Shown: positions 1 through 64,000 of the stretch, one piece after another
Layout: each line of letters begins with the position of its first letter
Position numbering within the stretch: the first letter of the stretch is position 1
Assembly (NCBI GenBank): GCA_017308375.1
Contig: JAFKEW010000042.1
Span: 1 to 64,000 of the forward strand
Source: Alphaproteobacteria bacterium
GTDB lineage: Bacteria > Pseudomonadota > Alphaproteobacteria > Micropepsales > Micropepsaceae
Reading direction: 5' to 3'
Length of the DNA: 64,000 nucleotides
Made by a program: the position numbers and the translations under genes
The notes under the pieces: generated by a model
What the model saw: the letters and a program-made list of their open reading frames with translations, nothing else
What the model was told of the DNA's origin: nothing
Databases searched by the model: none

Positions 1-87
1 GCCGGTTTCCCCGACCTTCCTTCGCCTGCGGCTCCGTGCAGGCCGGGTGATCCCCCTCCGGCCCGGTCGCCCTTGCCCTTGCTACCC
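1..87. repeat. Long direct repeat, copy A (leader of the ParB-like gene)
   Basis: These 87 bases are identical, by direct comparison, to 4715-4801. The match begins at the window edge, so the repeat may extend further left. It ends just after a short pyrimidine-rich stretch. Each copy lies directly upstream of an element gene: the ParB-like gene here and the DUF932 gene at the other copy. It contains GC-rich self-complementary stretches and no convincing reading frame. Confidence 0.95.
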
Positions 88-105
88 CGGTCTCGCCGAC
101 GGGCA

Positions 106-136
106 GGGGTGCAGCGCAGCGCTGCGCTGACACCCC
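106..136. promoter_or_regulatory. Palindromic hairpin just before the ParB-like gene
   Basis: The core at 112-129 is a perfect 18-base palindrome (CAGCGCAGCGCTGCGCTG). It is extended by GGGGTG and CACCCC arms with a single bulged A at 130, giving about 15 paired bases. It ends six bases before the ribosome-binding sequence at 142-148. It could be an operator or partition site for the adjacent ParB-like protein, or an mRNA hairpin controlling translation. Its function is inferred from position only. Confidence 0.5.
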
Positions 137-155
137 AACCCAAAGGAGAATGACC

Positions 156-2156
156 ATGACGACCAAGACCAACACCGAAACCGTCACCGAGAGCGGGACG
201 GAAATCTTCGTGCCCCTGAGCAAGCTGAAGAAGTCGCCCCGAAACGCTCGGAAGACCCCGCACAGCGAGGCCCATATCGAGGCGCTGGCGGCGAGCATCG
301 CCGTGAAAGGGATGCTGCAAAATCTTGTGGTGGAGCCGGAGCGTGACCGGGAGGGCGAGCCGACCGGCTCCTATTTCGTCACCATTGGCGAAGGCCGCAG
401 GCAGGCGCAGCTTCTCCGCGCCAAGCGCAAGCAGATCAAAAAGACCGAGCCGATCCGCTGCGTTCTCGACACCGAAAACGATCCGCAGGAAATCAGCCTC
501 GACGAGAACGTCAACCGCGAGAACCTTCATCCTGCCGACGAGTTCGAGCGCTTCCGCGAGCTGGCGGAAACGCGCGGATGGGGCGCGGAGGAAATCGCCG
601 CGCGCTTCGGCAAATCCCCGCATGTGGTGCGGCAGCGGCTTCGCCTTGGGGCCGTCAGTCCGAAGTTGATGCAGGTCTATCGCGACGGCGGGTTGACGCT
701 CGACCAATTGATGGCCTTCGCCATCAGCGAGGACCACGCCCGGCAGGAGCAGGTTTACGACAACCTCTCTTGGAACAAGGAACCGCACATCATCCGCCGC
801 ATGATGACGGAGACGCATGTGCGGGCGGCCGACCGGCGGGCCATCTTCGTCGGGGCGGACGCCTATACGGAAGCAGGCGGCGCGATCTTGCGCGATCTGT
901 TCTCCGAGGATGGCGGCGGCTATTTCGAGGACGCCGCCTTACTCGACCGGCTGGCGCTGGAAAAGCTGGAGAAGATCGCGGAGGACGTTCGGGCGGAAGG
1001 CTGGAAATGGGCGCAAGCCTTCATCGACTTCCCCCACGCGCACGGCCTGCACCGCTACTATCCGCAACCAGCGGCGTTATCGGCAGAGGATCAGCAACAG
1101 CTTGACGCCGCCCAAGCCGAGTTCGACGCGCTCAATGAAGACTATGACGGCGCGGAGGAACTGCCGGACGAGATCGACGCTAAGCTCGGCGAGCTTGAGG
1201 CCGAGATCGAGCGGCTGTCCGAGCGGCAATATGCCTATGCGCCGGACGCCATCGCCCGCAGCGGCGTGTTCGTGGTGCTGAACCACGACGGCACCGCGCG
1301 CATGGAGCGCGGCTTCGTGCGCCCGGAGGACGAAACCGCGGAGCCGGAAACCGAAGCGGTAGAACACGGCAACGGCGGGGCCGCCGACGACGAGATGGTC
1401 GCGGACGTGCAGCCGGGTTCCGACGATGAAACGGCGGAAGACGAGGACACGGACGAGAGCAAGCCGCTGTCCGATCTTCTGATCCGCGACCTGACCGCCC
1501 ATCGCACCCTCGGTCTGCGTCTCGCCTTGGGCGACGCCCCGGACGTGGTGTTGATCGCCGTCACCCATGCGCTGGCCGCGCAGACCTTCTATCGCGGCCA
1601 CGACACGGGATCATGTCTCGACCTCACCGCCGTCAGCACGCCCTTGGGCGGACACGCGGACGGGATCGAGGACACCGAGGCGGGCAAGGCTCTGGCGGAT
1701 CGTCACGCCGCCTGGGCGGCGCGGATGCCGCAGGAGGCGGACGAGTTGTGGGGCTTCGTGGTCGCGCTCGACCCTGACAGCCGCATGGCGCTGTTCGCGC
1801 ATTGCGCTTCCCTCACCGTGTTCGCGGTCAAGCAGCCGTGGGATCGCAAGCCCCGCGCGCTGGCGACGGCGGATAGGTTGGCGCAAGCCGTGTCGCTCGA
1901 CATGATGGCGCATTGGCGGCCGACCGGGCGCAGCTATCTCGGTCGCGTCACCAAGGCGCAGATCGCAGAGGCGGTGCGCGAAGGCGTCTCCGACGAGGCG
2001 GCGCAGCGCATGGCGGGCATGAAGAAGCAGGCGATGGCGGAAGCCGCCGAGCAGCTTCTGGCCGGGACCGGCTGGCTGCCTGCCTTGCTGCGGACCCCGG
2101 AGGCGGCATCTTCCGCCGATGGCGCAAACGGCGACTACGCTCACGCCGCCGAGTGA
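156..2156 (+). CDS. ParB/RepB/Spo0J-family partition-like protein
   Basis: This 666-residue protein has a ParB-type N-terminal nuclease/CTPase-like domain at about residues 18-110, with the GEGRR box. A helix-turn-helix follows at about 143-170 (AEEIAARFGKSPHVVRQRL). The long C-terminal half contains an acidic linker at about 400-440. Such proteins are common on plasmids and ICEs, where they act in maintenance or regulation. ATG codons lie at 150 and 156. The AAAGGAG at 142-148 leaves a workable spacer only for 156, so that start is chosen. A possible terminator follows. No parA is visible; it may lie left of the window. Confidence 0.88.
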   Translation: MTTKTNTETVTESGTEIFVPLSKLKKSPRNARKTPHSEAHIEALAASIAVKGMLQNLVVEPERDREGEPTGSYFVTIGEGRRQAQLLRAKRKQIKKTEPIRCVLDTENDPQEISLDENVNRENLHPADEFERFRELAETRGWGAEEIAARFGKSPHVVRQRLRLGAVSPKLMQVYRDGGLTLDQLMAFAISEDHARQEQVYDNLSWNKEPHIIRRMMTETHVRAADRRAIFVGADAYTEAGGAILRDLFSEDGGGYFEDAALLDRLALEKLEKIAEDVRAEGWKWAQAFIDFPHAHGLHRYYPQPAALSAEDQQQLDAAQAEFDALNEDYDGAEELPDEIDAKLGELEAEIERLSERQYAYAPDAIARSGVFVVLNHDGTARMERGFVRPEDETAEPETEAVEHGNGGAADDEMVADVQPGSDDETAEDEDTDESKPLSDLLIRDLTAHRTLGLRLALGDAPDVVLIAVTHALAAQTFYRGHDTGSCLDLTAVSTPLGGHADGIEDTEAGKALADRHAAWAARMPQEADELWGFVVALDPDSRMALFAHCASLTVFAVKQPWDRKPRALATADRLAQAVSLDMMAHWRPTGRSYLGRVTKAQIAEAVREGVSDEAAQRMAGMKKQAMAEAAEQLLAGTGWLPALLRTPEAASSADGANGDYAHAAE

Positions 2157-2167
2157 TCGGGTGGGAT

Positions 2168-2202
2168 CGGGGCCGCTATCAGCGGCCCCGGTCTTCCTGT
2201 TC
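2168..2202 (+). terminator. Hairpin terminator after the ParB-like gene
   Basis: A perfect 10-bp stem (2168-2177 with 2181-2190) has a three-base loop. A T-rich stretch follows, starting 11 bases after the ParB-like stop codon. The tail is not a clean T run, so the call is moderate. Confidence 0.55.
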
Positions 2203-2216
2203 ATGCAGCCTATCGC

Positions 2217-2242
2217 GGCCGCGCGCCTTTGGGCGCGCGGCC
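2217..2242. other. Strong GC hairpin in the non-coding leader
   Basis: A perfect 11-bp stem (2217-2227 with 2232-2242) closes on a TTTG loop, with no T tail. It lies in a 414-base stretch (2157-2570) without a supportable gene, between the first terminator and the duplicated leader. It could be a second attenuator or a protein-binding site. Confidence 0.5.
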
Positions 2243-2330
2243 ATTGCCGTGTGTCAAAGCCGGTGCAACGCCGGATGCCGAGGATTCGTCATGCCGGTTT
2301 ACGCCGTCGCCTTTGATCCGCGCGGTGGCC

Positions 2331-2548
2331 TCGGATGGTCTGGTCTGACCGAACGCCGTATCGCTGGCGCTTTTCCTCGATCTCCCGCGCAACCGCGCGC
2401 CCCGAATTTTTTCCGCCGCCTTCGGCTTTGCAGCGCGAAGCAAAAAATCCGGCGCGCCCGGTCCGCCGCTGACGCTCCGGCCCGTCCGGGTGCGGATCGC
2501 TCGCCTTCGGTCCCTTGACCGCCATCGAGGCCGCAATGGCGCGGCCCG
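2331..2548 (+). repeat. Diverged duplicated leader, copy 1 (upstream of the methyltransferase)
   Basis: This stretch is recognisably related to 3595-3807. Both share the TCTGACCGA start, an identical core (CCGCCGCCTTCGGCTTTGCA...), the CGCTGACGCT block and the CGCCATCGAGGCCGC block. Each copy ends 22 bases before the ATG of the next gene. Within it, 2397-2412 can pair with 2442-2457 (14 of 16 positions). The stem sequence differs from copy 2 but pairing is kept, which suggests a folded leader RNA. Confidence 0.75.
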
Positions 2549-2570
2549 GCAACGGACAAGGATCACCGTC

Positions 2571-3263
2571 ATGGCCAGCTTCGTCATCCCCCGGCAACTT
2601 CCCGATCTTCCGATCACAGCGCGCAACGCCGTCCTGCAGGGCGACTGCACCGCACTGATGCGGCGCATGGAACGGGACTCGGTGGATTTTATCCTGACCG
2701 ACCCGCCCTACATCACCCGCTATCGCGGGCGTGACGGCCGCACCGTCGCCAATGACGACAACGCCCGCTGGCTCAAACCCGCCTTCCGCGAGATGCACCG
2801 CGTCCTGAAACCCGCTTCCTTCTGCGTCAGCTTCTACGGCTGGGCCAAGATCGACCTGTTCGCCGCCGCCTGGCGCGCCGCCGGCTTCCGCATCGTCGGC
2901 CACATCGTCTTTCGCAAATCGTATGCCTCGTCCGCGCGCTTCCTGCGCTACGAACACGAGCAAGCCTATCTGCTCGCCAAGGGCGACGTGGCGCTGCCCG
3001 CCCAGCCGATCCCCGACGTGATCGACTTCCCCTATACCGGCAATCGCCTGCATCCGACGCAGAAGCCGGTGACGGCGCTGAAGCCGCTGATCGCAGCGTT
3101 CTGCCCGCGCAACGGACTGGTGCTCGATCCGTTCTGCGGCTCGGGCTCGACGCTGGTCGCCGCGCGCGACCTTGAGCGCGGTTATCTCGGCATCGAGCTG
3201 AGCGCCGCTCATCATCGCACGGCGTGCGAACGGCTCGACGCTCCGCAGAGGGTTGCCGCGTAG
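2571..3263 (+). CDS. DNA adenine/cytosine-N4 methyltransferase
   Basis: The 230-residue protein carries the catalytic DPPY motif near residue 45 (LTDPPYITRY). An AdoMet-binding FCGSGST motif lies near residue 190 (LDPFCGSGSTLVAARDL). This catalytic-then-cofactor order is that of beta-class amino methyltransferases. No restriction enzyme gene adjoins, so it is probably a solitary methylase protecting or marking the element. A longer frame opens at 2490. ATG 2571 is chosen because the protein begins there in normal family form and the upstream part is the repeated leader. Confidence 0.9.
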   Translation: MASFVIPRQLPDLPITARNAVLQGDCTALMRRMERDSVDFILTDPPYITRYRGRDGRTVANDDNARWLKPAFREMHRVLKPASFCVSFYGWAKIDLFAAAWRAAGFRIVGHIVFRKSYASSARFLRYEHEQAYLLAKGDVALPAQPIPDVIDFPYTGNRLHPTQKPVTALKPLIAAFCPRNGLVLDPFCGSGSTLVAARDLERGYLGIELSAAHHRTACERLDAPQRVAA

Positions 3264-3594
3264 GCGGCGCAGCCCCTCCGGGATTGGCATTGCACCGTCC
3301 TGTCCCGATTCGCCTCGCTGATCCGCGCGGGGCGCCGCCGCGGCGGCGCGATCCTTTGCAGTTGCCGCTGCGGGCACGTCGTCGGCTTCGGGAGCACGCC
3401 CGCCCCATCGCCGACCGCAGCCGTGTCTTCGATCCGCTACGTCGTCGCCGCCGTCTTATCGCTGTGCCGGGTCTTTGCCGCCTTCCATCCGCCATTCCAG
3501 GTCGTTGCGCGATCGGTCCGGTGCGGCTCTTGCGGAAGGCTTCTCATGACCACCATGACTCCATGCGGGTCGGTCCAGACGCGGCCACGCCGCC
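3264..3594. other. Stretch without a supportable gene
   Basis: There are open frames on both strands, but they are arginine/proline-rich shadows typical of GC-rich non-coding DNA. They have no ribosome-binding site or recognisable domain. The stretch leads into the second copy of the duplicated leader. Confidence 0.6.
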
Positions 3595-3807
3595 TCGAAT
3601 GGCCTGATCTGACCGAGGGTCGGCTTCGCCTCGATCGCCTGCCCGCAACGGCGTCGGCCAGCTTTTTTCCGCCGCCTTCGGCTTTGCAGCGCGAAACAAA
3701 AAAGCTGGCCGTCGCCGTCCTTCGCTGACGCTGCGGCCGCAGGCGGTGCGTGTCGATCGTCTCCCCGGTCCAGTGATCGCCATCGAGGCCGCGATGGTCG
3801 CGGCCCG
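3595..3807 (+). repeat. Diverged duplicated leader, copy 2 (upstream of a small gene)
   Basis: This is the second copy of the unit at 2331-2548. Its stem (3651-3668 with 3698-3715) pairs at 17 of 18 positions around the same conserved core. The stem sequence differs from copy 1, so the differences are compensatory. It precedes the ATG at 3830 by 22 bases. Confidence 0.75.
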
Positions 3808-3829
3808 AACAACCGAAGGAGTACAGGTC

Positions 3830-4033
3830 ATGAGCAACAAGCCTTCTTTCATCGCCTACGCCGTCCGCCAGCGCGCCGAGGGTGAAAAGGCCAACTGGAC
3901 GGCGATCGGCGTCGCCTGGGCGCACAAGAAGGGCGGCGGCTTCAATGTCGAGCTGGAAGCCACGCCGCTGGACGGCCGCATCGTCCTGATGCCGCCGAAG
4001 GACGACGACGGCTCCGACAGCGCCTCCGACTGA
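3830..4033 (+). CDS. Small conserved element protein, unknown function
   Basis: A 67-residue protein with a basic, aromatic middle (WTAIGVAWAHKKGGGFNVEL) and an acidic tail (DDDGSDSASD). AGGAG at 3817-3821 sits eight bases before the ATG. The pattern of a short beta-rich domain resembles small proteins seen on other sphingomonad and rhizobial elements, from memory only. No function is assigned. A strong terminator follows. Confidence 0.65.
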   Translation: MSNKPSFIAYAVRQRAEGEKANWTAIGVAWAHKKGGGFNVELEATPLDGRIVLMPPKDDDGSDSASD

Positions 4034-4057
4034 GGCCCGCCGCCACCGTCTCGGCCC

Positions 4058-4085
4058 GACGCCCCGCTCTTTGGAGCGGGGCGTC
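4058..4085 (+). terminator. Perfect 12-bp hairpin terminator
   Basis: GACGCCCCGCTC at 4058-4069 pairs perfectly with 4074-4085 across a TTTG loop. TTCGCGTCTAT follows. It ends the small gene's transcript 24 bases after its stop. The T tail is weak but the stem is very stable. Confidence 0.65.
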
Positions 4086-4127
4086 TTCGCGTCTATCGTT
4101 CCGATTGCTGCGCGTGACCGCACGCCA

Positions 4128-4430
4128 TCAAGCGTCGTAGCCTTTGGCGTCTTCGGCGGCTTGGGTCAGCAGGTGGCGATAGCCCCGCTTCGTCATCCAA
4201 TGCGCACGGTCGAGATGGCTTTCCCAGCAGCGCCGGGTCCGCGCCTGGTCAGCAGTCGGATCGCGATGCAGCACGATGCGCGCGACCTCCGCCCAATCCG
4301 CGCCGTCCGCCTCGGCATCGAGCAGCCGAAGATAAGTAATGGCATGAGCGTCATCGTAGGGCGTGATCATCTCGAAGCCGTTGGGGGCTTCGTCATCGAC
4401 ATCGGGATCGAGTTCCGGCTTCACGCGCAT
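4128..4430 (-). CDS. Small YLRLLDA-family protein, probable regulator
   Basis: A 100-residue protein whose C-terminal 60 residues (AITYLRLLDAEADGADWAEVARIVL...SHLDRAHWMTKRGYRHLL) align well with the protein at 6581-6844. The two are therefore paralogues. I recall relatives being labelled DUF2285 or 'DNA-binding domain', but cannot confirm this. The frame is open from 4493. GGAGGAG just upstream of ATG 4430 decides the start. It is transcribed against its neighbours. Confidence 0.7.
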   Translation of the reverse strand: MRVKPELDPDVDDEAPNGFEMITPYDDAHAITYLRLLDAEADGADWAEVARIVLHRDPTADQARTRRCWESHLDRAHWMTKRGYRHLLTQAAEDAKGYDA

Positions 4431-4714
4431 GAGACTCCTCCATCCAAGAAAGAGGGTCCGTCCATCATAGTCGATCCGGGCGCCGACGATCATGAAACCA
4501 GCGCCGAGACTCTTGCAGGGAATGCAACGGGCGTTGCGCTGCGCGCCGCGCTCTCGACTGCGCCGGAACCCTGTTCCGGGTTTCCTCCCTCCGGCTTCGA
4601 TCGCTAACGTAAGGGCGAGCGGACGGCTTCGCCGGGGCTTTTGTGGATCGCTTTGCTAAGGGCTCCGCCCTCGCGCGGGCAAGGGTAAAGCGCCGGCGGG
4701 CCGGCGCCGACCGG
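4431..4714. other. Intergenic stretch upstream of repeat copy B
   Basis: No supportable gene. It must hold the promoter of the minus-strand gene ending at 4128 and the one for the DUF932 gene. A 7-bp perfect hairpin (CCGGAAC at 4563-4569 with GTTCCGG at 4573-4579) is followed by a pyrimidine run and may be a terminator. Confidence 0.45.
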
Positions 4715-4801
4715 GCCGGTTTCCCCGACCTTCCTTCGCCTGCGGCTCCGTGCAGGCCGGGTGATCCCCCTCCGGCCCGGTCGCCCTTGCCCTTGCTACC
4801 C
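4715..4801. repeat. Long direct repeat, copy B (leader of the DUF932 gene)
   Basis: Identical over 87 bases to 1-87. It ends 13 bases before the DUF932 start codon and immediately abuts the CAGGAGA ribosome-binding sequence. The copy spacing is 4,714 bases. Confidence 0.95.
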
Positions 4802-4814
4802 AGGAGACTTCCCC

Positions 4815-6005
4815 ATGAACACCGTAACTTTGAACCAACAGCCCGTTTCGAGCGGCTATCGCGTGGACATCTCGCGCGGCCAGCGGATCGGCCGCGTATC
4901 CTCGGAATGGTTCTCGCGCCCCGATGACGAGCGCTATTTGAGCCTGACCGCCTTGCATGAAGCGGTGCGCCGCCGGGCGGAGAGCGCGACCGCGCGCACC
5001 GTGGAGAGCCGCGCCGTGAAGGTGGAAGCGAGCCGGGACGACGCCGAGCGGCTAGCGCTGACCGTGCCGGGACGGGATGAACCCGTGTCCTCGACGCATT
5101 GGAGCTTCGGCCAGTTGTGCAGCTTGGTCGGCGCGCCCGCGTCCTACATGCGCCAGCTTCCCGCGCCCTTGGCGGGGATCAACCTGCAACACGGCTTGCT
5201 CAACCACCGCGCCGAATTGGTCAAGACCTTGGAGGCGGAGGACGGGCGGGTGGAGCTTCGCGCCGTCACTGGCCCCGATTACGGCCGCATCTGGGATCAC
5301 GAGCTTGTCGCCGCCGTGCAGCGCATCGCGGGCGACGGCACCGGGGATACCCGATGGAAGGTGCCGGGCGTGCTGGATTGGGCGACCATGACGCACAACC
5401 CGTTCGTGGACGTGACCGCCGAGACGACGACGCTCTATGCCAGCGACCGCGACGTGTTCCTATTCCTGGTGGACGACACGCACCCCATCGAGGCGGGGCG
5501 CCTCGCCGATGGCTCGCCCGATTTGTATTTCCGGGGCTTCTATGCCTGGAACAGCGAAGTCGGATCGAAGACGCTGGGCATCGCCTCGTTCTATCTGCGC
5601 GCCGTGTGCCAGAACCGCAACCTATGGGGCACGGAGAATTTCGAGGAAATCACCATCCGGCACAGCAAGTTCGCGGCGCAGCGTTTCGCGCATGAAGCGG
5701 CCCCCGCCTTGACCAGCTTCGCCAATTCATCACCCGCGCCGTTCGTCGCCGGGATCAAGGCCGCGCGCGAGCGCGTCGTCGCCCGCACCGACGAGGACCG
5801 CGAGAGCTTCCTGCGCAAGCGCGGCTTCTCCAAGCCCGAGACGGCGACGATCATCGAGACCGTGTTGAACGAGGAAGGCCGCCCGCCGGAAAGCATCTTC
5901 GATTTCGTGCAGGGCATCACCGCGCTGGCCCGTAGCAAGGCCCATCAGGACACACGCCTGGAGCTGGAAGGCAAGGCGAAGAAGCTGATGGATCGTGCCG
6001 CCTGA
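4815..6005 (+). CDS. DUF932 (phage/plasmid-like) protein
   Basis: The 396-residue protein matches the DUF932 family found on plasmids, phages and ICEs. Recognisable blocks include SFGQLCSLVGAPASYMRQLP, DYGRIWDHELV and FYLRAVCQNRNLWGTENFEEITIRHSKFA. The family's biochemical role is not established; an association with DNA maintenance is suggested by context. The start is ATG 4815, preceded by AGGAGA at 4803-4808, rather than the upstream in-frame start at 4761 that lies inside the repeat. It shares its 87-base leader with the ParB-like gene, so the two are likely co-regulated. Confidence 0.88.
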   Translation: MNTVTLNQQPVSSGYRVDISRGQRIGRVSSEWFSRPDDERYLSLTALHEAVRRRAESATARTVESRAVKVEASRDDAERLALTVPGRDEPVSSTHWSFGQLCSLVGAPASYMRQLPAPLAGINLQHGLLNHRAELVKTLEAEDGRVELRAVTGPDYGRIWDHELVAAVQRIAGDGTGDTRWKVPGVLDWATMTHNPFVDVTAETTTLYASDRDVFLFLVDDTHPIEAGRLADGSPDLYFRGFYAWNSEVGSKTLGIASFYLRAVCQNRNLWGTENFEEITIRHSKFAAQRFAHEAAPALTSFANSSPAPFVAGIKAARERVVARTDEDRESFLRKRGFSKPETATIIETVLNEEGRPPESIFDFVQGITALARSKAHQDTRLELEGKAKKLMDRAA

Positions 6006-6014
6006 CACCCTGAG

Positions 6015-6049
6015 AGCCGTGCAGCCGCCCGTCCGGTTGCACGGCTTTC
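6015..6049 (+). terminator. Hairpin terminator after the DUF932 gene
   Basis: AGCCGTGCA (6015-6023) pairs perfectly with TGCACGGCT (6038-6046), and TTTC follows. It starts ten bases after the stop codon. Confidence 0.6.
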
Positions 6050-6146
6050 GCTCTGGCGATGATGTGAATGCGCGGGCGCCAGAATGCGCCGCCGATCCCG
6101 TTTTGCGCGTCGGCGGCGCTCGCCGGGCTAACGCCCGGCTCGCGAC

Positions 6147-6368
6147 TCACCCTTTGTCGCCGGTCTCCGCCAGGAGATCGACCGGCCGCACGCCCAGCGC
6201 CTGGGCCGCGTGCCAGATCGTGAGCAGCGTGGCGTTCTGCTGGCCGCGCTCGATGCCGCTGATATAGGCGCGATCGACGCCCATGCGCTCCGCAACCGCT
6301 TCCTGGCTGAGGCGGGCTGCAAGCCTGTACCGTCTGACGTTGGCTCCAAAAATCCTGCGAATGTCCAT
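6147..6368 (-). CDS. XRE-family helix-turn-helix regulator
   Basis: A 73-residue single-domain Cro/C1-type repressor. The helix-turn-helix spans about residues 18-42 (LSQEAVAERMGVDRAYISGIERGQ), and the whole protein is the 60-residue HTH fold. The open frame reaches TTG 6386. ATG 6368 (MDIRRIFGANVRRYR) fits the usual start of this family, though no good ribosome-binding site is seen for either. It lies divergent to the gene at 6581. A small palindrome at 6405-6420 may be its operator. Confidence 0.85.
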   Translation of the reverse strand: MDIRRIFGANVRRYRLAARLSQEAVAERMGVDRAYISGIERGQQNATLLTIWHAAQALGVRPVDLLAETGDKG

Positions 6369-6404
6369 CCGCAGGATAGGAGGCAATCGTGCATTTTAGT
6401 GCTA

Positions 6405-6420
6405 CGTGTTATAATACACG
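6405..6420. promoter_or_regulatory. Candidate promoter -10 with XRE operator palindrome
   Basis: CGTGT and ACACG arms flank TATAAT (6410-6415), immediately upstream of the XRE gene and in the divergent intergenic region. A sigma70 -10 inside a palindrome suits an autoregulated repressor. No good -35 is visible, so this is tentative. Confidence 0.35.
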
Positions 6421-6580
6421 GCCGGGAGACCGGGCGGAGAGGCGCAGATTTGCGCATGTTGGCGATAGCTGGACGCTGGGGTTGCGATGCATGGGGCGCA
6501 TCTTTCGGGCGTCGGTTGATCCTGTTCACCCTGATTCGAATTTACCCAATAATGAGGTTAACCGGGCTGCGGGGTGCGCC

Positions 6581-6844
6581 ATGACCGATGCGCCGTTTGA
6601 GGATCGGCCGCCGGACCGTCCTCATCTGACGACCTATGACGAGCGTCATCTGGTCGAATATCTCCGCCTGCTCGACGCGGCCGAAGAGGGCGCCGACTGG
6701 CGCGAAGCGGTGCAGATCATCTTCGGCCTCGATCCCGCCCGCGAGCCCGAACGCGCCCGCATCGTCCATGACAGCCATCTCGCGCGCGCCCGCTGGATGA
6801 CGGAGACCGGCTACACTTATTTGCTTCGGCCGCCGCTGCACTGA
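6581..6844 (+). CDS. Small YLRLLDA-family protein (paralogue of the 4128-4430 gene)
   Basis: An 87-residue protein with the same signature as its paralogue: LVEYLRLLDAAEEGADWREAVQIIFGLDP...SHLARARWMTETGYTYLL. It is common in alphaproteobacterial conjugative elements and probably helical. I assign no biochemical function. ATG 6581 is preceded by a GGGG stretch only. It lies just upstream of the frameshifted DUF6499/DUF2285 gene and may belong to the same regulatory module. Confidence 0.75.
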   Translation: MTDAPFEDRPPDRPHLTTYDERHLVEYLRLLDAAEEGADWREAVQIIFGLDPAREPERARIVHDSHLARARWMTETGYTYLLRPPLH

Positions 6845-7002
6845 TTGCCGCGCCGCGATTGCGGCGTGGCGATCGCCCCGTAATGGCACAGAATCATGCG
6901 ACCTGGACGTGCATCGTTATCGCCGAACTTAGGGTCTATTCCTGCGCGCTTTCCTCCGAATACTGACCATCGGAGTTTTGTTTGGTCAGCTGGGAGGCGT
7001 CC

Positions 7003-7789
7003 ATGCCAGCGACATCCGACTGGCGATCCGCGCAGGTCGCCGATGTCATGAAGCGTTTGGAACGACCGGGCTTCGCCGTCGAGTTTCTGCGCCGCAGCCC
7101 CGTCTACCGCACCGATTACACCAGCACGCGGCGCCGCATCGCGGCGGGCGCGGCGAGCGAGGGCCGCGCGCTTGCGGACCTCGCCCGCCGATGGGGGTTG
7201 AGCTTTCCCTTTCGATCCCGCGGCCGCGTCCGATGCGCGGCCGATCTTCTGGCAGCCGGACTTGCTGCCGGTCACGGTGCTGCTGACCGCCGCGCCGTCC
7301 TGCTTCGAGAGCGCGCCGACCGATGACCTCGCGTCGTTGTCGCCGGGTGCGACGCTGGACCAGGCGGACGGCCGCCACATGGTTCTCGACGAATCCTCCG
7401 GCGCGCATCGGCTCTGGTATCTCGATCCGGCGCCCGGCCAGCCGCTCGGCGTTCTCATTCCGCTCGATGCGGACTTCCGCATCCGGCTCGACGCGGCGCT
7501 GCGCTTCCATCGCCGGCTTACCGGCACGCCCGTCGGGCCGCTGCCGCGCGGCTGGCGATTGACCGCCATGCAGCGTCGCCGCCTCATCCTGATGCTGCGC
7601 GCGCTCGACGGTCGGCAGGCCGGCGCCAGCTACCGCGACATCGCTTTGGCATTGTTCGATGCGCAAGAGGCGCGCTGGCCGGCGCGCGACTGGAAATGCT
7701 CCGCCGCGCGCTCGCATGTCATCCGGCTCGTGGCGGACGCCATCGCGCTGATGAACGGCGGCTATCGCAAGCTGCTGCGCGGACGCTGA
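7003..7789 (+). pseudogene. DUF6499/DUF2285 regulator-like gene broken by a one-base frameshift
   Basis: The first part (7003-7212) reads as a DUF6499 N-terminal domain (SDWRSAQ...AEFLRRSPVYRTDY type), ending ...RRWGLSFPF. The second part continues in another frame as DPAAASDARPIFWQPDLLP and the DUF2285 domain (RRLILMLRALDGRQAGASYRDIALALF...SHVIRLVADAIALMNGGYRKLL). Removing one T from the TTT at 7210-7212 joins them perfectly. The intact protein would be about 261 residues. These proteins are usually element regulators near traF and relaxase genes. It could be a true mutation or a sequencing error. Confidence 0.8.
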
Positions 7790-7990
7790 TCGCGCGCCGT
7801 CTTTTCTCCATCCTTATAGGCTCACTGCTTGTGCGCTGACTGCCGCCGGCGCGTGGCGCCCGTGTCTGTTTAGGGGTGGGCATTCCGGCGCAGCGCGACT
7901 CCGTACTCCACCCGACCGAAGACGCTTCGCCACTGTGGTCGTCGATCCGCCGTCCCAGCCGACGGCGTCACCGACACCACGGAGGTTTCC

Positions 7991-8272
7991 ATGTCCGACA
8001 ACCCCTATCGGTTGCCGCCGCGCTATTTGCGCACGCCCGAAGCCGCACGGTTTCTCGGCCTGTCCGGCCGCACGCTCGAAAAGCACCGCACCTTCGGCAC
8101 CGGCCCGATCTATCGCAAGCTCGGCGGCCGCATCGTCTATGCGCTCGACGATCTGCAAGCCTGGGCCGATCGCGGCCTGCGCCAATCCACCTCCGATCCC
8201 GGCCACGGCATCGTCCATCCCGCCAAACCGCAGACGCCGCGCGACGACGACGGCGCGCCTTATGCCCGGTGA
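7991..8272 (+). CDS. AlpA/MerR-like helix-turn-helix protein
   Basis: A 93-residue protein with a winged helix-turn-helix of the excisionase/AlpA type: YLRTPEAARFLGLSGRTLEKHRTFGTGPIYRKLGGRIVYALDDLQAWAD. GGAGG sits just before the ATG. Five bases separate it from the DUF2840 gene, so they are likely co-transcribed. It could regulate transfer genes or assist excision; position beside tra genes favours a regulator. Confidence 0.82.
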   Translation: MSDNPYRLPPRYLRTPEAARFLGLSGRTLEKHRTFGTGPIYRKLGGRIVYALDDLQAWADRGLRQSTSDPGHGIVHPAKPQTPRDDDGAPYAR

Positions 8273-8277
8273 CGGCG

Positions 8278-8754
8278 ATGACCGCGCCGCCCGAAGACGC
8301 CACGCGCGTCGAACTGATTTGGGTCGAGAAGCAGATCGAATGCTGGATCAGGTTCGGCCGCGCGATCCATGAGCAAATCCTCGATCGCCGCCGCCGCATC
8401 GTCAGCTTCGCACCGGACAGCACCTTCGCCTTGGTCCGGTGGATGGCGAACGATCACGGCACCATCCTGTCGCGCATCGACATCCTGCGCGCCATCTGGC
8501 CGGGCGAGCGCTGTTCGACCATCCCACAGGTCGCGCCGGGCGGCGAGAGCCTGTTGCGCTGCTCGAGCTGGCCGCGTGTCGAGCGCGTGCTGCAAGCGAT
8601 CGACGCCGTCGAGGCGCAGGACATCGAGCCGGAAGATGCGGCGCCGGATTACTGGCGCCATGTCCATGCCCGGCTGATCGCCGGCGAGCCGCCGCGTCCC
8701 TATACGCCGGCGCGTCATGGCGCCTGGCTCAAGCGGCGGCGGTTCGCGTCATGA
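8278..8754 (+). CDS. DUF2840 protein
   Basis: A 158-residue protein matching DUF2840, a family almost confined to conjugative elements of this type. Blocks include VELIWVEKQIECWIRFGR and FALVRWMANDHGTILSRIDILRA. Function is unknown. It overlaps the traF start by four bases (ATGA), so it is translationally coupled to pilus-processing genes. Confidence 0.82.
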   Translation: MTAPPEDATRVELIWVEKQIECWIRFGRAIHEQILDRRRRIVSFAPDSTFALVRWMANDHGTILSRIDILRAIWPGERCSTIPQVAPGGESLLRCSSWPRVERVLQAIDAVEAQDIEPEDAAPDYWRHVHARLIAGEPPRPYTPARHGAWLKRRRFAS

Positions 8755-9266
8755 GCCGACGCATCCTTTGGACGACGCTCGCCGCCGGCGCGGTCGCCGC
8801 GATGGTGCTGCCCGGCCTCATCGGCGCGCCGCCACAACTGGTGTGGAACGCCAGCGCCTCGGTGCCGATCGGCTTCTACACCGTGTCGCCGCCGCGTGGT
8901 CTGCGTGTCGGCGACATCGCCGTCGTCCGCCTGCCGGACCGGATCGCCGCGATGCTGGCGGCCCGCCATTCGTTGCCGCGCGGCGTGCTGCTCATCAAGC
9001 CGGTCGCCGCGCTCGCGGGGCAGATCGTCTGCCGCGATGGTCTCACCGTCCGCATCGATGGCAAAGCCGTCGGCGCAGCGCTGGCGCGCGATCGCCTCGG
9101 CCGCCCGCTGCCCGTCTGGCAAGGCTGCCGCCGGCTGACCGGGCGCGATGTCTTTCTGATGAATCCGACCGTGCCCGACAGCTTCGATGGACGGTATTTC
9201 GGCGTGGTGCCGCGCACCGCCGTCATCGGCCGGGCGACACCGCTGTGGCGGCCGGGAGCGCACTGA
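8751..9266 (+). CDS. traF: TraF, S26-family pilin-processing signal peptidase
   Basis: A 171-residue protein with one N-terminal membrane segment (about residues 5-25) and the serine-lysine dyad of S26C peptidases. The serine is in SASVPIGFY near residue 37 and the lysine in LLIKPV near residue 84. A further conserved block is VPDSFDGRYFG. In RP4, TraF trims and cyclises the TrbC pilin, and a TrbC is encoded at 17061. It overlaps DUF2840 upstream and is followed by the transglycosylase. Confidence 0.88.
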   Translation: MSRRILWTTLAAGAVAAMVLPGLIGAPPQLVWNASASVPIGFYTVSPPRGLRVGDIAVVRLPDRIAAMLAARHSLPRGVLLIKPVAALAGQIVCRDGLTVRIDGKAVGAALARDRLGRPLPVWQGCRRLTGRDVFLMNPTVPDSFDGRYFGVVPRTAVIGRATPLWRPGAH

Positions 9267-9268
9267 CC

Positions 9269-10168
9269 ATGCCGCGCTCTCCCACCCAATCCCCCATTCC
9301 TCTGTTCGATCGGAGCACGCACCATTCCTCCGTCCCGACCGGGATCGCATCAGCCGCCGCGCGCAGCGGCGGTCCAGGGCGGCCGCATGGCCGGCGCGAA
9401 CGCGCTTCATCCTGGACGGGCGCGAGCACGGTGGCAGGCTGGCGGCGCATCGGGTTGGCGATGTGCCGGATGTCCTTCGTCAGCCTGCTGCTGACCATGA
9501 CGAGCCTGACGGCGCTGGCGCAGTCACCACCGCCACTAGCCCCCACGCAGAGCCACGGAAGCGACGGTCCGTTCGCGGATTTCATCGGGGAGGCGTCGCG
9601 CCGCTTCGGTCTTCCGACGACATGGATACGCGCCGTCATGCAGGCCGAAAGCGGCGGCGATGCGCGCGCGGTGTCGTCCAAGGGCGCGATGGGGCTGATG
9701 CAGATCATGCCAGGCACCTGGGCGGCGTTGCGGGCGCGCTACCATCTGGGCGCCGATCCGTTCGACGCGCATGACAATATTCTCGCAGGCGTCGCGTTCC
9801 TGCGTGAGCTGTATGACCGCTATGGCGCACCGGGTTTTCTCGCCGCCTACCAGGCCGGTCCGCGGCGCTATGAAGATCATCTGACGACGGGCCGCGCGCT
9901 GCCGCCCGACACACGATCGTATGTCGCGGCGCTGGCGCCGGTGATCAGCGGCGTGTCCGACACCCATCAGATTGCTGTCGCTGATCCGCTCGCTTGGACG
10001 CGCGCACCGCTGTTCGCCGTGTCAAACAACGGCGCGTCGGCTGTCGCGTCCGATGCAAATCCATCGCCGCCCCGTCGACCGGACTCCGACCCTGCCGCGG
10101 TCGAAGCGTCGTCGCTCGGACCGCAAGCCGATGGCCTGTTCGTGCCCGTCGCGGGACACAGGCCATGA
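9269..10168 (+). CDS. Lytic transglycosylase (SLT domain)
   Basis: The SLT fold lies at about residues 105-215. The catalytic glutamate is in MQAESGGD, followed by SSKGAMGLMQIMPGTW and LAAYQAGPRRYEDH. A hydrophobic signal-like segment (MSFVSLLLTMTSLTALAQ) occurs well inside the frame. Either the protein has an unusual 64-residue N-terminal extension, or translation starts at ATG 9461. I keep 9269, which directly follows traF. The protein would open peptidoglycan for assembly of the secretion channel. Confidence 0.82.
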   Translation: MPRSPTQSPIPLFDRSTHHSSVPTGIASAAARSGGPGRPHGRRERASSWTGASTVAGWRRIGLAMCRMSFVSLLLTMTSLTALAQSPPPLAPTQSHGSDGPFADFIGEASRRFGLPTTWIRAVMQAESGGDARAVSSKGAMGLMQIMPGTWAALRARYHLGADPFDAHDNILAGVAFLRELYDRYGAPGFLAAYQAGPRRYEDHLTTGRALPPDTRSYVAALAPVISGVSDTHQIAVADPLAWTRAPLFAVSNNGASAVASDANPSPPRRPDSDPAAVEASSLGPQADGLFVPVAGHRP

Positions 10169-10713
10169 GGATCGCCTATGCCGATCCGCCTTATATCGGC
10201 TGCGCGCATCTCTATCGCGGCCGGCCCGACTATGCCGGCGAAGTCGATCATGCGCGGCTGATCGCACGGCTCCAGCGCGACTATGACGGCTGGATATTGC
10301 ACGCCGCCGCGACGCCGGAATCGTTCGCCGTTCTCGCGCCGCTGATAAGGCCGACCGGCGCCCGATGGATGGCCTGGGTGAAGGGGTTTGCGGCGTTCAA
10401 GCGCAATGTGCCGGTCGCCTGGGCGTGGGAGCCGGTCATCGTGAAGCCCGCACGCAAGCCCGTCGTCAGTAAGCGGCTGGTCATGCGCGACTGGATTCAG
10501 GAGAGCATCACGCTGCGCCGTGGATTGACCGGCGCCAAGCCCGAAGCCGTGTGCCATTGGGCCTTCGAGATGGTCGCCGCGCGCCCCGACGACACGCTCG
10601 ACGATCTGTTTCCTGGCACCGGGGCGGTCACGAAAGCCTGGGCGAATTGGCGTCTCAAATTCGCGCTGCCCGCCGATCCGGGCGCAGCAACCGTGCCCGC
10701 CGCCGCGCCATGA
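10165..10713 (+). CDS. DPPY-containing methyltransferase-like protein
   Basis: A 182-residue protein opening with MRIAYADPPYIG, which resembles the catalytic motif of DNA amino-methyltransferases. A later DDLFPGTGAVTKAW resembles an AdoMet-site motif. It is shorter than typical methylases and recurs beside relaxase genes in related elements. It may be an active modification enzyme or a derived DNA-binding protein. It overlaps the transglycosylase by four bases. The candidate oriT lies just downstream. Confidence 0.6.
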   Translation: MRIAYADPPYIGCAHLYRGRPDYAGEVDHARLIARLQRDYDGWILHAAATPESFAVLAPLIRPTGARWMAWVKGFAAFKRNVPVAWAWEPVIVKPARKPVVSKRLVMRDWIQESITLRRGLTGAKPEAVCHWAFEMVAARPDDTLDDLFPGTGAVTKAWANWRLKFALPADPGAATVPAAAP

Positions 10714-10784
10714 AGTCCATCGGCTTCTTTCGCAGCCTGTCGCGCCCCATCGCACATTCGGTAGCAGGAGCCGTCGCAGAAGGA

Positions 10785-10907
10785 CCACCAACCGCACGAT
10801 GGCAGGATAAAAGGCGGCGATGTGCCGCGCGGTCGGTTGGTGGGATTTCAAGGGGTTATGGACCGATTCCGCGAGGTGCGCCGCGAGTGCGCAGCCTGCG
10901 GAATCGG
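10785..10907. other. oriT: Candidate origin of transfer (oriT) with nic core
   Basis: The minus strand of 10809-10802 reads TATCCTGC, which fits the IncP/VirD2-type nic consensus YATCCTG|Y. The predicted nick is between 10803 and 10802. The core is centred inside a perfect 10-bp inverted repeat (10785-10794 with 10834-10843). A second perfect 10-bp inverted repeat (10863-10872 with 10898-10907) contains a smaller nested one. The region is non-coding and ends 48 bases before the relaxase start. The predicted transferred strand would lead towards position 1. Confidence 0.7.
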
Positions 10908-10954
10908 GCGAGTATCTGTCTTTGCTCGGCATTTTGCGATGTGCGGGGCAAGGC

Positions 10955-12691
10955 ATGACGCGGGACGACGATTTCCGCGTCCGCCCGGGCCGCATCCGCT
11001 CCAGGGGCGCGCAGCGCGCACGGCCCTTCATCGCCCAGGCGCTCGCCGCCGCGCAGAAGGCCGGAGGCCGCATCTCGCGCAGCGGCCGCATCGTCAGCCC
11101 GCGCGGCAGCAGGATGGGCCGGGGCCGTTCGGCCAGCGTCCGCGCCAACCGCCTCCTGACCAGCCGCTCGCGCGGCGCCGTGGTGAAGGCGCGCGTGGTC
11201 CGGCACAGTGGCAAGGGTGCGCCACTCGCCACTCATCTCAATTATCTCCAGCGCGATGGCGTCACCCGCGATGGCGAGAAGGGCCGCCTGTTCGGACCGG
11301 AGATCGATGAGGCCGACGGCCGCGCCTTTGCCGAACGCTGCGAGCAGGACCGGCATCATTTCCGGTTCATCGTCTCGCCCGACGACGCGGTGGAGATGGC
11401 GGACCTCAAACGCTTCACCCGCGATCTGATGCGCCAGGCCGAGCAGGATTTGGGGACCGGCCTCGATTGGGTCGCCGTCGATCACTGGAACACCGAGCAT
11501 CCCCACATCCATGTCATCGTCCGCGGTATGCGCGACGACGGGCGGGATCTGGTCATCGCCCGCGACTATATCCGCGAGGGCCTGCGCGACCGGGCGCGCG
11601 ATCTCATCACCCAGGAGCTGGGCCTGCGCACCGATCTCGACATCCGCCGCACGCTGGAACGGCAGATCGAGGCCGAACGCTGGACCAATCTCGACCGCCA
11701 GCTCGCCCGCGACGCCGAGCGGGGCGTAATCGATATGGCGCCAGCGCCGGGTGAGCAGCCCGATGCGTTTCATGCGCTGAAGGTCGGGCGGCTGCGCAAG
11801 CTGGAGAGTCTCGGCCTCGCCGAGCAACTCGCGCCGGGGCAATGGACGCTGGCGGACAACGCCGAGGCGACCCTGCGCGAGTTGGGCCTGCGCGGCGACA
11901 TCATTAAGCGCATCCATCGCGGTCTGACCGAACAGAAGCTCGATCGGGGCGCGTCGAGCTTCGTCCTCGCCGGCGAGAGTCTCGGCGATCCGGTGGTCGG
12001 CCGGTTGATCGCGCGCGGCCTCGACGACGAGTTGGCCGGTAGCGCCTATGCGGTGGTTGATGGCATCGACGGCCGCACCCATCATCTGCGGCTTCCCGAT
12101 CTCGACGCGGCCGGAGATTCCCCGCCCGGTTCCATTGTCGAGTTGCGCCGATTCGAGAACGCGCGCGGGGAACGGCGCGTCGCATTGGCCGTCCGCTCCG
12201 ACCTCGGGATCGAGGCGCAGGTGACGGCGGCGGGCGCAACCTGGCTCGACCGTCAGCTCATCGGCCGCACGCCGCCGGCGCTGGGCGAAGGCGGGTTCGG
12301 CGCGGAGGTGAACGCGGCGATGCGGGCGCGCGCCGAGCATCTGATCGAGGAAGGGTTGGCCCGCCGCCAGAACGAGCGGCTCATCTTCGCCCGCGATTTT
12401 CTCAGCACGCTGCGCAAGCGGGAGCTGGACCAGGTGGCCGCGAAGCTATCGGTGGACCATAGTCTCCCGTATGTCGCCGCCGCTCCCGGTGAGCATGTGG
12501 CGGGCGACTATCGCCGCCGGCTTGACCTCAGTTCCGGGCGCTTCGCCATGATCGACGACGGCCTGGGATTCAGTCTGGTGCCGTGGTCGCCGTCGCTCGA
12601 ACGCCAGCTGGGGCGGCATGTCGCCGGCATCGCCCGCGACGATGGCGGAATCGATTGGGGTTTCGGCCGCAAGCGCGGCCTCGGCCTATAG
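10955..12691 (+). CDS. VirD2/TraI-type relaxase (DUF3363)
   Basis: The 578-residue protein begins with a basic region. ATHLNYLQRDGV at about residues 90-100 carries the probable nicking tyrosine. HHFRFIVSP and the metal-binding histidine cluster NTEHPHIHVIVRG follow at about residues 128 and 180. The rest matches the DUF3363 tail. It should nick oriT, remain bound to the 5' end and be passed to TraG. The frame opens at 10820, but that extension covers the oriT repeats. ATG 10955 (MTRDDDFRVRPGR) is the familiar family start. Confidence 0.92.
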   Translation: MTRDDDFRVRPGRIRSRGAQRARPFIAQALAAAQKAGGRISRSGRIVSPRGSRMGRGRSASVRANRLLTSRSRGAVVKARVVRHSGKGAPLATHLNYLQRDGVTRDGEKGRLFGPEIDEADGRAFAERCEQDRHHFRFIVSPDDAVEMADLKRFTRDLMRQAEQDLGTGLDWVAVDHWNTEHPHIHVIVRGMRDDGRDLVIARDYIREGLRDRARDLITQELGLRTDLDIRRTLERQIEAERWTNLDRQLARDAERGVIDMAPAPGEQPDAFHALKVGRLRKLESLGLAEQLAPGQWTLADNAEATLRELGLRGDIIKRIHRGLTEQKLDRGASSFVLAGESLGDPVVGRLIARGLDDELAGSAYAVVDGIDGRTHHLRLPDLDAAGDSPPGSIVELRRFENARGERRVALAVRSDLGIEAQVTAAGATWLDRQLIGRTPPALGEGGFGAEVNAAMRARAEHLIEEGLARRQNERLIFARDFLSTLRKRELDQVAAKLSVDHSLPYVAAAPGEHVAGDYRRRLDLSSGRFAMIDDGLGFSLVPWSPSLERQLGRHVAGIARDDGGIDWGFGRKRGLGL

Positions 12692-13234
12692 GTCGATGAC
12701 CGGGGCGTCGCCCCGCCGGTCTTCGAGACGCGGCGGTGGCGCCGGCTGGTAGTAGATGACCTTCGGCTCCGGCTCTAACGGCATCGACCGGACATGGACC
12801 GGCTCCGGCGCGCGCGCCGGGGACGCGGCCGGCAGAGGCGGCGCGGTGCGTATCAAACGCGCGATCGCTAGAATGCCGAACAGAAGGCCACCACCGATGC
12901 CGGCGAGGATCGGCCAGACCGGGCCCTGGGCGCCGCTTTGGATCGCCATCGAATGGATGGCGATGGCGCCGGCCCAAACGGGCGGTGCGGTGTAGAGCGC
13001 CAGTGCGGTGAAGCGGACGGCTTTGGATCGGCTCGCCATTGCACCCTGGAACAAGGCGAGCGCCAAGCCCGCGCCAAGGATGCCGACGCCGAGGGCGATC
13101 AGCCAGCCCGATCCGTGCTCGACCGCAAGCCAGCCCAGGCCGACCCCGGCAAGGATCGGCACGATCCAGACCATCAGGTGGTAGAGCACCACCAGCGCCA
13201 GGATCATCACACCGACTTCGATCACCATCGTCAT
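12686..13234 (-). CDS. Membrane protein of unknown function, convergent with the relaxase
   Basis: A 182-residue protein with about four hydrophobic segments in residues 5-135 and a proline-rich, probably cytoplasmic tail (about 140-182). Its 3' end overlaps that of the relaxase by six bases, tail to tail. It is the only minus-strand gene inside the transfer region. No family recognised. A role such as entry exclusion or element-specific regulation is possible but unsupported. Confidence 0.7.
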   Translation of the reverse strand: MTMVIEVGVMILALVVLYHLMVWIVPILAGVGLGWLAVEHGSGWLIALGVGILGAGLALALFQGAMASRSKAVRFTALALYTAPPVWAGAIAIHSMAIQSGAQGPVWPILAGIGGGLLFGILAIARLIRTAPPLPAASPARAPEPVHVRSMPLEPEPKVIYYQPAPPPRLEDRRGDAPVIDL

Positions 13235-13398
13235 AGCAGCACCTCCGGGCCGTCGGCAGAACGGTGAGCGCCATCACGGGCGGAGGCGGTAATATTACGC
13301 CAAAACCCGCCACGATACGACTTCTATTCGACGAGCCTTGAAGCCCGGAATTGTTGCGCTTTCCTTGAACATCGGCATTTCCAGCAGGGAGAGTTCCG

Positions 13399-15381
13399 AT
13401 GTCGGGCGGCAAGATTCTATGGGGCCAGATGCTGATCGTTTTTGCGATCATCCTCGCCACCACCTGGGGCGCGACCGAGTGGACGGCGTGGCAGCTGGCG
13501 TTCCAGCCGCAGCTCGGGCCGCCCTGGTTCGCCGTCTTGGGGTTCCCGTTCTATCCGCCGCCGGCCTTCTTCTGGTGGTGGTTCGCCTATGACGCCTATG
13601 CGCCGCACATCTTCGTCGAGGGCGCTTACATCGCCGCGTCCGGCGGTTTCCTGGCGGTCGCCATCGCCATCGGCATGTCGGTCTGGAGCGCGCGCGAGGC
13701 CAAGAACGCCGAGACCTATGGCTCGGCGCGCTGGGCGACGCCGGACGAGATGCGCGACGCTGGGCTGCTCGGCGAGGATGGCGTGGTGCTCGGCAAATAC
13801 CGCCGCGCCTATCTGCGCCATGACGGACCCGAGCATGTGCTGTGCTTCGCGCCGACGCGCTCGGGCAAAGGGACGGGCCTGGTCGTGCCATCGCTCCTAA
13901 CCTGGCCGGGAAGCTGCATCGTGCATGACATCAAGGGGGAAAATTGGGATCTGACATCGGGCTTCCGATCGACCTTCGGCCGGGTGCTGCTGTTCGATCC
14001 GACGAATCCCGACTCCGCCGCCTACAATCCATTGCTCGAAGTGCGCCGCGGCCCGCTGGAGGTGCGCGACGTGCAGAACGTCGCCGACGTGCTGGTCGAT
14101 CCCGAAGGCTCGCTGGAGCGGCGCACCCATTGGGAGAAGACCAGCAACAGTCTGCTGGTCGGCGCGATCCTGCATGTGCTCTACGCCGAACCGGACAAGA
14201 CGCTGGCCGGCGTCGCGCAGTTCCTGTCGGACCCGCGCCGGCCGATCGAGACCACGCTGAAGATCATGATGACCACCCGGCACCTGGGCGATGCCGGTCC
14301 GCATCCGGCGGTGGCTTCGACGGCCAGGGAGCTGCTCAACAAATCCGACAATGAACGATCGGGCGTATTGAGCACGGCCATGTCGTTTTTGGGCCTCTAT
14401 CGTGATCCGGTGGTGGCGCAAGTGACGCGCCGCTGCGACTGGCGCATCGCCGATCTGATCGAGAGTGAGAAGCCGGTGACGCTGTATCTCGTCGTGCCGC
14501 CGTCCGACATCAGCCGCACCAAGCCGCTCATTCGCTTGGTGCTCAACCAGATCGGCCGACGTCTCACCGAGGAACTGCATCCCAAGAACCGCCGCCATCG
14601 CATGTTGCTGATGCTCGACGAGTTTCCCGCGCTCGGCCGGCTCGATTTTTTCGAGAGCACCTTGGCCTTCATGGCGGGCTATCGTCTTAAAGCCTTTTTG
14701 ATCGCGCAGAGTTTGAACCAGATCGAGAAGGCGTATGGCGCCAACAACTCGATCCTGGACAACTGCCATGTGCGGGTCTCGTTCGCTACCAATGACGAGC
14801 GCACCGCCAAGCGTGTGTCGGATGCGCTTGGCACTGCCACCGAGATGCGGGCGATGAAGAACTATGCCGGCAGCCGGCTGTCGCCCTGGCTCGGTCATCT
14901 CATGGTCTCGCGCTCGGAGACCGCGCGCCCGCTCCTGACCCCCGGCGAGGTGATGCAGCTTCCGCCCAGCGACGAGATCGTCATGGTCGCCGGAATGCAT
15001 CCGGTGCGGGCCAAGAAGGCGCGCTACTTCAAGGATCGCCGTTTCAACGAGCGCATCCTGCCGCCACCCGAAGCCACTGCCGTTGCGACGCCGCGGCCGG
15101 ATGATTGGACATCGCTGCCGACGCCGACCCGCGAAGACGTGCGCGATACCGCCGCACCGGCGCCTGACGAGGCGGAGGATACGGCCAATGGCGGGATTCG
15201 CCGCGAACCGGGGCTGGAACCGCACAAGGACATCGTGCCCGAGGCGCGGCCGACGGAGGATGAGTTTCACCTCGATCGTGACGAGGACGATGCCGAGGCC
15301 GCCCGCGCCCGGACATTGCTGCGGATGCGCCAGCTCGCGCGCGGCATCTCGCTCGATCCAGGCGACGACATGGAGATGTGA
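13399..15381 (+). CDS. traG: TraG/VirD4-type coupling protein
   Basis: A 660-residue inner-membrane ATPase. Two N-terminal membrane segments lie within residues 5-100. A Walker A follows at about 150 (FAPTRSGKGTGLVVPSLL), then YNPLLEVRRG and a Walker B region (LMLDEFPALGRLDFFESTLAFMAGY). It links the relaxase-DNA complex to the Trb channel. GGAGAG precedes the ATG. Its stop overlaps the next start (GTGA), so the downstream ribbon-helix-helix protein is coupled to it. Confidence 0.94.
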   Translation: MSGGKILWGQMLIVFAIILATTWGATEWTAWQLAFQPQLGPPWFAVLGFPFYPPPAFFWWWFAYDAYAPHIFVEGAYIAASGGFLAVAIAIGMSVWSAREAKNAETYGSARWATPDEMRDAGLLGEDGVVLGKYRRAYLRHDGPEHVLCFAPTRSGKGTGLVVPSLLTWPGSCIVHDIKGENWDLTSGFRSTFGRVLLFDPTNPDSAAYNPLLEVRRGPLEVRDVQNVADVLVDPEGSLERRTHWEKTSNSLLVGAILHVLYAEPDKTLAGVAQFLSDPRRPIETTLKIMMTTRHLGDAGPHPAVASTARELLNKSDNERSGVLSTAMSFLGLYRDPVVAQVTRRCDWRIADLIESEKPVTLYLVVPPSDISRTKPLIRLVLNQIGRRLTEELHPKNRRHRMLLMLDEFPALGRLDFFESTLAFMAGYRLKAFLIAQSLNQIEKAYGANNSILDNCHVRVSFATNDERTAKRVSDALGTATEMRAMKNYAGSRLSPWLGHLMVSRSETARPLLTPGEVMQLPPSDEIVMVAGMHPVRAKKARYFKDRRFNERILPPPEATAVATPRPDDWTSLPTPTREDVRDTAAPAPDEAEDTANGGIRREPGLEPHKDIVPEARPTEDEFHLDRDEDDAEAARARTLLRMRQLARGISLDPGDDMEM

Positions 15382-15803
15382 CGGTGAAGAAGGTCCGGCT
15401 TTCCGTCTATCTCGATCCCGACGTGATGCAGGCGCTGGCGTCCTACGCCGCGCGGCGCGGTCAGTCGCGGTCGCTGATCGCCGAGGCGGCGATCGCCTCC
15501 TTCCTGTCGCCGGACGCGGCCGAGCGGCAGGAAGCGGCCGTCACCAAACGGCTCGATCAGATGGATCGGCGGATGCTGCGCACGGAGCGCGATGTCGGCA
15601 TCACCGTCGAGCTGTTGGCGCTGTTCGTGCGCTTCTGGCTGACCAGCACGCCCGCGCTTCCCGAACCGGCGCAGGCCGCCGCCCGCGCCCAGGGGGACAA
15701 GCGCTATGACGGGTTCATGGAGGCGCTCGGCAAGCGGCTCGCCAAGGGACCGAATGTGCGGCAGGAGATACCCGAAGATCATCCCCGCGCGGGCGACCTT
15801 TAG
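15378..15803 (+). CDS. CopG/ribbon-helix-helix-type protein
   Basis: A 141-residue protein whose first 45 residues (KKVRLSVYLDPDVMQALASYAARRGQSRSLIAEAAI) form a ribbon-helix-helix DNA-binding motif. The remainder is helical. It starts at GTG 15378, overlapping traG; GTG 15384 is an alternative. The position between traG and trbB is conserved in related elements, where it is thought to regulate the trb operon. The 271 bases that follow hold no gene and probably the trb promoter. Confidence 0.8.
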   Translation: MTVKKVRLSVYLDPDVMQALASYAARRGQSRSLIAEAAIASFLSPDAAERQEAAVTKRLDQMDRRMLRTERDVGITVELLALFVRFWLTSTPALPEPAQAAARAQGDKRYDGFMEALGKRLAKGPNVRQEIPEDHPRAGDL

Positions 15804-16074
15804 ACGGCGTGGCGTCTCACCGAATGCGCCGCCAACCTGAGTGCAGGCGCTCTGCCTTTCCGCATTGCGCTGCTGCCGGTGATAGCTCAGCCGACTCGCC
15901 GATCCGGATTCGTCGCGATCATTGACGCTGCCCTTGGGACCAACACCGCCGTCTCCCTGTCTTTCTACGCCAGAGCCCTACACCCCTCAGAGGGTTGTTG
16001 CGTCGGGCCATTTCCTGCCTCTTCTAATCATCCCCGTTCGCTGACCGCGTTGGTGCGGTCGGCCAGAGACGGGG

Positions 16075-17064
16075 ATGACAGTGACGGTCCAGTCCTTCCG
16101 AGCAGAGGCGATTTCCCGCGGCGCGCGGATGCTGCGCACCGCTCTGGGCACCTGCATCGCCACCTGGCTGGAAGACCCGGCCATCGTCGAGGTGATGCTC
16201 AATCCCGACGGCCGGCTTTGGGTCGATCGGCTGAGCGACGGCCTTGCCGATACGGGCGAACATCTGTCGGCCGCCGACGGCGAGCGCATCATCCGGCTGG
16301 TCGCGCACCATGTCGGCGCCGAGGTCCATGCCGGCAACCCGCGCGTTTCCGCCGAGCTGCCGGAGACCGGGGAGCGGTTCGAGGGCTTGCTGCCGCCGGT
16401 GGTGACGGCGCCCGCTTTTGCCATCCGCAAGCCCGCGGTCGCGGTGTTTTCGCTCGACGATTACGCCCGCGCCGGGATCATGACGGCGGATCAGGCGGCG
16501 TTGCTGCGCCGGGCGGTGCAGGAGCGCCGCAACATCCTGGTCGCCGGCGGCACCTCGACCGGCAAGACCACGCTCACCAATGCGCTGCTGGCGGAAGTCG
16601 CGGGCACCGCCGATCGCGTGGTGCTGATCGAGGACACGCGCGAGCTTCAATGCAAGGCGCCCAATCTGGTGGCGCTCAGGACCAAGGACGGCGTGGCGTC
16701 GCTGTCGGACCTGGTGCGGTCCTCGCTGCGCCTGCGCCCCGACCGCATCCCGATCGGCGAGGTGCGCGGCGCCGAGGCGCTCGACTTGCTCAAAGCCTGG
16801 GGCACCGGCCATCCGGGCGGTATCGGCACCATCCACGCCGGTTCCGCGCTGGGCGCGCTGCGCCGCCTCGAACAGCTCATCCAGGAAGCGGTCGTCACCG
16901 TCCCGCGTGCCTTGATCGCCGAGACCATCGATGTCGTCGCGGTGCTGTCCGGCCGGGGCGCCGAGCGGCGGCTGGCCGAGCTGGCCGGCGTCGCCGGGCT
17001 GTCGTCCGCTGGCGATTACCACCTCACCGATCTTTCCCACGCCTCGACAGGAGATCAGCCATGA
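16075..17064 (+). CDS. trbB: TrbB, VirB11-family secretion ATPase
   Basis: A 329-residue hexameric ATPase of the type II/IV secretion family. It has a Walker A near residue 160 ([17 protein letters not shown]), an Asp box ([14 protein letters not shown]) and a His box ([14 protein letters not shown]). It powers pilus and channel assembly at the inner membrane. The ATG lies in ggggATGAC at 16071-16079. It is the first gene of a tightly packed operon that overlaps trbC by four bases. Confidence 0.93.
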
Positions 17065-17390
17065 TTCGTGTTTTTCGTCTTCGTCATTCCTTCCTCGGCG
17101 CGGCCGGCGCCGTGTTCGCCAGCCTGATGACCGCTCCGATGGCCTATGCGGCCGGCTCGTCGATGCCCTGGGAACAGCCGCTGAACCAGATTCTGGAATC
17201 GGTGCAAGGCCCCGTCGCCAAGATTATCGCGGTCATCATCATCATCGTCACCGGCCTGACGCTGGCGTTCGGGGACACGTCCGGTGGTTTCAGGAGATTG
17301 ATCCAGATCGTCTTCGGTCTCTCGATCGCCTTCGCGGCGTCGAGCTTCTTTCTTTCATTCTTTTCGTTCAGCGGCGGGGCGCTGGTCTGA
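17061..17390 (+). CDS. trbC: TrbC, conjugative pilin precursor
   Basis: A 109-residue protein with a long signal sequence ending near MAYA (about residues 28-30), followed by two hydrophobic helices (KIIAVIIIIVTGLTLAFG and IVFGLSIAFAASSFFLSFF). This is the VirB2/TrbC layout. It is the expected substrate of the TraF peptidase encoded upstream. It overlaps trbB and trbD. Confidence 0.9.
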   Translation: MIRVFRLRHSFLGAAGAVFASLMTAPMAYAAGSSMPWEQPLNQILESVQGPVAKIIAVIIIIVTGLTLAFGDTSGGFRRLIQIVFGLSIAFAASSFFLSFFSFSGGALV

Positions 17391-17668
17391 TGGCCGAGTT
17401 CATCAGCCAAGAGACCGTTGCCGGGTTCTTCGCGCCGGTGCATCGCGCGCTCAGCGAACCGATTCTGCTGGGCGGCGCGCCGCGGGCCGTGGCGATCGCC
17501 AACGGCACGCTGGCGGCCGCGATCGGGCTCGGCCTGCGGCTGTGGATTCCGGGCCTCGTCATCTGGGCGATCGGTCACGCCGCTGCCGTCTGGGCGGCCA
17601 AGCGCGATGCGCAGTTCGTCGATGTGGTGCGCCGGCATCTGCGCTATCCGGCCTATCTGCGGGTGTGA
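17390..17668 (+). CDS. trbD: TrbD, VirB3-like membrane protein
   Basis: A 92-residue protein with an N-terminal VHRALSEPILLGGAPRAVAI block typical of TrbD/VirB3, and one or two membrane segments (about residues 35-68). It associates with the TrbE ATPase in the inner membrane. It shares one base with the trbC stop and ends seven bases before trbE. Confidence 0.9.
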   Translation: MAEFISQETVAGFFAPVHRALSEPILLGGAPRAVAIANGTLAAAIGLGLRLWIPGLVIWAIGHAAAVWAAKRDAQFVDVVRRHLRYPAYLRV

Positions 17669-17675
17669 GGCGGCC

Positions 17676-20105
17676 ATGCTGAACCTCGCCGAATACCGCA
17701 ACAGGGCCGCCCGGCTGGCCGACTTCCTGCCTTGGGCCGCGCTCGTCGGCGAAGGCGTGGTCCTGAACAAGGACGGCTCGTTCCTGCGCAGCGCGCGCTT
17801 CCGCGGACCTGATCTTGATTCTGCGACCTCGGCCGAGCTGGTCGGCGCCACGGCGCGGCTGAACAATGCGCTGCGGCGGTTGGGATCGGGCTGGGCGATC
17901 TTCGTCGAGGCGCAGCGCCATCCCGCTACCGCCTATCCCGATAGCCGATTTCCCGATCCGGTCTCGGCGCTGGTGGATCATGAGCGCCGCGCGCAGTTCG
18001 AGGAAGAAGGCGCGCACTTCGAGAGCACCTATTTCCTGACGCTACTGTGGCTGCCACCGGCCGAGGATGCGGCGCGCGCCGAAGGCTGGCTTTACGAAGG
18101 CCGCTCGCAGAAGGGTGTCGATCCCAAGGAATTGCTGCGCGGCTTCATCGACCGCACCGATCGCGTGCTGCAACTGGTCGAGGGCTTCGTCCCCGAAGTG
18201 GTATGGCTAGGCGACGCCGAGACCCTGACTTACCTGCACAGCACGGTCTCGACCCGGCGCCAGCGCGTGCGCGTGCCCGAAACGCCGATGTATCTCGATG
18301 CGCTTCTGGCGGACGAGCCGCTGACGGGCGGTCTCGAACCGAAGCTCGGCCATCATCACCTGCGCACGCTCACCGTCGTCGGATTCCCGACGATGACCCA
18401 TCCGGGCATCCTCGACGAACTCAACCGGCTCGCCTTTCCTTATCGCTGGATGACGCGCGCGCTCTGTCTCGACAAGACGGACGCGACGAAGCTCATCACC
18501 CGAATCCGGCGGCAATGGTTCGCCAAGCGCAAATCGATCGCCGCCATCGTCAAGGAAGTGATGACGAACGAGGCGTCGGTGCTGCTGGACAGCGACGCGG
18601 CTAACAAGGCCGCCGATGCGGATCTGGCCTTGCAGGAATTGGGCGCGGACCACGCCGGCGAAGCCTATGTCACCGCCACCGTCAATGTCTGGGATGAGGA
18701 TGCCGGGATCGCGGCCGAGAAGCTGCGGCTGGTCGAGAAGATCATCCAGGGCCGTGACTTCACCTGCATGACGGAAGGCGTGAACGCCGTCGAAGCCTGG
18801 CTCGGCAGCCTGCCGGGACACGTCTACGCCAATGTCCGCCAGCCGCCGCTCAGCACGCTCAATCTGGCGCACATGATTCCGCTGTCGGCGGTCTGGGCGG
18901 GGCCGTCGCGCGATGCGCATTTCGATGCGCCGCCGCTGTTCGTCGCCAAGACGGAAGGCTCGACCCCGTTCCGCTTCGCCCTGCATGTCGGCGATGTCGG
19001 CCATTGCCTGATCGTCGGACCCACGGGCGCGGGCAAGAGCGTGCTGCTCGCGCTGATGGCGCTGCAATTCCGCCGCTACCGCCATGCCCAGGTGTTCGCT
19101 TTCGATTTTGGCGGTTCGATCCGCGCGGCCAGCCTGGCGATGGGCGGCGATTGGCACGATCTCGGCGGGGCGCTGGCCGGGGATGCGAGCGAACCCGTCG
19201 CCTTGCAGCCGTTCGCGCATATCGACGACGCGGGAGAGCGCGCGTGGGCGGCCGAGTGGATGGCCGCCATTCTGGCGCGCGAGGGCGTCACCGTCGATCC
19301 GCAGGCCAAGGACCATCTCTGGTCGGCGCTGACCTCGCTCGCCTCCGCGCCCGAATCCGAGCGCACGCTGACCGGCCTCGCCGTGCTGCTTCAGGCGCAG
19401 AGCTTGAAGCAGGCGTTGCGGCCCTATTGCATCGGCGGCGCCTTCGGCCGGCTGCTCGACGCCGAGAGCGAGCGGCTCGGCAGCGCATCGGTCCAGGCGT
19501 TCGAGACGGAAGGGTTGATCGGCGCCGGCGCCGCGCCCGCGGTACTGTCCTATCTCTTCCACCGCATCGAAAGCCGGCTCGACGGCAGCCCGACGCTGTT
19601 GATCGTTGACGAAGGCTGGCTAGTGCTGGACTCGCCGGAGTTCGCGCAGCAGCTCCGCGAATGGCTGAAGACCTTGCGGAAGAAGAACGCCTCGGTCGTC
19701 TTTGCCACGCAATCGCTGGCCGACATCGAGACCAGCGCCATCGCCCCGGCGATCGTCGAGAGCTGTCCGACCCGGCTGTTCCTGCCCAACGAGCGGGCGA
19801 TCGAACCGCAGATCACAGCCATCTATCGCCGCTTCGGGTTGAACGATCGCCAGATCGAAATCCTGAGCCGCGCGACGCCGAAGCGCGATTATTACTGCCA
19901 GTCACGGCACGGCAACCGGCTGTTCGAGCTGGGCCTGGGCGAAGTCGCGCTCGCCTTCACCGCCGCCTCGTCCAAATCCGATCAGATCGCCATCGCCGAC
20001 ACGCTCGCCGCGCATGGCCGCGACGGCTTCGCCGCCGCCTGGCTCGCGGCGAAGGACGCCGCCTGGGCGGTCGAGCTGCTTCCCACAATGGAGTCATTGC
20101 CATGA
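17676..20105 (+). CDS. trbE: TrbE, VirB4-family conjugation ATPase
   Basis: An 809-residue ATPase of normal length for the family. Walker A is at about 447 (IVGPTGAGKSVLLALMALQF) and Walker B at about 635 (TLLIVDEGWLVLDSPEF). FATQSLADIETSAIAPAIVESCPTRLFLPN is a family signature. It energises pilus assembly and substrate passage. The downstream trbJ starts inside its stop codon (ATGA). Confidence 0.95.
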   Translation: MLNLAEYRNRAARLADFLPWAALVGEGVVLNKDGSFLRSARFRGPDLDSATSAELVGATARLNNALRRLGSGWAIFVEAQRHPATAYPDSRFPDPVSALVDHERRAQFEEEGAHFESTYFLTLLWLPPAEDAARAEGWLYEGRSQKGVDPKELLRGFIDRTDRVLQLVEGFVPEVVWLGDAETLTYLHSTVSTRRQRVRVPETPMYLDALLADEPLTGGLEPKLGHHHLRTLTVVGFPTMTHPGILDELNRLAFPYRWMTRALCLDKTDATKLITRIRRQWFAKRKSIAAIVKEVMTNEASVLLDSDAANKAADADLALQELGADHAGEAYVTATVNVWDEDAGIAAEKLRLVEKIIQGRDFTCMTEGVNAVEAWLGSLPGHVYANVRQPPLSTLNLAHMIPLSAVWAGPSRDAHFDAPPLFVAKTEGSTPFRFALHVGDVGHCLIVGPTGAGKSVLLALMALQFRRYRHAQVFAFDFGGSIRAASLAMGGDWHDLGGALAGDASEPVALQPFAHIDDAGERAWAAEWMAAILAREGVTVDPQAKDHLWSALTSLASAPESERTLTGLAVLLQAQSLKQALRPYCIGGAFGRLLDAESERLGSASVQAFETEGLIGAGAAPAVLSYLFHRIESRLDGSPTLLIVDEGWLVLDSPEFAQQLREWLKTLRKKNASVVFATQSLADIETSAIAPAIVESCPTRLFLPNERAIEPQITAIYRRFGLNDRQIEILSRATPKRDYYCQSRHGNRLFELGLGEVALAFTAASSKSDQIAIADTLAAHGRDGFAAAWLAAKDAAWAVELLPTMESLP

Positions 20106-20866
20106 TCCGTATCCGCCGTCGCGCGGCATTGATCGCCGCGTCCACGCTCGCATTGTCGCTCGCGCTGTCGCCCTTGGCGGTCACGCCAGCCTATGCGCTC
20201 TTCGGCGTCGGCGACATCGTATACGACCCGACCAATTACGCGCAGAACGTCTTGCAGGCCGCCCGCGCGCTGCAACAGATCGACAACCAGATCACCGCGC
20301 TCCAGAACCAGGCGCAGATGCTGATCAATCAGGCGCGCAATCTGGCGAGCCTGCCGTATTCCGCGCTGTCGCAGCTTCAATCCTCGATCCAGCGTACCCA
20401 GCAGCTTCTCGGCCAGGCGCAACGCATCGCCTATGACGTGACGCAGATCGAGCAGGCGTTTCAGACGAGCTACGGCCCGGTCTCGACCACCGCGTCCGAT
20501 CAGGCGCTGATCGCCGGCGCGCAGGATCGCTGGCAGACCTCGGTGGCGGGCTTCGAGGATGCGCTGAAGGTGCAGGCCGGCGTCGTCGGCAACCTCGACA
20601 CCACCCGCACCCAGATGAACGCGCTGGTGACATCGAGCCAGTCGGCGACCGGCGCGCTTCAGGCGGCGCAGGCCGGCAACCAGATGCTGGCGCTGCAATC
20701 GCAGCAGATCGCCGATCTGACGGCGACCGTGGCCGCGCAGGGCCGCGCCGAGATGCTGGAGGATGCGCGCGAGGCCGAGGCCGAAGCGCAGGGCCAGGAG
20801 CAGTTCCGCCGCTTCATGACGACGGAAGGCTATCAGCCCTATCCGGTCCAAGCCTTCCACGAATGA
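20102..20866 (+). CDS. trbJ: TrbJ, VirB5-like protein
   Basis: A 254-residue secreted protein with a clear signal peptide (residues 1-31, ending TPAYA). A long helical, glutamine-rich region follows (ALQQIDNQITALQNQAQMLINQARNLASLP), typical of TrbJ. It is a minor pilus component or tip protein. It overlaps both neighbours by four bases. Confidence 0.9.
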   Translation: MIRIRRRAALIAASTLALSLALSPLAVTPAYALFGVGDIVYDPTNYAQNVLQAARALQQIDNQITALQNQAQMLINQARNLASLPYSALSQLQSSIQRTQQLLGQAQRIAYDVTQIEQAFQTSYGPVSTTASDQALIAGAQDRWQTSVAGFEDALKVQAGVVGNLDTTRTQMNALVTSSQSATGALQAAQAGNQMLALQSQQIADLTATVAAQGRAEMLEDAREAEAEAQGQEQFRRFMTTEGYQPYPVQAFHE

Positions 20867-20874
20867 GGGCGGCG

Positions 20875-21141
20875 ATGGACGACAAGCGAACCCTCAAGAT
20901 CGTCGTCATCGCCGTCCTGGGCGCCGTGGCGCTCGCGGTCGTGATTGCCTTCGACACCACCGATCGCACGCCACGGCAGGACGTGTCCGCCCCAGCGGTC
21001 AGTGACCGCCGCGATCCGCTGGATGCCGAGTTGGCGCGGTGCCGCGACCTCGGCCCCGATGATCCGGTCGATGCACGCTGCCGTGCCGCCTGGGCCGAAA
21101 GCAACCGTCGCTTCTTCGGCGACGACAAGCCGGGGAGGTGA
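20875..21141 (+). CDS. trbK: TrbK-like small protein, putative entry exclusion
   Basis: An 88-residue protein with one N-terminal membrane helix (LKIVVIAVLGAVALAVVIAF) and a short periplasmic domain with two cysteines (LARCRDLGPDDPVDARCRAAW). That is the layout of the alternative TrbK found in this operon position. In-frame ATGs are at 20863 (overlapping the trbJ stop) and 20875. GAGGGCGG fits the second. Entry exclusion is the classical TrbK role; it is not proved here. Confidence 0.75.
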   Translation: MDDKRTLKIVVIAVLGAVALAVVIAFDTTDRTPRQDVSAPAVSDRRDPLDAELARCRDLGPDDPVDARCRAAWAESNRRFFGDDKPGR

Positions 21142-21144
21142 GCG

Positions 21145-22494
21145 ATGGACAATGTCGGGGTCATCGACCGCTTCCTCAACACCTTCACCACTTATATCGA
21201 TTCCGGCTTCGGCCTGATCCACGGCGAGGTGGGCTATCTCACCTCGGTCCTGATCGTCCTCGACATCACGCTCGCCGGGCTGTTCTGGGCCTGGGGCGCC
21301 GATGAAGACGTGATGCAGCGTCTGGTGAAGAAGACTCTCTATATCGGCTTCTTCGCCTTCGTCATCGCCAACTTCAACCATCTCGCGCACATAGTCTTCG
21401 ACAGCTTCGCCGGCCTCGGCCTGAAAGCCGGCGGATCGAGCATCTCGACCGATCAGTTCCTCCAGCCCGGCCGGCTGGCGCAGGTGGGCCTCGACGCAGG
21501 CAAGCCGCTGCTCACCGCAGCGGGCAAGCTGATGGGCTTTCGCAGCTTCTTCGCTAATTTCGTCCAGATCGCCGTGCTGATGGTGTCCTGGGTGCTGGTG
21601 CTGATCGCCTTCTTCATTTTGGCGGTGCAGCTCTTCGTCACCATCCTGGAGTTCAAACTGACGACGCTCGCGGGGTTCGTGCTGATCCCGTTCGCGCTCT
21701 TCAACAAGACCGCGTTCCTCGCCGAGAAGGTCTTGGGGAATGTCGTCGCGTCGGGCGTCAAGATTCTGGTGCTCGCCGTCATCGTCGGAATCGGCACCGG
21801 CCTGTTCGCGGATTTCACCGCCGGGTGGGGCGACAATGTGCCGACCGACGAGCAGGCGTTGTCGGTAGTGCTGGCGGCGCTGTCGCTGCTCGGCCTCGGC
21901 ATCTTCGGCCCCGGCATCGCCAATGGTCTGATCTCCGGCGCGCCCCAGCTCGGCGCGGGCGCCGCCGTTGGCACGGGGCTGGCCGTCGCGGGCATCGGCG
22001 CGGCCGGCTTTATGGGTGCGCGGGCCGGCATCGGCGCGGTCGGCGCCGTCGCCAACGCCGCCGGTGCGACCGCGCGCGGGGCCGCGTTCATGGCGGGCGG
22101 TGCGCGAAGCGCCTATGGCCTCGCCTCGGCCGCTTCGGGTGAGAGTGGCGCGGCCGGCGTCGCCGCCGGTCTCGGCGGCGTCGCCAAGGCCGGGACCGGC
22201 GCAGCCCTTTCGCCGCTGCGCCGCGCCGCCGCGCGCGGCTCGACCGCCTTGCAGACCAGCTATCAATCGGGCGGTCGCGCCGCCTTCGCCGTCACCGGCG
22301 GCGCATCCAGCGCCCCAGCCGAAGCAGCGTCCGCAACCCGTGCGGAAAGCGGTGGGCCGCCTGCCTGGGCGCAACGCCTCAAGCGCAATCAGACCTTCGG
22401 CCACGGCATCACCACCGCCGCCCATGCCGTGCGGGCCGGCGATCGCGGCGGCGCGGCCAGCACCGTCAAGCTCGATGAGGAGGACCGCCGATGA
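21145..22494 (+). CDS. trbL: TrbL, VirB6-like polytopic membrane protein
   Basis: A 449-residue inner-membrane protein. Hydrophobic segments occupy about residues 25-300 (VLIVLDITLAGLFWAWG, VLMVSWVLVLIAFFILAVQLF, LSLLGLGIFGPGIA). A long Ala/Gly-rich and then basic C-terminal tail follows. GGGGAGG lies upstream of the ATG. It forms part of the translocation channel. It overlaps trbF by four bases. Confidence 0.92.
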   Translation: MDNVGVIDRFLNTFTTYIDSGFGLIHGEVGYLTSVLIVLDITLAGLFWAWGADEDVMQRLVKKTLYIGFFAFVIANFNHLAHIVFDSFAGLGLKAGGSSISTDQFLQPGRLAQVGLDAGKPLLTAAGKLMGFRSFFANFVQIAVLMVSWVLVLIAFFILAVQLFVTILEFKLTTLAGFVLIPFALFNKTAFLAEKVLGNVVASGVKILVLAVIVGIGTGLFADFTAGWGDNVPTDEQALSVVLAALSLLGLGIFGPGIANGLISGAPQLGAGAAVGTGLAVAGIGAAGFMGARAGIGAVGAVANAAGATARGAAFMAGGARSAYGLASAASGESGAAGVAAGLGGVAKAGTGAALSPLRRAAARGSTALQTSYQSGGRAAFAVTGGASSAPAEAASATRAESGGPPAWAQRLKRNQTFGHGITTAAHAVRAGDRGGAASTVKLDEEDRR

Positions 22495-23180
22495 CGCTGT
22501 TTCGTCGCCCCGCCGTGCATTACGGCAAGACGCCCGAGCCGGGGACGCCCTATCAGCGCGCCGCGCAGGTCTGGGACGAGCGCATCGGCTCGGCCCGCGT
22601 GCAGGCCCGCAACTGGCGCCTGATGGCGTTTGGCTGCCTCGCCTTGTCGGCGGGCCTGGCCGGCGGGCTGGTCTGGCAATCCGAACGCGGCGCCATCGTC
22701 CCGTGGGTGGTGCAGATCGATCCGCACGGACAGGCGCAGGCGATCGCTCCCGCCACCGCCGATTATCAACCCACCGATCCGCAGATCGCCTGGTATCTGG
22801 CGCGCTTCGTCGAAGAAGTCCGCTCGCTTCCGGACGATGCCATCGTCGTGCGCCAGAACTGGCTGCGCGCCTATGACTTCACCACCGAGCAGGGCGCGCT
22901 CGCACTCAATGATTATGCCCGCGCCAACGATCCGTTCAGCCGCGTAGGCAAAGAGCAGGTCGCGGTCGACATCTCCAGCGTCATCCGCGCCTCGCCCGAC
23001 AGCTTCCGCGTCGCCTGGGTCGAGCGCCGCTACCAGGACGGCAGCCTCGCCGGCACCGCCCATTGGACCGCCATCCTCACCATCGTCCTCCAGCCGCCGC
23101 AGGACGCCGAGCGGCTGCGCAAAAATCCCCTCGGCGTCTACGTCACCGCCATCAACTGGTCGAAGGAGCTGGACCAATGA
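22491..23180 (+). CDS. trbF: TrbF, VirB8-like assembly protein
   Basis: A 229-residue protein with an N-terminal cytoplasmic stretch containing PYQRAAQVWDERIG, one membrane helix (about residues 43-62) and a periplasmic VirB8-like domain. WYLARFVEEVRSLPDD and FRVAWVERRY are characteristic. It nucleates the core complex. It overlaps trbL and trbG. Confidence 0.93.
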   Translation: MTLFRRPAVHYGKTPEPGTPYQRAAQVWDERIGSARVQARNWRLMAFGCLALSAGLAGGLVWQSERGAIVPWVVQIDPHGQAQAIAPATADYQPTDPQIAWYLARFVEEVRSLPDDAIVVRQNWLRAYDFTTEQGALALNDYARANDPFSRVGKEQVAVDISSVIRASPDSFRVAWVERRYQDGSLAGTAHWTAILTIVLQPPQDAERLRKNPLGVYVTAINWSKELDQ

Positions 23181-24187
23181 CGCCATCGCTCGATCGCACC
23201 GGCGGCACATGGCTGCCGGCCTTGCTGCTTTCCACATCGATGCTTGCCGGCTGCGCGAGCACCTACAAGCCACCGCAAATCTCGTATGACAACGCCACGC
23301 CGGCCGTGCTGACGCCGGAGCCGCCGAAGCCCGTGCGGGTGGTCGCGTTGCCCAAGCCCTTGCCGCTGCCCGGCCAGTTGAAGGCCGTTCCGCACGACAA
23401 GGCGATGCCGCCGGAGCCGGCCGATCCTGCGACGCGGGTGGACCGGGCCAACGACGCGGCCCGTGTGCAACCGTCGCGCGTCGATTATCTCAACGCGATC
23501 CAGCTCTATCCCTATAGCGACGGCGCGCTCTACCAAGTCTATGCCGCACCCGGCGAAGTCACCGACATCGCGTTGCAGCCGGGCGAGCAGCTTGCAGGCA
23601 CCGGCCCCGTCGCGGCCGGCGATACGGTGCGCTGGATCATCGGCGACACAGAGAGCGGCACCGGCGCGGACAAGCGCGTCCACATCCTGGTGAAGCCGAC
23701 ACGGCCGGATCTAGTGACGAACCTCGTCATCAACACCGATCGGCGCACCTATCACCTCGAGCTGCACGCGACCGATAAGACCTATATGGCGTCGGTATCC
23801 TGGTCCTATCCGCAGGACCAGCTCATCGCGCTGCACGCGGAAAGCGCCGCTGCCGACGCTCAGGCCCCGATCGCCAGCGGGATCGACATCGCGGCGTTGA
23901 ATTTCCGCTATCGCATCGAGGGCGATAATCCGCCCTGGCGTCCGCTGCGCGCCTTCGATGACGGCCGCCAGGTGTTCATCGAGTTTCCGCGCGGCATCGC
24001 GCAAGGAGAGATGCCGCCTTTGTTCGTCATCGGTCCCAATGGCGGCGGCGAACTGGTGAATTACCGCGTGCGCGGCAACCACATGATCGTCGACCGCCTG
24101 TTCGCCGCCGCCGAGCTGCGCATGGGCGACAAGGATTCCGAGCAGCGCGTCCGCATCGTCCGCACCGACGGGAGGCCGCACTCATGA
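23177..24187 (+). CDS. trbG: TrbG, VirB9-like outer-membrane-associated lipoprotein
   Basis: A 336-residue protein with a lipoprotein signal (LLLSTSMLAGC, Cys near residue 23). A proline-rich linker and a VirB9/TrbG domain follow, with QLYPYSDGALYQVYAAPGEVTDIALQPGE and YRIEGDNPPWRPLRAFDDG. It forms the outer part of the core complex with TrbI. It overlaps trbI by four bases. Confidence 0.93.
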   Translation: MTPSLDRTGGTWLPALLLSTSMLAGCASTYKPPQISYDNATPAVLTPEPPKPVRVVALPKPLPLPGQLKAVPHDKAMPPEPADPATRVDRANDAARVQPSRVDYLNAIQLYPYSDGALYQVYAAPGEVTDIALQPGEQLAGTGPVAAGDTVRWIIGDTESGTGADKRVHILVKPTRPDLVTNLVINTDRRTYHLELHATDKTYMASVSWSYPQDQLIALHAESAAADAQAPIASGIDIAALNFRYRIEGDNPPWRPLRAFDDGRQVFIEFPRGIAQGEMPPLFVIGPNGGGELVNYRVRGNHMIVDRLFAAAELRMGDKDSEQRVRIVRTDGRPHS

Positions 24188-25338
24188 CCGAGCATCCGGC
24201 GAACGAACAGGCGCCGGCGCCCGACCTGCGATTGCGCGCCGGTCCGCCCCAGGTCATGCGGCTGTCGCGCAAGATGCTCGCCGGGCTGGCGCTCGTGACC
24301 GGCGTCGGTATCGGTGGCGCGCTGATCTATGCCCTTCAGGGACAGCATCAGACTGCGCACACCGAACTCTACAACACCGACCATCGCGCCACGCCGGACG
24401 GCCTGGCGTCCATGCCGCGCGACTACGCGCATGTGCCCCAGCTTGGCGCGCCGCTTCCCGGCGATTTGGGGCGGCCGATCCTCAAGGCGCAGGGGCAAGG
24501 TCAGGCGGCACCGGCCGTCGATCCCGCCCAGCAGCGACTTGCACAAGAGCAGGACGCCGCGCGGATCAGCAAGCTGTTCGCGGGCACGGCCACGCACCCG
24601 GCCGCACCGGCCGTGGTGGCAGCACCGGGAAGTCCGAGCGCATCAACACCCGAGCCCGGCCAGGCCGCATCGAGCGACCCGACCGCCACCCAGAACATGC
24701 AGGACCAGAAGCTCGCCTTCATGAACGGTCCGGTCGATCGCCGCACCGTCAGCCTGGACCGGCTGGAAACGCCGCCGTCGCCCTATGTCGTGCAGGCCGG
24801 TGCGGTGATCCCGGCGGCGCTGATCACCGGCATCCGCTCCGATCTGCCGGGCCAGGTCACGGCCCAGGTGACGGAAGACGTTTATGACAGCCCGACCGGG
24901 CGCTATCTGTTGATCCCGCAAGGCGCGCGACTGATCGGTCAGTACGATAGCCAGATTTCCTTCGCGCAGAGCCGCTTGCAGTTGGTGTGGACGCGGCTGA
25001 TCCTGCCGAACGGCAAATCCATCGTGCTCGAACGGCAGCCCGGCGCCGACGCCGAAGGCTATGCCGGGTTGGAGGACGAGGTCGACAATCATTGGGGCAT
25101 GTTGTTCAAGGCGGCGCTGCTCTCGACCGTGCTCAGCGTCGGCGCCGAAGCCGGCACCAGCGACAGCGAGAACAACCTGGCCCAGGCGATCCGCATGGGC
25201 GCCTCCAACAGCATCAGCCAGACCGGCCAGCAGATCGTCGAGCGTAACCTGAACGTCCAGCCGACGCTCACCATCCGGCCGGGCTTTCCCGTGCGCGTGC
25301 TGGTCGATCGCGACCTTATGCTCGCGCCCTACAAATAA
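24184..25338 (+). CDS. trbI: TrbI, VirB10-like core protein
   Basis: A 384-residue protein with a cytoplasmic N-terminus, a membrane helix at about residues 33-55 and a proline/alanine-rich periplasmic linker. The C-terminal VirB10 beta-barrel domain has VQAGAVIPAALITGIRSDLPGQ, YLLIPQGARLIGQYDS and GFPVRVLVDRDLMLAPY. It spans the envelope and is the last core trb gene. The DUF2274 gene follows after 11 bases. Confidence 0.94.
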   Translation: MTEHPANEQAPAPDLRLRAGPPQVMRLSRKMLAGLALVTGVGIGGALIYALQGQHQTAHTELYNTDHRATPDGLASMPRDYAHVPQLGAPLPGDLGRPILKAQGQGQAAPAVDPAQQRLAQEQDAARISKLFAGTATHPAAPAVVAAPGSPSASTPEPGQAASSDPTATQNMQDQKLAFMNGPVDRRTVSLDRLETPPSPYVVQAGAVIPAALITGIRSDLPGQVTAQVTEDVYDSPTGRYLLIPQGARLIGQYDSQISFAQSRLQLVWTRLILPNGKSIVLERQPGADAEGYAGLEDEVDNHWGMLFKAALLSTVLSVGAEAGTSDSENNLAQAIRMGASNSISQTGQQIVERNLNVQPTLTIRPGFPVRVLVDRDLMLAPYK

Positions 25339-25349
25339 GGACTCCTGCC

Positions 25350-25607
25350 ATGCCCAAGTTGAAGCTCGGCCCGCTCGCCGACGACCGCCCGGTCAAGCTG
25401 ACCATCGAATTGCAGGCGCTCGTGCATCGCGATCTCGTCGCCTATGCCGAAGTCCTCGGCCGCGAGACCGGGCAGACCGTATCCGACCCGGCCAAGCTGA
25501 TCGGTCCGATGTTGGCGCGCTTCATGGCGACCGACCGCGCCTTCGCCAAGGCCCGCAAGCAGGGCGCAGGCGGACGGCCTCACTCCGGCTCCGGCAGCGC
25601 CGGATAG
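25350..25607 (+). CDS. DUF2274 protein
   Basis: An 85-residue protein (KLKLGPLADDRPVKLTIELQALVHRDLVAYAEVL...LIGPMLARFMATDRAF) matching DUF2274, a small family found right after trbI in such operons. The fold resembles a ribbon-helix-helix protein and it may be regulatory. GGA lies just before the ATG. Its 3' end overlaps the convergent LysR gene by 28 bases. Confidence 0.82.
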   Translation: MPKLKLGPLADDRPVKLTIELQALVHRDLVAYAEVLGRETGQTVSDPAKLIGPMLARFMATDRAFAKARKQGAGGRPHSGSGSAG

Positions 25608-26563
25608 CGCTCCCGCAGCAATTTGAGGAACGAGCCGAGCGCGGGGTTGAGATTGTCCGCCGCCCAATGCGCCCGGTAGCCGAGCCGCCACGGCCCGTTG
25701 CCGTCGCGCGCCTCGCGGTAGGCGACGCCGGCATAGCTGACGCCGAGATAGGCGTCGCAGGTGATGCTCACCCCCAGGCCCGCGCCGACCAGGCTCTTGA
25801 TGGTTTCGCCGTTGACTTCGTACTGCACGATCTTGGGCCGGTCGCCCGGCGAGGCGAGCTTCATCATCAGCAGGTCGCGGAAATCCTGGCCAAGATCGAA
25901 GCGTGCGAGCAGGAAGGTCTCGCCCTTGAGATCGGTCCAAGAGACGATTTCCTGCGCCGCCAGGGGATGGCCTTCGGGCAGCGCCACCATCACGCGCTCG
26001 CTCCACAGCGCCATCGAGCGCCGGTGCTGGCCGTTGGGCTCGCCGGTGACGATCGCGATATCGAGCGCGCCATTATCGACGGCGGTGAACAAGCCAGCCC
26101 TGGAATCTTGGTAGAGACAGATTTCTACCTGCGGAAAACGTTTCACATATTCTAATAGGGTTGCTCTTAGATTGCCGGCAGAAAGCGAGGTATAGAAGCC
26201 GACGGTCAGCCGGCCGACTTCGCCGCGCCCCGCACGTTTTGCCATGCGAGCCATTGCATCGACCTCCCGCACGATTCGACGCGCGGCGGTGAGAAACGAC
26301 ACTCCTGCCGCGGTTGGTCTGACCCCTGCGCGCGATCGCTCGAATAGCAATACCTCAAGTCGTTGCTCCAGTTCCCGCACGCATCGGCTCAGAGTGGATT
26401 CTTTCAAACGTAACGCCTCGGCGGCACGGCGCAGACTATGATGGTCGGCGGCAGCAATGACGTAGCGCAGATGCCGTATGTCAACCGAATTGCCGACGCC
26501 TATCGGCTCAACTCGCACCACACCCAAGGGTGCTACTGCCGAATCACTATTCTGGACCACCAT
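25580..26563 (-). CDS. LysR-family transcriptional regulator
   Basis: About 327 residues. An N-terminal winged helix-turn-helix (DIRHLRYVIAAADHHSLRRAAEALRLKESTLSRCVRELEQRLEVLLFER) precedes a substrate-binding domain of PBP2 type. An unusual leader of about 25 residues precedes the HTH. The frame opens at ATG 26590, but ATG 26563 has a better, though weak, purine-rich site upstream. LysR genes in this place are frequent in related elements. It follows the arsenite pump on the same strand, so regulation of the cargo cannot be excluded. Local G+C is mosaic, with an AT-rich patch around 26,100-26,160. Confidence 0.85.
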   Translation of the reverse strand: MVVQNSDSAVAPLGVVRVEPIGVGNSVDIRHLRYVIAAADHHSLRRAAEALRLKESTLSRCVRELEQRLEVLLFERSRAGVRPTAAGVSFLTAARRIVREVDAMARMAKRAGRGEVGRLTVGFYTSLSAGNLRATLLEYVKRFPQVEICLYQDSRAGLFTAVDNGALDIAIVTGEPNGQHRRSMALWSERVMVALPEGHPLAAQEIVSWTDLKGETFLLARFDLGQDFRDLLMMKLASPGDRPKIVQYEVNGETIKSLVGAGLGVSITCDAYLGVSYAGVAYREARDGNGPWRLGYRAHWAADNLNPALGSFLKLLRERYPALPEPE

Positions 26564-26656
26564 CACTTCATCCCGCCGACAGACGGCCATTGGTGGTTGC
26601 CGACTGTCGCGCTGCGTTTCCTCCCTCTCGACGTCTTTTCGATTACGCGGATATCC

Positions 26657-27736
26657 TTAAGCCATACCGCGCTCGTACCAACTTCGAGAAGATCGCACGA
26701 TGCGAACGACTGAAAGCATGACAGGCACTTCAACCAACACGCCCACTACTGTCGCCAAGGCGGCGCCTGACTGGAACCCGAACAGCGCGATTGCAGTGGC
26801 AACCGCGAGTTCGAAAAAGTTACTGGCACCTATTAGTGCAGATGGACCTGCGATACACCAATCGACGCCAAGCCGCCGATTGACCCAATAGGCGAGACCT
26901 GCGTTGAGGTATACCTGGATTAGAATTGGTACCGCGAGCATGGCAATCACCAGCGGCTGGCTGACGATCTGCTGGCCTTGGAGACCGAATAGCAGAACGA
27001 GGGTCAACAGCAGCGCTGTTAATGAAAGCGGCCCTAATGTCCGCAAAGTCCGATCAAGAAGCGCTTGGCCGCCAGATCGCAGCAAACTCGCCCTCCACGA
27101 TTGGGCAATTGCGACAGGGATCACGATATAGAGCGCCACTGACAGGATCAGGGTGCTCCAAGGAACGGTAATCGACGACAGTCCCAGTAGAAGTCCAACG
27201 ATCGGGGCAAACGCAATGATCATGATCGAGTCATTGAGCGCAACTTGACTCAAGGTGAAGTGCGGCTCGCCATCCACAAGATGAGACCATACAAAAACCA
27301 TTGCGGTGCAAGGAGCGGCGGCAAGAAGAATTAGACCGGCGATGTAGCTGTCGATTTGTCCGCTCGGGAGGAAGGGCCGAAACACAATTCCGATAAATAT
27401 CCAACCTAGCAGGGCCATCGAGAACGGCTTAATAAGCCAGTTGACGCCGACTGTTGTTGCAATTCCACGCCAATGCGCTCCCACCTCGCGCAATGCTGCG
27501 GGATCGACTTTGAGCAACATGGGAATGATCATCAGCCAGACGAGCACGGCCACGGGAAGGTTGACCTGTGCGATCGTGGCGTCGCCGATTGCATGAAACA
27601 GGGTAGGCAGGACCTGACCCAACGCGATACCGACAACAATGCAAAGCCCAACCCACAGCGTAAGCCAGCGCTCAAACAACCCGAGTTTGGAAGGTCTTTG
27701 GGCCCTGGCGGCGGATTCCATGGTCGTCTCAGTCAT
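26657..27736 (-). CDS. ACR3-family arsenite efflux transporter
   Basis: A 359-residue membrane protein with about ten hydrophobic helices. The conserved cysteine block AAPCTAMVFVWSHLVDG lies in the fourth helix and the conserved glutamate block ALIGASNFFELAVATAIALFG near residue 310. These are hallmarks of ACR3 rather than ArsB pumps. It exports As(III) using the proton gradient. It overlaps the upstream arsenate reductase gene by four bases and is the last ars gene of the island. Confidence 0.94.
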   Translation of the reverse strand: MTETTMESAARAQRPSKLGLFERWLTLWVGLCIVVGIALGQVLPTLFHAIGDATIAQVNLPVAVLVWLMIIPMLLKVDPAALREVGAHWRGIATTVGVNWLIKPFSMALLGWIFIGIVFRPFLPSGQIDSYIAGLILLAAAPCTAMVFVWSHLVDGEPHFTLSQVALNDSIMIIAFAPIVGLLLGLSSITVPWSTLILSVALYIVIPVAIAQSWRASLLRSGGQALLDRTLRTLGPLSLTALLLTLVLLFGLQGQQIVSQPLVIAMLAVPILIQVYLNAGLAYWVNRRLGVDWCIAGPSALIGASNFFELAVATAIALFGFQSGAALATVVGVLVEVPVMLSVVRIVRSSRSWYERGMA

Positions 27737-28176
27737 TGAGATGCTCCACCAGCCAATATGCGGAGTCCTTGTGCATCAACGACTCTCTCACCGTCTTCTT
27801 TGGTGAAAGCGCCCCTCTGCGCGGTCGGGAGTATGTCCAGCACAGTTTCCGATGGACGACACAGCTTCACGCCTAGGGGTGCTACAACAACAGGTCGATT
27901 GATCAGAATCGGATTAGCCAGCATGACATCAATGAGCTGTTCGTCTGTCCACTTCGGGTCGTCCAATCCGAGTTCGTCATACGGCGTACCCTTCCGGCGG
28001 AGCAACTCGCGAACTGAAATCCCCATGCGCTTAATGAGGTCGAGCAGCGTCCGTTTGTCTGGCGGGCTTTTCAAATATTCAATAATGGTGGGCTCGATAC
28101 CGGCGTTGCGAATGAGGCCGAGGACATTGCGCGATGTACCGCAGTCCGGATTGTGATAGATTGTAACTTCATTCAT
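27733..28176 (-). CDS. arsC: Glutaredoxin-coupled arsenate reductase
   Basis: A 147-residue ArsC of the Spx/thioredoxin-fold type. The catalytic cysteine is in YHNPDCGTSRNVL (Cys12), and the arginine-bearing segments LLRRKGTPYDELGL and ILINRPVVV follow. It reduces As(V) to As(III) using glutathione/glutaredoxin. It is flanked by a second, unrelated arsenate reductase gene, overlapping by four bases on each side. Confidence 0.93.
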   Translation of the reverse strand: MNEVTIYHNPDCGTSRNVLGLIRNAGIEPTIIEYLKSPPDKRTLLDLIKRMGISVRELLRRKGTPYDELGLDDPKWTDEQLIDVMLANPILINRPVVVAPLGVKLCRPSETVLDILPTAQRGAFTKEDGERVVDAQGLRILAGGASQ

Positions 28177-28697
28177 GATGCTTCATCCTCCGCGGCGTCA
28201 TTGCGCACCCGGCCAATCTCGATGACCTTCCGCTCTCGTTCAGCGCGCGAGAGCGCCCTATGGCGCACCGCGAGAAAGAGCTGAATGCGGCGCTCCAACA
28301 TCCGGAAAGCATCACGGAAGGCGAGCATTTGCGCCGCTTCCGTTCCTTCTACAGCGGCCGGATCGGGCACACCCCAATGCGCGGTTATGGGATGGCCAGG
28401 CCATATCGGACAGGTTTCGCCCGCTGCGTTGTCACAGACGGTGAAGACATAGTCCATTTCTGGCGCGCCAGGCGCTGCGAACTCCTCCCAGCTCTTTGAC
28501 CTCAATCCCTCAATCGGCAGCCCGATTTGACGCAAAAGGACCAAGGCTAGAGGGTGGACCGTGCCCTTGGGATGAGAGCCGGCGCTCCAACCGCGAAACT
28601 GACTCTTACCGGCGTGATTCAGGATGCTTTCGGCCAAGATGCTCCTGGCCGAATTTCCTGTGCAAAGAAACAGGACGTTATAGGGCCGCTCTATCAT
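28173..28697 (-). CDS. Low-molecular-weight phosphatase-fold arsenate reductase
   Basis: A 174-residue protein with the P-loop LCTGNSARS near the N-terminus, the VCDNAAGETCPIWPGHP segment with two further cysteines, and DPAAVEG near the C-terminal third. This is the thioredoxin/LMW-PTP class of arsenate reductase. ATG 28697 overlaps the arsI stop (ATGA), so it is preferred over the start six codons upstream at 28715. It is closely similar to the C-terminal half of the fusion at 35030-35929. Confidence 0.9.
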   Translation of the reverse strand: MIERPYNVLFLCTGNSARSILAESILNHAGKSQFRGWSAGSHPKGTVHPLALVLLRQIGLPIEGLRSKSWEEFAAPGAPEMDYVFTVCDNAAGETCPIWPGHPITAHWGVPDPAAVEGTEAAQMLAFRDAFRMLERRIQLFLAVRHRALSRAERERKVIEIGRVRNDAAEDEAS

Positions 28698-29197
28698 GAC
28701 CGGGGCTCGCAGCAAACGTCAGCCTTCGGTCCGCATCCACAGCTAGCCGCAACGGGCGCCAGCTCCTTCGTCATCGACGCTGGTTCACAGCATCCTGCTC
28801 CTGCCAGTGCAGTCGCACGCTCTTGCCCATAGACGGTGCTTTCGCCATGAGTGAGAAATGTCTCCCACGCGACACCCTGGGGATCGGCAATCCACTGCTT
28901 ATCGCTTTGCGCATAGCAGCATACCGTTGCGGTCTCCTCTATGACGGGACGTTCGGCCTGCTCCAACCGCCCATAGATTTCCGCGAGCTCATCTTCGTTT
29001 TCAGCTTGAATGCCGAGATGTTCCACGCCAGCGGCATGACCACGCTTTGAGATGGCAAAATTCACGCGGGGATCGTCGAGCATCCATTTGGCATAGTCTG
29101 GCTTGACGATAGTCGGCTCTATCGCAAAAAGCGTCGAGTAGAACCGGATTGATTCCGTCAGGTTCTCGACGGAGACATGGACGTGAAACCGCTTCAT
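28694..29197 (-). CDS. arsI: ArsI/CadI-type vicinal-oxygen-chelate protein, probable C-As lyase
   Basis: A 167-residue protein. His5, His60 and Glu112 match the metal ligands of ArsI, and the vicinal Cys93-Cys94 (TVCCYAQSDKQW) matches its organoarsenical-binding pair. ArsI enzymes cleave methyl groups from trivalent organoarsenicals. The last 35 residues form a cysteine-rich tail with three pairs (136-137, 153/155, 162-163) that could bind As(III) or metals. It overlaps its neighbours by four bases. Confidence 0.88.
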   Translation of the reverse strand: MKRFHVHVSVENLTESIRFYSTLFAIEPTIVKPDYAKWMLDDPRVNFAISKRGHAAGVEHLGIQAENEDELAEIYGRLEQAERPVIEETATVCCYAQSDKQWIADPQGVAWETFLTHGESTVYGQERATALAGAGCCEPASMTKELAPVAASCGCGPKADVCCEPRS

Positions 29198-30048
29198 GCT
29201 GATCTCCTTTTGGTGTGGCGGCGATCTATGTCCGCAGACAGCTCGGCTTTTGCCGGATTGTAGACGGGGGCACAGGAGCCGCTATGGCTGCAGCAATTTT
29301 CGGTGAGGTAGCCCACCAGCTTAGTCATGGCGTCGAAGTCGGCTGCGTAAATGAGTTGTCGACCCAGGCGGCGCTGCGTCGCGAGACCGGCGCGAACGAG
29401 CGCTTGTGTGTGGAAGGTCAGAGAAGACGGAGGCACGCCGAGCGCCTCAGCAATGGCGCCGGCCGACAACCCTGCCGGTCCGGCTTCGACGAGCAGCCTG
29501 TACACTGCTAGCCGGTGTTCGTGGGCGAGCGCCCCAAGCGCCTCAATGACCTGCTTTCCCTTCATAGCTATCATCCGATAATTCGACGATAGTCGAAATA
29601 TGTGGAACCAACTTTGATCTGTCAATGACCATTCGAGAAAAATCGTATTATCTCTCGCGGGGCCGCTAGCTCCCTCATTTCGCCTTTCCCCCAGAACGTA
29701 GCCGACGGATCTGACCGTTGTGATCGGGTCGGGTTTACCGGACGCTGTGAGCGCACGCCGCAGGCGAAAAATATGCGTATCCACCGCGCGAAGATGAATG
29801 GCGGCTCCTTCGCTCCATATTGCGGCAACCAAATCTTCGCGGCGGTGGACGCAACATGGGTGCTCGATCAGGAAACACAGCAGGCGATATTCCGTCGGCC
29901 CAAGGTGGACGTAACGTCCCGCTCGAACTACTCGGTACGCATCCAGATCAATATGAATGTCGCCGAAGTATAGGATGCGCGTTTCGACAAATGCAGAGTG
30001 ATGCACCTTCCAGGTCTTGCAGCATCCGTTGCCCAACGCGGCATTCAT
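29194..30048 (-). CDS. arsR: PhoB-like DNA-binding domain in frame with ArsR repressor
   Basis: One 284-residue frame. Residues about 22-125 are an OmpR/PhoB winged helix (GPTEYRLLCFLIEHPCCVHRREDLVAAIW, VDTHIFRLRRAL, VRSVGYVLGE) with no receiver domain. Residues about 162-284 are a complete ArsR (MKGKQVIEALGALAHEHRLAVYRLL). Its C-terminal NCCSHSGSC has the C-C-x5-C spacing of the As(III) site known from Acidithiobacillus ArsR. The linker DNA holds a good promoter and palindrome. arsR therefore probably starts independently at ATG 29565, and the 'fusion' may be read-through of an N-terminally truncated phoB. It lies three bases after phoU. Confidence 0.85.
   Translation of the reverse strand: MNAALGNGCCKTWKVHHSAFVETRILYFGDIHIDLDAYRVVRAGRYVHLGPTEYRLLCFLIEHPCCVHRREDLVAAIWSEGAAIHLRAVDTHIFRLRRALTASGKPDPITTVRSVGYVLGERRNEGASGPARDNTIFLEWSLTDQSWFHIFRLSSNYRMIAMKGKQVIEALGALAHEHRLAVYRLLVEAGPAGLSAGAIAEALGVPPSSLTFHTQALVRAGLATQRRLGRQLIYAADFDAMTKLVGYLTENCCSHSGSCAPVYNPAKAELSADIDRRHTKRRSA
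29582..29625 (-). promoter_or_regulatory. Candidate arsR promoter with ArsR operator, inside the upstream reading frame
   Basis: On the minus strand, TTGACA (29625-29620), a 17-base spacer and CATATT (29602-29597) form a sigma70-like promoter. A perfect inverted repeat, TTCGAC-N4-GTCGAA (29582-29597), overlaps the -10 and ends 17 bases before the proposed arsR ATG at 29565. A repressor bound there would block transcription of arsR-arsI-arsC-ACR3. Confidence 0.65.
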
Positions 30049-30051
30049 GGG

Positions 30052-30771
30052 TCAGCCTTGTCGCGTTGCAGACGGTAAGTCCCCCCGTGCGAGAAATCGT
30101 GCCTCCTCGGCGATATTGGTCGCGTGATCGCCGATGCGTTCCAGACTTTTGCCGACGAAAAGAGACTGAATGTCGCCGGTGACGTCGGCCGAACCCGTTT
30201 GTATACGTGCAATTACGGCGTGGAACAGGTCGTCATAGAGGGCATCCGTCGTTTGATCTTGACGGTGTATGTCACTGGCGAGTGCTTCGTTCTTCTCTCT
30301 AAATGCACGTAATGACTCCACAAACATTGCGTATACCGACTTATGCAGGCGAGCGATCAACTCGTTTGTAGCTGAATCAGACTTGGCGCTCCTTGCGAGC
30401 GAGAGAGAGCGTTTAGCAATGTTTTTTGAATGATCTGCCGCCCGCTCCAGATCGCCAGCGATATGTTCGATCGCCAAGACAAGCCGCAAATCGGAGGCGA
30501 CCGGCTGGTGACGTACAAGCGCATCGAGCGTCCGTGAGATAATCGCGTTCTTCAGGTTATCAACTTGAAGGTCGTCTTGAATAAGCTGGTTTGCTGCGGC
30601 TGTATCTCGATCTAGAAATACCTGAACTGACTTTTCCACCATCGAGCTGACATGAATGCCCATATCGACGATTAAGGTGACCAATTCGCTTAGCGATTGG
30701 TCGAACGCCTTGAGTGTATGGGCACCGCCTATAATCAAGTTCGGAGCGCCTGTCGTCTCGTCATCAACCAT
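30052..30771 (-). CDS. phoU: PhoU phosphate signalling regulator
   Basis: A 239-residue helical protein with the two PhoU repeats: DLRLVLAIEHIAGDLERAADHSKNIAKRSLSL and the matching QSLFVGKSLERIGDHATNIAEEARFL. PhoU restrains Pst transport and PhoR/PhoB signalling. ATGs also lie at 30804 and 30795, but GGAGAGGG precedes ATG 30771. It sits between pstB and the PhoB-like domain, as in standard pst operons. Confidence 0.92.
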   Translation of the reverse strand: MVDDETTGAPNLIIGGAHTLKAFDQSLSELVTLIVDMGIHVSSMVEKSVQVFLDRDTAAANQLIQDDLQVDNLKNAIISRTLDALVRHQPVASDLRLVLAIEHIAGDLERAADHSKNIAKRSLSLARSAKSDSATNELIARLHKSVYAMFVESLRAFREKNEALASDIHRQDQTTDALYDDLFHAVIARIQTGSADVTGDIQSLFVGKSLERIGDHATNIAEEARFLARGDLPSATRQG

Positions 30772-30819
30772 CGACGTTTCCCTCTCCGATTCCATTTGAT
30801 GCACTATTCTCGTCTCGTT

Positions 30820-31626
30820 TCATCCGAAGCGACCAGTGATGTAATCTTCTGTCTGCTTCTTGTCTGGATTTCGAAACATCTTCTCCGTCTTGCTGAACTC
30901 GATGAGTTCGCCGAGATACATAAAAGCTGTGTAATCAGATACGCGCGATGCTTGCTGTAAATTGTGCGTCACAATGACGATGGTATAATTCTTCGATAGC
31001 TCGATAATCAGTTCTTCAATCCTGCTCGTGGAAACTGGATCAAGAGCGGAGCATGGTTCGTCCAGAAGCAACACTTCAGGGTCAATAGCCAAGGCGCGCG
31101 CAATGCAAAGGCGCTGCTGTTGGCCGCCGGACAATCCGGCACCAGGACGACGCAAGCGGTCTTTGACCTCGTCCCACAAGGCCGCCATGCGCAGGCTGCG
31201 CTCGACGCGCTGATCGAGCGCCTTGCGGTCGTGCAGGCCGTTCAAACGAAGGCCCGCAGCGACGTTCTCGTATATTGACATGGTAGGAAACGGATTTGGC
31301 TTCTGAAATACCATTCCGACACGGCGACGCACCTGCGTGACGTTCACTCCGGCGGCATATAGGTCTCGGCCATCCAGAAGAATCTGGCCGGTAGCAGATG
31401 CACCGCGGGTGACTTCATGCATCCGGTTTATACAGCGCAAGAGCGTGGATTTTCCGCAACCGGACGGTCCGATCATCGCAGTGATGGCTTGCGCTTGGAT
31501 TTCAAGGCTCACGTCCTTCACGGCGTGAGTTTTGCCGTAATAGGCGTTCAGCGAGTTCACTTCGAGGATTGGTCTTTTCGAATCCACTATTGGCGCCTCA
31601 AGTCTTTTGGTTGCAGCTTCAATCAT
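30820..31626 (-). CDS. pstB: PstB phosphate ABC-transporter ATPase
   Basis: A 268-residue ABC ATPase with Walker A ([13 protein letters not shown]), the phosphate-type Q-loop ([22 protein letters not shown]), signature [16 protein letters not shown] and Walker B ([13 protein letters not shown]). PstB is the family assignment from these blocks. It overlaps pstA by eight bases. Confidence 0.95.
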
Positions 31627-32473
31627 CGAGGCGGCTCCTGAATGCCAACCGGGTGAGTGAGCTGGCGATGAGAACGATAAATACGAGAATCAGCGATGCA
31701 GCCCATGCCTGTGCATGCCAATCGTCATAAGGCGCCACGGCGTAGCGGTAGATCACGAGAGGCACGGTCGCGATGGGCTTCGTGAGATCGACATTCCAGA
31801 ATGAATTACCGAACGCCGTGAATAACATGGGCGATGCTTCGCCAAGTGCGCGCGCAAATGCGAGGAGCAGCCCGGTCATCAAGGCGCGTGAGCAGGTCGG
31901 CAGCACGATACGGAGGATCGTTTTCCAAACGGGCACGCCCAATGCCAACGACGCTTCTCGAATTGAGTTCGGAACCAAACGGAGCGCTTCCTGCGCCGAG
32001 ATGACCAAGATCGGAATCATCAGGAAGGCATAAGCGACCGACCCGGAGAACGCGGAGAAAGAGCCCATCGGCTGCACTACCATCGCATAGGCGAAAAGCC
32101 CCACGACGATGGCGGGAACGCCTGTGAACACGTCAGCCAGAAACCGAACAAACCAGCCGAGCCAGCGGCTCCGGTATTCGTTTGCAAAAACAGCAGCGCC
32201 CACTCCAATAGGCACCGCCATCAAGGACGCAATGCCGACAACGATCAAGCTGCCCACAAGCGCGTTCGCGATACCACCACCGCCTTCGCCGACTGGCGTT
32301 GGCAGTGAAGTCAGGAAGCTCCAATTGATGTATCCGCTTCCCTGGATAATGACGTATCCAAGGATTAGTCCGAGAACACAGATCGTTAGAACTGTGCTTA
32401 TGACCATGAAGCCTAGTGCAGCTTTATCGACTAGCGACCGCCGAATAAGGCGAATTTTCTCTCCTGCCCCCAT
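31619..32473 (-). CDS. pstA: PstA phosphate permease subunit
   Basis: About 284 residues with six hydrophobic helices and the permease EAA-type loop ([45 protein letters not shown]). GTG 32479 overlaps the pstC stop. ATG 32473 with GGAG five bases upstream is preferred. It forms the membrane channel with PstC. Confidence 0.93.
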
Positions 32474-32475
32474 AA

Positions 32476-33528
32476 TCACTCCAATATCCCGACTTGGCCG
32501 CGCGAAAGCCGCCAGATGAGAAGTTGCGAGAGAAGGCCCAACACGATCGTGATCCCGAACAGGACGAGGCCGACGTAGATAAGTGAGGAGACGTACAGGT
32601 TGTAGGTTGCTTCGGTAAATTCGCTGGCGATCTGACTCGCCATGCTGTGCACGGGATCGAAAAGTGATGTGACCAGCTTGAAAGCGTTGCCACCAACAAG
32701 CGTCACCGCCATTGTCTCACCGACAGCTCTTCCCAATCCTAAGACGACGGCGCCGACCAGTCCGACACGCGCATATGGAAGCACTGCTTTCCAGACAGCC
32801 TCCCAGCGTGTCGCGCCAAGCGCGAGCATCGCCTCCATCTGCGAACGTGGCACCGCGCGAAGAAGATCGCGTGAGATCGCCGTAATGATCGGCGTAATCA
32901 TGATCGCAAGGATTAGGCCCGCGGCCAGAACGCCTACGCCGTAAACGGCAGGGCCATTGAAAAGAGGGAACCAGCCAAAATGAGATTTCAGCCAGATTTG
33001 CCAAATTCGCACGACCGGAACGAGCACGAACAATCCCCAAAGGCCGAATACGACGCTAGGAATTGCGGCGAGAAGCTCAATGAGAAATGAAAGCGGGTTG
33101 CGCAACCAGCGGGGTGCATACAGCGCTAGGAAGATTGCTGAAGCAAAGCTGATGGGTACAGCTATCAGAATCGCCAGAAAAGATTTGACGAGTGTGCCTA
33201 CAATCGTCGGAAGCGTTCCGAATATTTCTGCAACAGGGTCCCAAGTTGTACCAATCAGGAAGTGCCAGCCAAAACGCTGGATCGCCTGCCAAGATCCGTG
33301 AAAGAGATAAAAGACGAGAAGTACCGCTAAGAGAATTATGAAAAGCGCGAAGCACTTAGTCACACTATAGAATAACTTATCGCCAATCGTTCCTTGACTG
33401 GCCTGCGCCGCTTTGGCAGACGGCGAACGTGGTAGTGGCTCAAGAATTTTCCACGGCAATGGATCGAGGGCGGCTTCGGCAACTGTTTCAGCTGGCCGCT
33501 CAATCATATTGTCCTGCCGACCATTCAT
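32476..33528 (-). CDS. pstC: PstC phosphate permease subunit
   Basis: About 350 residues. A cytoplasmic N-terminal extension of about 50 residues precedes six membrane helices. The conserved loop EAMLALGATRWEAVWKAVLPYARVGLVGAVVLGLGRAVGETMAV is present. ATG 33528 has GGAG eight bases upstream and is preferred to the start at 33537. It follows pstS by about 64 bases. Confidence 0.93.
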   Translation of the reverse strand: MNGRQDNMIERPAETVAEAALDPLPWKILEPLPRSPSAKAAQASQGTIGDKLFYSVTKCFALFIILLAVLLVFYLFHGSWQAIQRFGWHFLIGTTWDPVAEIFGTLPTIVGTLVKSFLAILIAVPISFASAIFLALYAPRWLRNPLSFLIELLAAIPSVVFGLWGLFVLVPVVRIWQIWLKSHFGWFPLFNGPAVYGVGVLAAGLILAIMITPIITAISRDLLRAVPRSQMEAMLALGATRWEAVWKAVLPYARVGLVGAVVLGLGRAVGETMAVTLVGGNAFKLVTSLFDPVHSMASQIASEFTEATYNLYVSSLIYVGLVLFGITIVLGLLSQLLIWRLSRGQVGILE

Positions 33529-33592
33529 AACGATCACTCCACATCAGCGGGCCCCCAACCGGGAGCCCGCCTATTGGCCGCGCATCGCGTGC

Positions 33593-34675
33593 TCAGTTGC
33601 CCGCGAGGATGGGTTTGTTGGCGACTTTGACCTGCCTGATCAGGCTTTCGGCTTTCTGGACGGCTGCCGGCGCAAGAGGAGCATACAGCAGGGCCTTGCT
33701 GTATTTTTGGCCGTCGTGGATCATCCACCAAGCCAGATGCGCAACCGCATCTCCGCGCGCGGCATCCTTCTGATCTGCGTATATCAACATCCAACTGAAG
33801 CCGGAAATCGGATAGGCGTATTGATTGGCACTGTTTGTCACCATGACCTTCATGTCGTCGGGAAGGCTCTGTACATCAGCGGCGGCCGCTGCACCTTCGA
33901 GCGACGGCGGCATGAATGTCCCGGCCTTGTTGCGCACAAGCGCCCACGGCATGTTGTTCTGCATGGCGTAGGCCAATTCGACATAACCGATCGCGCCGGG
34001 AATTTGGCGGACTTGGTTGGCGACGCCCTCATTGCCAGCGCCACCGATGTCACCTGGCCAGTTCACCGAGGTTGCGGTCCCGACCTTGTCGGACCAGTCT
34101 TTCGATACCTTGGAGAGGTAGTCGGTGAAGATGTAGGTAGTGCCCGAGCCGTCCGAACGATGAACGACGGCAATATCCAGATTGGGAAGAGACACGTTTG
34201 GGTTCAGCGCCTTGATATGCTGATCATCCCATTTGGTGATCTTCTTAAGATAGATGTCGGCAAGTACATCGGGAGTGAGCTTGATTGCGCCGCGCGCAAT
34301 TCCCGGCAGGTTGTAGACTACCGCTTCCGCGCCGGCGGTGACGGGCACATGAAGCACCGGGCCGCCTTTGGCCTGTGCCAATTGCTGCTCAGTCATGATT
34401 CCGTCGCTGGCGCCGAAGTCCACCGTCATCTCCTGGAGCTGGCGGATACCACCGCCTGAACCAATCGACTGGTAGTTCACCTTCACGCCGCAGAGCTTAT
34501 TGTATTCATCGAACATCTTTGAAAAGAGCGGGAAGTCGAAAGTCGAGCCGGCGCCCGTCAACTCCTTCACTCCCTTCGTCGGACAGTCACCCGCCGCAGC
34601 TTGGGCGGCTTGGCCGCTAAGCATTATCAAAGCGACAAGCCCGAGGCCGACGTTCTTCAAATACCAAGATTTCAT
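33593..34675 (-). CDS. pstS: PstS periplasmic phosphate-binding protein
   Basis: A 360-residue protein with a signal peptide (residues 1-28, ending AAQAAA), the phosphate-binding block GAGSTFDFPLFSKM, a GIMTEQQL segment and VVHRSDGSGTTYIFTDYL. GGAGGGG nine bases before ATG 34675 decides the start; the open frame runs on to 34789. PstS proteins can discriminate phosphate from arsenate, which fits its place in an ars island. No key residue looks missing. Confidence 0.94.
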   Translation of the reverse strand: MKSWYLKNVGLGLVALIMLSGQAAQAAAGDCPTKGVKELTGAGSTFDFPLFSKMFDEYNKLCGVKVNYQSIGSGGGIRQLQEMTVDFGASDGIMTEQQLAQAKGGPVLHVPVTAGAEAVVYNLPGIARGAIKLTPDVLADIYLKKITKWDDQHIKALNPNVSLPNLDIAVVHRSDGSGTTYIFTDYLSKVSKDWSDKVGTATSVNWPGDIGGAGNEGVANQVRQIPGAIGYVELAYAMQNNMPWALVRNKAGTFMPPSLEGAAAAADVQSLPDDMKVMVTNSANQYAYPISGFSWMLIYADQKDAARGDAVAHLAWWMIHDGQKYSKALLYAPLAPAAVQKAESLIRQVKVANKPILAGN

Positions 34676-34889
34676 GGGTGGAATCCCCTCCATTGATTGC
34701 GGTTTGCAGCGAGGCCGTGCCCGGCCCGCCCTCACGTTGGCGACCGACCACAAGCTTTGCTTGGTCGAGCCCCCAAGCTGGTCATCCACGCTGGAGAATT
34801 GGCTACGCGCCTCATGACCTCATTGCCCGCCAAGCCCGATTCGTCCCGTCGAGAACCATCGACGAAAGGAATAACAGAACTTTTCATTA

Positions 34890-34909
34890 ATGTCGAGACA
34901 TCCCGACAT
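34890..34909. promoter_or_regulatory. Palindrome upstream of pstS
   Basis: ATGTCG and CGACAT (34890-34895, 34904-34909) are separated by eight bases in an AT-rich stretch of the 354-base gap (34676-35029) before pstS. It could be an ArsR-type or phosphate operator. No convincing Pho box or -35/-10 pair was found. Confidence 0.35.
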
Positions 34910-34996
34910 ATAGAATCATTTCAGAAAAGTGGTTGCGGTTGGCGCGCGCGTAAACCCGCCCAGCAGAGACGGGGATCGCCCGATACCGCGATTCAG

Positions 34997-35025
34997 AAAA
35001 AAGAGCTCAGACCGGCAAGTCGGTC
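34997..35025 (-). terminator. Weak terminator after the ArsR-phosphatase fusion gene
   Basis: On the minus strand, a GACCG/CGGTC stem (35010-35025) is followed seven bases later by six Ts (35002-34997). It begins four bases after the stop codon. The short stem and gap make it leaky at best, so some read-through into pstS is likely. Confidence 0.4.
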
Positions 35026-35029
35026 AGTG

Positions 35030-35929
35030 TCAGGCAGCGTTGCTGACGAGAGCGAGATCGGTCGCCCCGTCCATGATAGCGATTTCCGAAAGGCGGGAAC
35101 GCAAGGTCGCCGCATCAAGTGATTCCAGCGGCATGTTGACCAAGGCCGAAACGCGGCTGCTCAATCGGCGGTAGGCTTCCATAAAGGCGGCGCGCTTCTC
35201 TGCATCGGTGCCCTGAACGGCAGCAGGGTCGGGAATTCCCCAGTGGACACGCAAGGGGTGATCCGGCCAATAAGGACAAGCTTCGCCGGAAACGTCGTCG
35301 CAAACGGTAATGATAATGTCCATGCGCGGCGCATCAGGTTTCGCAAACTCGTCCCAGCTCTTCGAGCGGAAGCCTTCCGTGTCGTATCCAAGGGACGCGA
35401 GTAGCTCGATAGCCATGTAATGAGGTTTTTCTGCTGGTTTGCTCCCGGCGGAATAGGCTCGAAATCGGCCGTGCCCTTCGCGATTGAGTATTGCTTCCGC
35501 AAGAATGGAACGCGCCGAGTTTCCTGTACATAGCACTAGGACGTTATAAGGCCGTTCAACTTCATGCATCGGCCGCTTTTGCGGAAATGCTGGCTCGAAG
35601 AAGGGCAATGCCGGAGCCGCAAGGTCATGCAGCGACGTCCCGAAATCGGCGAGAATATTTCTCAATACGTCTCCGAGCTTACTGGAGCTGGCAGCATAGA
35701 TAATGGATCGTCCCTCGCGGCGACTGATGACCAACCCAGTTCGTTCAAGATGGCCGATATGCGTCGACAGAGTGTTGTGAGGAACCGCAAGCAGCCGGGC
35801 AATATCTCCGGCCGCTAATCCATAAGGCAGATACCGGAGCAGGAGGCGATATGCTTCGAGCCGTGTGGGCTGGGCCAGGGCATCGAAGATTCGCACCATA
35901 TCGTCTGAGCCCAACCGATCGTCGGTCAT
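35030..35929 (-). CDS. ArsR-type repressor fused to LMW-phosphatase/arsenate reductase domain
   Basis: A 299-residue two-domain protein. Residues about 10-100 are an ArsR winged helix (MVRIFDALAQPTRLEAYRLLLR, AVPHNTLSTHIGHLERTGLV) with no cysteine at all. Residues about 123-270 are an LMW arsenate reductase (VLVLCTGNSARSILAE, TVCDDVSGEACPYWPDHP, DPAAVQG). Without thiols the DNA-binding part cannot use the usual As(III) site, so the ligand may be sensed by the phosphatase domain. It is the first gene of the pst-ars series, divergent from the XRE gene. Confidence 0.9.
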   Translation of the reverse strand: MTDDRLGSDDMVRIFDALAQPTRLEAYRLLLRYLPYGLAAGDIARLLAVPHNTLSTHIGHLERTGLVISRREGRSIIYAASSSKLGDVLRNILADFGTSLHDLAAPALPFFEPAFPQKRPMHEVERPYNVLVLCTGNSARSILAEAILNREGHGRFRAYSAGSKPAEKPHYMAIELLASLGYDTEGFRSKSWDEFAKPDAPRMDIIITVCDDVSGEACPYWPDHPLRVHWGIPDPAAVQGTDAEKRAAFMEAYRRLSSRVSALVNMPLESLDAATLRSRLSEIAIMDGATDLALVSNAA

Positions 35930-35962
35930 TTCTGCTTGAAACCCGCCTATTGAGCCAATCCG

Positions 35963-36012
35963 TCGATAACTGGCGACATATCGAATTTATCCGATTGCCT
36001 GCGGGCGATCAA
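35963..36012 (-). promoter_or_regulatory. Candidate promoter and operator of the fusion gene
   Basis: On the minus strand, TTGATC (36012-36007) and TAAATT (35989-35984) are 17 bases apart. TCGATA-N10-TATCGA (35963-35968, 35979-35984) forms an inverted repeat overlapping the -10, which suits autorepression by the ArsR domain. Confidence 0.45.
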
Positions 36013-36078
36013 GACGAATATCGCCAAGCGGAATCGCACTTTACCGATGATATTATTCAAGATCAAAAAAACACTTTC

Positions 36079-36095
36079 TATAAACGATAATCGTT
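36079..36095 (+). promoter_or_regulatory. Candidate -10 with operator for the XRE gene
   Basis: TATAAA (36079-36084) overlaps AACGA-TAA-TCGTT (36083-36095), a short palindrome 46 bases before the XRE start. The -35 is poor. Confidence 0.35.
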
Positions 36096-36140
36096 GATAT
36101 TATGCCGATGCTAACCACGAGCCGTTGCCAGGATGAAGAT

Positions 36141-36677
36141 ATGGCCGACACAGCGCCGATAACTCCGGCCCAGATCAGGGCCGGACGCGCACTCCTTGAT
36201 TGGTCGCAGGAACAGCTTGCTGAAGCCGCTGGCGTGGGACTCAGCTCGGTGCGCGATTTCGAGAAAGAGCGGCGGGGGAGCGAAGTCGGAGCGGTTAGAG
36301 CCATTCGCCAGGCTTTGGAAAATCACAACGTCCTGCTCCTCCCCGGCGAGGGCGACAACGGGCCAGGCGTCCGTTTGCTCGCGCGCACGCCCAATGTGCT
36401 GCGCCGGCCCACGAAACTCGGGCGATGGGACGCGCTGACGATCCCGGTCGAGTGGCGCGGACGGGAATTCGAGATTTTCCTGTCCCAAGACTTGCTCGAC
36501 GATCTCGGGCGCTTCCGGGAAACGCGGCCTGCGGCGGAGTATGTCGCGCTGTTCGACGCTCATCGGGCGGCGATCCTCAAGTCGGCAGCGGCGGCGATCG
36601 ACGCAGGTCGCGTCGCGCCAGACCGCCGCGTCCATCTCACCCATGACGATTTTCCCGAGTTCCAGAGGCGCGGATGA
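36141..36677 (+). CDS. XRE-family regulator with C-terminal domain
   Basis: A 178-residue protein. Residues about 7-70 form an XRE helix-turn-helix (ITPAQIRAGRALLDWSQEQLAEAAGVGLSSVRDFEKERRG). The C-terminal part (LTIPVEWRGREFEIFLSQDLLDDLGRF...HRAAILKSAAAAIDAGR) faintly resembles DUF1488. AGGA seven bases before ATG 36141 decides the start over 36102. It lies between cargo and recombinase and may control either. Confidence 0.78.
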   Translation: MADTAPITPAQIRAGRALLDWSQEQLAEAAGVGLSSVRDFEKERRGSEVGAVRAIRQALENHNVLLLPGEGDNGPGVRLLARTPNVLRRPTKLGRWDALTIPVEWRGREFEIFLSQDLLDDLGRFRETRPAAEYVALFDAHRAAILKSAAAAIDAGRVAPDRRVHLTHDDFPEFQRRG

Positions 36678-36840
36678 AGCACGCTTCGCACCGCCCTGAG
36701 CCATGCGCCGTCGGCCGCTTGTTTTTGCGCTTCGCGGTTATGCGCCGCTCTGCGCCTTTTCCCTCGCGAGCGGCCGGCAATCGTCCCGCACGCGCGATTT
36801 CCGGGCTTGCCGGCTGGGCCGCGCGGGCGAGGATGTCCGG

Positions 36841-37074
36841 ATGGCACGCAACTCATCCGTCCGTCCGCCGGCAGCCGACTGCGTGGTCGATTTCTTCAAC
36901 TACGCGCCTCGGCGCGCACCTTCAAGGAAGCCGCGACGGCGGCGGGAATCGGATTGGCGGCCGGTCGTCACCGATGACTTTCCCGATCCGCTGCCGATCA
37001 CGGACGCGGAGCTGGACATCATCGAAGCGCACTTCGCCGACCTGCTGGACGAGTTGTTCGGCCCGCGCGGCTAA
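36841..37074 (+). CDS. Small protein upstream of the recombinase
   Basis: A 77-residue protein with a basic middle (APRRAPSRKPRRRRESDWRP) and an acidic C-terminus (ITDAELDIIEAHFADLLDELFG). GAGGA precedes ATG 36841; the longer frame from 36703 is unlikely. It lies 18 bases before the recombinase, so it is probably co-expressed. It may be a recombination accessory factor, but no family is recognised. Confidence 0.6.
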   Translation: MARNSSVRPPAADCVVDFFNYAPRRAPSRKPRRRRESDWRPVVTDDFPDPLPITDAELDIIEAHFADLLDELFGPRG

Positions 37075-37092
37075 GCCTTTCGGAGGAAGACC

Positions 37093-38766
37093 ATGACGGC
37101 CAACGGCGACGATCTCGCGCCGGCGCCGACGCGCGCGGTGCTCTATCTTCGGGTTTCGACAGGGCGCCAGGCCGAACACGACCTGTCCATTCCCGACCAG
37201 CGGCGGCAGGCGCTCGCCTATTGTGAGGGCAAAGGCTGGAAGGTCGTCTCGGAATATGTCGAGCCGGGCGCGACGGCCACCGACGACCGCCGACCGGAGT
37301 TTCAACGGATGATGGATGCGGCCGCGAACCGCCCGCCGCTCTTTCATGTCATCCTCGTCCATTCGTTCTCGCGCTTCTTCCGCGACCAGTTCCAGCTTGA
37401 GTTCTATGTCCGGCGACTGGCGAAGAACGGCATCCGGCTGGTCTCGATCACCCAGGATCTGGGCGACGATCCGATGAGCGTGATGATGCGCCAGATCATG
37501 GCGCTCTTCGACGAGTACCAATCCAAGGAGAACGCCAAGCATACCCTCCGCGCCATGCGGGAGAACGCCCGGCAAGGCTATTGGAACGGCTCGCGGCCGC
37601 CCTTCGGCTATCGCATCGTCGCCGCCGAACAGCGCGGCACGCGCACCAAGAAGAAGATCGACATCGATCCGCTGCAAGCCGAGCATGTGCGCCTGATGTT
37701 CCGCCTGGCCCACGTCGGAGACGGCGACGACGGGCCGTTCGGCGTCCGCCAGATCGCCCACTACCTCAATGACCACGGCATCCGCACCGCGACCGGCGGC
37801 CGATGGGGCCTTGGCATGGTCTATGAGGTTCTGACCCGAACAAGCTACATCGGTATCCACCGCTTCAACGTCTATAGTTGGCGCAAGAAGCAGCGGAAGC
37901 CCGATGACGAGATCGTCGAAATGGCGGTCCCGGCTATCATCGATCAGGCCGAGTTTGACGAGGTACAGGAGATGCTCCATGCCCGGTCGCCGCAGTTGAA
38001 GGCGCCGCGCTTCGTGAGCGGCCCGACCTTGCTCGGCGGCATCTGCTTCTGCGCCGACTGTGGGGGCGCCATGACCCTGCGATCCTCGGGCAAGGCAGAG
38101 CATTACCGCTATTACACCTGCTGCACCCGGAACCGGCAGGGACGGTCCGGCTGTACCGGCCGGACCGTGCCGATGGCCAAGCTCGACCGGCTTGTGACCG
38201 ATCACCTGGAGACCACCTTGCTGGCCCCAGAGCGGGTCAACGACCTTCTGGCGGCTTTGTTGGAGCGGCGCCATGCCCACCAGGACCGTCAGCAGGAGCG
38301 AGTCGCGGCCCTCAAGCGCCAGGCGGCCGAGGCCGACGCCAAGCTCACCCGCCTTTATGCGGCCATCGAGGACGGGGTCGCCGATGCCAGGGATGAAAAC
38401 CTCAAGGGCCGGCTGGCCGAGCTTCGGGCGATCCGGGATTCGGCACGCGCCGATGTCGAGCGCGCCGAGGGCAAGGGGCGGGCGCAGCCGATCGAGATCA
38501 CGCCGGAAGCCCTCGCCAAGTTTACAGGCGAAGCAAGGCGGAAGCTGCGGACCGAGGATGGCGGCTACCGCCGGCACATCGTCCAGGCCATCGCCCAGCG
38601 GGTCGATGTCGGCGATAGCGAAGTCCGGATCACGGGATCGAAGGTACGGCTCCTCCGGACGCTCATAGCGTCCGGAGGCGTCGCAGGAACTGTGGAGCGC
38701 GAAGTTCGCGCTTTCGTTCCGAATTGGCTCCCCGGGCCGGATTCGAACCAGCGACCAACCGGTTAA
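37093..38766 (+). CDS. Large serine site-specific recombinase
   Basis: A 557-residue protein. The resolvase domain spans residues about 12-155, with the catalytic serine in LYLRVSTGRQ (about residue 22). The recombinase domain follows (WNGSRPPFGYRIV...IAHYLNDHGIRTATGGRWGLGMVYEVL.RTSYIG). A zinc ribbon (CFCADCGGAMTL...YYTCCTRNRQGRSGC) and a long coiled coil (about 390-470) complete it. It should catalyse integration and excision. The last ~14 codons (LPGPDSNQRPTG) read into the antisense strand of tRNA-Asn, so the true C-terminus depends on the integration site. Confidence 0.92.
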   Translation: MTANGDDLAPAPTRAVLYLRVSTGRQAEHDLSIPDQRRQALAYCEGKGWKVVSEYVEPGATATDDRRPEFQRMMDAAANRPPLFHVILVHSFSRFFRDQFQLEFYVRRLAKNGIRLVSITQDLGDDPMSVMMRQIMALFDEYQSKENAKHTLRAMRENARQGYWNGSRPPFGYRIVAAEQRGTRTKKKIDIDPLQAEHVRLMFRLAHVGDGDDGPFGVRQIAHYLNDHGIRTATGGRWGLGMVYEVLTRTSYIGIHRFNVYSWRKKQRKPDDEIVEMAVPAIIDQAEFDEVQEMLHARSPQLKAPRFVSGPTLLGGICFCADCGGAMTLRSSGKAEHYRYYTCCTRNRQGRSGCTGRTVPMAKLDRLVTDHLETTLLAPERVNDLLAALLERRHAHQDRQQERVAALKRQAAEADAKLTRLYAAIEDGVADARDENLKGRLAELRAIRDSARADVERAEGKGRAQPIEITPEALAKFTGEARRKLRTEDGGYRRHIVQAIAQRVDVGDSEVRITGSKVRLLRTLIASGGVAGTVEREVRAFVPNWLPGPDSNQRPTG

Positions 38767-38799
38767 CAGCCGGTTGCTCTACCGCTGAGCTACCGGGGA
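38725..38799 (-). tRNA. tRNA-Asn (GTT), probable integration site
   Basis: Read on the minus strand, the gene folds into a normal cloverleaf. It has acceptor TCCCCGG/CCGGGGA, discriminator G, encoded CCA and anticodon loop CTGTTAA (GTT), with a standard TTCGAATCC T-arm. Its 3' end faces the element, as expected when an element integrates at a tRNA 3' end and restores it. Confidence 0.95.
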
Positions 38800-38881
38800 A
38801 CACTGAACACGTATCTAGCGTGTCTGGATGCGCGTGCCTATATCAATCCGCCACCGTGTTCAAGCGACAGATCAACGCCCG

Positions 38882-39136
38882 ATGCCCGACAAGAAGCGCC
38901 TGCGCCTTGGAAAATACTCAATCGGCCTGCCGGGCACGAAGAAGTCGCGCACCGCATTGGGCGGCGTGCTGATTCTGGGTGGCGGGCTCGGCTTTCTGCC
39001 GGTACTGGGCTTCTGGATGATTCCGGTCGGGCTGGCCGTGCTGTCGATCGACTATCACTCGGCCCGGCGGCTGCGGCGGCGAGCGGAAGTGTGGATCGCA
39101 CGCAAGCACCGGAAAAAACAATCGAAGGCGCAGTGA
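38882..39136 (+). CDS. Small membrane protein of unknown function
   Basis: An 84-residue protein with two hydrophobic helices (TALGGVLILGGGLGFLPVLGFWMIPVGLAVLSI) between basic ends. It is the first backbone gene after the tRNA. ATG 38882 is chosen over an upstream in-frame ATG that overlaps the tRNA promoter side. No ribosome-binding site is evident. It resembles small inner-membrane proteins of unknown role. Confidence 0.65.
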   Translation: MPDKKRLRLGKYSIGLPGTKKSRTALGGVLILGGGLGFLPVLGFWMIPVGLAVLSIDYHSARRLRRRAEVWIARKHRKKQSKAQ

Positions 39137-39226
39137 CCCCGGCGCCGTGATTCGAACGCCGTGATTCGCTTGCGGCTGCCGGCGTGGCATTCCGGTCCGA
39201 AACTGTGGAAATCGCCAGAGAAACGC

Positions 39227-39260
39227 CCGGAAAAAGAAAGGGCCAGGGAGTACCTGGCCC
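39227..39260 (-). terminator. Rho-independent terminator, probably of the tRNA-Cys transcript
   Basis: GGGCCAGG (39240-39247) and CCTGGCCC (39253-39260) form a perfect 8-bp stem with a GAGTA loop. On the minus strand a T-rich tail (CTTTCTTTTTCC) follows. It lies about 190 bases downstream of tRNA-Cys in a 312-base gene-free stretch. Confidence 0.65.
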
Positions 39261-39448
39261 CAAGGCGTTGGGTAATGGTGGGGTGTCTTCAAGGGAAGAC
39301 GATGGGAACTTGCGCCGATAAGGTTAACAAGCGATTAACATCCCGGCAGGGCTCAATATTTTTTGAAAAAATCGCGGGCAGGCCGCGAAAAGGGGCGGTT
39401 GGCCCGGCGGGCAGGGCCGGACGGAGGGGAGGCCCGGCAGAAAAACCC

Positions 39449-39522
39449 TGGAGGCCACGCCCGGAATTGAACCGGGGTACGCGGTTTTGCAGACCGCTGC
39501 GTCACCACTCCGCCACGTGGCC
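39449..39522 (-). tRNA. tRNA-Cys (GCA)
   Basis: The minus strand gives acceptor GGCCACG/CGTGGCC, discriminator T and encoded CCA. The anticodon loop is CTGCAAA (GCA), with a TTCAATTCC T-arm. All four arms are present. Confidence 0.95.
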
Positions 39523-39669
39523 ATCGGGCAGGGGCGCCCTCATATCAGCGGTTTGCCGTGACGACAATCCACCGGCGCCGAATGCAGCCCGCGTTGCCGC
39601 TGCGGAGGCGGCCCAGTATAACCCGCGCCCACTGCCTTGCGCGTTTACGCCTTCCGGAACCGGTACCCG

Positions 39670-40323
39670 ATGCCAGATTTTGCCCAACAGCGCCGCAATA
39701 TGGTCGAAGCCCAGGTCCGCGCCGATGGCGTGCGGGATGAGCGGCTGCTGGAGGCCATGCTGGCGGTACCGCGTGAGCGTTTCATTCCCGCAGCGCGTTC
39801 TGCGCTGGCCTATGCCGATGTGCCGGCCGAGGTGGCGCCCCGGCGCTTCCTGCTCGACCCGCGCAGCTTCGGGAAACTGGCGGAACTGGCCGCGATCAAG
39901 GCGGAGGACCGGATCCTCGATGTCGGCATGGCGACCGGCTATTCGTCCGCTGTGCTGGCGAAGCTGGGCAGGCGGGTTACCGCGCTGGAACAGGATGCCG
40001 ATCTGGTGCGGATCGCAAGCGACAGCCTGCAAAGAACGGACGCCCGCAACGCCACCGTGATGCAGGGCGGGCTGGCGGAAGGGGCTAAAGCCGAAGCGCC
40101 CTTTGACGTGATTTTCGTCAATGGCGCGATCGAGGCCGAACCCCAGCGGCTTCTGGCCCAATTGGCGGAGGGCGGGCGGCTGGTTGCGGTGATTCAGACC
40201 GGCGTGCTGGGGCGGGCGCATCTTTTCATCCGCGAAAACGGAACTATCTCGGTAAAGCCTGGCTTCGATGCCAGCGTGCCGGTTCTGGCGGGATTCCGCG
40301 CACCGGCCGGATTTGTGTTCTAG
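39670..40323 (+). CDS. Protein-L-isoaspartate O-methyltransferase-family protein
   Basis: A 217-residue AdoMet-dependent methyltransferase of the PCMT family: RRNMVEAQVRADGVRDERLLEAMLAVPRERFIP, then the AdoMet loop ILDVGMATGYSSAVLAKLG near residue 80. The usual DGTS-type loop is less clear, as in the alphaproteobacterial variants that sit next to tolC, so repair activity is uncertain. ATG 39670 is the family start. It is followed by tolC. Confidence 0.85.
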   Translation: MPDFAQQRRNMVEAQVRADGVRDERLLEAMLAVPRERFIPAARSALAYADVPAEVAPRRFLLDPRSFGKLAELAAIKAEDRILDVGMATGYSSAVLAKLGRRVTALEQDADLVRIASDSLQRTDARNATVMQGGLAEGAKAEAPFDVIFVNGAIEAEPQRLLAQLAEGGRLVAVIQTGVLGRAHLFIRENGTISVKPGFDASVPVLAGFRAPAGFVF

Positions 40324-40364
40324 AGTTTCCGCATAGACCGCAACGACGCTTCGAGGGGATGCGC

Positions 40365-41732
40365 ATGCACCGGTATCTGGCAGCAGTGGCAGTCTGCGCG
40401 ATCTGCGCCGGCACGCCCGCCATGGCAGACACCTTCACCCTGCAGGAGGCGCTGGGCGTTGCCTACGAGACCAACCCGCAACTGGATGCGGCCCGCGCCA
40501 ACCAGCGCGCGGTGGACGAAGGCGTGGCGCAGGCCAATGCCGGATGGCGGCCGAAAATCAATGCCGGTGGCGCCTATGGCTATCAGGAGACCACCATCTC
40601 CGGCTACGGCACGATCAAATCGCATCCGCTGTCCGGCCAGGTGGAAATCACCCAGCCGATCTTTCGCGGCGGCCAGACCTATGCCGAGGTTTCGCGCGCC
40701 AAGGCGCAAGTGCGGGCAGGCCGCGCGCAACTGACGGCGGTGGAGCAATCCGTGCTGCTGGATGCGGTGTCGGCTTACATGAATGTCGTGCGCGATATGG
40801 CGACGGTGGATCTGCGGCAGAACAATGTGCGTGTGCTGGACCGGCAGCGGCGGGAAACCAAAGAGCAATTCGATGCCGGCGCCCTGACCCGCACCGATGT
40901 TTCGCAATCCGAAGCGCGCCTTGAGGGCGCGCGCGCCGGGCTGATCGCCGCCGAAGCGCAACTGGCGGCATCGCGCGCCCAATTCGAACGCGTGATCGGC
41001 CGCCCGCCGGAAACGCTGGACAAGTTGCCGCCGCTGCCCAGATTGCCCAATAGCGAGGATGCAGCCTTGCAGGTCGCGCTGAAGCAGAATCCGGCCCTGC
41101 TGTCGGCGCGTGAAACCGCCAAAGCGGCCGACTATGCAGTCGACGATGCGCTGGGCGCCCTGATGCCGAGCTTCGCGGTGACCGGGCAATATCAGTATCA
41201 AAAGGGCGGCTACAACACGACCGGGCTGGGCAGCAGCACTCTCGGCACCACCGCGCGCTCTGCGGCGATCCTCGGCCAGCTCAATGTACCGATTTATCAA
41301 GGCGGCGCCGACGAGGCGGCGGTGCGGCAGGCCAAGCAGTTCCGCAGCCAGGCGGAACTGAATATCGCGGTATCCGACCGCCAGGTGCGCGAGGCCATCC
41401 GCAGCGCGTGGGAAAATTTCGCCGCGGCACAGGCGACGATCAAATCCAATAAGGCACAGGTTGAGGCCGACAAGATCGCCTTTGAAGGGGTCCGGCGCGA
41501 ACAGCAGGTGGGCGGGCGTACCACGCTGGACGTGTTGAACGCCGAACAGGAATTGCTGAATTCGCAAGTTGCCGTGGTGTCGTCACAACGCGACGCGATC
41601 GTGGCGGCCTATCGATTGCTGGCCACGACGGGGGACCTGACCGCCGGAAACCTTGGCCTGAAGGTTTCGCTTTACGATCCGAAAGCCTATTACGACGACA
41701 ATGCTTCGCGCTGGATCGGGCTCGGCGATTAA
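40365..41732 (+). CDS. tolC: TolC-family outer-membrane channel
   Basis: About 455 residues with a signal peptide (ending TPAMA near residue 20) and the paired TolC repeats: FTLQEALGVAYETNPQLDAARANQRAVDEGVAQANAGWRPKINAGG and later NPALLSARETAKAADYAVDDALGALMPSFAV. LDVLNAEQELLNSQVAVVSSQRDAIVAAYRLLATTGDLTA is characteristic. It forms the exit duct for efflux and type I secretion. GAGGGG ends directly at ATG 40359, so ATG 40365 is the better start. Confidence 0.93.
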   Translation: MHRYLAAVAVCAICAGTPAMADTFTLQEALGVAYETNPQLDAARANQRAVDEGVAQANAGWRPKINAGGAYGYQETTISGYGTIKSHPLSGQVEITQPIFRGGQTYAEVSRAKAQVRAGRAQLTAVEQSVLLDAVSAYMNVVRDMATVDLRQNNVRVLDRQRRETKEQFDAGALTRTDVSQSEARLEGARAGLIAAEAQLAASRAQFERVIGRPPETLDKLPPLPRLPNSEDAALQVALKQNPALLSARETAKAADYAVDDALGALMPSFAVTGQYQYQKGGYNTTGLGSSTLGTTARSAAILGQLNVPIYQGGADEAAVRQAKQFRSQAELNIAVSDRQVREAIRSAWENFAAAQATIKSNKAQVEADKIAFEGVRREQQVGGRTTLDVLNAEQELLNSQVAVVSSQRDAIVAAYRLLATTGDLTAGNLGLKVSLYDPKAYYDDNASRWIGLGD

Positions 41733-41856
41733 GGTAGGGAAATCGCGGTGAAAGAGGCCCCGGGCACGCGGTTAACTTCACCTTTTCTTATTTCGGCAAC
41801 TGTCTTAGGGTCCGTGATATCTCACACCAGCACCCGCGGGACGGAGTATTGGACTG

Positions 41857-42438
41857 ATGGCAAGCCCTGCCAATCCGCAGCATGAACCGACCATGGAGGA
41901 AATTCTCGCCTCCATCCGCAAAATCATATCCGAGGATTCCAGCGATGCAGCGGCCCCTGCGGCCGGGACCGTGCAGGAAGAGAGCGAAATCCTCGAACTG
42001 ACCGAGGAAGTGCCGCCGGAAAGCGCGCAAGGTTTGCGCGCGGCGGAGCCCGACGAAGTTGTGTTCAAGGAAGTCGAGGAACCGAAAATGGCAGAATCCA
42101 GCAATTCCCTCTCCGCAGGCAGCGAGATATTTTCCGACAAGACACGCGCTGCGCTGGACGACACCTTTGCCGGGCTGAGCGAGAGTGTGCCACCGGCGGC
42201 CGAGCGGCCCACATTGCCGCCGATCGAAGGAAATTCGATCGAAGCGGTGTTCCAGCGCACGGTCCGCGACAGTTTCGAGCCCCTGCTGCGCAACCATCTT
42301 GAGGCCCATTCCGAGGCCTTGATGGCGCAGATGAAGCCCCTGATCCGGGAATGGATGGACGAGAATTTCCCCGCCCTGCTGGAAGATGCCGTCCGCAGCG
42401 AAGTCGCCCGCGTGGTCAAGGCACGCAGCCGCCGTTAA
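41857..42438 (+). CDS. popZ: PopZ-family polar organising protein (DUF2497)
   Basis: A 193-residue protein with the N-terminal helix PTMEEILASIRKIISEDSSD. An acidic, disordered middle is followed by a C-terminal oligomerisation region (VFQRTVRDSFEPLLRNHLEAHSEALMAQMKPLIREWMDENFPALLEDAVRSEVARV). In Caulobacter, PopZ anchors centromeres and polar proteins. The neighbourhood tolC-popZ-valS is typical of Alphaproteobacteria. Confidence 0.92.
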   Translation: MASPANPQHEPTMEEILASIRKIISEDSSDAAAPAAGTVQEESEILELTEEVPPESAQGLRAAEPDEVVFKEVEEPKMAESSNSLSAGSEIFSDKTRAALDDTFAGLSESVPPAAERPTLPPIEGNSIEAVFQRTVRDSFEPLLRNHLEAHSEALMAQMKPLIREWMDENFPALLEDAVRSEVARVVKARSRR

Positions 42439-42536
42439 CCCAGCCAGATACCGGCCGGGACGGCGAACCCGGCCAAGCCTCTTGACGAGCGGGCATCCGG
42501 GCTGTTCACCAATCCGGATCAGAGGTTCTCATTGCC

Positions 42537-45247
42537 ATGCTCGAAAAGACTTTCAATCCCCGCGATATCGAACAGCGGATTTATGCCCAATGGCTGGAAT
42601 CCGGCGCCTTTGCCGCCGGGCGCCGGCCGGATGCGGAACCGTTCTGCATCGTAATCCCGCCGCCGAACGTGACCGGGCGGCTGCATATCGGCCATGCGCT
42701 GAACAACACGCTGCAGGACGCCCTGGCCCGGTTCGAGCGGATGCGGGGCAAGGATGTGCTGTGGCAGCCGGGCATGGACCATGCCGGCATCGCCACCCAG
42801 TTGGTGGTCGAACGGCAACTGGCCGAGCGGCAGCAGAGCCGCGTGGCGATGGGGCGCGAGAAATTCCTCGAAGCGGTGTGGAAGTGGAAGGACGAGTCTG
42901 GCGGCGCGATTGGCGAACAATTGCGGCGGCTTGGTGCCTCTGCCGACTGGTCGCGCGAACGCTTCACGATGGACGAAGGGTTGAGCCGCGCGGTCCTGAA
43001 AGTATTCGTGCAGCTCTACAGCCAAGGGCTGATCTACAAGGACAAGCGGCTGGTCAACTGGGACCCGCGGCTGCAGACGGCGGTGAGCGATCTCGAAGTC
43101 GAGAATATCGAGGTCAAGGGTCACCTCTGGCACATCAAATATCCGATCGCGGGCGCGGACGGGCAGTTCCTGGTGGTGGCCACCACGCGGCCCGAGACCA
43201 TGCTGGGCGATACCGCGGTCGCGGTGCATCCCGACGACGAACGCTACAAGCATCTGGTTGGGAAGATGGTACGCCTGCCGCTGGCGGACCGGCTGATCCC
43301 GATTGTTGCGGACGAACACTCCGACCCGGAAAAGGGCACCGGCGCGGTGAAGATTACGCCCGCGCATGACTTCAACGACTTTGAAGTCGGCAAGCGGCAC
43401 AACCTCGAACAGATCAACATCCTGAACAGGGACGGTACGCTGAACGATGGCGTGCCGGAAGCCTATCGCGGGCTCGACCGCTTTGAAGCGCGCAAGCGGA
43501 TCGTGGCCGATCTCGAAGCCATGGGGCTGCTCGAAAAGACCGAAGCCATCGTGCACGCCGTGCCGCATGACGAGAAAACCAAAACGATAGTGCTGGAGCC
43601 CTATCTGACCGAGCAGTGGTACATGAATGTGAAGCCGCTGGCGGAAAAAGCTATTGCCGCGGTGGAGGACGGGCGCACCAAATTCGTGCCGGAGAATTGG
43701 GCCAACGTCTATTTCAACTGGCTCAGGAATATTCAGCCATGGTGCATTTCCCGCCAGCTTTGGTGGGGGCACCAGATTCCGGTTTGGTACGGAAGAAAAT
43801 TACAACAAGACACTCTTTCTCTGGGGCATACTACGGCTGCGTTTCAAACTGAGCCCTTTTGCGCTGAGACGCAGGAAGAAGCGATAAGGCTCGCAGAAAC
43901 GTATTACGGTAGTGACGTCGAAATTGTTTCAAGGCCGTCCGCATACGACAACGTTCAACCAGCAAACTTCGACGTATTTGATCGTGGTAAACCAGCACAG
44001 ATTTGGCGCGATCCTGACGTGCTCGACACCTGGTTTTCATCGGCGCTGTGGCCGTTTTCGACACTCGGCTGGCCGGATGAAACGCCGGAACTGAAGCGGT
44101 TCTATCCCACCAGCGTTCTGGTCACGGGTTTCGACATCATCTTCTTCTGGGTGGCCCGGATGATGATGATGGGCCTGCACTTCATGAACGATGTGCCCTT
44201 CCACACCGTGTTCATCCACACCCGCGTGCTGGATGAGAAGGGCCAGAAGATGTCGAAGACAAAGGGCAAGGGCAGGGGCGCGACATGCGCATCGGCCCCA
44301 GCCGTGTGGAAGTGAACCGCAACTTCGCGACCAAGCTGTGGAATGCCTCGCGCTTCTGTGAAATGAACGAATGCGTCACCCGCGCCGATTTCGATCCGGC
44401 CAGGGTGACGTTAACGGTCAACCAGTGGATCGTTGCCGAAACCGCACGCGCCGCGGCGGCCGCAACGGCCGCGCTGGAAACCCAGCGTTTCAACGAAGCG
44501 GCGGGCGGCATCTATCACTTCGTCTGGGATGTGTTCTGCGACTGGTATCTGGAACTGATCAAACCGGTGTTGAATGGCGATGACGGACCGGCCCGCGTGG
44601 AAAGCCGCGCCACCGCCGCATGGGTGCGCGACCAGATTTTTGCATTGCTGCATCCGCTGATGCCGTTCATCACCGAAGAATTGTGGGCCCGCACGGCGGA
44701 GCATGCCGCCCCGCGCAAATCGCTTTTGATCGAAGCAGCGTGGCCCAAACTGGATTCGCTGCCCACATTCGATGAGGCGCGTGCCGAAATCGGCTGGGTG
44801 GTCGATCTGGTCTCGGGCGTGCGCTCGATCCGCGCCGAAATGCGGGTGCCGCCATCCTCGCGCATTTCGCTGCTGCTGAAAGACGCCTCCGCCGATACGC
44901 GGGCACGGATGGATCGCAACCGCGATCTGATCCTGACCCTGGCGCGGCTTTCCGCCGTGCAGCCGGCAGATGATCTGCCGCAAGGCTCCGCACAATTCGT
45001 GATTGGGGAGGCGACGGCGGCATTGCCGCTGGGCGACGTGATCGATCTGGCGGTCGAGCGCGCACGGCTGGAAAAGGAGCTGGCCAAAACGGATGCGGAG
45101 ATCGCCCGCTTCGATGCCAAATTGTCCAACGAACAATTCGTCTCGCGGGCGCCGGAGGAGGTGCTGAACGAACAGCGCGAAAAGCGCGCGGATGCGGCAG
45201 CCCTGGCCGAACGGCTGCGGCAGGCCGTGGCGCGCCTGCACGGGTAA
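42537..45247 (+). pseudogene. valS: Valyl-tRNA synthetase gene with apparent deletion-frameshift
   Basis: Residues 1-580 include the HIGH motif ([20 protein letters not shown]), the editing domain ([18 protein letters not shown]) and [21 protein letters not shown], then KMSKTKG at about 44,249-44,266. From about 44,270 the expected continuation, roughly 28 residues of the catalytic domain, is missing. The frame shifts, and the match resumes as [28 protein letters not shown] through the anticodon and coiled-coil domains to 45247. The first frame stops at 44315. The enzyme is essential, so an assembly error or a second copy elsewhere is likely. An AT-rich patch at 43,790-44,010 is also atypical. 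Confidence 0.85.
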
Positions 45248-45320
45248 TAAAGGCAATGGGCGCCATCGCCACGCCCTTCGTGCCCGGTTAGTATGGCAGC
45301 AACAATGCGGAATATAAGTG

Positions 45321-46604
45321 ATGCTACGCGGCTATCTTTCCCCACTGATGTCGAGTGTGCAGCCGGGCCTGCTGCGCGCATGCGATCGTTTCGCCCGGCG
45401 ACTTGGCATTCTGCAACAACCGCTGGTGAGCGAAAGACTGGTTGCGAAGGCGGAATCGCGTGCCGGGCGCCCATTCGCAGATTCCGCATTCGTGCCGGCG
45501 CTGGAACGGCTGGTGCAATCCTATAATGAAGAAGCGGCACTCAGCCTGATCGGGCGGGCGGCGGCCAGATGGGACATCCTGCGCTTTCTCGGCAATCTGC
45601 TGCGCTTCGAGCAGGAGGAGGCGTTTGCGCCCGCGCTTTTGCAGGCCGATGTTGAAAGCCCGATCTTCATTACCGGCCTGCCGCGCAGCGGCACCACATT
45701 CCTGCACACATTGCTGGCGCTCGATCTCGCAAACCGCGCGCCGCATTGCTGGGAAACCATCTATCCCTATCCGTTGGCGCGCGGCGGCCGCGACCGGCGC
45801 ATTGCGCGTGTGGACCGCCAGTTTCGCGCCTTCGAGAATTTGTCGCCCGGTATCGGCAACCTGCATCCGCTGACGGCGATGACGCCGCAGGAATGCACCG
45901 AGATCTGTGCCCACGTTTTTCAGAGCCTGCGCTTCGACACCACGCATCATGTCCCGTCTTATCAGGCGTGGCTGGAAGACAACGGGCACGAAGCGGCGTT
46001 CCGCTTCCACAAGCGGTTCCTGCAGCATCTGCAGCACCAGAACGGGGTGGGGCAGTGGGTTCTGAAATGCCCGGACCATATCTTCACGCTGGATGCCATC
46101 AGGACAGTTTACCCCGATGCACGCTTTGTTTTCGTGCATCGCGATCCGCTGAGCGTACTTCCATCCGTTGCCAAACTGACCGAACTGATCCGCGCGCCGT
46201 TCACACGCGTGCTCGACCCGCTGCAAATCGGTCATCAGGTCAGCGAACGCTGGGACGAAGGCGCGCAGTTGATCGTGCAGGCTTCGCAAAAACTGGAAAG
46301 CGGACCGGGAATCTTTCATATTCACTATGCCGAACTGACGGCGGAGCCGATGGCAAGCGTGGCCGCCCTTTATGCGCATTTCGGCATGACGCTGAGTGAG
46401 GCGGCACGTCAGGCTATCGGAAAATTCATACTGGAGCGGCCGCGGGGCGGCTATGGTGTAAACCGGTACAGCTTTGAGGATTCAGGGCTCGACCCGGCGC
46501 AATTGCGTGAGAGGTTTGCGTATTACATGTCCGCGTTCGGAATCGCGAATGAGGTGAAGACGCGGGCCGACCGCCGCGCCGCTCCGGCATTGACCGTCGC
46601 ATGA
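45321..46604 (+). CDS. Sulfotransferase-family protein
   Basis: About 427 residues with the PAPS-binding 5' loop IFITGLPRSGTTFLHTLLALD near residue 115 and the 3' motif RFVFVHRDPLSVLPSVAKLTELIR near residue 270. Such enzymes transfer sulfate to lipids or small molecules. GTG 45318 directly precedes ATG 45321, which I take as the start. It overlaps the flippase-like gene by four bases, suggesting the pair modifies and moves a lipid. Confidence 0.85.
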   Translation: MLRGYLSPLMSSVQPGLLRACDRFARRLGILQQPLVSERLVAKAESRAGRPFADSAFVPALERLVQSYNEEAALSLIGRAAARWDILRFLGNLLRFEQEEAFAPALLQADVESPIFITGLPRSGTTFLHTLLALDLANRAPHCWETIYPYPLARGGRDRRIARVDRQFRAFENLSPGIGNLHPLTAMTPQECTEICAHVFQSLRFDTTHHVPSYQAWLEDNGHEAAFRFHKRFLQHLQHQNGVGQWVLKCPDHIFTLDAIRTVYPDARFVFVHRDPLSVLPSVAKLTELIRAPFTRVLDPLQIGHQVSERWDEGAQLIVQASQKLESGPGIFHIHYAELTAEPMASVAALYAHFGMTLSEAARQAIGKFILERPRGGYGVNRYSFEDSGLDPAQLRERFAYYMSAFGIANEVKTRADRRAAPALTVA

Positions 46605-47605
46605 AAGCCGTGGCTGCGAAATATCTCGGCGCCCTCATATTCGTGGCGGGGCTGGGGCTGATCGCCTATCTGGTGTTCCGCTTCGGTCTGGAGCCGATCG
46701 GCCGCGCATGGACGGCGCTCGGTTGGCATGGTCTCGCCATTGTGGTGGCCGTGCATCTGCCGGTGGCGGCCATACTGGGTGCCGCATGGTGGGTGATCGG
46801 GCATGGCACGGCCCACGCGCGCCTGCACAAATTCATCTGGGGCAGGCTGGTGCGTGATTCCGCGGCCGAGGTGCTGCCGTTTTCGCAGGTCGGCGGCTAT
46901 GTGCTGGGCGCGCGCGCGCTGAGCCTCAGCGGTGTCGATGGCTTTACCGCCGCGATCACCACCGTGGTCGATCTGATCATCGAACTGGCGGCGAAGCTGC
47001 CCTATATCGTTATCGGCTTGTTTCTTCTGGCCTGGCTCAAACCGGAAAGCGATTTGTTCGTGCCGGTCGCCGGTGGCGTTCTGGTCAGCGTGGCCTTGCT
47101 GGCTGCAGCCATCATGCTGAAAGACCGTACCCGCGGTGTGCTGGAGCGGATGGCGGTTCGCCTCGGCGCACGCTGGCCCGCGCTTGGGCTCGGCGATGAA
47201 AAGAAAACGCTTCAGACCGTGGGCCGCGTGTTCGAGAACGGGCATGGCGCGGCATCCGGTTTCGCGCTGCATCTGGCGGCGTGGCTGCTCGGCGCGCTGG
47301 AACTCTGGATCGCGCTGCACCTGATGGGGCAGGACATCAGCTTTGCCGAGGCGATTGTGATCGACAGCCTGTTCACGGGCCTGCGCACTCTGGCATTCTT
47401 CGTGCCCGGCGCCGTCGGCATTCAGGAAGCGGGCTATGTTCTGTTGTGCGGCATGTTCGGGATCGGCGCACCGGTGGCGATTGCGTTTTCCTTCATCCGC
47501 CGGGCGCGCGATTTCCTGATCGGCGGACCGGTTCTGCTGTTGTGGCAGACGCAGGAAGGCCGCCGCTCACTGGTGCGGCGCACCCGCCCCGCCGTTACGC
47601 CTTAA
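46601..47605 (+). CDS. Flippase-like membrane protein (UPF0104/LPG synthase TM family)
   Basis: A 334-residue protein with about eight hydrophobic helices and the family landmarks RDSAAEVLPFSQVGGYVLGARAL and FFVPGAVGIQEAGYVLLCGMFGI. Relatives move or anchor lipids in bacterial membranes. It is coupled to the sulfotransferase gene. Substrate unknown. Confidence 0.85.
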   Translation: MKAVAAKYLGALIFVAGLGLIAYLVFRFGLEPIGRAWTALGWHGLAIVVAVHLPVAAILGAAWWVIGHGTAHARLHKFIWGRLVRDSAAEVLPFSQVGGYVLGARALSLSGVDGFTAAITTVVDLIIELAAKLPYIVIGLFLLAWLKPESDLFVPVAGGVLVSVALLAAAIMLKDRTRGVLERMAVRLGARWPALGLGDEKKTLQTVGRVFENGHGAASGFALHLAAWLLGALELWIALHLMGQDISFAEAIVIDSLFTGLRTLAFFVPGAVGIQEAGYVLLCGMFGIGAPVAIAFSFIRRARDFLIGGPVLLLWQTQEGRRSLVRRTRPAVTP

Positions 47606-47617
47606 ATTTTTGAGGCT

Positions 47618-47983
47618 TCACCCAAAAATCACATGCTCCTCCCCGAAGAACAGCGGGGAGCGCGGCAGGTCGATGAATTTGCGTTCGTCTTCGAGCAGCG
47701 CAAGGCCCGCGGCGCGTTGCGCCTCGCTCTGTTCGCCGGTGAGGTCCGCGATGCTGTCCCACCACAATTGGGCGACGCCGTCATACATTTCCGGCGCCTG
47801 ACGCGAGGCCGCGATGCTTTCATTCATGACATCGGTCACGCTGTGAAGCTGAACATAGCGGCGGATGCGCAGCACCGCGCGGTGGCTGGCCACCAGCGGA
47901 GCATGGTGGTTGCGCCAGTAATCCTGAAACTCCGCACGGGTGAGATGGGGCAGGCGATGCAGGCAGAAGGTGAGCTTGATCAT
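47618..47983 (-). CDS. EthD-domain protein
   Basis: A 121-residue protein with a dimeric alpha/beta-barrel EthD signature: IKLTFCLHRLPHLTRAEFQDYWRNHHAPLVASH and GVAQLWWDSIADL. These proteins act as small-molecule-handling or monooxygenase-like proteins. GGAGA before ATG 47983 decides the start. It is divergent from the serine hydrolase. Confidence 0.85.
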   Translation of the reverse strand: MIKLTFCLHRLPHLTRAEFQDYWRNHHAPLVASHRAVLRIRRYVQLHSVTDVMNESIAASRQAPEMYDGVAQLWWDSIADLTGEQSEAQRAAGLALLEDERKFIDLPRSPLFFGEEHVIFG

Positions 47984-48071
47984 GGCGGTCTCCAATGGGC
48001 TATGCTGGCCGAGTGTAGAGGTGACGCGTGCGGGAATGAAATGCGTTTGATGCAACGGGGCAGCGAAGACG

Positions 48072-49217
48072 ATGAAACATCTGGTTGACGGGTTTTGCGA
48101 TGATGCCTTTCAGCCAGTGCGCGACGCATTTGCGGGCAATTTTGCCGAACGGGGCGAGCCGGGTGCGGCCTTCGCCCTGTCGCTGAACGGCCGCGTGGTG
48201 GTGGATTTGTGGGGCGGCTGGGCCGACCGGGCACAGACGCGGCCATGGGCGCAGGATACCATCGTCAATTTCTTTTCGGTCAGCAAAGCACTCTCCGCCA
48301 TCGTGGCGATGCGGCTGGTGGAGCGGGGCGCGCTTCATCTGGATGCGCCGGTGCGCGCGTTGTGGCCGGAATTTGCGCAAGCCGGGAAGGAGATGGTGAC
48401 CTTGCGCCACATGCTGTCGCATCAGGCGGGGTTGCCGGCGCTTCGTGAGGTTCTGCCCGATGGCGCAATGCTGGATTGGAATCGCATGACGGCGGCGCTG
48501 GCGGCGCAAGCGCCATGGTGGCAGCCCGGCACGGCGCATGGCTATCACGTCAACACCTATGGCTTTCTGGTGGGGGAAATGGTGCGCCGCGCGGTGGGCA
48601 AGACCTTGGGCACCATGCTGCGGGATGAGATTGCGCGGCCGCTTGGCGCCGATGTTTTCATCGGCCTGCCGGAAGCGGAGCATGGCCGCGTGGCCGAATT
48701 TCTCTGGCCGGAAGGCGGGTTGAAACCCTTGCTGGGAACGGACGATGCAATGGCGGAGATGCGCGCCAAGGCCTACTGGAATCCGCCGGGGATTTCAGGC
48801 GCCGGTTGGGTGAACAGCCGCGCCTGGCGGCTAGCGGAAATCCCATCGACCAACGGCCACGGCAATGCGCGCGGCGTCGCGCGCGTCTATGCGGCACTGG
48901 CCAATCACGGAACGATCGACGGTGTGCAGATATTGTCGAACGAGACGCTGAGGCTGGCGACACAGGAACAATCGAACGGCACCGATCTGGTGACGCAGCG
49001 GCCGTCGCGTTTCGCGCTTGGTTTTCAATTGACCCAGGTTGAAAGGCCGCTTGGACCCAATGCCGGTGCGTTCGGCCATTTCGGCGCTGGCGGATCGCTC
49101 GGCTTCTGCGATCCTGAGACCGGTGTCGCATTCGGTTATGTCACCAACGATATGGGGCCGCGCTGGCAGAACCCGCGCAATCGCGCCCTGATCGATGCGG
49201 TGTATGCGTGTTTGTAG
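48072..49217 (+). CDS. Serine hydrolase, class C beta-lactamase/esterase family
   Basis: A 381-residue protein with the catalytic SxxK in FFSVSKALSAIVAMRLVERG (about residue 70), the tyrosine motif YHVNTYGFLVGEMVRR and a late FGHFGAGGSLGFCDPETG block in place of KTG. No signal peptide is evident, so a cytoplasmic EstB-like esterase is more likely than a true beta-lactamase. Confidence 0.88.
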   Translation: MKHLVDGFCDDAFQPVRDAFAGNFAERGEPGAAFALSLNGRVVVDLWGGWADRAQTRPWAQDTIVNFFSVSKALSAIVAMRLVERGALHLDAPVRALWPEFAQAGKEMVTLRHMLSHQAGLPALREVLPDGAMLDWNRMTAALAAQAPWWQPGTAHGYHVNTYGFLVGEMVRRAVGKTLGTMLRDEIARPLGADVFIGLPEAEHGRVAEFLWPEGGLKPLLGTDDAMAEMRAKAYWNPPGISGAGWVNSRAWRLAEIPSTNGHGNARGVARVYAALANHGTIDGVQILSNETLRLATQEQSNGTDLVTQRPSRFALGFQLTQVERPLGPNAGAFGHFGAGGSLGFCDPETGVAFGYVTNDMGPRWQNPRNRALIDAVYACL

Positions 49218-49267
49218 ATGAGGCAGCTAACGCGGCCCGCCGCCGGCAGCGACGGCCGGACGAACCG

Positions 49268-49696
49268 TCATCCTTTCGGCCACAGGATCAGTTGCGTGTT
49301 GCGAAAACAGGCAATGACGGCATTGTTGTCGCCGCGCCGGACTTCGGCATCCCAGACTTGCGTGGTGCGCCCCTTATGGATCGGATGCGCCGTGCAGATC
49401 ACGACGCCTTCGCGGGCGGTGCCGAGCATATTGCTTTTAAGCTCCACGGTCGTGAAGCCGGTCGCCCCCGGCGGCAGGCTGCGCACGGTCCCGTAGCCAC
49501 AGCACGTATCCGCGAGAGATGTAACGGTGCCTGCGTGGAGATAGCCGTTCCACGCCCCCAGGGCACGGCGCACCTCAAGCGTCGCGATCACCTCATCCGG
49601 CTCCACCTTGGTAAACTTCATGCCGAGAAGGCCGGGCAGGTAATCTGCGCCGGCCGCATTCCATTCATCCAGTGTGGTCGGGATCGTGATGCTCAT
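49268..49696 (-). CDS. PaaI-type hotdog thioesterase (paralogue of the 57223 gene)
   Basis: A 142-residue hotdog-fold protein: GYLHAGTVTSLADTCCGYGTVRSLPPGATGFTTVELKSNMLGTAREG and KGRTTQVWDAEVRRGDNNAVIACFRNTQLIL. It probably hydrolyses acyl-CoA. ATG 49696 is chosen. The protein at 57223-57642 shares its architecture and several blocks, so the two are paralogues. Confidence 0.88.
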   Translation of the reverse strand: MSITIPTTLDEWNAAGADYLPGLLGMKFTKVEPDEVIATLEVRRALGAWNGYLHAGTVTSLADTCCGYGTVRSLPPGATGFTTVELKSNMLGTAREGVVICTAHPIHKGRTTQVWDAEVRRGDNNAVIACFRNTQLILWPKG

Positions 49697-50293
49697 AATG
49701 TTATGCGGTCCATCGTTGGAAGCTCTTGAAGACAATCGGATTCAATATCGGTTTCAATCATTTTCGCCGGTCACCTTAGAGCACAATCGGAAAAGTGCGC
49801 GCGTAAAAACAAGGCCCTGTCCGATTGGCCGAAGGGACAGAGCCGTTTCTGACACCGATGGACAAGCCGGCCGAAGGCCCCCGGCGGAGGACCAATGACC
49901 GGCACCCAAAAGGTGCCGCCACGGTTCTTGCGGGAAACAGGAGAGGTCTTCGGGACCGGACCCCGGACCTGCCGAACCGGTAAGTTGCCCGGTTCATCAT
50001 CCTGTTTCCCACGCGGGTGCACGCAAGCTTGCACCCTTACCTGTATGGTCTTGCGGCAAATCTACAGCACTCCACGTCTCTCCACTTTCTTCGAAGAGAA
50101 CAAATAGGGTACATAAACTAGGATTTCAAGTACAAAATAGGAAAAATAGCATTTTCTCTTGGGCGGCAGAGCAACTTCATCTGGATGGCCCGCATTCGCG
50201 GGCCATGACAATGGGGCGTGGGATGGAAGCTGGATGGCCGGGTCAGGCCCGGCCATGACGGGAGGGGATGTCGTGCCCACGACTGTTCCGATA
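49697..50293. other. Gene-free stretch with hairpins
   Basis: No supportable gene on either strand; open frames lack domains and are proline/arginine rich. It contains a 7-bp hairpin (CGGCACC 49900-49906 with GGTGCCG 49912-49918), an AT-rich stretch at about 50,050-50,160, and two repeat hairpins at 50,181-50,259 next to tRNA-Ser. Confidence 0.6.
50181..50259. repeat. Pair of REP-like palindromic repeats
   Basis: Two units, 50181-50210 and 50230-50259, both begin CTGGATGGCC and end GGCCATGAC. Each forms a perfect 9-bp stem (50185-50193/50198-50206 and 50234-50242/50248-50256). The stem interiors differ but pairing is preserved. This looks like an interspersed bacterial REP pair. Confidence 0.75.
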
Positions 50294-50381
50294 TGGCGGA
50301 TGGGGTGGGATTCGAACCCACGAACGGTTGCCCGTTGCCGGTTTTCAAGACCGGTGCCTTAAACCACTCGGCCACCCATCC
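50294..50381 (-). tRNA. tRNA-Ser (TGA)
   Basis: The minus strand gives acceptor GGATGGG/CCCATCC, discriminator G and encoded CCA. The anticodon loop is CTTGAAA (TGA). There is a long variable arm typical of serine tRNAs and a TTCGAATCC T-arm. Length is 88 bases. Confidence 0.95.
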
Positions 50382-50572
50382 GCGAAGGAAAGCCAGATAC
50401 TTAGACTTTGCGCCGTACGCAAGGCGGGGCCATTTCAAGGCTGCAAGGCAGGTTGGCCGCCCGCCACGGCCGATGTATCGGGCTCGGAAGAAAATCCGTG
50501 CGGAAACCGGCCGCGATGGCGCATGCTGGCCCGCGCGGGCATCAAACGATTTGAGACGATTGGAGTTATGCA

Positions 50573-51574
50573 ATGACGGAGGCTGCAACGCTTTCGACGG
50601 CGTTCACAAAACGGTTCGATCTGTCTGTTCCTGTCATACAGGCGCCCATGGGCGGCGTTGCCGGGCCCAGGCTGATTGCCGCCGCGGCCAATGCGGGGGC
50701 GCTGGGCAATTTGCCGATCTGGTTTTTTCCGGCCGATACGGCGCGGCAGGTCATCCGCCAGACCCGCGCGCTGACCGCAAAGCCATTCGCAGTGAATTTG
50801 CGCGCCGACCTCAAACAGGAAGAGCTGATTGCGCTGGCCGCCGAAGAAGGCGTCACATTGTTCAACCTGTTCTGGGGCAATCCCGCACCCTCCATGCCGG
50901 CCATCCGCCGCGCGGGCGGGCGCCTGATCGCAACGATCAGTGACAAGGATGGCGCGAAGGCGGCGCTCGACGCCGGCGCCGAAGCCCTGATCGCGCAAGG
51001 GGTGGAGGCGGGCGGCCATGTGTTCGGCACCACGCCACTGGCTGAGCTTGTCCCGGCCGTTGCCGAACTGGCGGGTTCCGTCCCGGTGGTGGCGGCAGGC
51101 GGAATCGTCGAAGCGCAGGATATGGTGCGCGCCTTCGGCTGGGGCGCGGCCGGTGTCGTGCTGGGAAGCTGCCTGATCGTGACCGACGATGCCGATGCGC
51201 ACCCCGGCTACAGAAAGGCGCTGCTGGAGGCGAAGGCGGGCGACACCGTGCTTTCCAAATGTTTCGACGGCTTCTGGCCCGATGCACCGCATCGCACCCT
51301 GAAGAATTCGACTTACCGGATGTGGAGCGAGGCGGGCTTTCCCAAATCCGGCGCCCGGCCGGGCGAAGGCGACATCGTCGTGCGCGGGCCAGGTGGGGCC
51401 GAAATCCCGCGTTATCATGCGGCAACGGCCAGCGGCGGGATGAGCGGCGATTACGAAGCCATGGCGCTCTATGCCGGGACCGGGGTCGGGCGGATGCGGG
51501 AGGCCAGGTCCGCCGCGGCCCTTATCCAGGACATTGTGGCAGCAGCGGCCGGAAATTTGCGCGGCGCAGGGTGA
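50573..51574 (+). CDS. Nitronate monooxygenase (NPD family)
   Basis: A 333-residue FMN-dependent TIM barrel: VPVIQAPMGGVAGPRLIAAAANAGALG, EALIAQGVEAGGHVFG and VPVVAAGGIVEAQDMVRAFGWGAAGVVLGSCL. It oxidises alkyl nitronates. It is monocistronic between tRNA-Ser and rlpA. Confidence 0.9.
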   Translation: MTEAATLSTAFTKRFDLSVPVIQAPMGGVAGPRLIAAAANAGALGNLPIWFFPADTARQVIRQTRALTAKPFAVNLRADLKQEELIALAAEEGVTLFNLFWGNPAPSMPAIRRAGGRLIATISDKDGAKAALDAGAEALIAQGVEAGGHVFGTTPLAELVPAVAELAGSVPVVAAGGIVEAQDMVRAFGWGAAGVVLGSCLIVTDDADAHPGYRKALLEAKAGDTVLSKCFDGFWPDAPHRTLKNSTYRMWSEAGFPKSGARPGEGDIVVRGPGGAEIPRYHAATASGGMSGDYEAMALYAGTGVGRMREARSAAALIQDIVAAAAGNLRGAG

Positions 51575-51702
51575 AAAGGGCTGGCCGCCGGAAATGTGGA
51601 CGGAACCTGTCCGAACGCGAATCTGATTGTCATCTCAGGGCGTTGAGCCGATTCAGGGCTTCGATTAACGTCCCTTGTTGATTCGCGAGGGGTTCGTCAC
51701 TG

Positions 51703-52653
51703 GTGTATCGCGCGTTTTGCAATCTGACCGCCCTGGCGGCTGTGGCGGCCCTGGCCGCTGCCTGCGCCTCAAACCCAACCTCACCGCCATCGTCTGGCGC
51801 AATCACTGGCCCGGCCGCCGAAGTCTACAAGATCGGCAAACCTTATGAGCAGGACGGTGTCTGGTATTACCCGCGCGAACAGCCGGACTATGACGAGACC
51901 GGTGTTGCATCGTGGTATGGCTCGGAATTCCACGGCCAGCGCACGTCGCTGGGCGAAATTTTCGATGCCAATGCGTTGACGGCCGCCCACCGCACCTTGC
52001 CGATGCCGGTGAATGTGCGGGTGACGAACCTGGAGAATGGCCGCTCGCTGGTGGTGCGGGTGAACGACCGTGGGCCGTTCTCCAAAGGCCGGATCATCGA
52101 CGTATCGCGGCACGCAGCAGAGTTGCTCGGCTTCAAGCAGCAGGGCACGGCGCGGGTGCGCGTGACCTATATGGGCCGCGCCCTGCTGGCCGGGCAGACC
52201 ACCGTACCCGATGAAACACCGCCGGAAATCGCCAATGCGGTACCGGCGGCACCGTCCGGCAAGGTGGATACGATGGCCCTCAACACCGTTCCGGGTGCGT
52301 TGAATGCACCGCCGCCGCAAACCGCAGCGCTGCCGCCGATCATGCCGAAGACGGCGAGCACCGCGCCACTGCCGCAGGAACCGGTGACCGGGCAGGTGAC
52401 GGAAGTCCAGGTTCCACGGAGCACCCATCTTTACGTACAGGCCGGCGCCTTTGGCTCCATCGACAATGCGAACCGGCTGAAAAGCCGCCTGACAGCGGCG
52501 GGGGCCGTCATCATTTCACCGATTGTGCGGGGCACGCAGACCTTGTTCCGCGTGCGTCTGGGCCCGTTCAACGAACTGGGCCGGGCCGATGCCGCGTTGG
52601 CGCAGGTGGTGAGACTTGGTAGTAACGACGCACAGATCGTGGTGGACGAGTGA
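51703..52653 (+). CDS. rlpA: RlpA-family septal lipoprotein with SPOR domain
   Basis: A 316-residue protein with a lipoprotein signal (LAALAAACAS), then the double-psi barrel domain (GVASWYGSEFHGQRTSLGEIFDANALTAAHRTLPMPVNVRVTNLENGRSLVVRVNDRGPF). A proline-rich linker and a C-terminal SPOR domain (LYVQAGAFGSIDNANRLKSRL) follow. RlpA proteins cleave denuded septal glycan. It starts at GTG 51703, with GAGGGG upstream. dacA follows after 22 bases. Confidence 0.93.
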   Translation: MYRAFCNLTALAAVAALAAACASNPTSPPSSGAITGPAAEVYKIGKPYEQDGVWYYPREQPDYDETGVASWYGSEFHGQRTSLGEIFDANALTAAHRTLPMPVNVRVTNLENGRSLVVRVNDRGPFSKGRIIDVSRHAAELLGFKQQGTARVRVTYMGRALLAGQTTVPDETPPEIANAVPAAPSGKVDTMALNTVPGALNAPPPQTAALPPIMPKTASTAPLPQEPVTGQVTEVQVPRSTHLYVQAGAFGSIDNANRLKSRLTAAGAVIISPIVRGTQTLFRVRLGPFNELGRADAALAQVVRLGSNDAQIVVDE

Positions 52654-52675
52654 GTCTCTGACGGAGTTTCCGGGA

Positions 52676-53845
52676 ATGGCGCGCTTTCGTTTTCTTTGCT
52701 GGCTGTTTTCTTTCGCCTTACTGGCGCCGTTGGCCGCACAGGCACAGATGGACACGAGTGCGGAGCACGCAATCCTGATGGATGGCGCGACCGGTGCCAT
52801 TCTCTGGCAGAAGGATGCACACGCACCGATGCCGCCGGCATCGATGAGCAAACTGATGACGCTGGACCTTCTGTTTGAACGGCTGAAGGACGGGCGTGTG
52901 AAACTGACCGACACGTTTCCGGTTTCGCAGCGGGCCTGGGCCACACAAGGCTCGAAATCCTTCGTCATGGTGGGCACGCGCGTGCCGGTTGCCGATCTGA
53001 TCCGCGGCATCATCATCCAGTCGGGCAACGATGCCTGCATCGTGGTGGCGGAGGCGCTGGGCGGCACGGTTGAAGGTTTCGTCAAGATGATGAACGACCG
53101 GGCCAAGGAACTGGGCCTGACGCAGTCCACCTTCGTCAATCCGGATGGCCTGCCCGAACCGCCGGGGCAATTGATGTCGGCCTATGATCTGGCCAAGCTG
53201 GCGCGCCACATCATCACGACGTTTCCGCAATACTACCATTTCTTCGGCGAACGCTCGTTCGAGTACAACGGCATCACGCAGGAAAACCGCAATCTGGTTC
53301 TGGAGAAGTTTCCGGGCGCGGACGGATTGAAGACCGGCTACACCGACGCGGCGGGTTACGGCATCGTCACCTCTGCCGTGCAGGATGGGCGGCGGCTGAT
53401 CCTGGTGCTGATGGGGCTGCGCTATCCCGACAAGAGTTCGTGGTGGGCGGAACGCTATCGCGCCGACGAAGCTGCCAGGCTTCTGGGCGTGGCATTTCGT
53501 GAGTTCCGTGAATACAAACTGTTCAAGCCGGACGATGTCGTAGCGCGCGCCAAAGTCTGGCAAGGCGCTGCCGATACGGTTGCGCTGGTAACCGGAAAGC
53601 CGCTGGCGCTGACCATGCAGGTGGAATCCCGCAAGGATATGAAGGTTTCGGTGCACTACGAAACGCCGCTGAAAGCCCCGATCACCAAAGGCCAGAAGCT
53701 CGGCACGCTGGTAATCACCGCGCCGCAATTCCCGATGCAGACCGTGCCGCTTTATGCCGGCGAAACCGTGCCCGAAGCAGGTTTCTTTGCCCGCGGCATG
53801 CAGGGGCTGGGCGTGTTGTTCGGCACAGCCAACGCTGCACAATGA
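52676..53845 (+). CDS. dacA: D-alanyl-D-alanine carboxypeptidase
   Basis: A 389-residue low-molecular-weight penicillin-binding protein. It has a signal peptide (ending QAQA), SxxK in PASMSKLMTLD, SGN in IQSGNDACIVVAEALGG and KTG in DGLKTGYTDAAGYG, plus a C-terminal beta domain and amphipathic end. It trims peptidoglycan stem peptides. It overlaps tmk by four bases. Confidence 0.94.
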   Translation: MARFRFLCWLFSFALLAPLAAQAQMDTSAEHAILMDGATGAILWQKDAHAPMPPASMSKLMTLDLLFERLKDGRVKLTDTFPVSQRAWATQGSKSFVMVGTRVPVADLIRGIIIQSGNDACIVVAEALGGTVEGFVKMMNDRAKELGLTQSTFVNPDGLPEPPGQLMSAYDLAKLARHIITTFPQYYHFFGERSFEYNGITQENRNLVLEKFPGADGLKTGYTDAAGYGIVTSAVQDGRRLILVLMGLRYPDKSSWWAERYRADEAARLLGVAFREFREYKLFKPDDVVARAKVWQGAADTVALVTGKPLALTMQVESRKDMKVSVHYETPLKAPITKGQKLGTLVITAPQFPMQTVPLYAGETVPEAGFFARGMQGLGVLFGTANAAQ

Positions 53846-54474
53846 CCACGCAGCCGCGCTTCATCACGCTGGAAGGCGGGGAGGGTGCGGGCAAATCCAC
53901 GCAAGTGCGGCTTCTGGCGGACAAGCTGGAAGCGGCGAAGATCGCCGTGCTCTGCACGCGGGAGCCGGGCGGTTCGCCTGGGGCGGAGGAAATCCGCCGC
54001 CTTCTGGTTGAAGGTGCGCCCGGACGGTGGGACGCGGTAAGCGAAATGCTGCTGATGTTTGCCGCGCGGGCCGATCACGTGGCACGAACCATCCGGCCCG
54101 CGCTCGACCGCGGGCAGTGGGTGCTGTGCGACCGCTTCACCGATTCCACTTACGCCTATCAGGGTGCAGGGCGCGGGCTTGCGGCACCACGCATTGCCGC
54201 GATCGAGCAGGCGGTGCTGGACGGGTTCAAACCGCATCTGACGCTGGTGCTGGATCTGCCGGTGGAAGTGGGGCTTGCACGGGCGCACGCGCGCGCCGGA
54301 ACGGAGACGCGGTTCGAGCAGTTCGATACGGCGTTTCATACCCGCCTGCGTGACGGCTTTCTTGCCCGCGTGCAGGCCGAGCCGGAACGCTGTGCCGTGA
54401 TCGATGCCAATGGCGATATCGAAACTGTGGCCGCCCACATATGGGCCGAAACCCGACGGAGGTTTGGCCTCTGA
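53842..54474 (+). CDS. tmk: Thymidylate kinase
   Basis: A 210-residue kinase with P-loop ITLEGGEGAGKSTQVRLLA, the substrate motif LCTREPGGSPGAEEIR and DRFTDSTYAYQGAGRGL. It converts dTMP to dTDP. The stop overlaps the holB start (TGATG). Confidence 0.95.
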   Translation: MTTQPRFITLEGGEGAGKSTQVRLLADKLEAAKIAVLCTREPGGSPGAEEIRRLLVEGAPGRWDAVSEMLLMFAARADHVARTIRPALDRGQWVLCDRFTDSTYAYQGAGRGLAAPRIAAIEQAVLDGFKPHLTLVLDLPVEVGLARAHARAGTETRFEQFDTAFHTRLRDGFLARVQAEPERCAVIDANGDIETVAAHIWAETRRRFGL

Positions 54475-55526
54475 TGGCAGCGGCGCGCAGCAACGACCCC
54501 ATGCCGGAGCCGGACCGGATCGGCGATTTTCCGCATCCGCGCGAGACGCTTTCGCTTCTGGGGCATGAGGCGGCATTGGCACGGGCGGCGCGCGCGATCC
54601 GCGGCGGGCGGGCGCCACAAGCCTGGCTGATCACCGGGCCGCCCGGCATCGGCAAGGCCACCATGGCCTATCGCATCGCACGCTATCTGTTGCGCCATGG
54701 CGCGAGTGACGCGGGACCGGATGACCTGGCGGTGGCCGCCGCCGACCCGGTGCAACAACAGATCGCCAGCGGTGCGCATCCCGGTCTTCTGGTGATCCGG
54801 CGCGGGGTCAATCTGCGTACCGGAAAATTGATGAATGTCATTTCTGTTGAGGAAGTTAGAAAGCTTTCCTCATTTTTTGGAATGACATCCGGTGCGGGTG
54901 GATGGCGGGTGGCCATCGTCGATACGGCAGACGAAATGAACGATGCCGCTGCCAACGCTCTGCTCAAAACGCTGGAGGAGCCGCCGGAGCGCGGACAACT
55001 TCTGTTGATCGCCAACAATCCGGGCCGTTTGCCCAGCACCATCCGTTCCCGCTGCCAGCGGATGGATCTGCGCCCGCTGCCGTTGCCCACGGTCGAACAG
55101 GTGCTGACGGAGATGGGCATCGCGCCAGCGGAGGCCGCCAATCTGGCACAGCTTTCAGGCGGCGCTATCGGCATGGCGCTGCTGCTGGCGCAAGGGGAGG
55201 GGCCCAAACTGGCGGAGGAGGCGGCCCACCTGATCGCGGAACGCGGCGCCCCCGACGTGGTACGGCTTCTGGCGTTGGGCGACCGTCTGGCGCGGATCAC
55301 CGACGGGGTCGAAACCTTCGGCGCCTTTCTGGCCGAACAGTTAAGCGCACGCATGCGGGAGCGTGCGCAGGCCGGCCATGTGCCATCGCGCGCCTGGCTG
55401 GAGACGGCCGACGAATTGCAGCGGAAGTTCGCCCGCACCGCCGCGCTTTATATGGAGCCGCGGCAAACCGTGATCAGCGCCGCAACGGCCCTGGCCGAAA
55501 CGCAGCGGCGTGCCGGCCCGCTCTGA
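54474..55526 (+). CDS. holB: DNA polymerase III delta-prime subunit
   Basis: A 350-residue AAA+ clamp-loader subunit: GRAPQAWLITGPPGIGKATMAYRIARYLL, VEEVRKLSSFFGMTSGAGGWRVAIVDTADEMNDAAANALLKTLEEPP and the arginine-bearing STIRSRCQRMDL. ATG 54474 is chosen by overlap with tmk rather than the in-frame start at 54441. Confidence 0.94.
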   Translation: MAAARSNDPMPEPDRIGDFPHPRETLSLLGHEAALARAARAIRGGRAPQAWLITGPPGIGKATMAYRIARYLLRHGASDAGPDDLAVAAADPVQQQIASGAHPGLLVIRRGVNLRTGKLMNVISVEEVRKLSSFFGMTSGAGGWRVAIVDTADEMNDAAANALLKTLEEPPERGQLLLIANNPGRLPSTIRSRCQRMDLRPLPLPTVEQVLTEMGIAPAEAANLAQLSGGAIGMALLLAQGEGPKLAEEAAHLIAERGAPDVVRLLALGDRLARITDGVETFGAFLAEQLSARMRERAQAGHVPSRAWLETADELQRKFARTAALYMEPRQTVISAATALAETQRRAGPL

Positions 55527-55577
55527 TTTACCGCCACCCGATTTGCCAGACCGCGCGGTTTTGGGCTAACCAAATTC

Positions 55578-56360
55578 ATGCTTGTCGACAGCCATTGCCA
55601 CCTGGATTTCCCGGAATTCGCACCTGAACTGGACGCGGTGGTGGACCGTGCCAGGGCCGCAGGCGTGGGCCTTTGCGTCAGCATTGGAACCACACTGGAC
55701 GGCTTTCCGCGTGTGCAGGCGGTGGCAGAGCGGTTCGATAGCGTGTGGTGTTCGGTCGGCATTCATCCGCATGAGGCGGAGAAAGAGCCGCTGGAGGATG
55801 CGCAAGCACTGATCGCACTAGCGCAAGGACCGAAGGTGGTCGGCATTGGTGAAACCGGCCTCGATTATTTCTATGAGCACAGCCCGCGCGCGGCACAGCA
55901 GAAGAATTTCCGGCTGCACATCGCAGCGGCGCGCGAACTGGGCCTGCCGCTGATCGTGCACACCCGCGATGCGGAAGACGACACGATTGAAATTCTGCGC
56001 GACGAGATGGAGCAGGGTGCATTCACCGGCCTGATCCACTGCTTCACCGGCACGAAAAAACTGGCCGACGCGGCGCTGGAACTGGGCTTTTGTATTTCCG
56101 TTTCGGGGATCGCGACTTTCAAGAAATCCGAAGAGCTGCGTGCGGTGATCCGCGAAGTGCCGCTGGAGCGGCTTCTGGTCGAAACCGATGCGCCATTTCT
56201 GGCGCCGGTTCCGCATCGCGGAAAGCGCAATGAGCCGGCCTTTGTTGCCCACACGGCCGATGTTCTGGCCGGATTGAAAGGTGTTGCGCGCGAAGACCTG
56301 GCGGCACAAACCACGCAGAATTTTTTCAGCCTGTTCCGCAAAGTGAAAAGGCCGGAGTAA
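55578..56360 (+). CDS. tatD: TatD-family hydrolase
   Basis: A 260-residue metal-dependent hydrolase beginning MLVDSHCHLDFPEF, with GIGETGLDYFYEHSPRAAQQKNFRLHIAAARELGLPLIVHTRDAEDD and LLVETDAPFLAPVPHRGKRNEPAF. TatD proteins have exonuclease activity. It follows holB, the usual alphaproteobacterial order. Confidence 0.95.
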   Translation: MLVDSHCHLDFPEFAPELDAVVDRARAAGVGLCVSIGTTLDGFPRVQAVAERFDSVWCSVGIHPHEAEKEPLEDAQALIALAQGPKVVGIGETGLDYFYEHSPRAAQQKNFRLHIAAARELGLPLIVHTRDAEDDTIEILRDEMEQGAFTGLIHCFTGTKKLADAALELGFCISVSGIATFKKSEELRAVIREVPLERLLVETDAPFLAPVPHRGKRNEPAFVAHTADVLAGLKGVAREDLAAQTTQNFFSLFRKVKRPE

Positions 56361-56370
56361 GGATGGCGCG

Positions 56371-57195
56371 ATGGCCGATCAATTGAGCCTGACCATCCTT
56401 GGTTGCGGATCGTCCGGCGGCGTGCCACGTGTCGGCGGGCGTGACGGCGCCGGTTACTGGGGCGCGTGCGATCCGGACAACCCCAAAAACCGGCGGCGGC
56501 GATGCTCCGCGCTGGTGCGGCGTACAGGTGCGGCCGGTACGACGGCGGTTCTGATCGATACGGCGCCCGACATGCGCGAACAATTGATCGCGGCGCGTGC
56601 CGCAACGCTGGACGGAGTTCTGATCACGCATGATCATGCCGATCAGCTTCACGGGCTGGATGATTTGCGCATGGTGGCGATCAACATGCGCCGCCGGGTG
56701 GACGTTTTCGCCACCGCCAATAGCTTTGAAGGCATACTAAGCCGCTTCAGCTATTGTTTCGTGCAGCCGCCGGGTAGCGACTATCCGCCGATCCTGCACG
56801 CCCATACGATCAAGACACCGTTTACACCATTCACGATTTCCGGCGCCGGTGGCGACGTACCGGTTGAGACATTCTGGCAGACGCACGGGCAGATACTCTC
56901 CGCCGGATTCCGCTTTGGACCGTTTGCATATTCGAGCGATGTGAACGATCTGGACGAGGCGGCCTTTGCCGCCCTGAATGGCGTGGAATGCTGGGTTGTG
57001 GACGCCTTGCGATATACGCAGCATCCAAGTCATGCCCATGTTGGCAAGGCGCTGGAATGGATCGCGCGCGTGAAGCCGAAGCGCGCTGTGTTGACCAATC
57101 TGCATGTCGATCTGGATTACGAGACATTGAAGCGCGAACTGCCGGACGGCGTTGAGCCGGCCTATGACGGCATGGTGATCACCGCCGCGATCTGA
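56371..57195 (+). CDS. MBL-fold hydrolase, PhnP-like
   Basis: A 274-residue metallo-beta-lactamase-fold protein: LTILGCGSSGGVPRVGG, LIDTAPDMREQLIAA, LITHDHADQLHGLDDLR and LTNLHVDLDYE. The last position of the usual HxHxDH metal motif is Gln (HDHADQ), a variant I recall from relatives next to tatD. It is probably a phosphodiesterase. It starts 11 bases after tatD. Confidence 0.88.
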   Translation: MADQLSLTILGCGSSGGVPRVGGRDGAGYWGACDPDNPKNRRRRCSALVRRTGAAGTTAVLIDTAPDMREQLIAARAATLDGVLITHDHADQLHGLDDLRMVAINMRRRVDVFATANSFEGILSRFSYCFVQPPGSDYPPILHAHTIKTPFTPFTISGAGGDVPVETFWQTHGQILSAGFRFGPFAYSSDVNDLDEAAFAALNGVECWVVDALRYTQHPSHAHVGKALEWIARVKPKRAVLTNLHVDLDYETLKRELPDGVEPAYDGMVITAAI

Positions 57196-57222
57196 GCGCG
57201 GTGGAATAAAGGGGGAGCGGAC

Positions 57223-57642
57223 ATGGCCGAACTTCCGACGCCAGAGATCATGAATGGCTGGAACAAGGATGGCCTGCCGCACATGCTGGGCATCACGGTG
57301 ACGGATGTGGCAGCGGGCAAGGTGAGCGGTGTGCTGCCGGTTTCACCCAAGCTGATCGCGGGCAATGGTGCCTTATGGGCGCCGGCAATCGTGGCGCTGG
57401 CCGATACGCTGTGCTCCTATGGCGTTTCGACCGTGTGGCCGGATGGCGCCAGCGGCTTCACGACGTCCGAGATCAAATGCAATTTCATGCGCACGACGCG
57501 CAATGGCACGGTCAGAGGCGTGGCAGGCCTGCTGCATGGCGGGCGTATGACCCAGGTGTGGGATGCCGAGATCACCAATGCCGAAACCGGCAAGCTGATG
57601 GCCGCGTTCCGCTGCACGCAGATCATTCTCTACGCGCAGTGA
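57223..57642 (+). CDS. PaaI-type hotdog thioesterase
   Basis: A 139-residue hotdog-fold protein: ALWAPAIVALADTLCSYGVSTVWPDGASGFTTSEIKCNFMRTTRNGTVRG and GGRMTQVWDAEITNAETGKLMAAFRCTQIILYA. It is clearly paralogous to the protein at 49268-49696. It closes the tatD-MBL run and has GGGGGAG before the ATG. Confidence 0.88.
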   Translation: MAELPTPEIMNGWNKDGLPHMLGITVTDVAAGKVSGVLPVSPKLIAGNGALWAPAIVALADTLCSYGVSTVWPDGASGFTTSEIKCNFMRTTRNGTVRGVAGLLHGGRMTQVWDAEITNAETGKLMAAFRCTQIILYAQ

Positions 57643-57661
57643 GGCGACAGCGGGTTACCGT

Positions 57662-57856
57662 TTAGCGGCCCTGGTGCCGGAACGAGCGGCCTTTGACCAA
57701 CATCGGTTTCGACAACTTTCCGCCACCGGGAAAGCCTTTGTTCTGTTTCTGCAGGCCATGTGGTGGCGGTGCGTGATGGGCCGCATCGCCCGCGGGCCGC
57801 TTTGTGTCCGCATCGCTGTGTCTGTCTTCGGCGTCTTTGCCAGGTTTGTTGGTCAT
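57662..57856 (-). CDS. Small basic hypothetical protein
   Basis: A 64-residue hydrophilic protein ending in a basic GGGKLSKPMLVKGRSFRHQGR stretch, which is not low-complexity noise. No family is recognised and no clear ribosome-binding site is seen. It may be real; the 257 bases upstream of it hold nothing else but an AT-rich stretch. Confidence 0.4.
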   Translation of the reverse strand: MTNKPGKDAEDRHSDADTKRPAGDAAHHAPPPHGLQKQNKGFPGGGKLSKPMLVKGRSFRHQGR

Positions 57857-58113
57857 GAACGGATATCCCGGATCATTACAGTTCCATTGGCGAGCCTCAG
57901 GCCCGCTATCGCGGCATTATACGCCAATCCGGCCTAATTGCTCATCCATAATTTCCCATAATATTACTTATACGAAAATATGACGATTGATGGTGGCGCT
58001 GATCCAATGCTTGGGACGCGCCCTTCATATCCCTGCGCGCCCGCACAACCAGCGCGCCTTCAAAGCGACGGCTCGATCCGCTATTGCGGCCATGAGCTTC
58101 AAGGACGCTGGCA

Positions 58114-58962
58114 ATGGCGAATGGTGGTAGCCCCAATCTCGGTGAGGATCTCGACAATGGCGATCAGACCGCCGCCAAGGCGGCGCTGGTACGCCTGCTG
58201 GCCATCATGCGGCGCCTGCGCGATCCAGAGCGCGGATGCCCGTGGGATGTGGCGCAGAGCTTCGCGACCATCGCGCCTTATACGATCGAGGAAGCCTATG
58301 AGGTTGCCGGTGCCGTCGAAGATCGGGACTGGCCCGCGCTGAAGGACGAGCTTGGCGACCTTCTGTTCCAGGTGGTGTTCCACGCCCGCATGGCTGAAGA
58401 GCAAAATCTGTTCGCCTTTGCAGACGTTGTGAACGCCGTAAACGAGAAGATGATCCGGCGCCATCCGCACGTGTTTGCAGGTGTCACGAACGTGAAAACG
58501 GCGGAGGCACAGACAGCCGCCTGGGAGGAATTGAAGCGCCAGGAACGGGCCGCCAAATCGGACGCGGGTCTACTGTCCGATGTGCCACGCGCCCTGCCCG
58601 CGTTGCTGCGTGCGGTCAAACTTCAGAAGCGCGCCGCAAGCGTTGGATTCGACTGGGATTCGGCCCCGAAGGTGGTGGAGAAAATTGCCGAGGAAGCTGG
58701 TGAGATTGTCGAGGCGCAGCAGCACGGCGCCGCGCTGGAGAAACTCGAAGAAGAAGTTGGCGATCTGCTATTCGCGGTGACCAATCTGGCGCGCCATCTG
58801 AAGGTCGATCCCGAGGCTGCGCTGCGCGCCACGAACGCAAAATTTGTCCGCCGCTTTGGCGCGATTGAACGCGGGCTGGCAGCCCAGGGAAAGGCGCCGG
58901 CGGACGCCACACTCGACGAGATGGAAGCCCTGTGGCAGGCCGCGAAGCTATTGGCGCATTAA
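58114..58962 (+). CDS. mazG: Nucleoside triphosphate pyrophosphohydrolase MazG
   Basis: A 282-residue protein with two tandem MazG domains: MRRLRDPERGCPWDVAQSFATIAPYTIEEAYEVAGAVEDRDWPALKDELGDLLFQVVFHARMAEE and VEKIAEEAGEIVEAQ...EEEVGDLLFAVTNLARHL. The EExxE and ExxD metal motifs are present in both. It hydrolyses NTPs and houses damaged nucleotides. It converges on hflX. Confidence 0.94.
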   Translation: MANGGSPNLGEDLDNGDQTAAKAALVRLLAIMRRLRDPERGCPWDVAQSFATIAPYTIEEAYEVAGAVEDRDWPALKDELGDLLFQVVFHARMAEEQNLFAFADVVNAVNEKMIRRHPHVFAGVTNVKTAEAQTAAWEELKRQERAAKSDAGLLSDVPRALPALLRAVKLQKRAASVGFDWDSAPKVVEKIAEEAGEIVEAQQHGAALEKLEEEVGDLLFAVTNLARHLKVDPEAALRATNAKFVRRFGAIERGLAAQGKAPADATLDEMEALWQAAKLLAH

Positions 58963-59008
58963 GGCGCCCATTCCCAATGCCACCGCACTTCAAATTCCAG
59001 CCATATCC

Positions 59009-60313
59009 CTATGTTCTAATAACAGAATCGTAAAACTTCTGTACAAATCGATCGGTTTCCGACGGGTCGACGGCGATGCTGAGTTTGACACCAACATCAC
59101 TATCGTGCCGGGAAAGCACCCGCCCATGCCGGTAGGCCCATGCGAGTCCCGCACCATCCGCCGGATCAATTATGATGGTGACGATATTTCCATTGCTATC
59201 AAGCTTCTCTGCAATAATCCTCAACAACTCCGTGAGCCCGGAACCCGTCAACGCAGAAATCGCGACCGGCCCACTCATGTTGCCGGATTTCTCCAGAAGT
59301 GATTTCTGAATATTCTCCGATAACAGGTCAATTTTGTTGAGAATTTCTATGATGTTCTCTTGCTCCGGTGTGATCCCGAGATCGGTTAGAACCTGATTGA
59401 CGTCCGCCTTCTGGGCTTCGCTTTCCGCATGTGCCACGTCACGGACGTGCAGGATCAGGTCGGCCTCCAGCACCTCCTCCAAGGTGGCGCGGAAGGCGGC
59501 AACCAGCTCAACCGGCAGGCCGGAAATGAAGCCGACCGTATCGGACAGGATGGCGCGCCGCCCGCCGGGAAGCGTGATGCCGCGCATAGTCGGGTCCAGC
59601 GTCGCGAACAGCAAATCCTTTGCCAGCACGCCCGATTTGGTCAGGGTGTTGAACAGGGTCGATTTGCCGGCATTGGTGTAGCCGACCAGCGCAATCACCG
59701 GGAACGGCACGCGCTTGCGCGCCCGGCGGTGCAGGCCGCGGGTGCGCTTCACGCCTTCCAGATCGGATTTGATCCGCTGGATTCGTTCGCCGATCAGGCG
59801 GCGATCGGTTTCGATCTGGGTTTCGCCCGGCCCGCCCAGAAAGCCGAAGCCGCCGCGCTGCCGTTCCAGATGGGTCCAGCTTCGAACCAGCCGGCTGCGC
59901 TGATAATTGAGATGCGCCAGTTCGACCTGCAGGCGGCCTTCGCGGGTTTTCGCCCGTTCGCCGAAAATTTCGAGAATGAGCGCGGTGCGGTCGAGCACCT
60001 TGCTCTTCCATGCCCGTTCCAGATTGCGCTGCTGCACCGGCGAAAGCTGGGCATTGACGATGATGACCGTGGGCTCAAGCGCTGCCGCCTCGGCCCCGAT
60101 TTCGGCCACCTTGCCCTTGCCGATCAGCGTGGCCGGCACTGGCCTGAGCAGCGGCACGATATGTTCGCCCACTACGGTCAGACCGATGGCCGCCGTCAGG
60201 CCCACCGCCTCCGCCAGCCGGGCAACGGCGTCGCGCCCGCCCGCCATGCCCCCTGCGCGCGTCTTCGGTTCAATATGGACCACGATGGCGGTACGGCTGT
60301 CCGTACCATCCAC
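59009..60313 (-). CDS. hflX: GTPase HflX
   Basis: A 434-residue ribosome-associated GTPase. It has the HflX N-terminal domain (LIGKGKVAEIG, VVNAQLSPVQQRNLERAWKSKVLDRTALILEIFGERAKTREGRLQVELA), the GGPGETQIETDRR loop, and G motifs G1 (LVGYTNAGKSTLFNTL), G3 (DTVGFI) and G4 (NKID). It rescues stalled ribosomes. GTG 60313 is chosen as start; the open frame continues upstream through hfq in another frame, which is a shadow. hfq lies 20 bases upstream. Confidence 0.93.
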   Translation of the reverse strand: MDGTDSRTAIVVHIEPKTRAGGMAGGRDAVARLAEAVGLTAAIGLTVVGEHIVPLLRPVPATLIGKGKVAEIGAEAAALEPTVIIVNAQLSPVQQRNLERAWKSKVLDRTALILEIFGERAKTREGRLQVELAHLNYQRSRLVRSWTHLERQRGGFGFLGGPGETQIETDRRLIGERIQRIKSDLEGVKRTRGLHRRARKRVPFPVIALVGYTNAGKSTLFNTLTKSGVLAKDLLFATLDPTMRGITLPGGRRAILSDTVGFISGLPVELVAAFRATLEEVLEADLILHVRDVAHAESEAQKADVNQVLTDLGITPEQENIIEILNKIDLLSENIQKSLLEKSGNMSGPVAISALTGSGLTELLRIIAEKLDSNGNIVTIIIDPADGAGLAWAYRHGRVLSRHDSDVGVKLSIAVDPSETDRFVQKFYDSVIRT

Positions 60314-60333
60314 CGAATCGTCCGGTTTCGGGT

Positions 60334-60582
60334 TCAGGCGCCCTCGGCCGCCGTTTCCACGTCCTGCAACTGGATCGGGCCCAGCGGCATGACTGTCGAG
60401 ATCGCGTGTTTGTAGACGAGTTGCGCCTGCCCATCCCGGCGCAGGAGAACGCAAAAATTGTCGAACCAAGTGATGTTTCCCTGAAGCTTGACGCCGTTGA
60501 CGAGAAAAATCGTCACGGCTGATTTGCTCTTGCGGACCGCGTTGAGGAACGTGTCCTGGAGATTTTGTTGTTTTTCGCTCAT
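60334..60582 (-). CDS. hfq: RNA chaperone Hfq
   Basis: An 82-residue Sm-like protein: [62 protein letters not shown], with both Sm motifs and the distal KHAIST. It pairs small RNAs with mRNAs. ATG 60582 is used; an in-frame GTG at 60594 is possible. Confidence 0.96.
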
Positions 60583-60671
60583 GGGTGAACCCACTTGTCA
60601 TTTGGTTGGGCCCCGCGCAGCCCGCGAGGCTGCTCCCAGCATAGGCTGATTTGCTGCAAATGCGAAAGGCC

Positions 60672-61577
60672 TTACCGCAAAAGCGGTGCCGCCTTGGCGT
60701 GATCGCGGTAAAGCTCCCGCACCCGCCGGGTTATGGGACCGGGCACGCCCTCGCCCACCATATCGCCGTCGATGCGGATGACCGGCACCGCCGGGCCGGA
60801 GGCGGACGAGATGAACGCCTCCCGTGCGCCTCGCGCCTCGTCCGGGGTAAACGGGCGCTCGGTCAGTTTGAGCTGCGCCTCCTCCGCCACGGCCAGGATT
60901 ACCCGGCGCGTGACGCCGGGGAGGATCGCGTTGGTCAGTGGCCGGGTGACGATCTCCCCGCCATCGGTCACGATCCACGCCGTGGTGGATGCCCCTTCGG
61001 TGACGAAACCGTCTTCGTCCACCAGCCAGGCTTCATGCGCGCCGGCACGCCGCGCCGCCGTCTTGGCCAGAAGATTGCCCAGCAATTGCGTGGTCTTGAT
61101 ATCGCAGCGGCCCCAGCGCAAATCCGGCTTCGTGACGACGGCAATGCCTTTTTCGTCACGCGCATTCTGTTGGGCGCGATTCACGTGCAGCGCGGTCAGG
61201 ATCAATGTCGGCCGCTGATGTTGCGACGGAATAGGATGATCGCGCCGGAACGCGCCACGGGTGATCTGCAGATACAGGAAGCCATTGCGCAAAGCGTTCC
61301 GGCGCACGACCTCGCGGAAAACGAACTTCATCGCGGCGCGCGCCATCGGCATCGCAATTTCCACTTCGCGCAACGAACGCTCCAGCCGGTCGAGATGCTC
61401 CTCCTCATCGACAAAGCGATTGGCGTTGACCGCGACCACTTCATAGATGGCATCGCCCAGTTGCAGGCCGCGATCTTCGATATGAACGCCCGCCTCTTCA
61501 TGCGCGAGATAGCGGCCATTGACATAGGCGATGCGGCCCGCGGGCATGCGGGTATTCCAGCGTTCCTGTGTGCTCAT
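60672..61577 (-). CDS. dat: D-amino-acid aminotransferase (class IV)
   Basis: A 301-residue PLP enzyme of fold type IV: VHIEDRGLQLGDAIYEVVAV, the catalytic-lysine segment GRCDIKTTQLLGNLLAKTAARRAGAHEAWLVDEDGFVTEGASTTAWIV and ILPGVTRRVIL. It makes D-glutamate/D-alanine for peptidoglycan. ATG 61577 lies ten bases after the ntrX stop. Confidence 0.93.
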   Translation of the reverse strand: MSTQERWNTRMPAGRIAYVNGRYLAHEEAGVHIEDRGLQLGDAIYEVVAVNANRFVDEEEHLDRLERSLREVEIAMPMARAAMKFVFREVVRRNALRNGFLYLQITRGAFRRDHPIPSQHQRPTLILTALHVNRAQQNARDEKGIAVVTKPDLRWGRCDIKTTQLLGNLLAKTAARRAGAHEAWLVDEDGFVTEGASTTAWIVTDGGEIVTRPLTNAILPGVTRRVILAVAEEAQLKLTERPFTPDEARGAREAFISSASGPAVPVIRIDGDMVGEGVPGPITRRVRELYRDHAKAAPLLR

Positions 61578-61587
61578 GCTGATGCGT

Positions 61588-63000
<1,413 letters not shown>

Positions 63001-64000
63001 CCGTCACTCCCTTTTGATCCAGAGTTTTCTGACGCAGCGGAAAAACCAGCCGGATTTCGGCCCCCGAGGTTTCATCGGCAGCATCGCCGATGTGGATCTC
63101 GCCGCCATGGTCTTCCACAATCTTGCGTACGATGGCCAACCCCAGCCCGGTCCCCTTCACCCGTGTGGTGACATAAGGTTCCGTCAGCCTGTGGCGATGT
63201 TGTGGCGGAAGACCGATCCCATTGTCGCAGACGGTAAACGCGATCTGCTGTCCATCCTCGGTAAGGCGCACGCGCACGCGGCCCGGCGTATCGTCACCTT
63301 CGGTCTGGCGCGCGGCAATCGCTTCCGCCGCATTCTTCAGCACATTGGTCAGTGCCTGCGATACCAGGCGGCCATCGCATTCAATGTAAACCGGTTCGCG
63401 CGGCGCCTGGCTCTCAAACGTCACGCTCGGATGAGCAACACGCTGGAGGAATATGGCCTGGGTCAAAAGCTCCTGCGCGCTCTCGCGCCGCATCTTGGGC
63501 GACGGCATCCGCGCAAAGGAGGAGAATTCATCCACCATGCGCCCGATGTCGCCCACCTGACGGATGATGGTGTCGGTGCATTGCGCAAAAATATCGGGAT
63601 CGGTGGTGACCTCGCGGCCATATTTGCGCTTCAACCGCTCTGCCGAAAGTTGAATGGGCGTAAGCGGATTCTTGATTTCATGAGCGATGCGGCGCGCCAC
63701 ATCGGCCCAGGCGGCGGTGCGTTGCGCCGAAATCAGATCGGTGATGTCGTCGAACGTCACCACATAACCGCCGCCATCGGCGCCCTGCTCGCTCGCCACC
63801 TGCACACTCAGATTGCGCACCGTGGCGCCGCGGTTGAGCGTGGCCTCGCCGCTGGCGCGGCCCACAGGTTCCTGAATCGCACGGCGGATCAGGGCGGCAA
63901 ATTCCGGCACGGCCTGTGAGTAATGGCGGCCCTCCACCTCGTCCGGCTCTGCATTCAGAAGGCGCTGGGCCATGCGATTAACAATGGTCACAGTGCCTTC

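Follow-up and report, generated by a model that had tools for sequence, protein, structure and literature searches.

A predicted oriT upstream of an RlxS-type relaxase gene in an alphaproteobacterial contig, and a nic base that changes with two relaxase residues

The 241-bp gap at positions 10714-10954 of the window (the whole 64,000-nucleotide stretch analyzed) is very probably the oriT of an RlxS/Tn4371-type integrative-conjugative element (ICE) or conjugative plasmid, with a predicted cut between 10803 and 10802 and transfer of the ParB side first. On the sequence evidence, it is close to certain that an oriT lies at 10785-10843. The first-pass annotation had predicted this function, and the prediction gained support from a core conserved in front of close relaxases and from the matching core and hairpin of Tn4371-type relatives. 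Comparison of about 190 loci further suggests that residues 74 and 143 of the relaxase change together with nic base -3. Such oriT sites are of an already known kind, and the relaxase-nic covariation may be the part that is new, possibly also to specialists. With this prediction, the start of transfer in a widespread alphaproteobacterial ICE/plasmid family is narrowed to one base. The features are as follows.

7991-8272, plus strand: HTH_17 protein, placed like rdfS in ICEMlSymR7A (Pfam; synteny per PMC11963761)
8278-10168, plus strand: DUF2840, S26 peptidase (traF) and SLT lytic transglycosylase, an operon upstream of oriT (Pfam)
10165-10713: small methylase-like ORF (recognized by its DPPY motif alone; no significant Pfam match)
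10714-10954: oriT-bearing intergenic region (ORFs and translations; equivalent gap in homologous loci)
10785-10794, plus strand: left arm of the outer inverted repeat, CCACCAACCG (repeat search, fold, arm-swap test)
10797-10813, minus strand: extended conserved core, CTTTTATCCTGCCATCG (alignment A1, 80 sequences)
10802-10809, minus strand: predicted nic core TATCCTG|C (fixed place in relatives, MOBP consensus, relaxase covariation)
10814-10828, minus strand: inner hairpin GCGGC-ACATC-GCCGC, on the 5' side of nic (covariation and fold)
10834-10843, plus strand: right arm of the outer inverted repeat, CGGTTGGTGG (repeat search, fold, arm-swap test)
10863-10907: second, imperfect inverted repeat, holding dyad 2 (repeat search)
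10871: dyad 2, GCGAGGTGC, within the second inverted repeat
10936-10944: dyad 4, GCGATGTGC, about 20 nt before the relaxase start
10955-12691, plus strand: RlxS-type relaxase, Relaxase + DUF3363, with Gly74/Asp143 as the predicted determinants of nic base -3 (Pfam, NCBIfam, alignment invariants, Foldseek)
13399-15381, plus strand: TraG/VirD4 coupling protein (Pfam, NCBIfam)
15378-15803, plus strand: ribbon-helix-helix (RHH) protein between traG and trbB (Pfam RHH_1)
16075-25338, plus strand: trb mating-pair operon (TrbB/T2SSE, TrbE, VirB8-type protein and TrbI by Pfam; others by order)

The gap is flanked by the small methylase-like ORF and the relaxase gene. The segment 10785-10843 within it has the traF/lytic-transglycosylase operon on one side and the DUF3363 (RlxS-type) relaxase on the other. 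On the minus strand, TATCCTGC occupies 10809-10802, as originally read. By analogy with RP4/VirD2, the nick is likely to leave a 3' OH at 10803 and a relaxase-linked 5' end at 10802. The perfect 10-bp inverted repeats described earlier were recovered with a spacer of 39 nt. The nic core, which had been called centered between them, lies 8 nt from the left arm and 31 nt from the right arm. An inner hairpin between nic and the right arm (arms 10814-10818 and 10824-10828, 11 nt from the nick) was overlooked in the first reading and is better conserved than the outer repeat. The second inverted repeat reported in front of the relaxase gene is present (10863-10881 and 10889-10907); it is imperfect (84% complementary) and belongs to a dyad array (see below). 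When folded as single-stranded DNA, 10780-10850 surpassed shuffled sequences (z -2.7; 3 of 200 shuffles as good), with an outer stem enclosing the inner hairpin and a largely unpaired nic core.

The window holds four copies of TATCCTGC, and the 3.58-Mb genome as a whole has 117; at the genome rate, about 0.008 copies are expected in a 241-bp gap. The 8-mer alone is weak evidence for a nic site, and its conservation at a fixed position is the decisive support. The check named beforehand concerned the presence of the nic motif upstream of close relaxase homologs: it was exact in 58 of 86 loci and a one- or two-base variant in the other 28. In all 86, the core, with the plus-strand form GGCnnGATAAA, preceded the relaxase by ~155 nt. 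GCAGGATA was exact in 58 of these close loci, and the others carried GCGA, GCCA, GCAA or GCGG plus GATA at the equivalent place. In the 80 aligned blocks of alignment A1, TTTATC, T55 and the bases next to the predicted bond (G51 on its 5' side, C52 and C53 on its 3' side) were invariant. A census of nic 8-mers in 127 loci, with relaxases down to ~37% identity, yielded TATCCTGC (63 loci), TATCTTGC (24), TATCTCGC (21) and TATCTGGC (10), and more rarely TGTCTTGC (4), TATCCCGC (2), CATCTTGC (2) and TATCTAGC (1). Judged from these alignments, TATCCTGC is one of several nic variants of RlxS/DUF3363 relaxases, next to TATCTTGC, TATCTCGC, TATCTGGC and TGTCTTGC. Nearly all of the more distant loci contained the core at a varying distance (roughly -98 to -276 from the relaxase); one of them, L122, had no recognizable core upstream of its relaxase. 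A recognizable core was also found on named conjugative plasmids, and the order traF operon-gap-relaxase recurs in pCHQ1 and pBAL398.1.

Pairing was analyzed separately for the two stems. An RNAalifold consensus fold of alignment A1 returned no structure, probably because the outer arms are out of register; in its place, base pairs were counted in the inner hairpin. In this hairpin, 86.5% of the cells were paired compared to 76.4 +/- 1.3% in shuffles (0 of 500 as good), a comparison inflated by relatedness among the sequences. There were 39 compensatory cells, and the paired cells were fewer in every slid register. At one pair, 41 sequences had G-C and 31 had C-G. For the outer arms in the register of the window, no conserved pairing signal was detected in relatives. 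Most sequences nevertheless retained some matching outer arms, the longest of which had a mean of 7.65, compared to 6.67 +/- 0.15 with arms swapped between sequences (0 of 1000), and this test is inflated by relatedness in the same way. The alignments mark the outer repeat as the least conserved part of the site. Since its register is not conserved, the 10-bp outer repeat was rejected as a defining feature and kept as a looser one.

The relaxase scored above the Pfam cut-offs for both DUF3363 (314.6 bits, cut-off 28.4) and Relaxase (28.0 bits, cut-off 24.6). Its match to NCBIfam RlxS NF041267 (615.2 bits, residues 5-398) is below the curated cut-off of 850, which classes it by profile score as RlxS-like and not as a strict NF041267 member. 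The start at 10955 is most likely, because homologs match from there, plasmid relaxases are annotated from there, and the ATG at 10820 lies inside the oriT. Tyr97 and His184/His186 were invariant in the relaxase alignment and fit an HUH relaxase. A sequence search of solved structures with the relaxase returned nothing relevant. With an AlphaFold model of residues 1-300, which is confident from ~75 to 222 and poor before, the best PDB folds found by Foldseek were MobA, NES and MobM. Residue 74 is at the edge of the confident part, directly before strand 75-83, and residue 143 directly follows strand 134-142.

These two residues were the only ones of 578 relaxase columns that separated nic base -3 without error in the 127 loci, the nic labels being taken from the DNA alone; the next best column left 34 rows in mixed states. 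Residue 74 was Gly with C at -3, and Asn, Leu, Phe, Val, Ile or Arg with T. Residue 143 was Asp with C, and Glu, rarely Gly or Gln, with T. In held-out loci, the base was correctly predicted in 57 of 59; this set includes four loci unreadable at first pass, was scored with a motif defined after the first set, and contains relaxases related to the first set, so it does not amount to 59 independent trials. The locus L202 was counted as a miss, yet its core, at the expected position of -154, fits the rule. A true exception is L204 (Asticcacaulis excentricus pASEM-1), which combines Leu74/Glu143 with TATCCTGC. A GntR regulator is annotated downstream at this locus in place of traG. Overall, 186 of 187 loci obey the residue rule, and the tree shows about seven changes. 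Independent pairs agreed in direction (5/5, p 0.0625; a second tree count gave four pairs), and none of the phylogenetic sign tests limited to well-supported branches was below 0.05.

On balance, we favor a two-residue switch, in which Gly74 with Asp143 would read C (TATCCTG|C) and another residue 74 with Glu143 would read T (TATCTNG|C); it would have flipped about seven times and would separate co-resident elements. For the window relaxase, minus-strand TTTTATCCTGCCATCG is the predicted best-cut substrate, ahead of TTTTATCTCGCCATCG and TTTTATCTTGCCATCG. If the switch is true, swapping residues 74 and 143 would swap the oriT cut, and the relaxase sequence alone would help to predict which non-conjugative DNA an element mobilizes.

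We compared the site with known oriTs. In ICEKKS102Tn4677, the traF-traI intergenic region works as an oriT, and deletion mapping delimited an essential 58-bp part consisting of a conserved 20-bp sequence, which contains CAAAAGG, and an inverted repeat (PMC11448139). OriTfinder failed to detect this oriT, according to the Tn4371 authors (PMC11448139). The window resembles this arrangement, as compared via the paper's text and homologous loci: an AAAAGG-containing core followed by an inverted repeat is found in the traF-relaxase gap. Tn4371-type relatives carry GGCAAGACAAAAGG and a hairpin at the equivalent place. GGAAGGCAAGACAAAAGG followed by a hairpin was found in L133-L135 and L139, which are from other proteobacterial classes, and in the P. 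aeruginosa plasmid pPUV-19 (8 bp). Unlike the TATCCTG|C of the window, the Tn4371-type nic core would be TGTCTTG|C, and the Tn4371-type relaxases are longer and ~45% identical to the window relaxase. For ICEMlSymR7A, PMC11963761 gives the order rdfS-traF-msi107-oriT-rlxS and reports mobilization of a plasmid with its oriT; for this oriT, PMC8627217 and PMC11963761 cite Verdonk et al. 2019. Matched by gene order, the window shares this arrangement, represented by HTH_17, DUF2840, the S26 peptidase and the SLT transglycosylase, with the small methylase-like ORF next to the oriT; it also shares an RlxS relaxase and trb-type transfer genes.

A nick elsewhere in the conserved block than at TATCCTG|C, in an otherwise real oriT, is unlikely. 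It would agree with the Tn4371 study, which puts nic probably somewhere in the conserved 20 bp (PMC11448139), and our literature search found no RlxS/DUF3363 relaxase with a mapped cleaved bond; a search for DUF3363 together with oriT likewise found no paper. Against it, the core matches RP4 over TATCCTGCC, and 10809-10802 on the minus strand fits the MOBP nic consensus (C/T)ATCCTG(C/T) (PMC3772185), also with an inverted repeat 5' of nic. Further points against it are the invariant G and two C around the predicted bond and the finding that position -3, on the 5' side of that bond, covaries with the relaxase. RP4 (IncP, TraI) further shares with the window trb-type mating-pair genes and, on the cut strand, a repeat to the 5' side of nic; the hairpin, spacing and accessory sites differ, and the window relaxase falls in the RlxS/DUF3363 group. 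In the oriT of the Helicobacter pylori tfs4 VirD2, cleavage at nic was demonstrated in vitro (PMC3772185). There too, TATCCTGC and an adjacent inverted repeat immediately precede the relaxase gene, but the relaxase type and the repeat are different. The label IncP/VirD2-type given in the first-pass annotation fits the 8-mer and does not extend to the relaxase, which is of the RlxS/DUF3363 type, ATCCTG being only one state in that family.

A short dyad recurs up to four times at fixed spacing, and the hairpin sequence, which in the window reads GCGATGTGC, is one of its copies. The dyads at -140, -86, -66 and -20 were present in 88, 69, 61 and 68 of 90 loci, respectively. Copies numbered 3.18 per 240 bp; base shuffles gave 0.026, and a control stretch taken upstream gave 0.06. 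Three matches, at 10817, 10871 and 10936, were found in the window, and the inner hairpin equals dyad 1. Therefore, the covariation of the hairpin alone does not prove a single-stranded hairpin. The dyads are putative binding sites of a relaxosome or regulatory protein.

Such fixed dyads directly upstream of the relaxase start are also what operators might look like, and the conserved block could be only a regulatory region of the relaxase operon, comprising autoregulator operators or a leader element. We regard this as very improbable, since it leaves unexplained why two relaxase residues covary with one core base, and the corresponding stretch of Tn4371, placed in a plasmid, suffices as an oriT. 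A pattern scan also revealed no promoter-like site, and an Rfam search of the oriT region found no family. Regulation and oriT function may coexist at the site. That the hairpin plus TTTT is an intrinsic terminator of minus-strand transcription, with TATCCTGC incidental, is hardly credible: the pattern scan flagged GCGGCACATCGCCGC CTTTTATCCT as terminator-like (1 found, 0.4 expected), but the genes identified to either side are plus-strand genes, with nothing obvious to terminate, conservation runs past the T-run through TATCYNGCC, and the relaxase covariation is again unexplained.

For the oriT, we infer nicking, the identity of the tyrosine, the direction of transfer and an accessory protein as follows. 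The RlxS-type relaxase would recognize the minus-strand core TTTTATCCTG|CC and the hairpin on its 5' side, and the outer arms are probably part of this recognition. An accessory protein probably binds the array of dyads that lies between nic and the start of the relaxase gene; the RHH protein at 15378-15803, a homolog of which adjoins the second relaxase of the same genome, is a candidate relaxosome accessory protein. The relaxase would cut between 10803 and 10802, and a tyrosine, probably Tyr97, would join the 5' end at 10802. Because this end is on the minus strand, polarity alone predicts transfer toward lower coordinates. The minus strand would leave leftward, and the methylase/ParB side, as the leading region, would enter first. 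The transfer order would be the methylase-like ORF, transglycosylase, traF, HTH_17, DUF932-like gene, DNA methylase and ParB, and lastly trb, traG and the relaxase. The DUF932 call on the ParB side is below threshold (19.3 bits, cut-off 23). The contig starts at window position 1, and the leading side is visible from there only. Beside trbI, a LysR-type regulator is encoded on the minus strand (25580-26590); in Tn4371 elements, the LysR regulator TraR activates transfer (PMC11448139). To the right of trb (26657-34789), transporter, arsC-, glyoxalase- and phosphate-transport-like ORFs were recognized by eye from the translations, possibly representing arsenic-related cargo.

A covariance model detected three sites in the same genome: the window site with TATCCTGC, and sites on contigs C27 and C34 (185-259), both with TATCTCGC. 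The C27 site adjoins the second relaxase, which has Asn74/Glu143. Elements that share a cell might cross-nick less if their nic specificities differ, an idea only. The C34 site (G000; L213, L224) scored 83.5 bits with nic TATCTCGC; the contig ends there, which leaves its relaxase out of view. In another genome (L222, G064:C33), which had no detected relaxase, two oriT-like copies (61-135 and 7139-7213) are ~7 kb apart and flank a tyrosine recombinase (1341-2450) and a CHC2/Toprim primase-like protein (2462-5650); the similarity of these copies to the model appears to fade past the nic core. Orphan oriT copies were considered as hitchhiking mobilizable elements, and this was rejected, the candidates inspected looking partial and not convincing. 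Orphan oriT-like sites were also seen at L236 (~7633-7703) and L238 (4090-4157), with a MazF/PemK-like ORF, recognized by eye, ~400-600 bp away.
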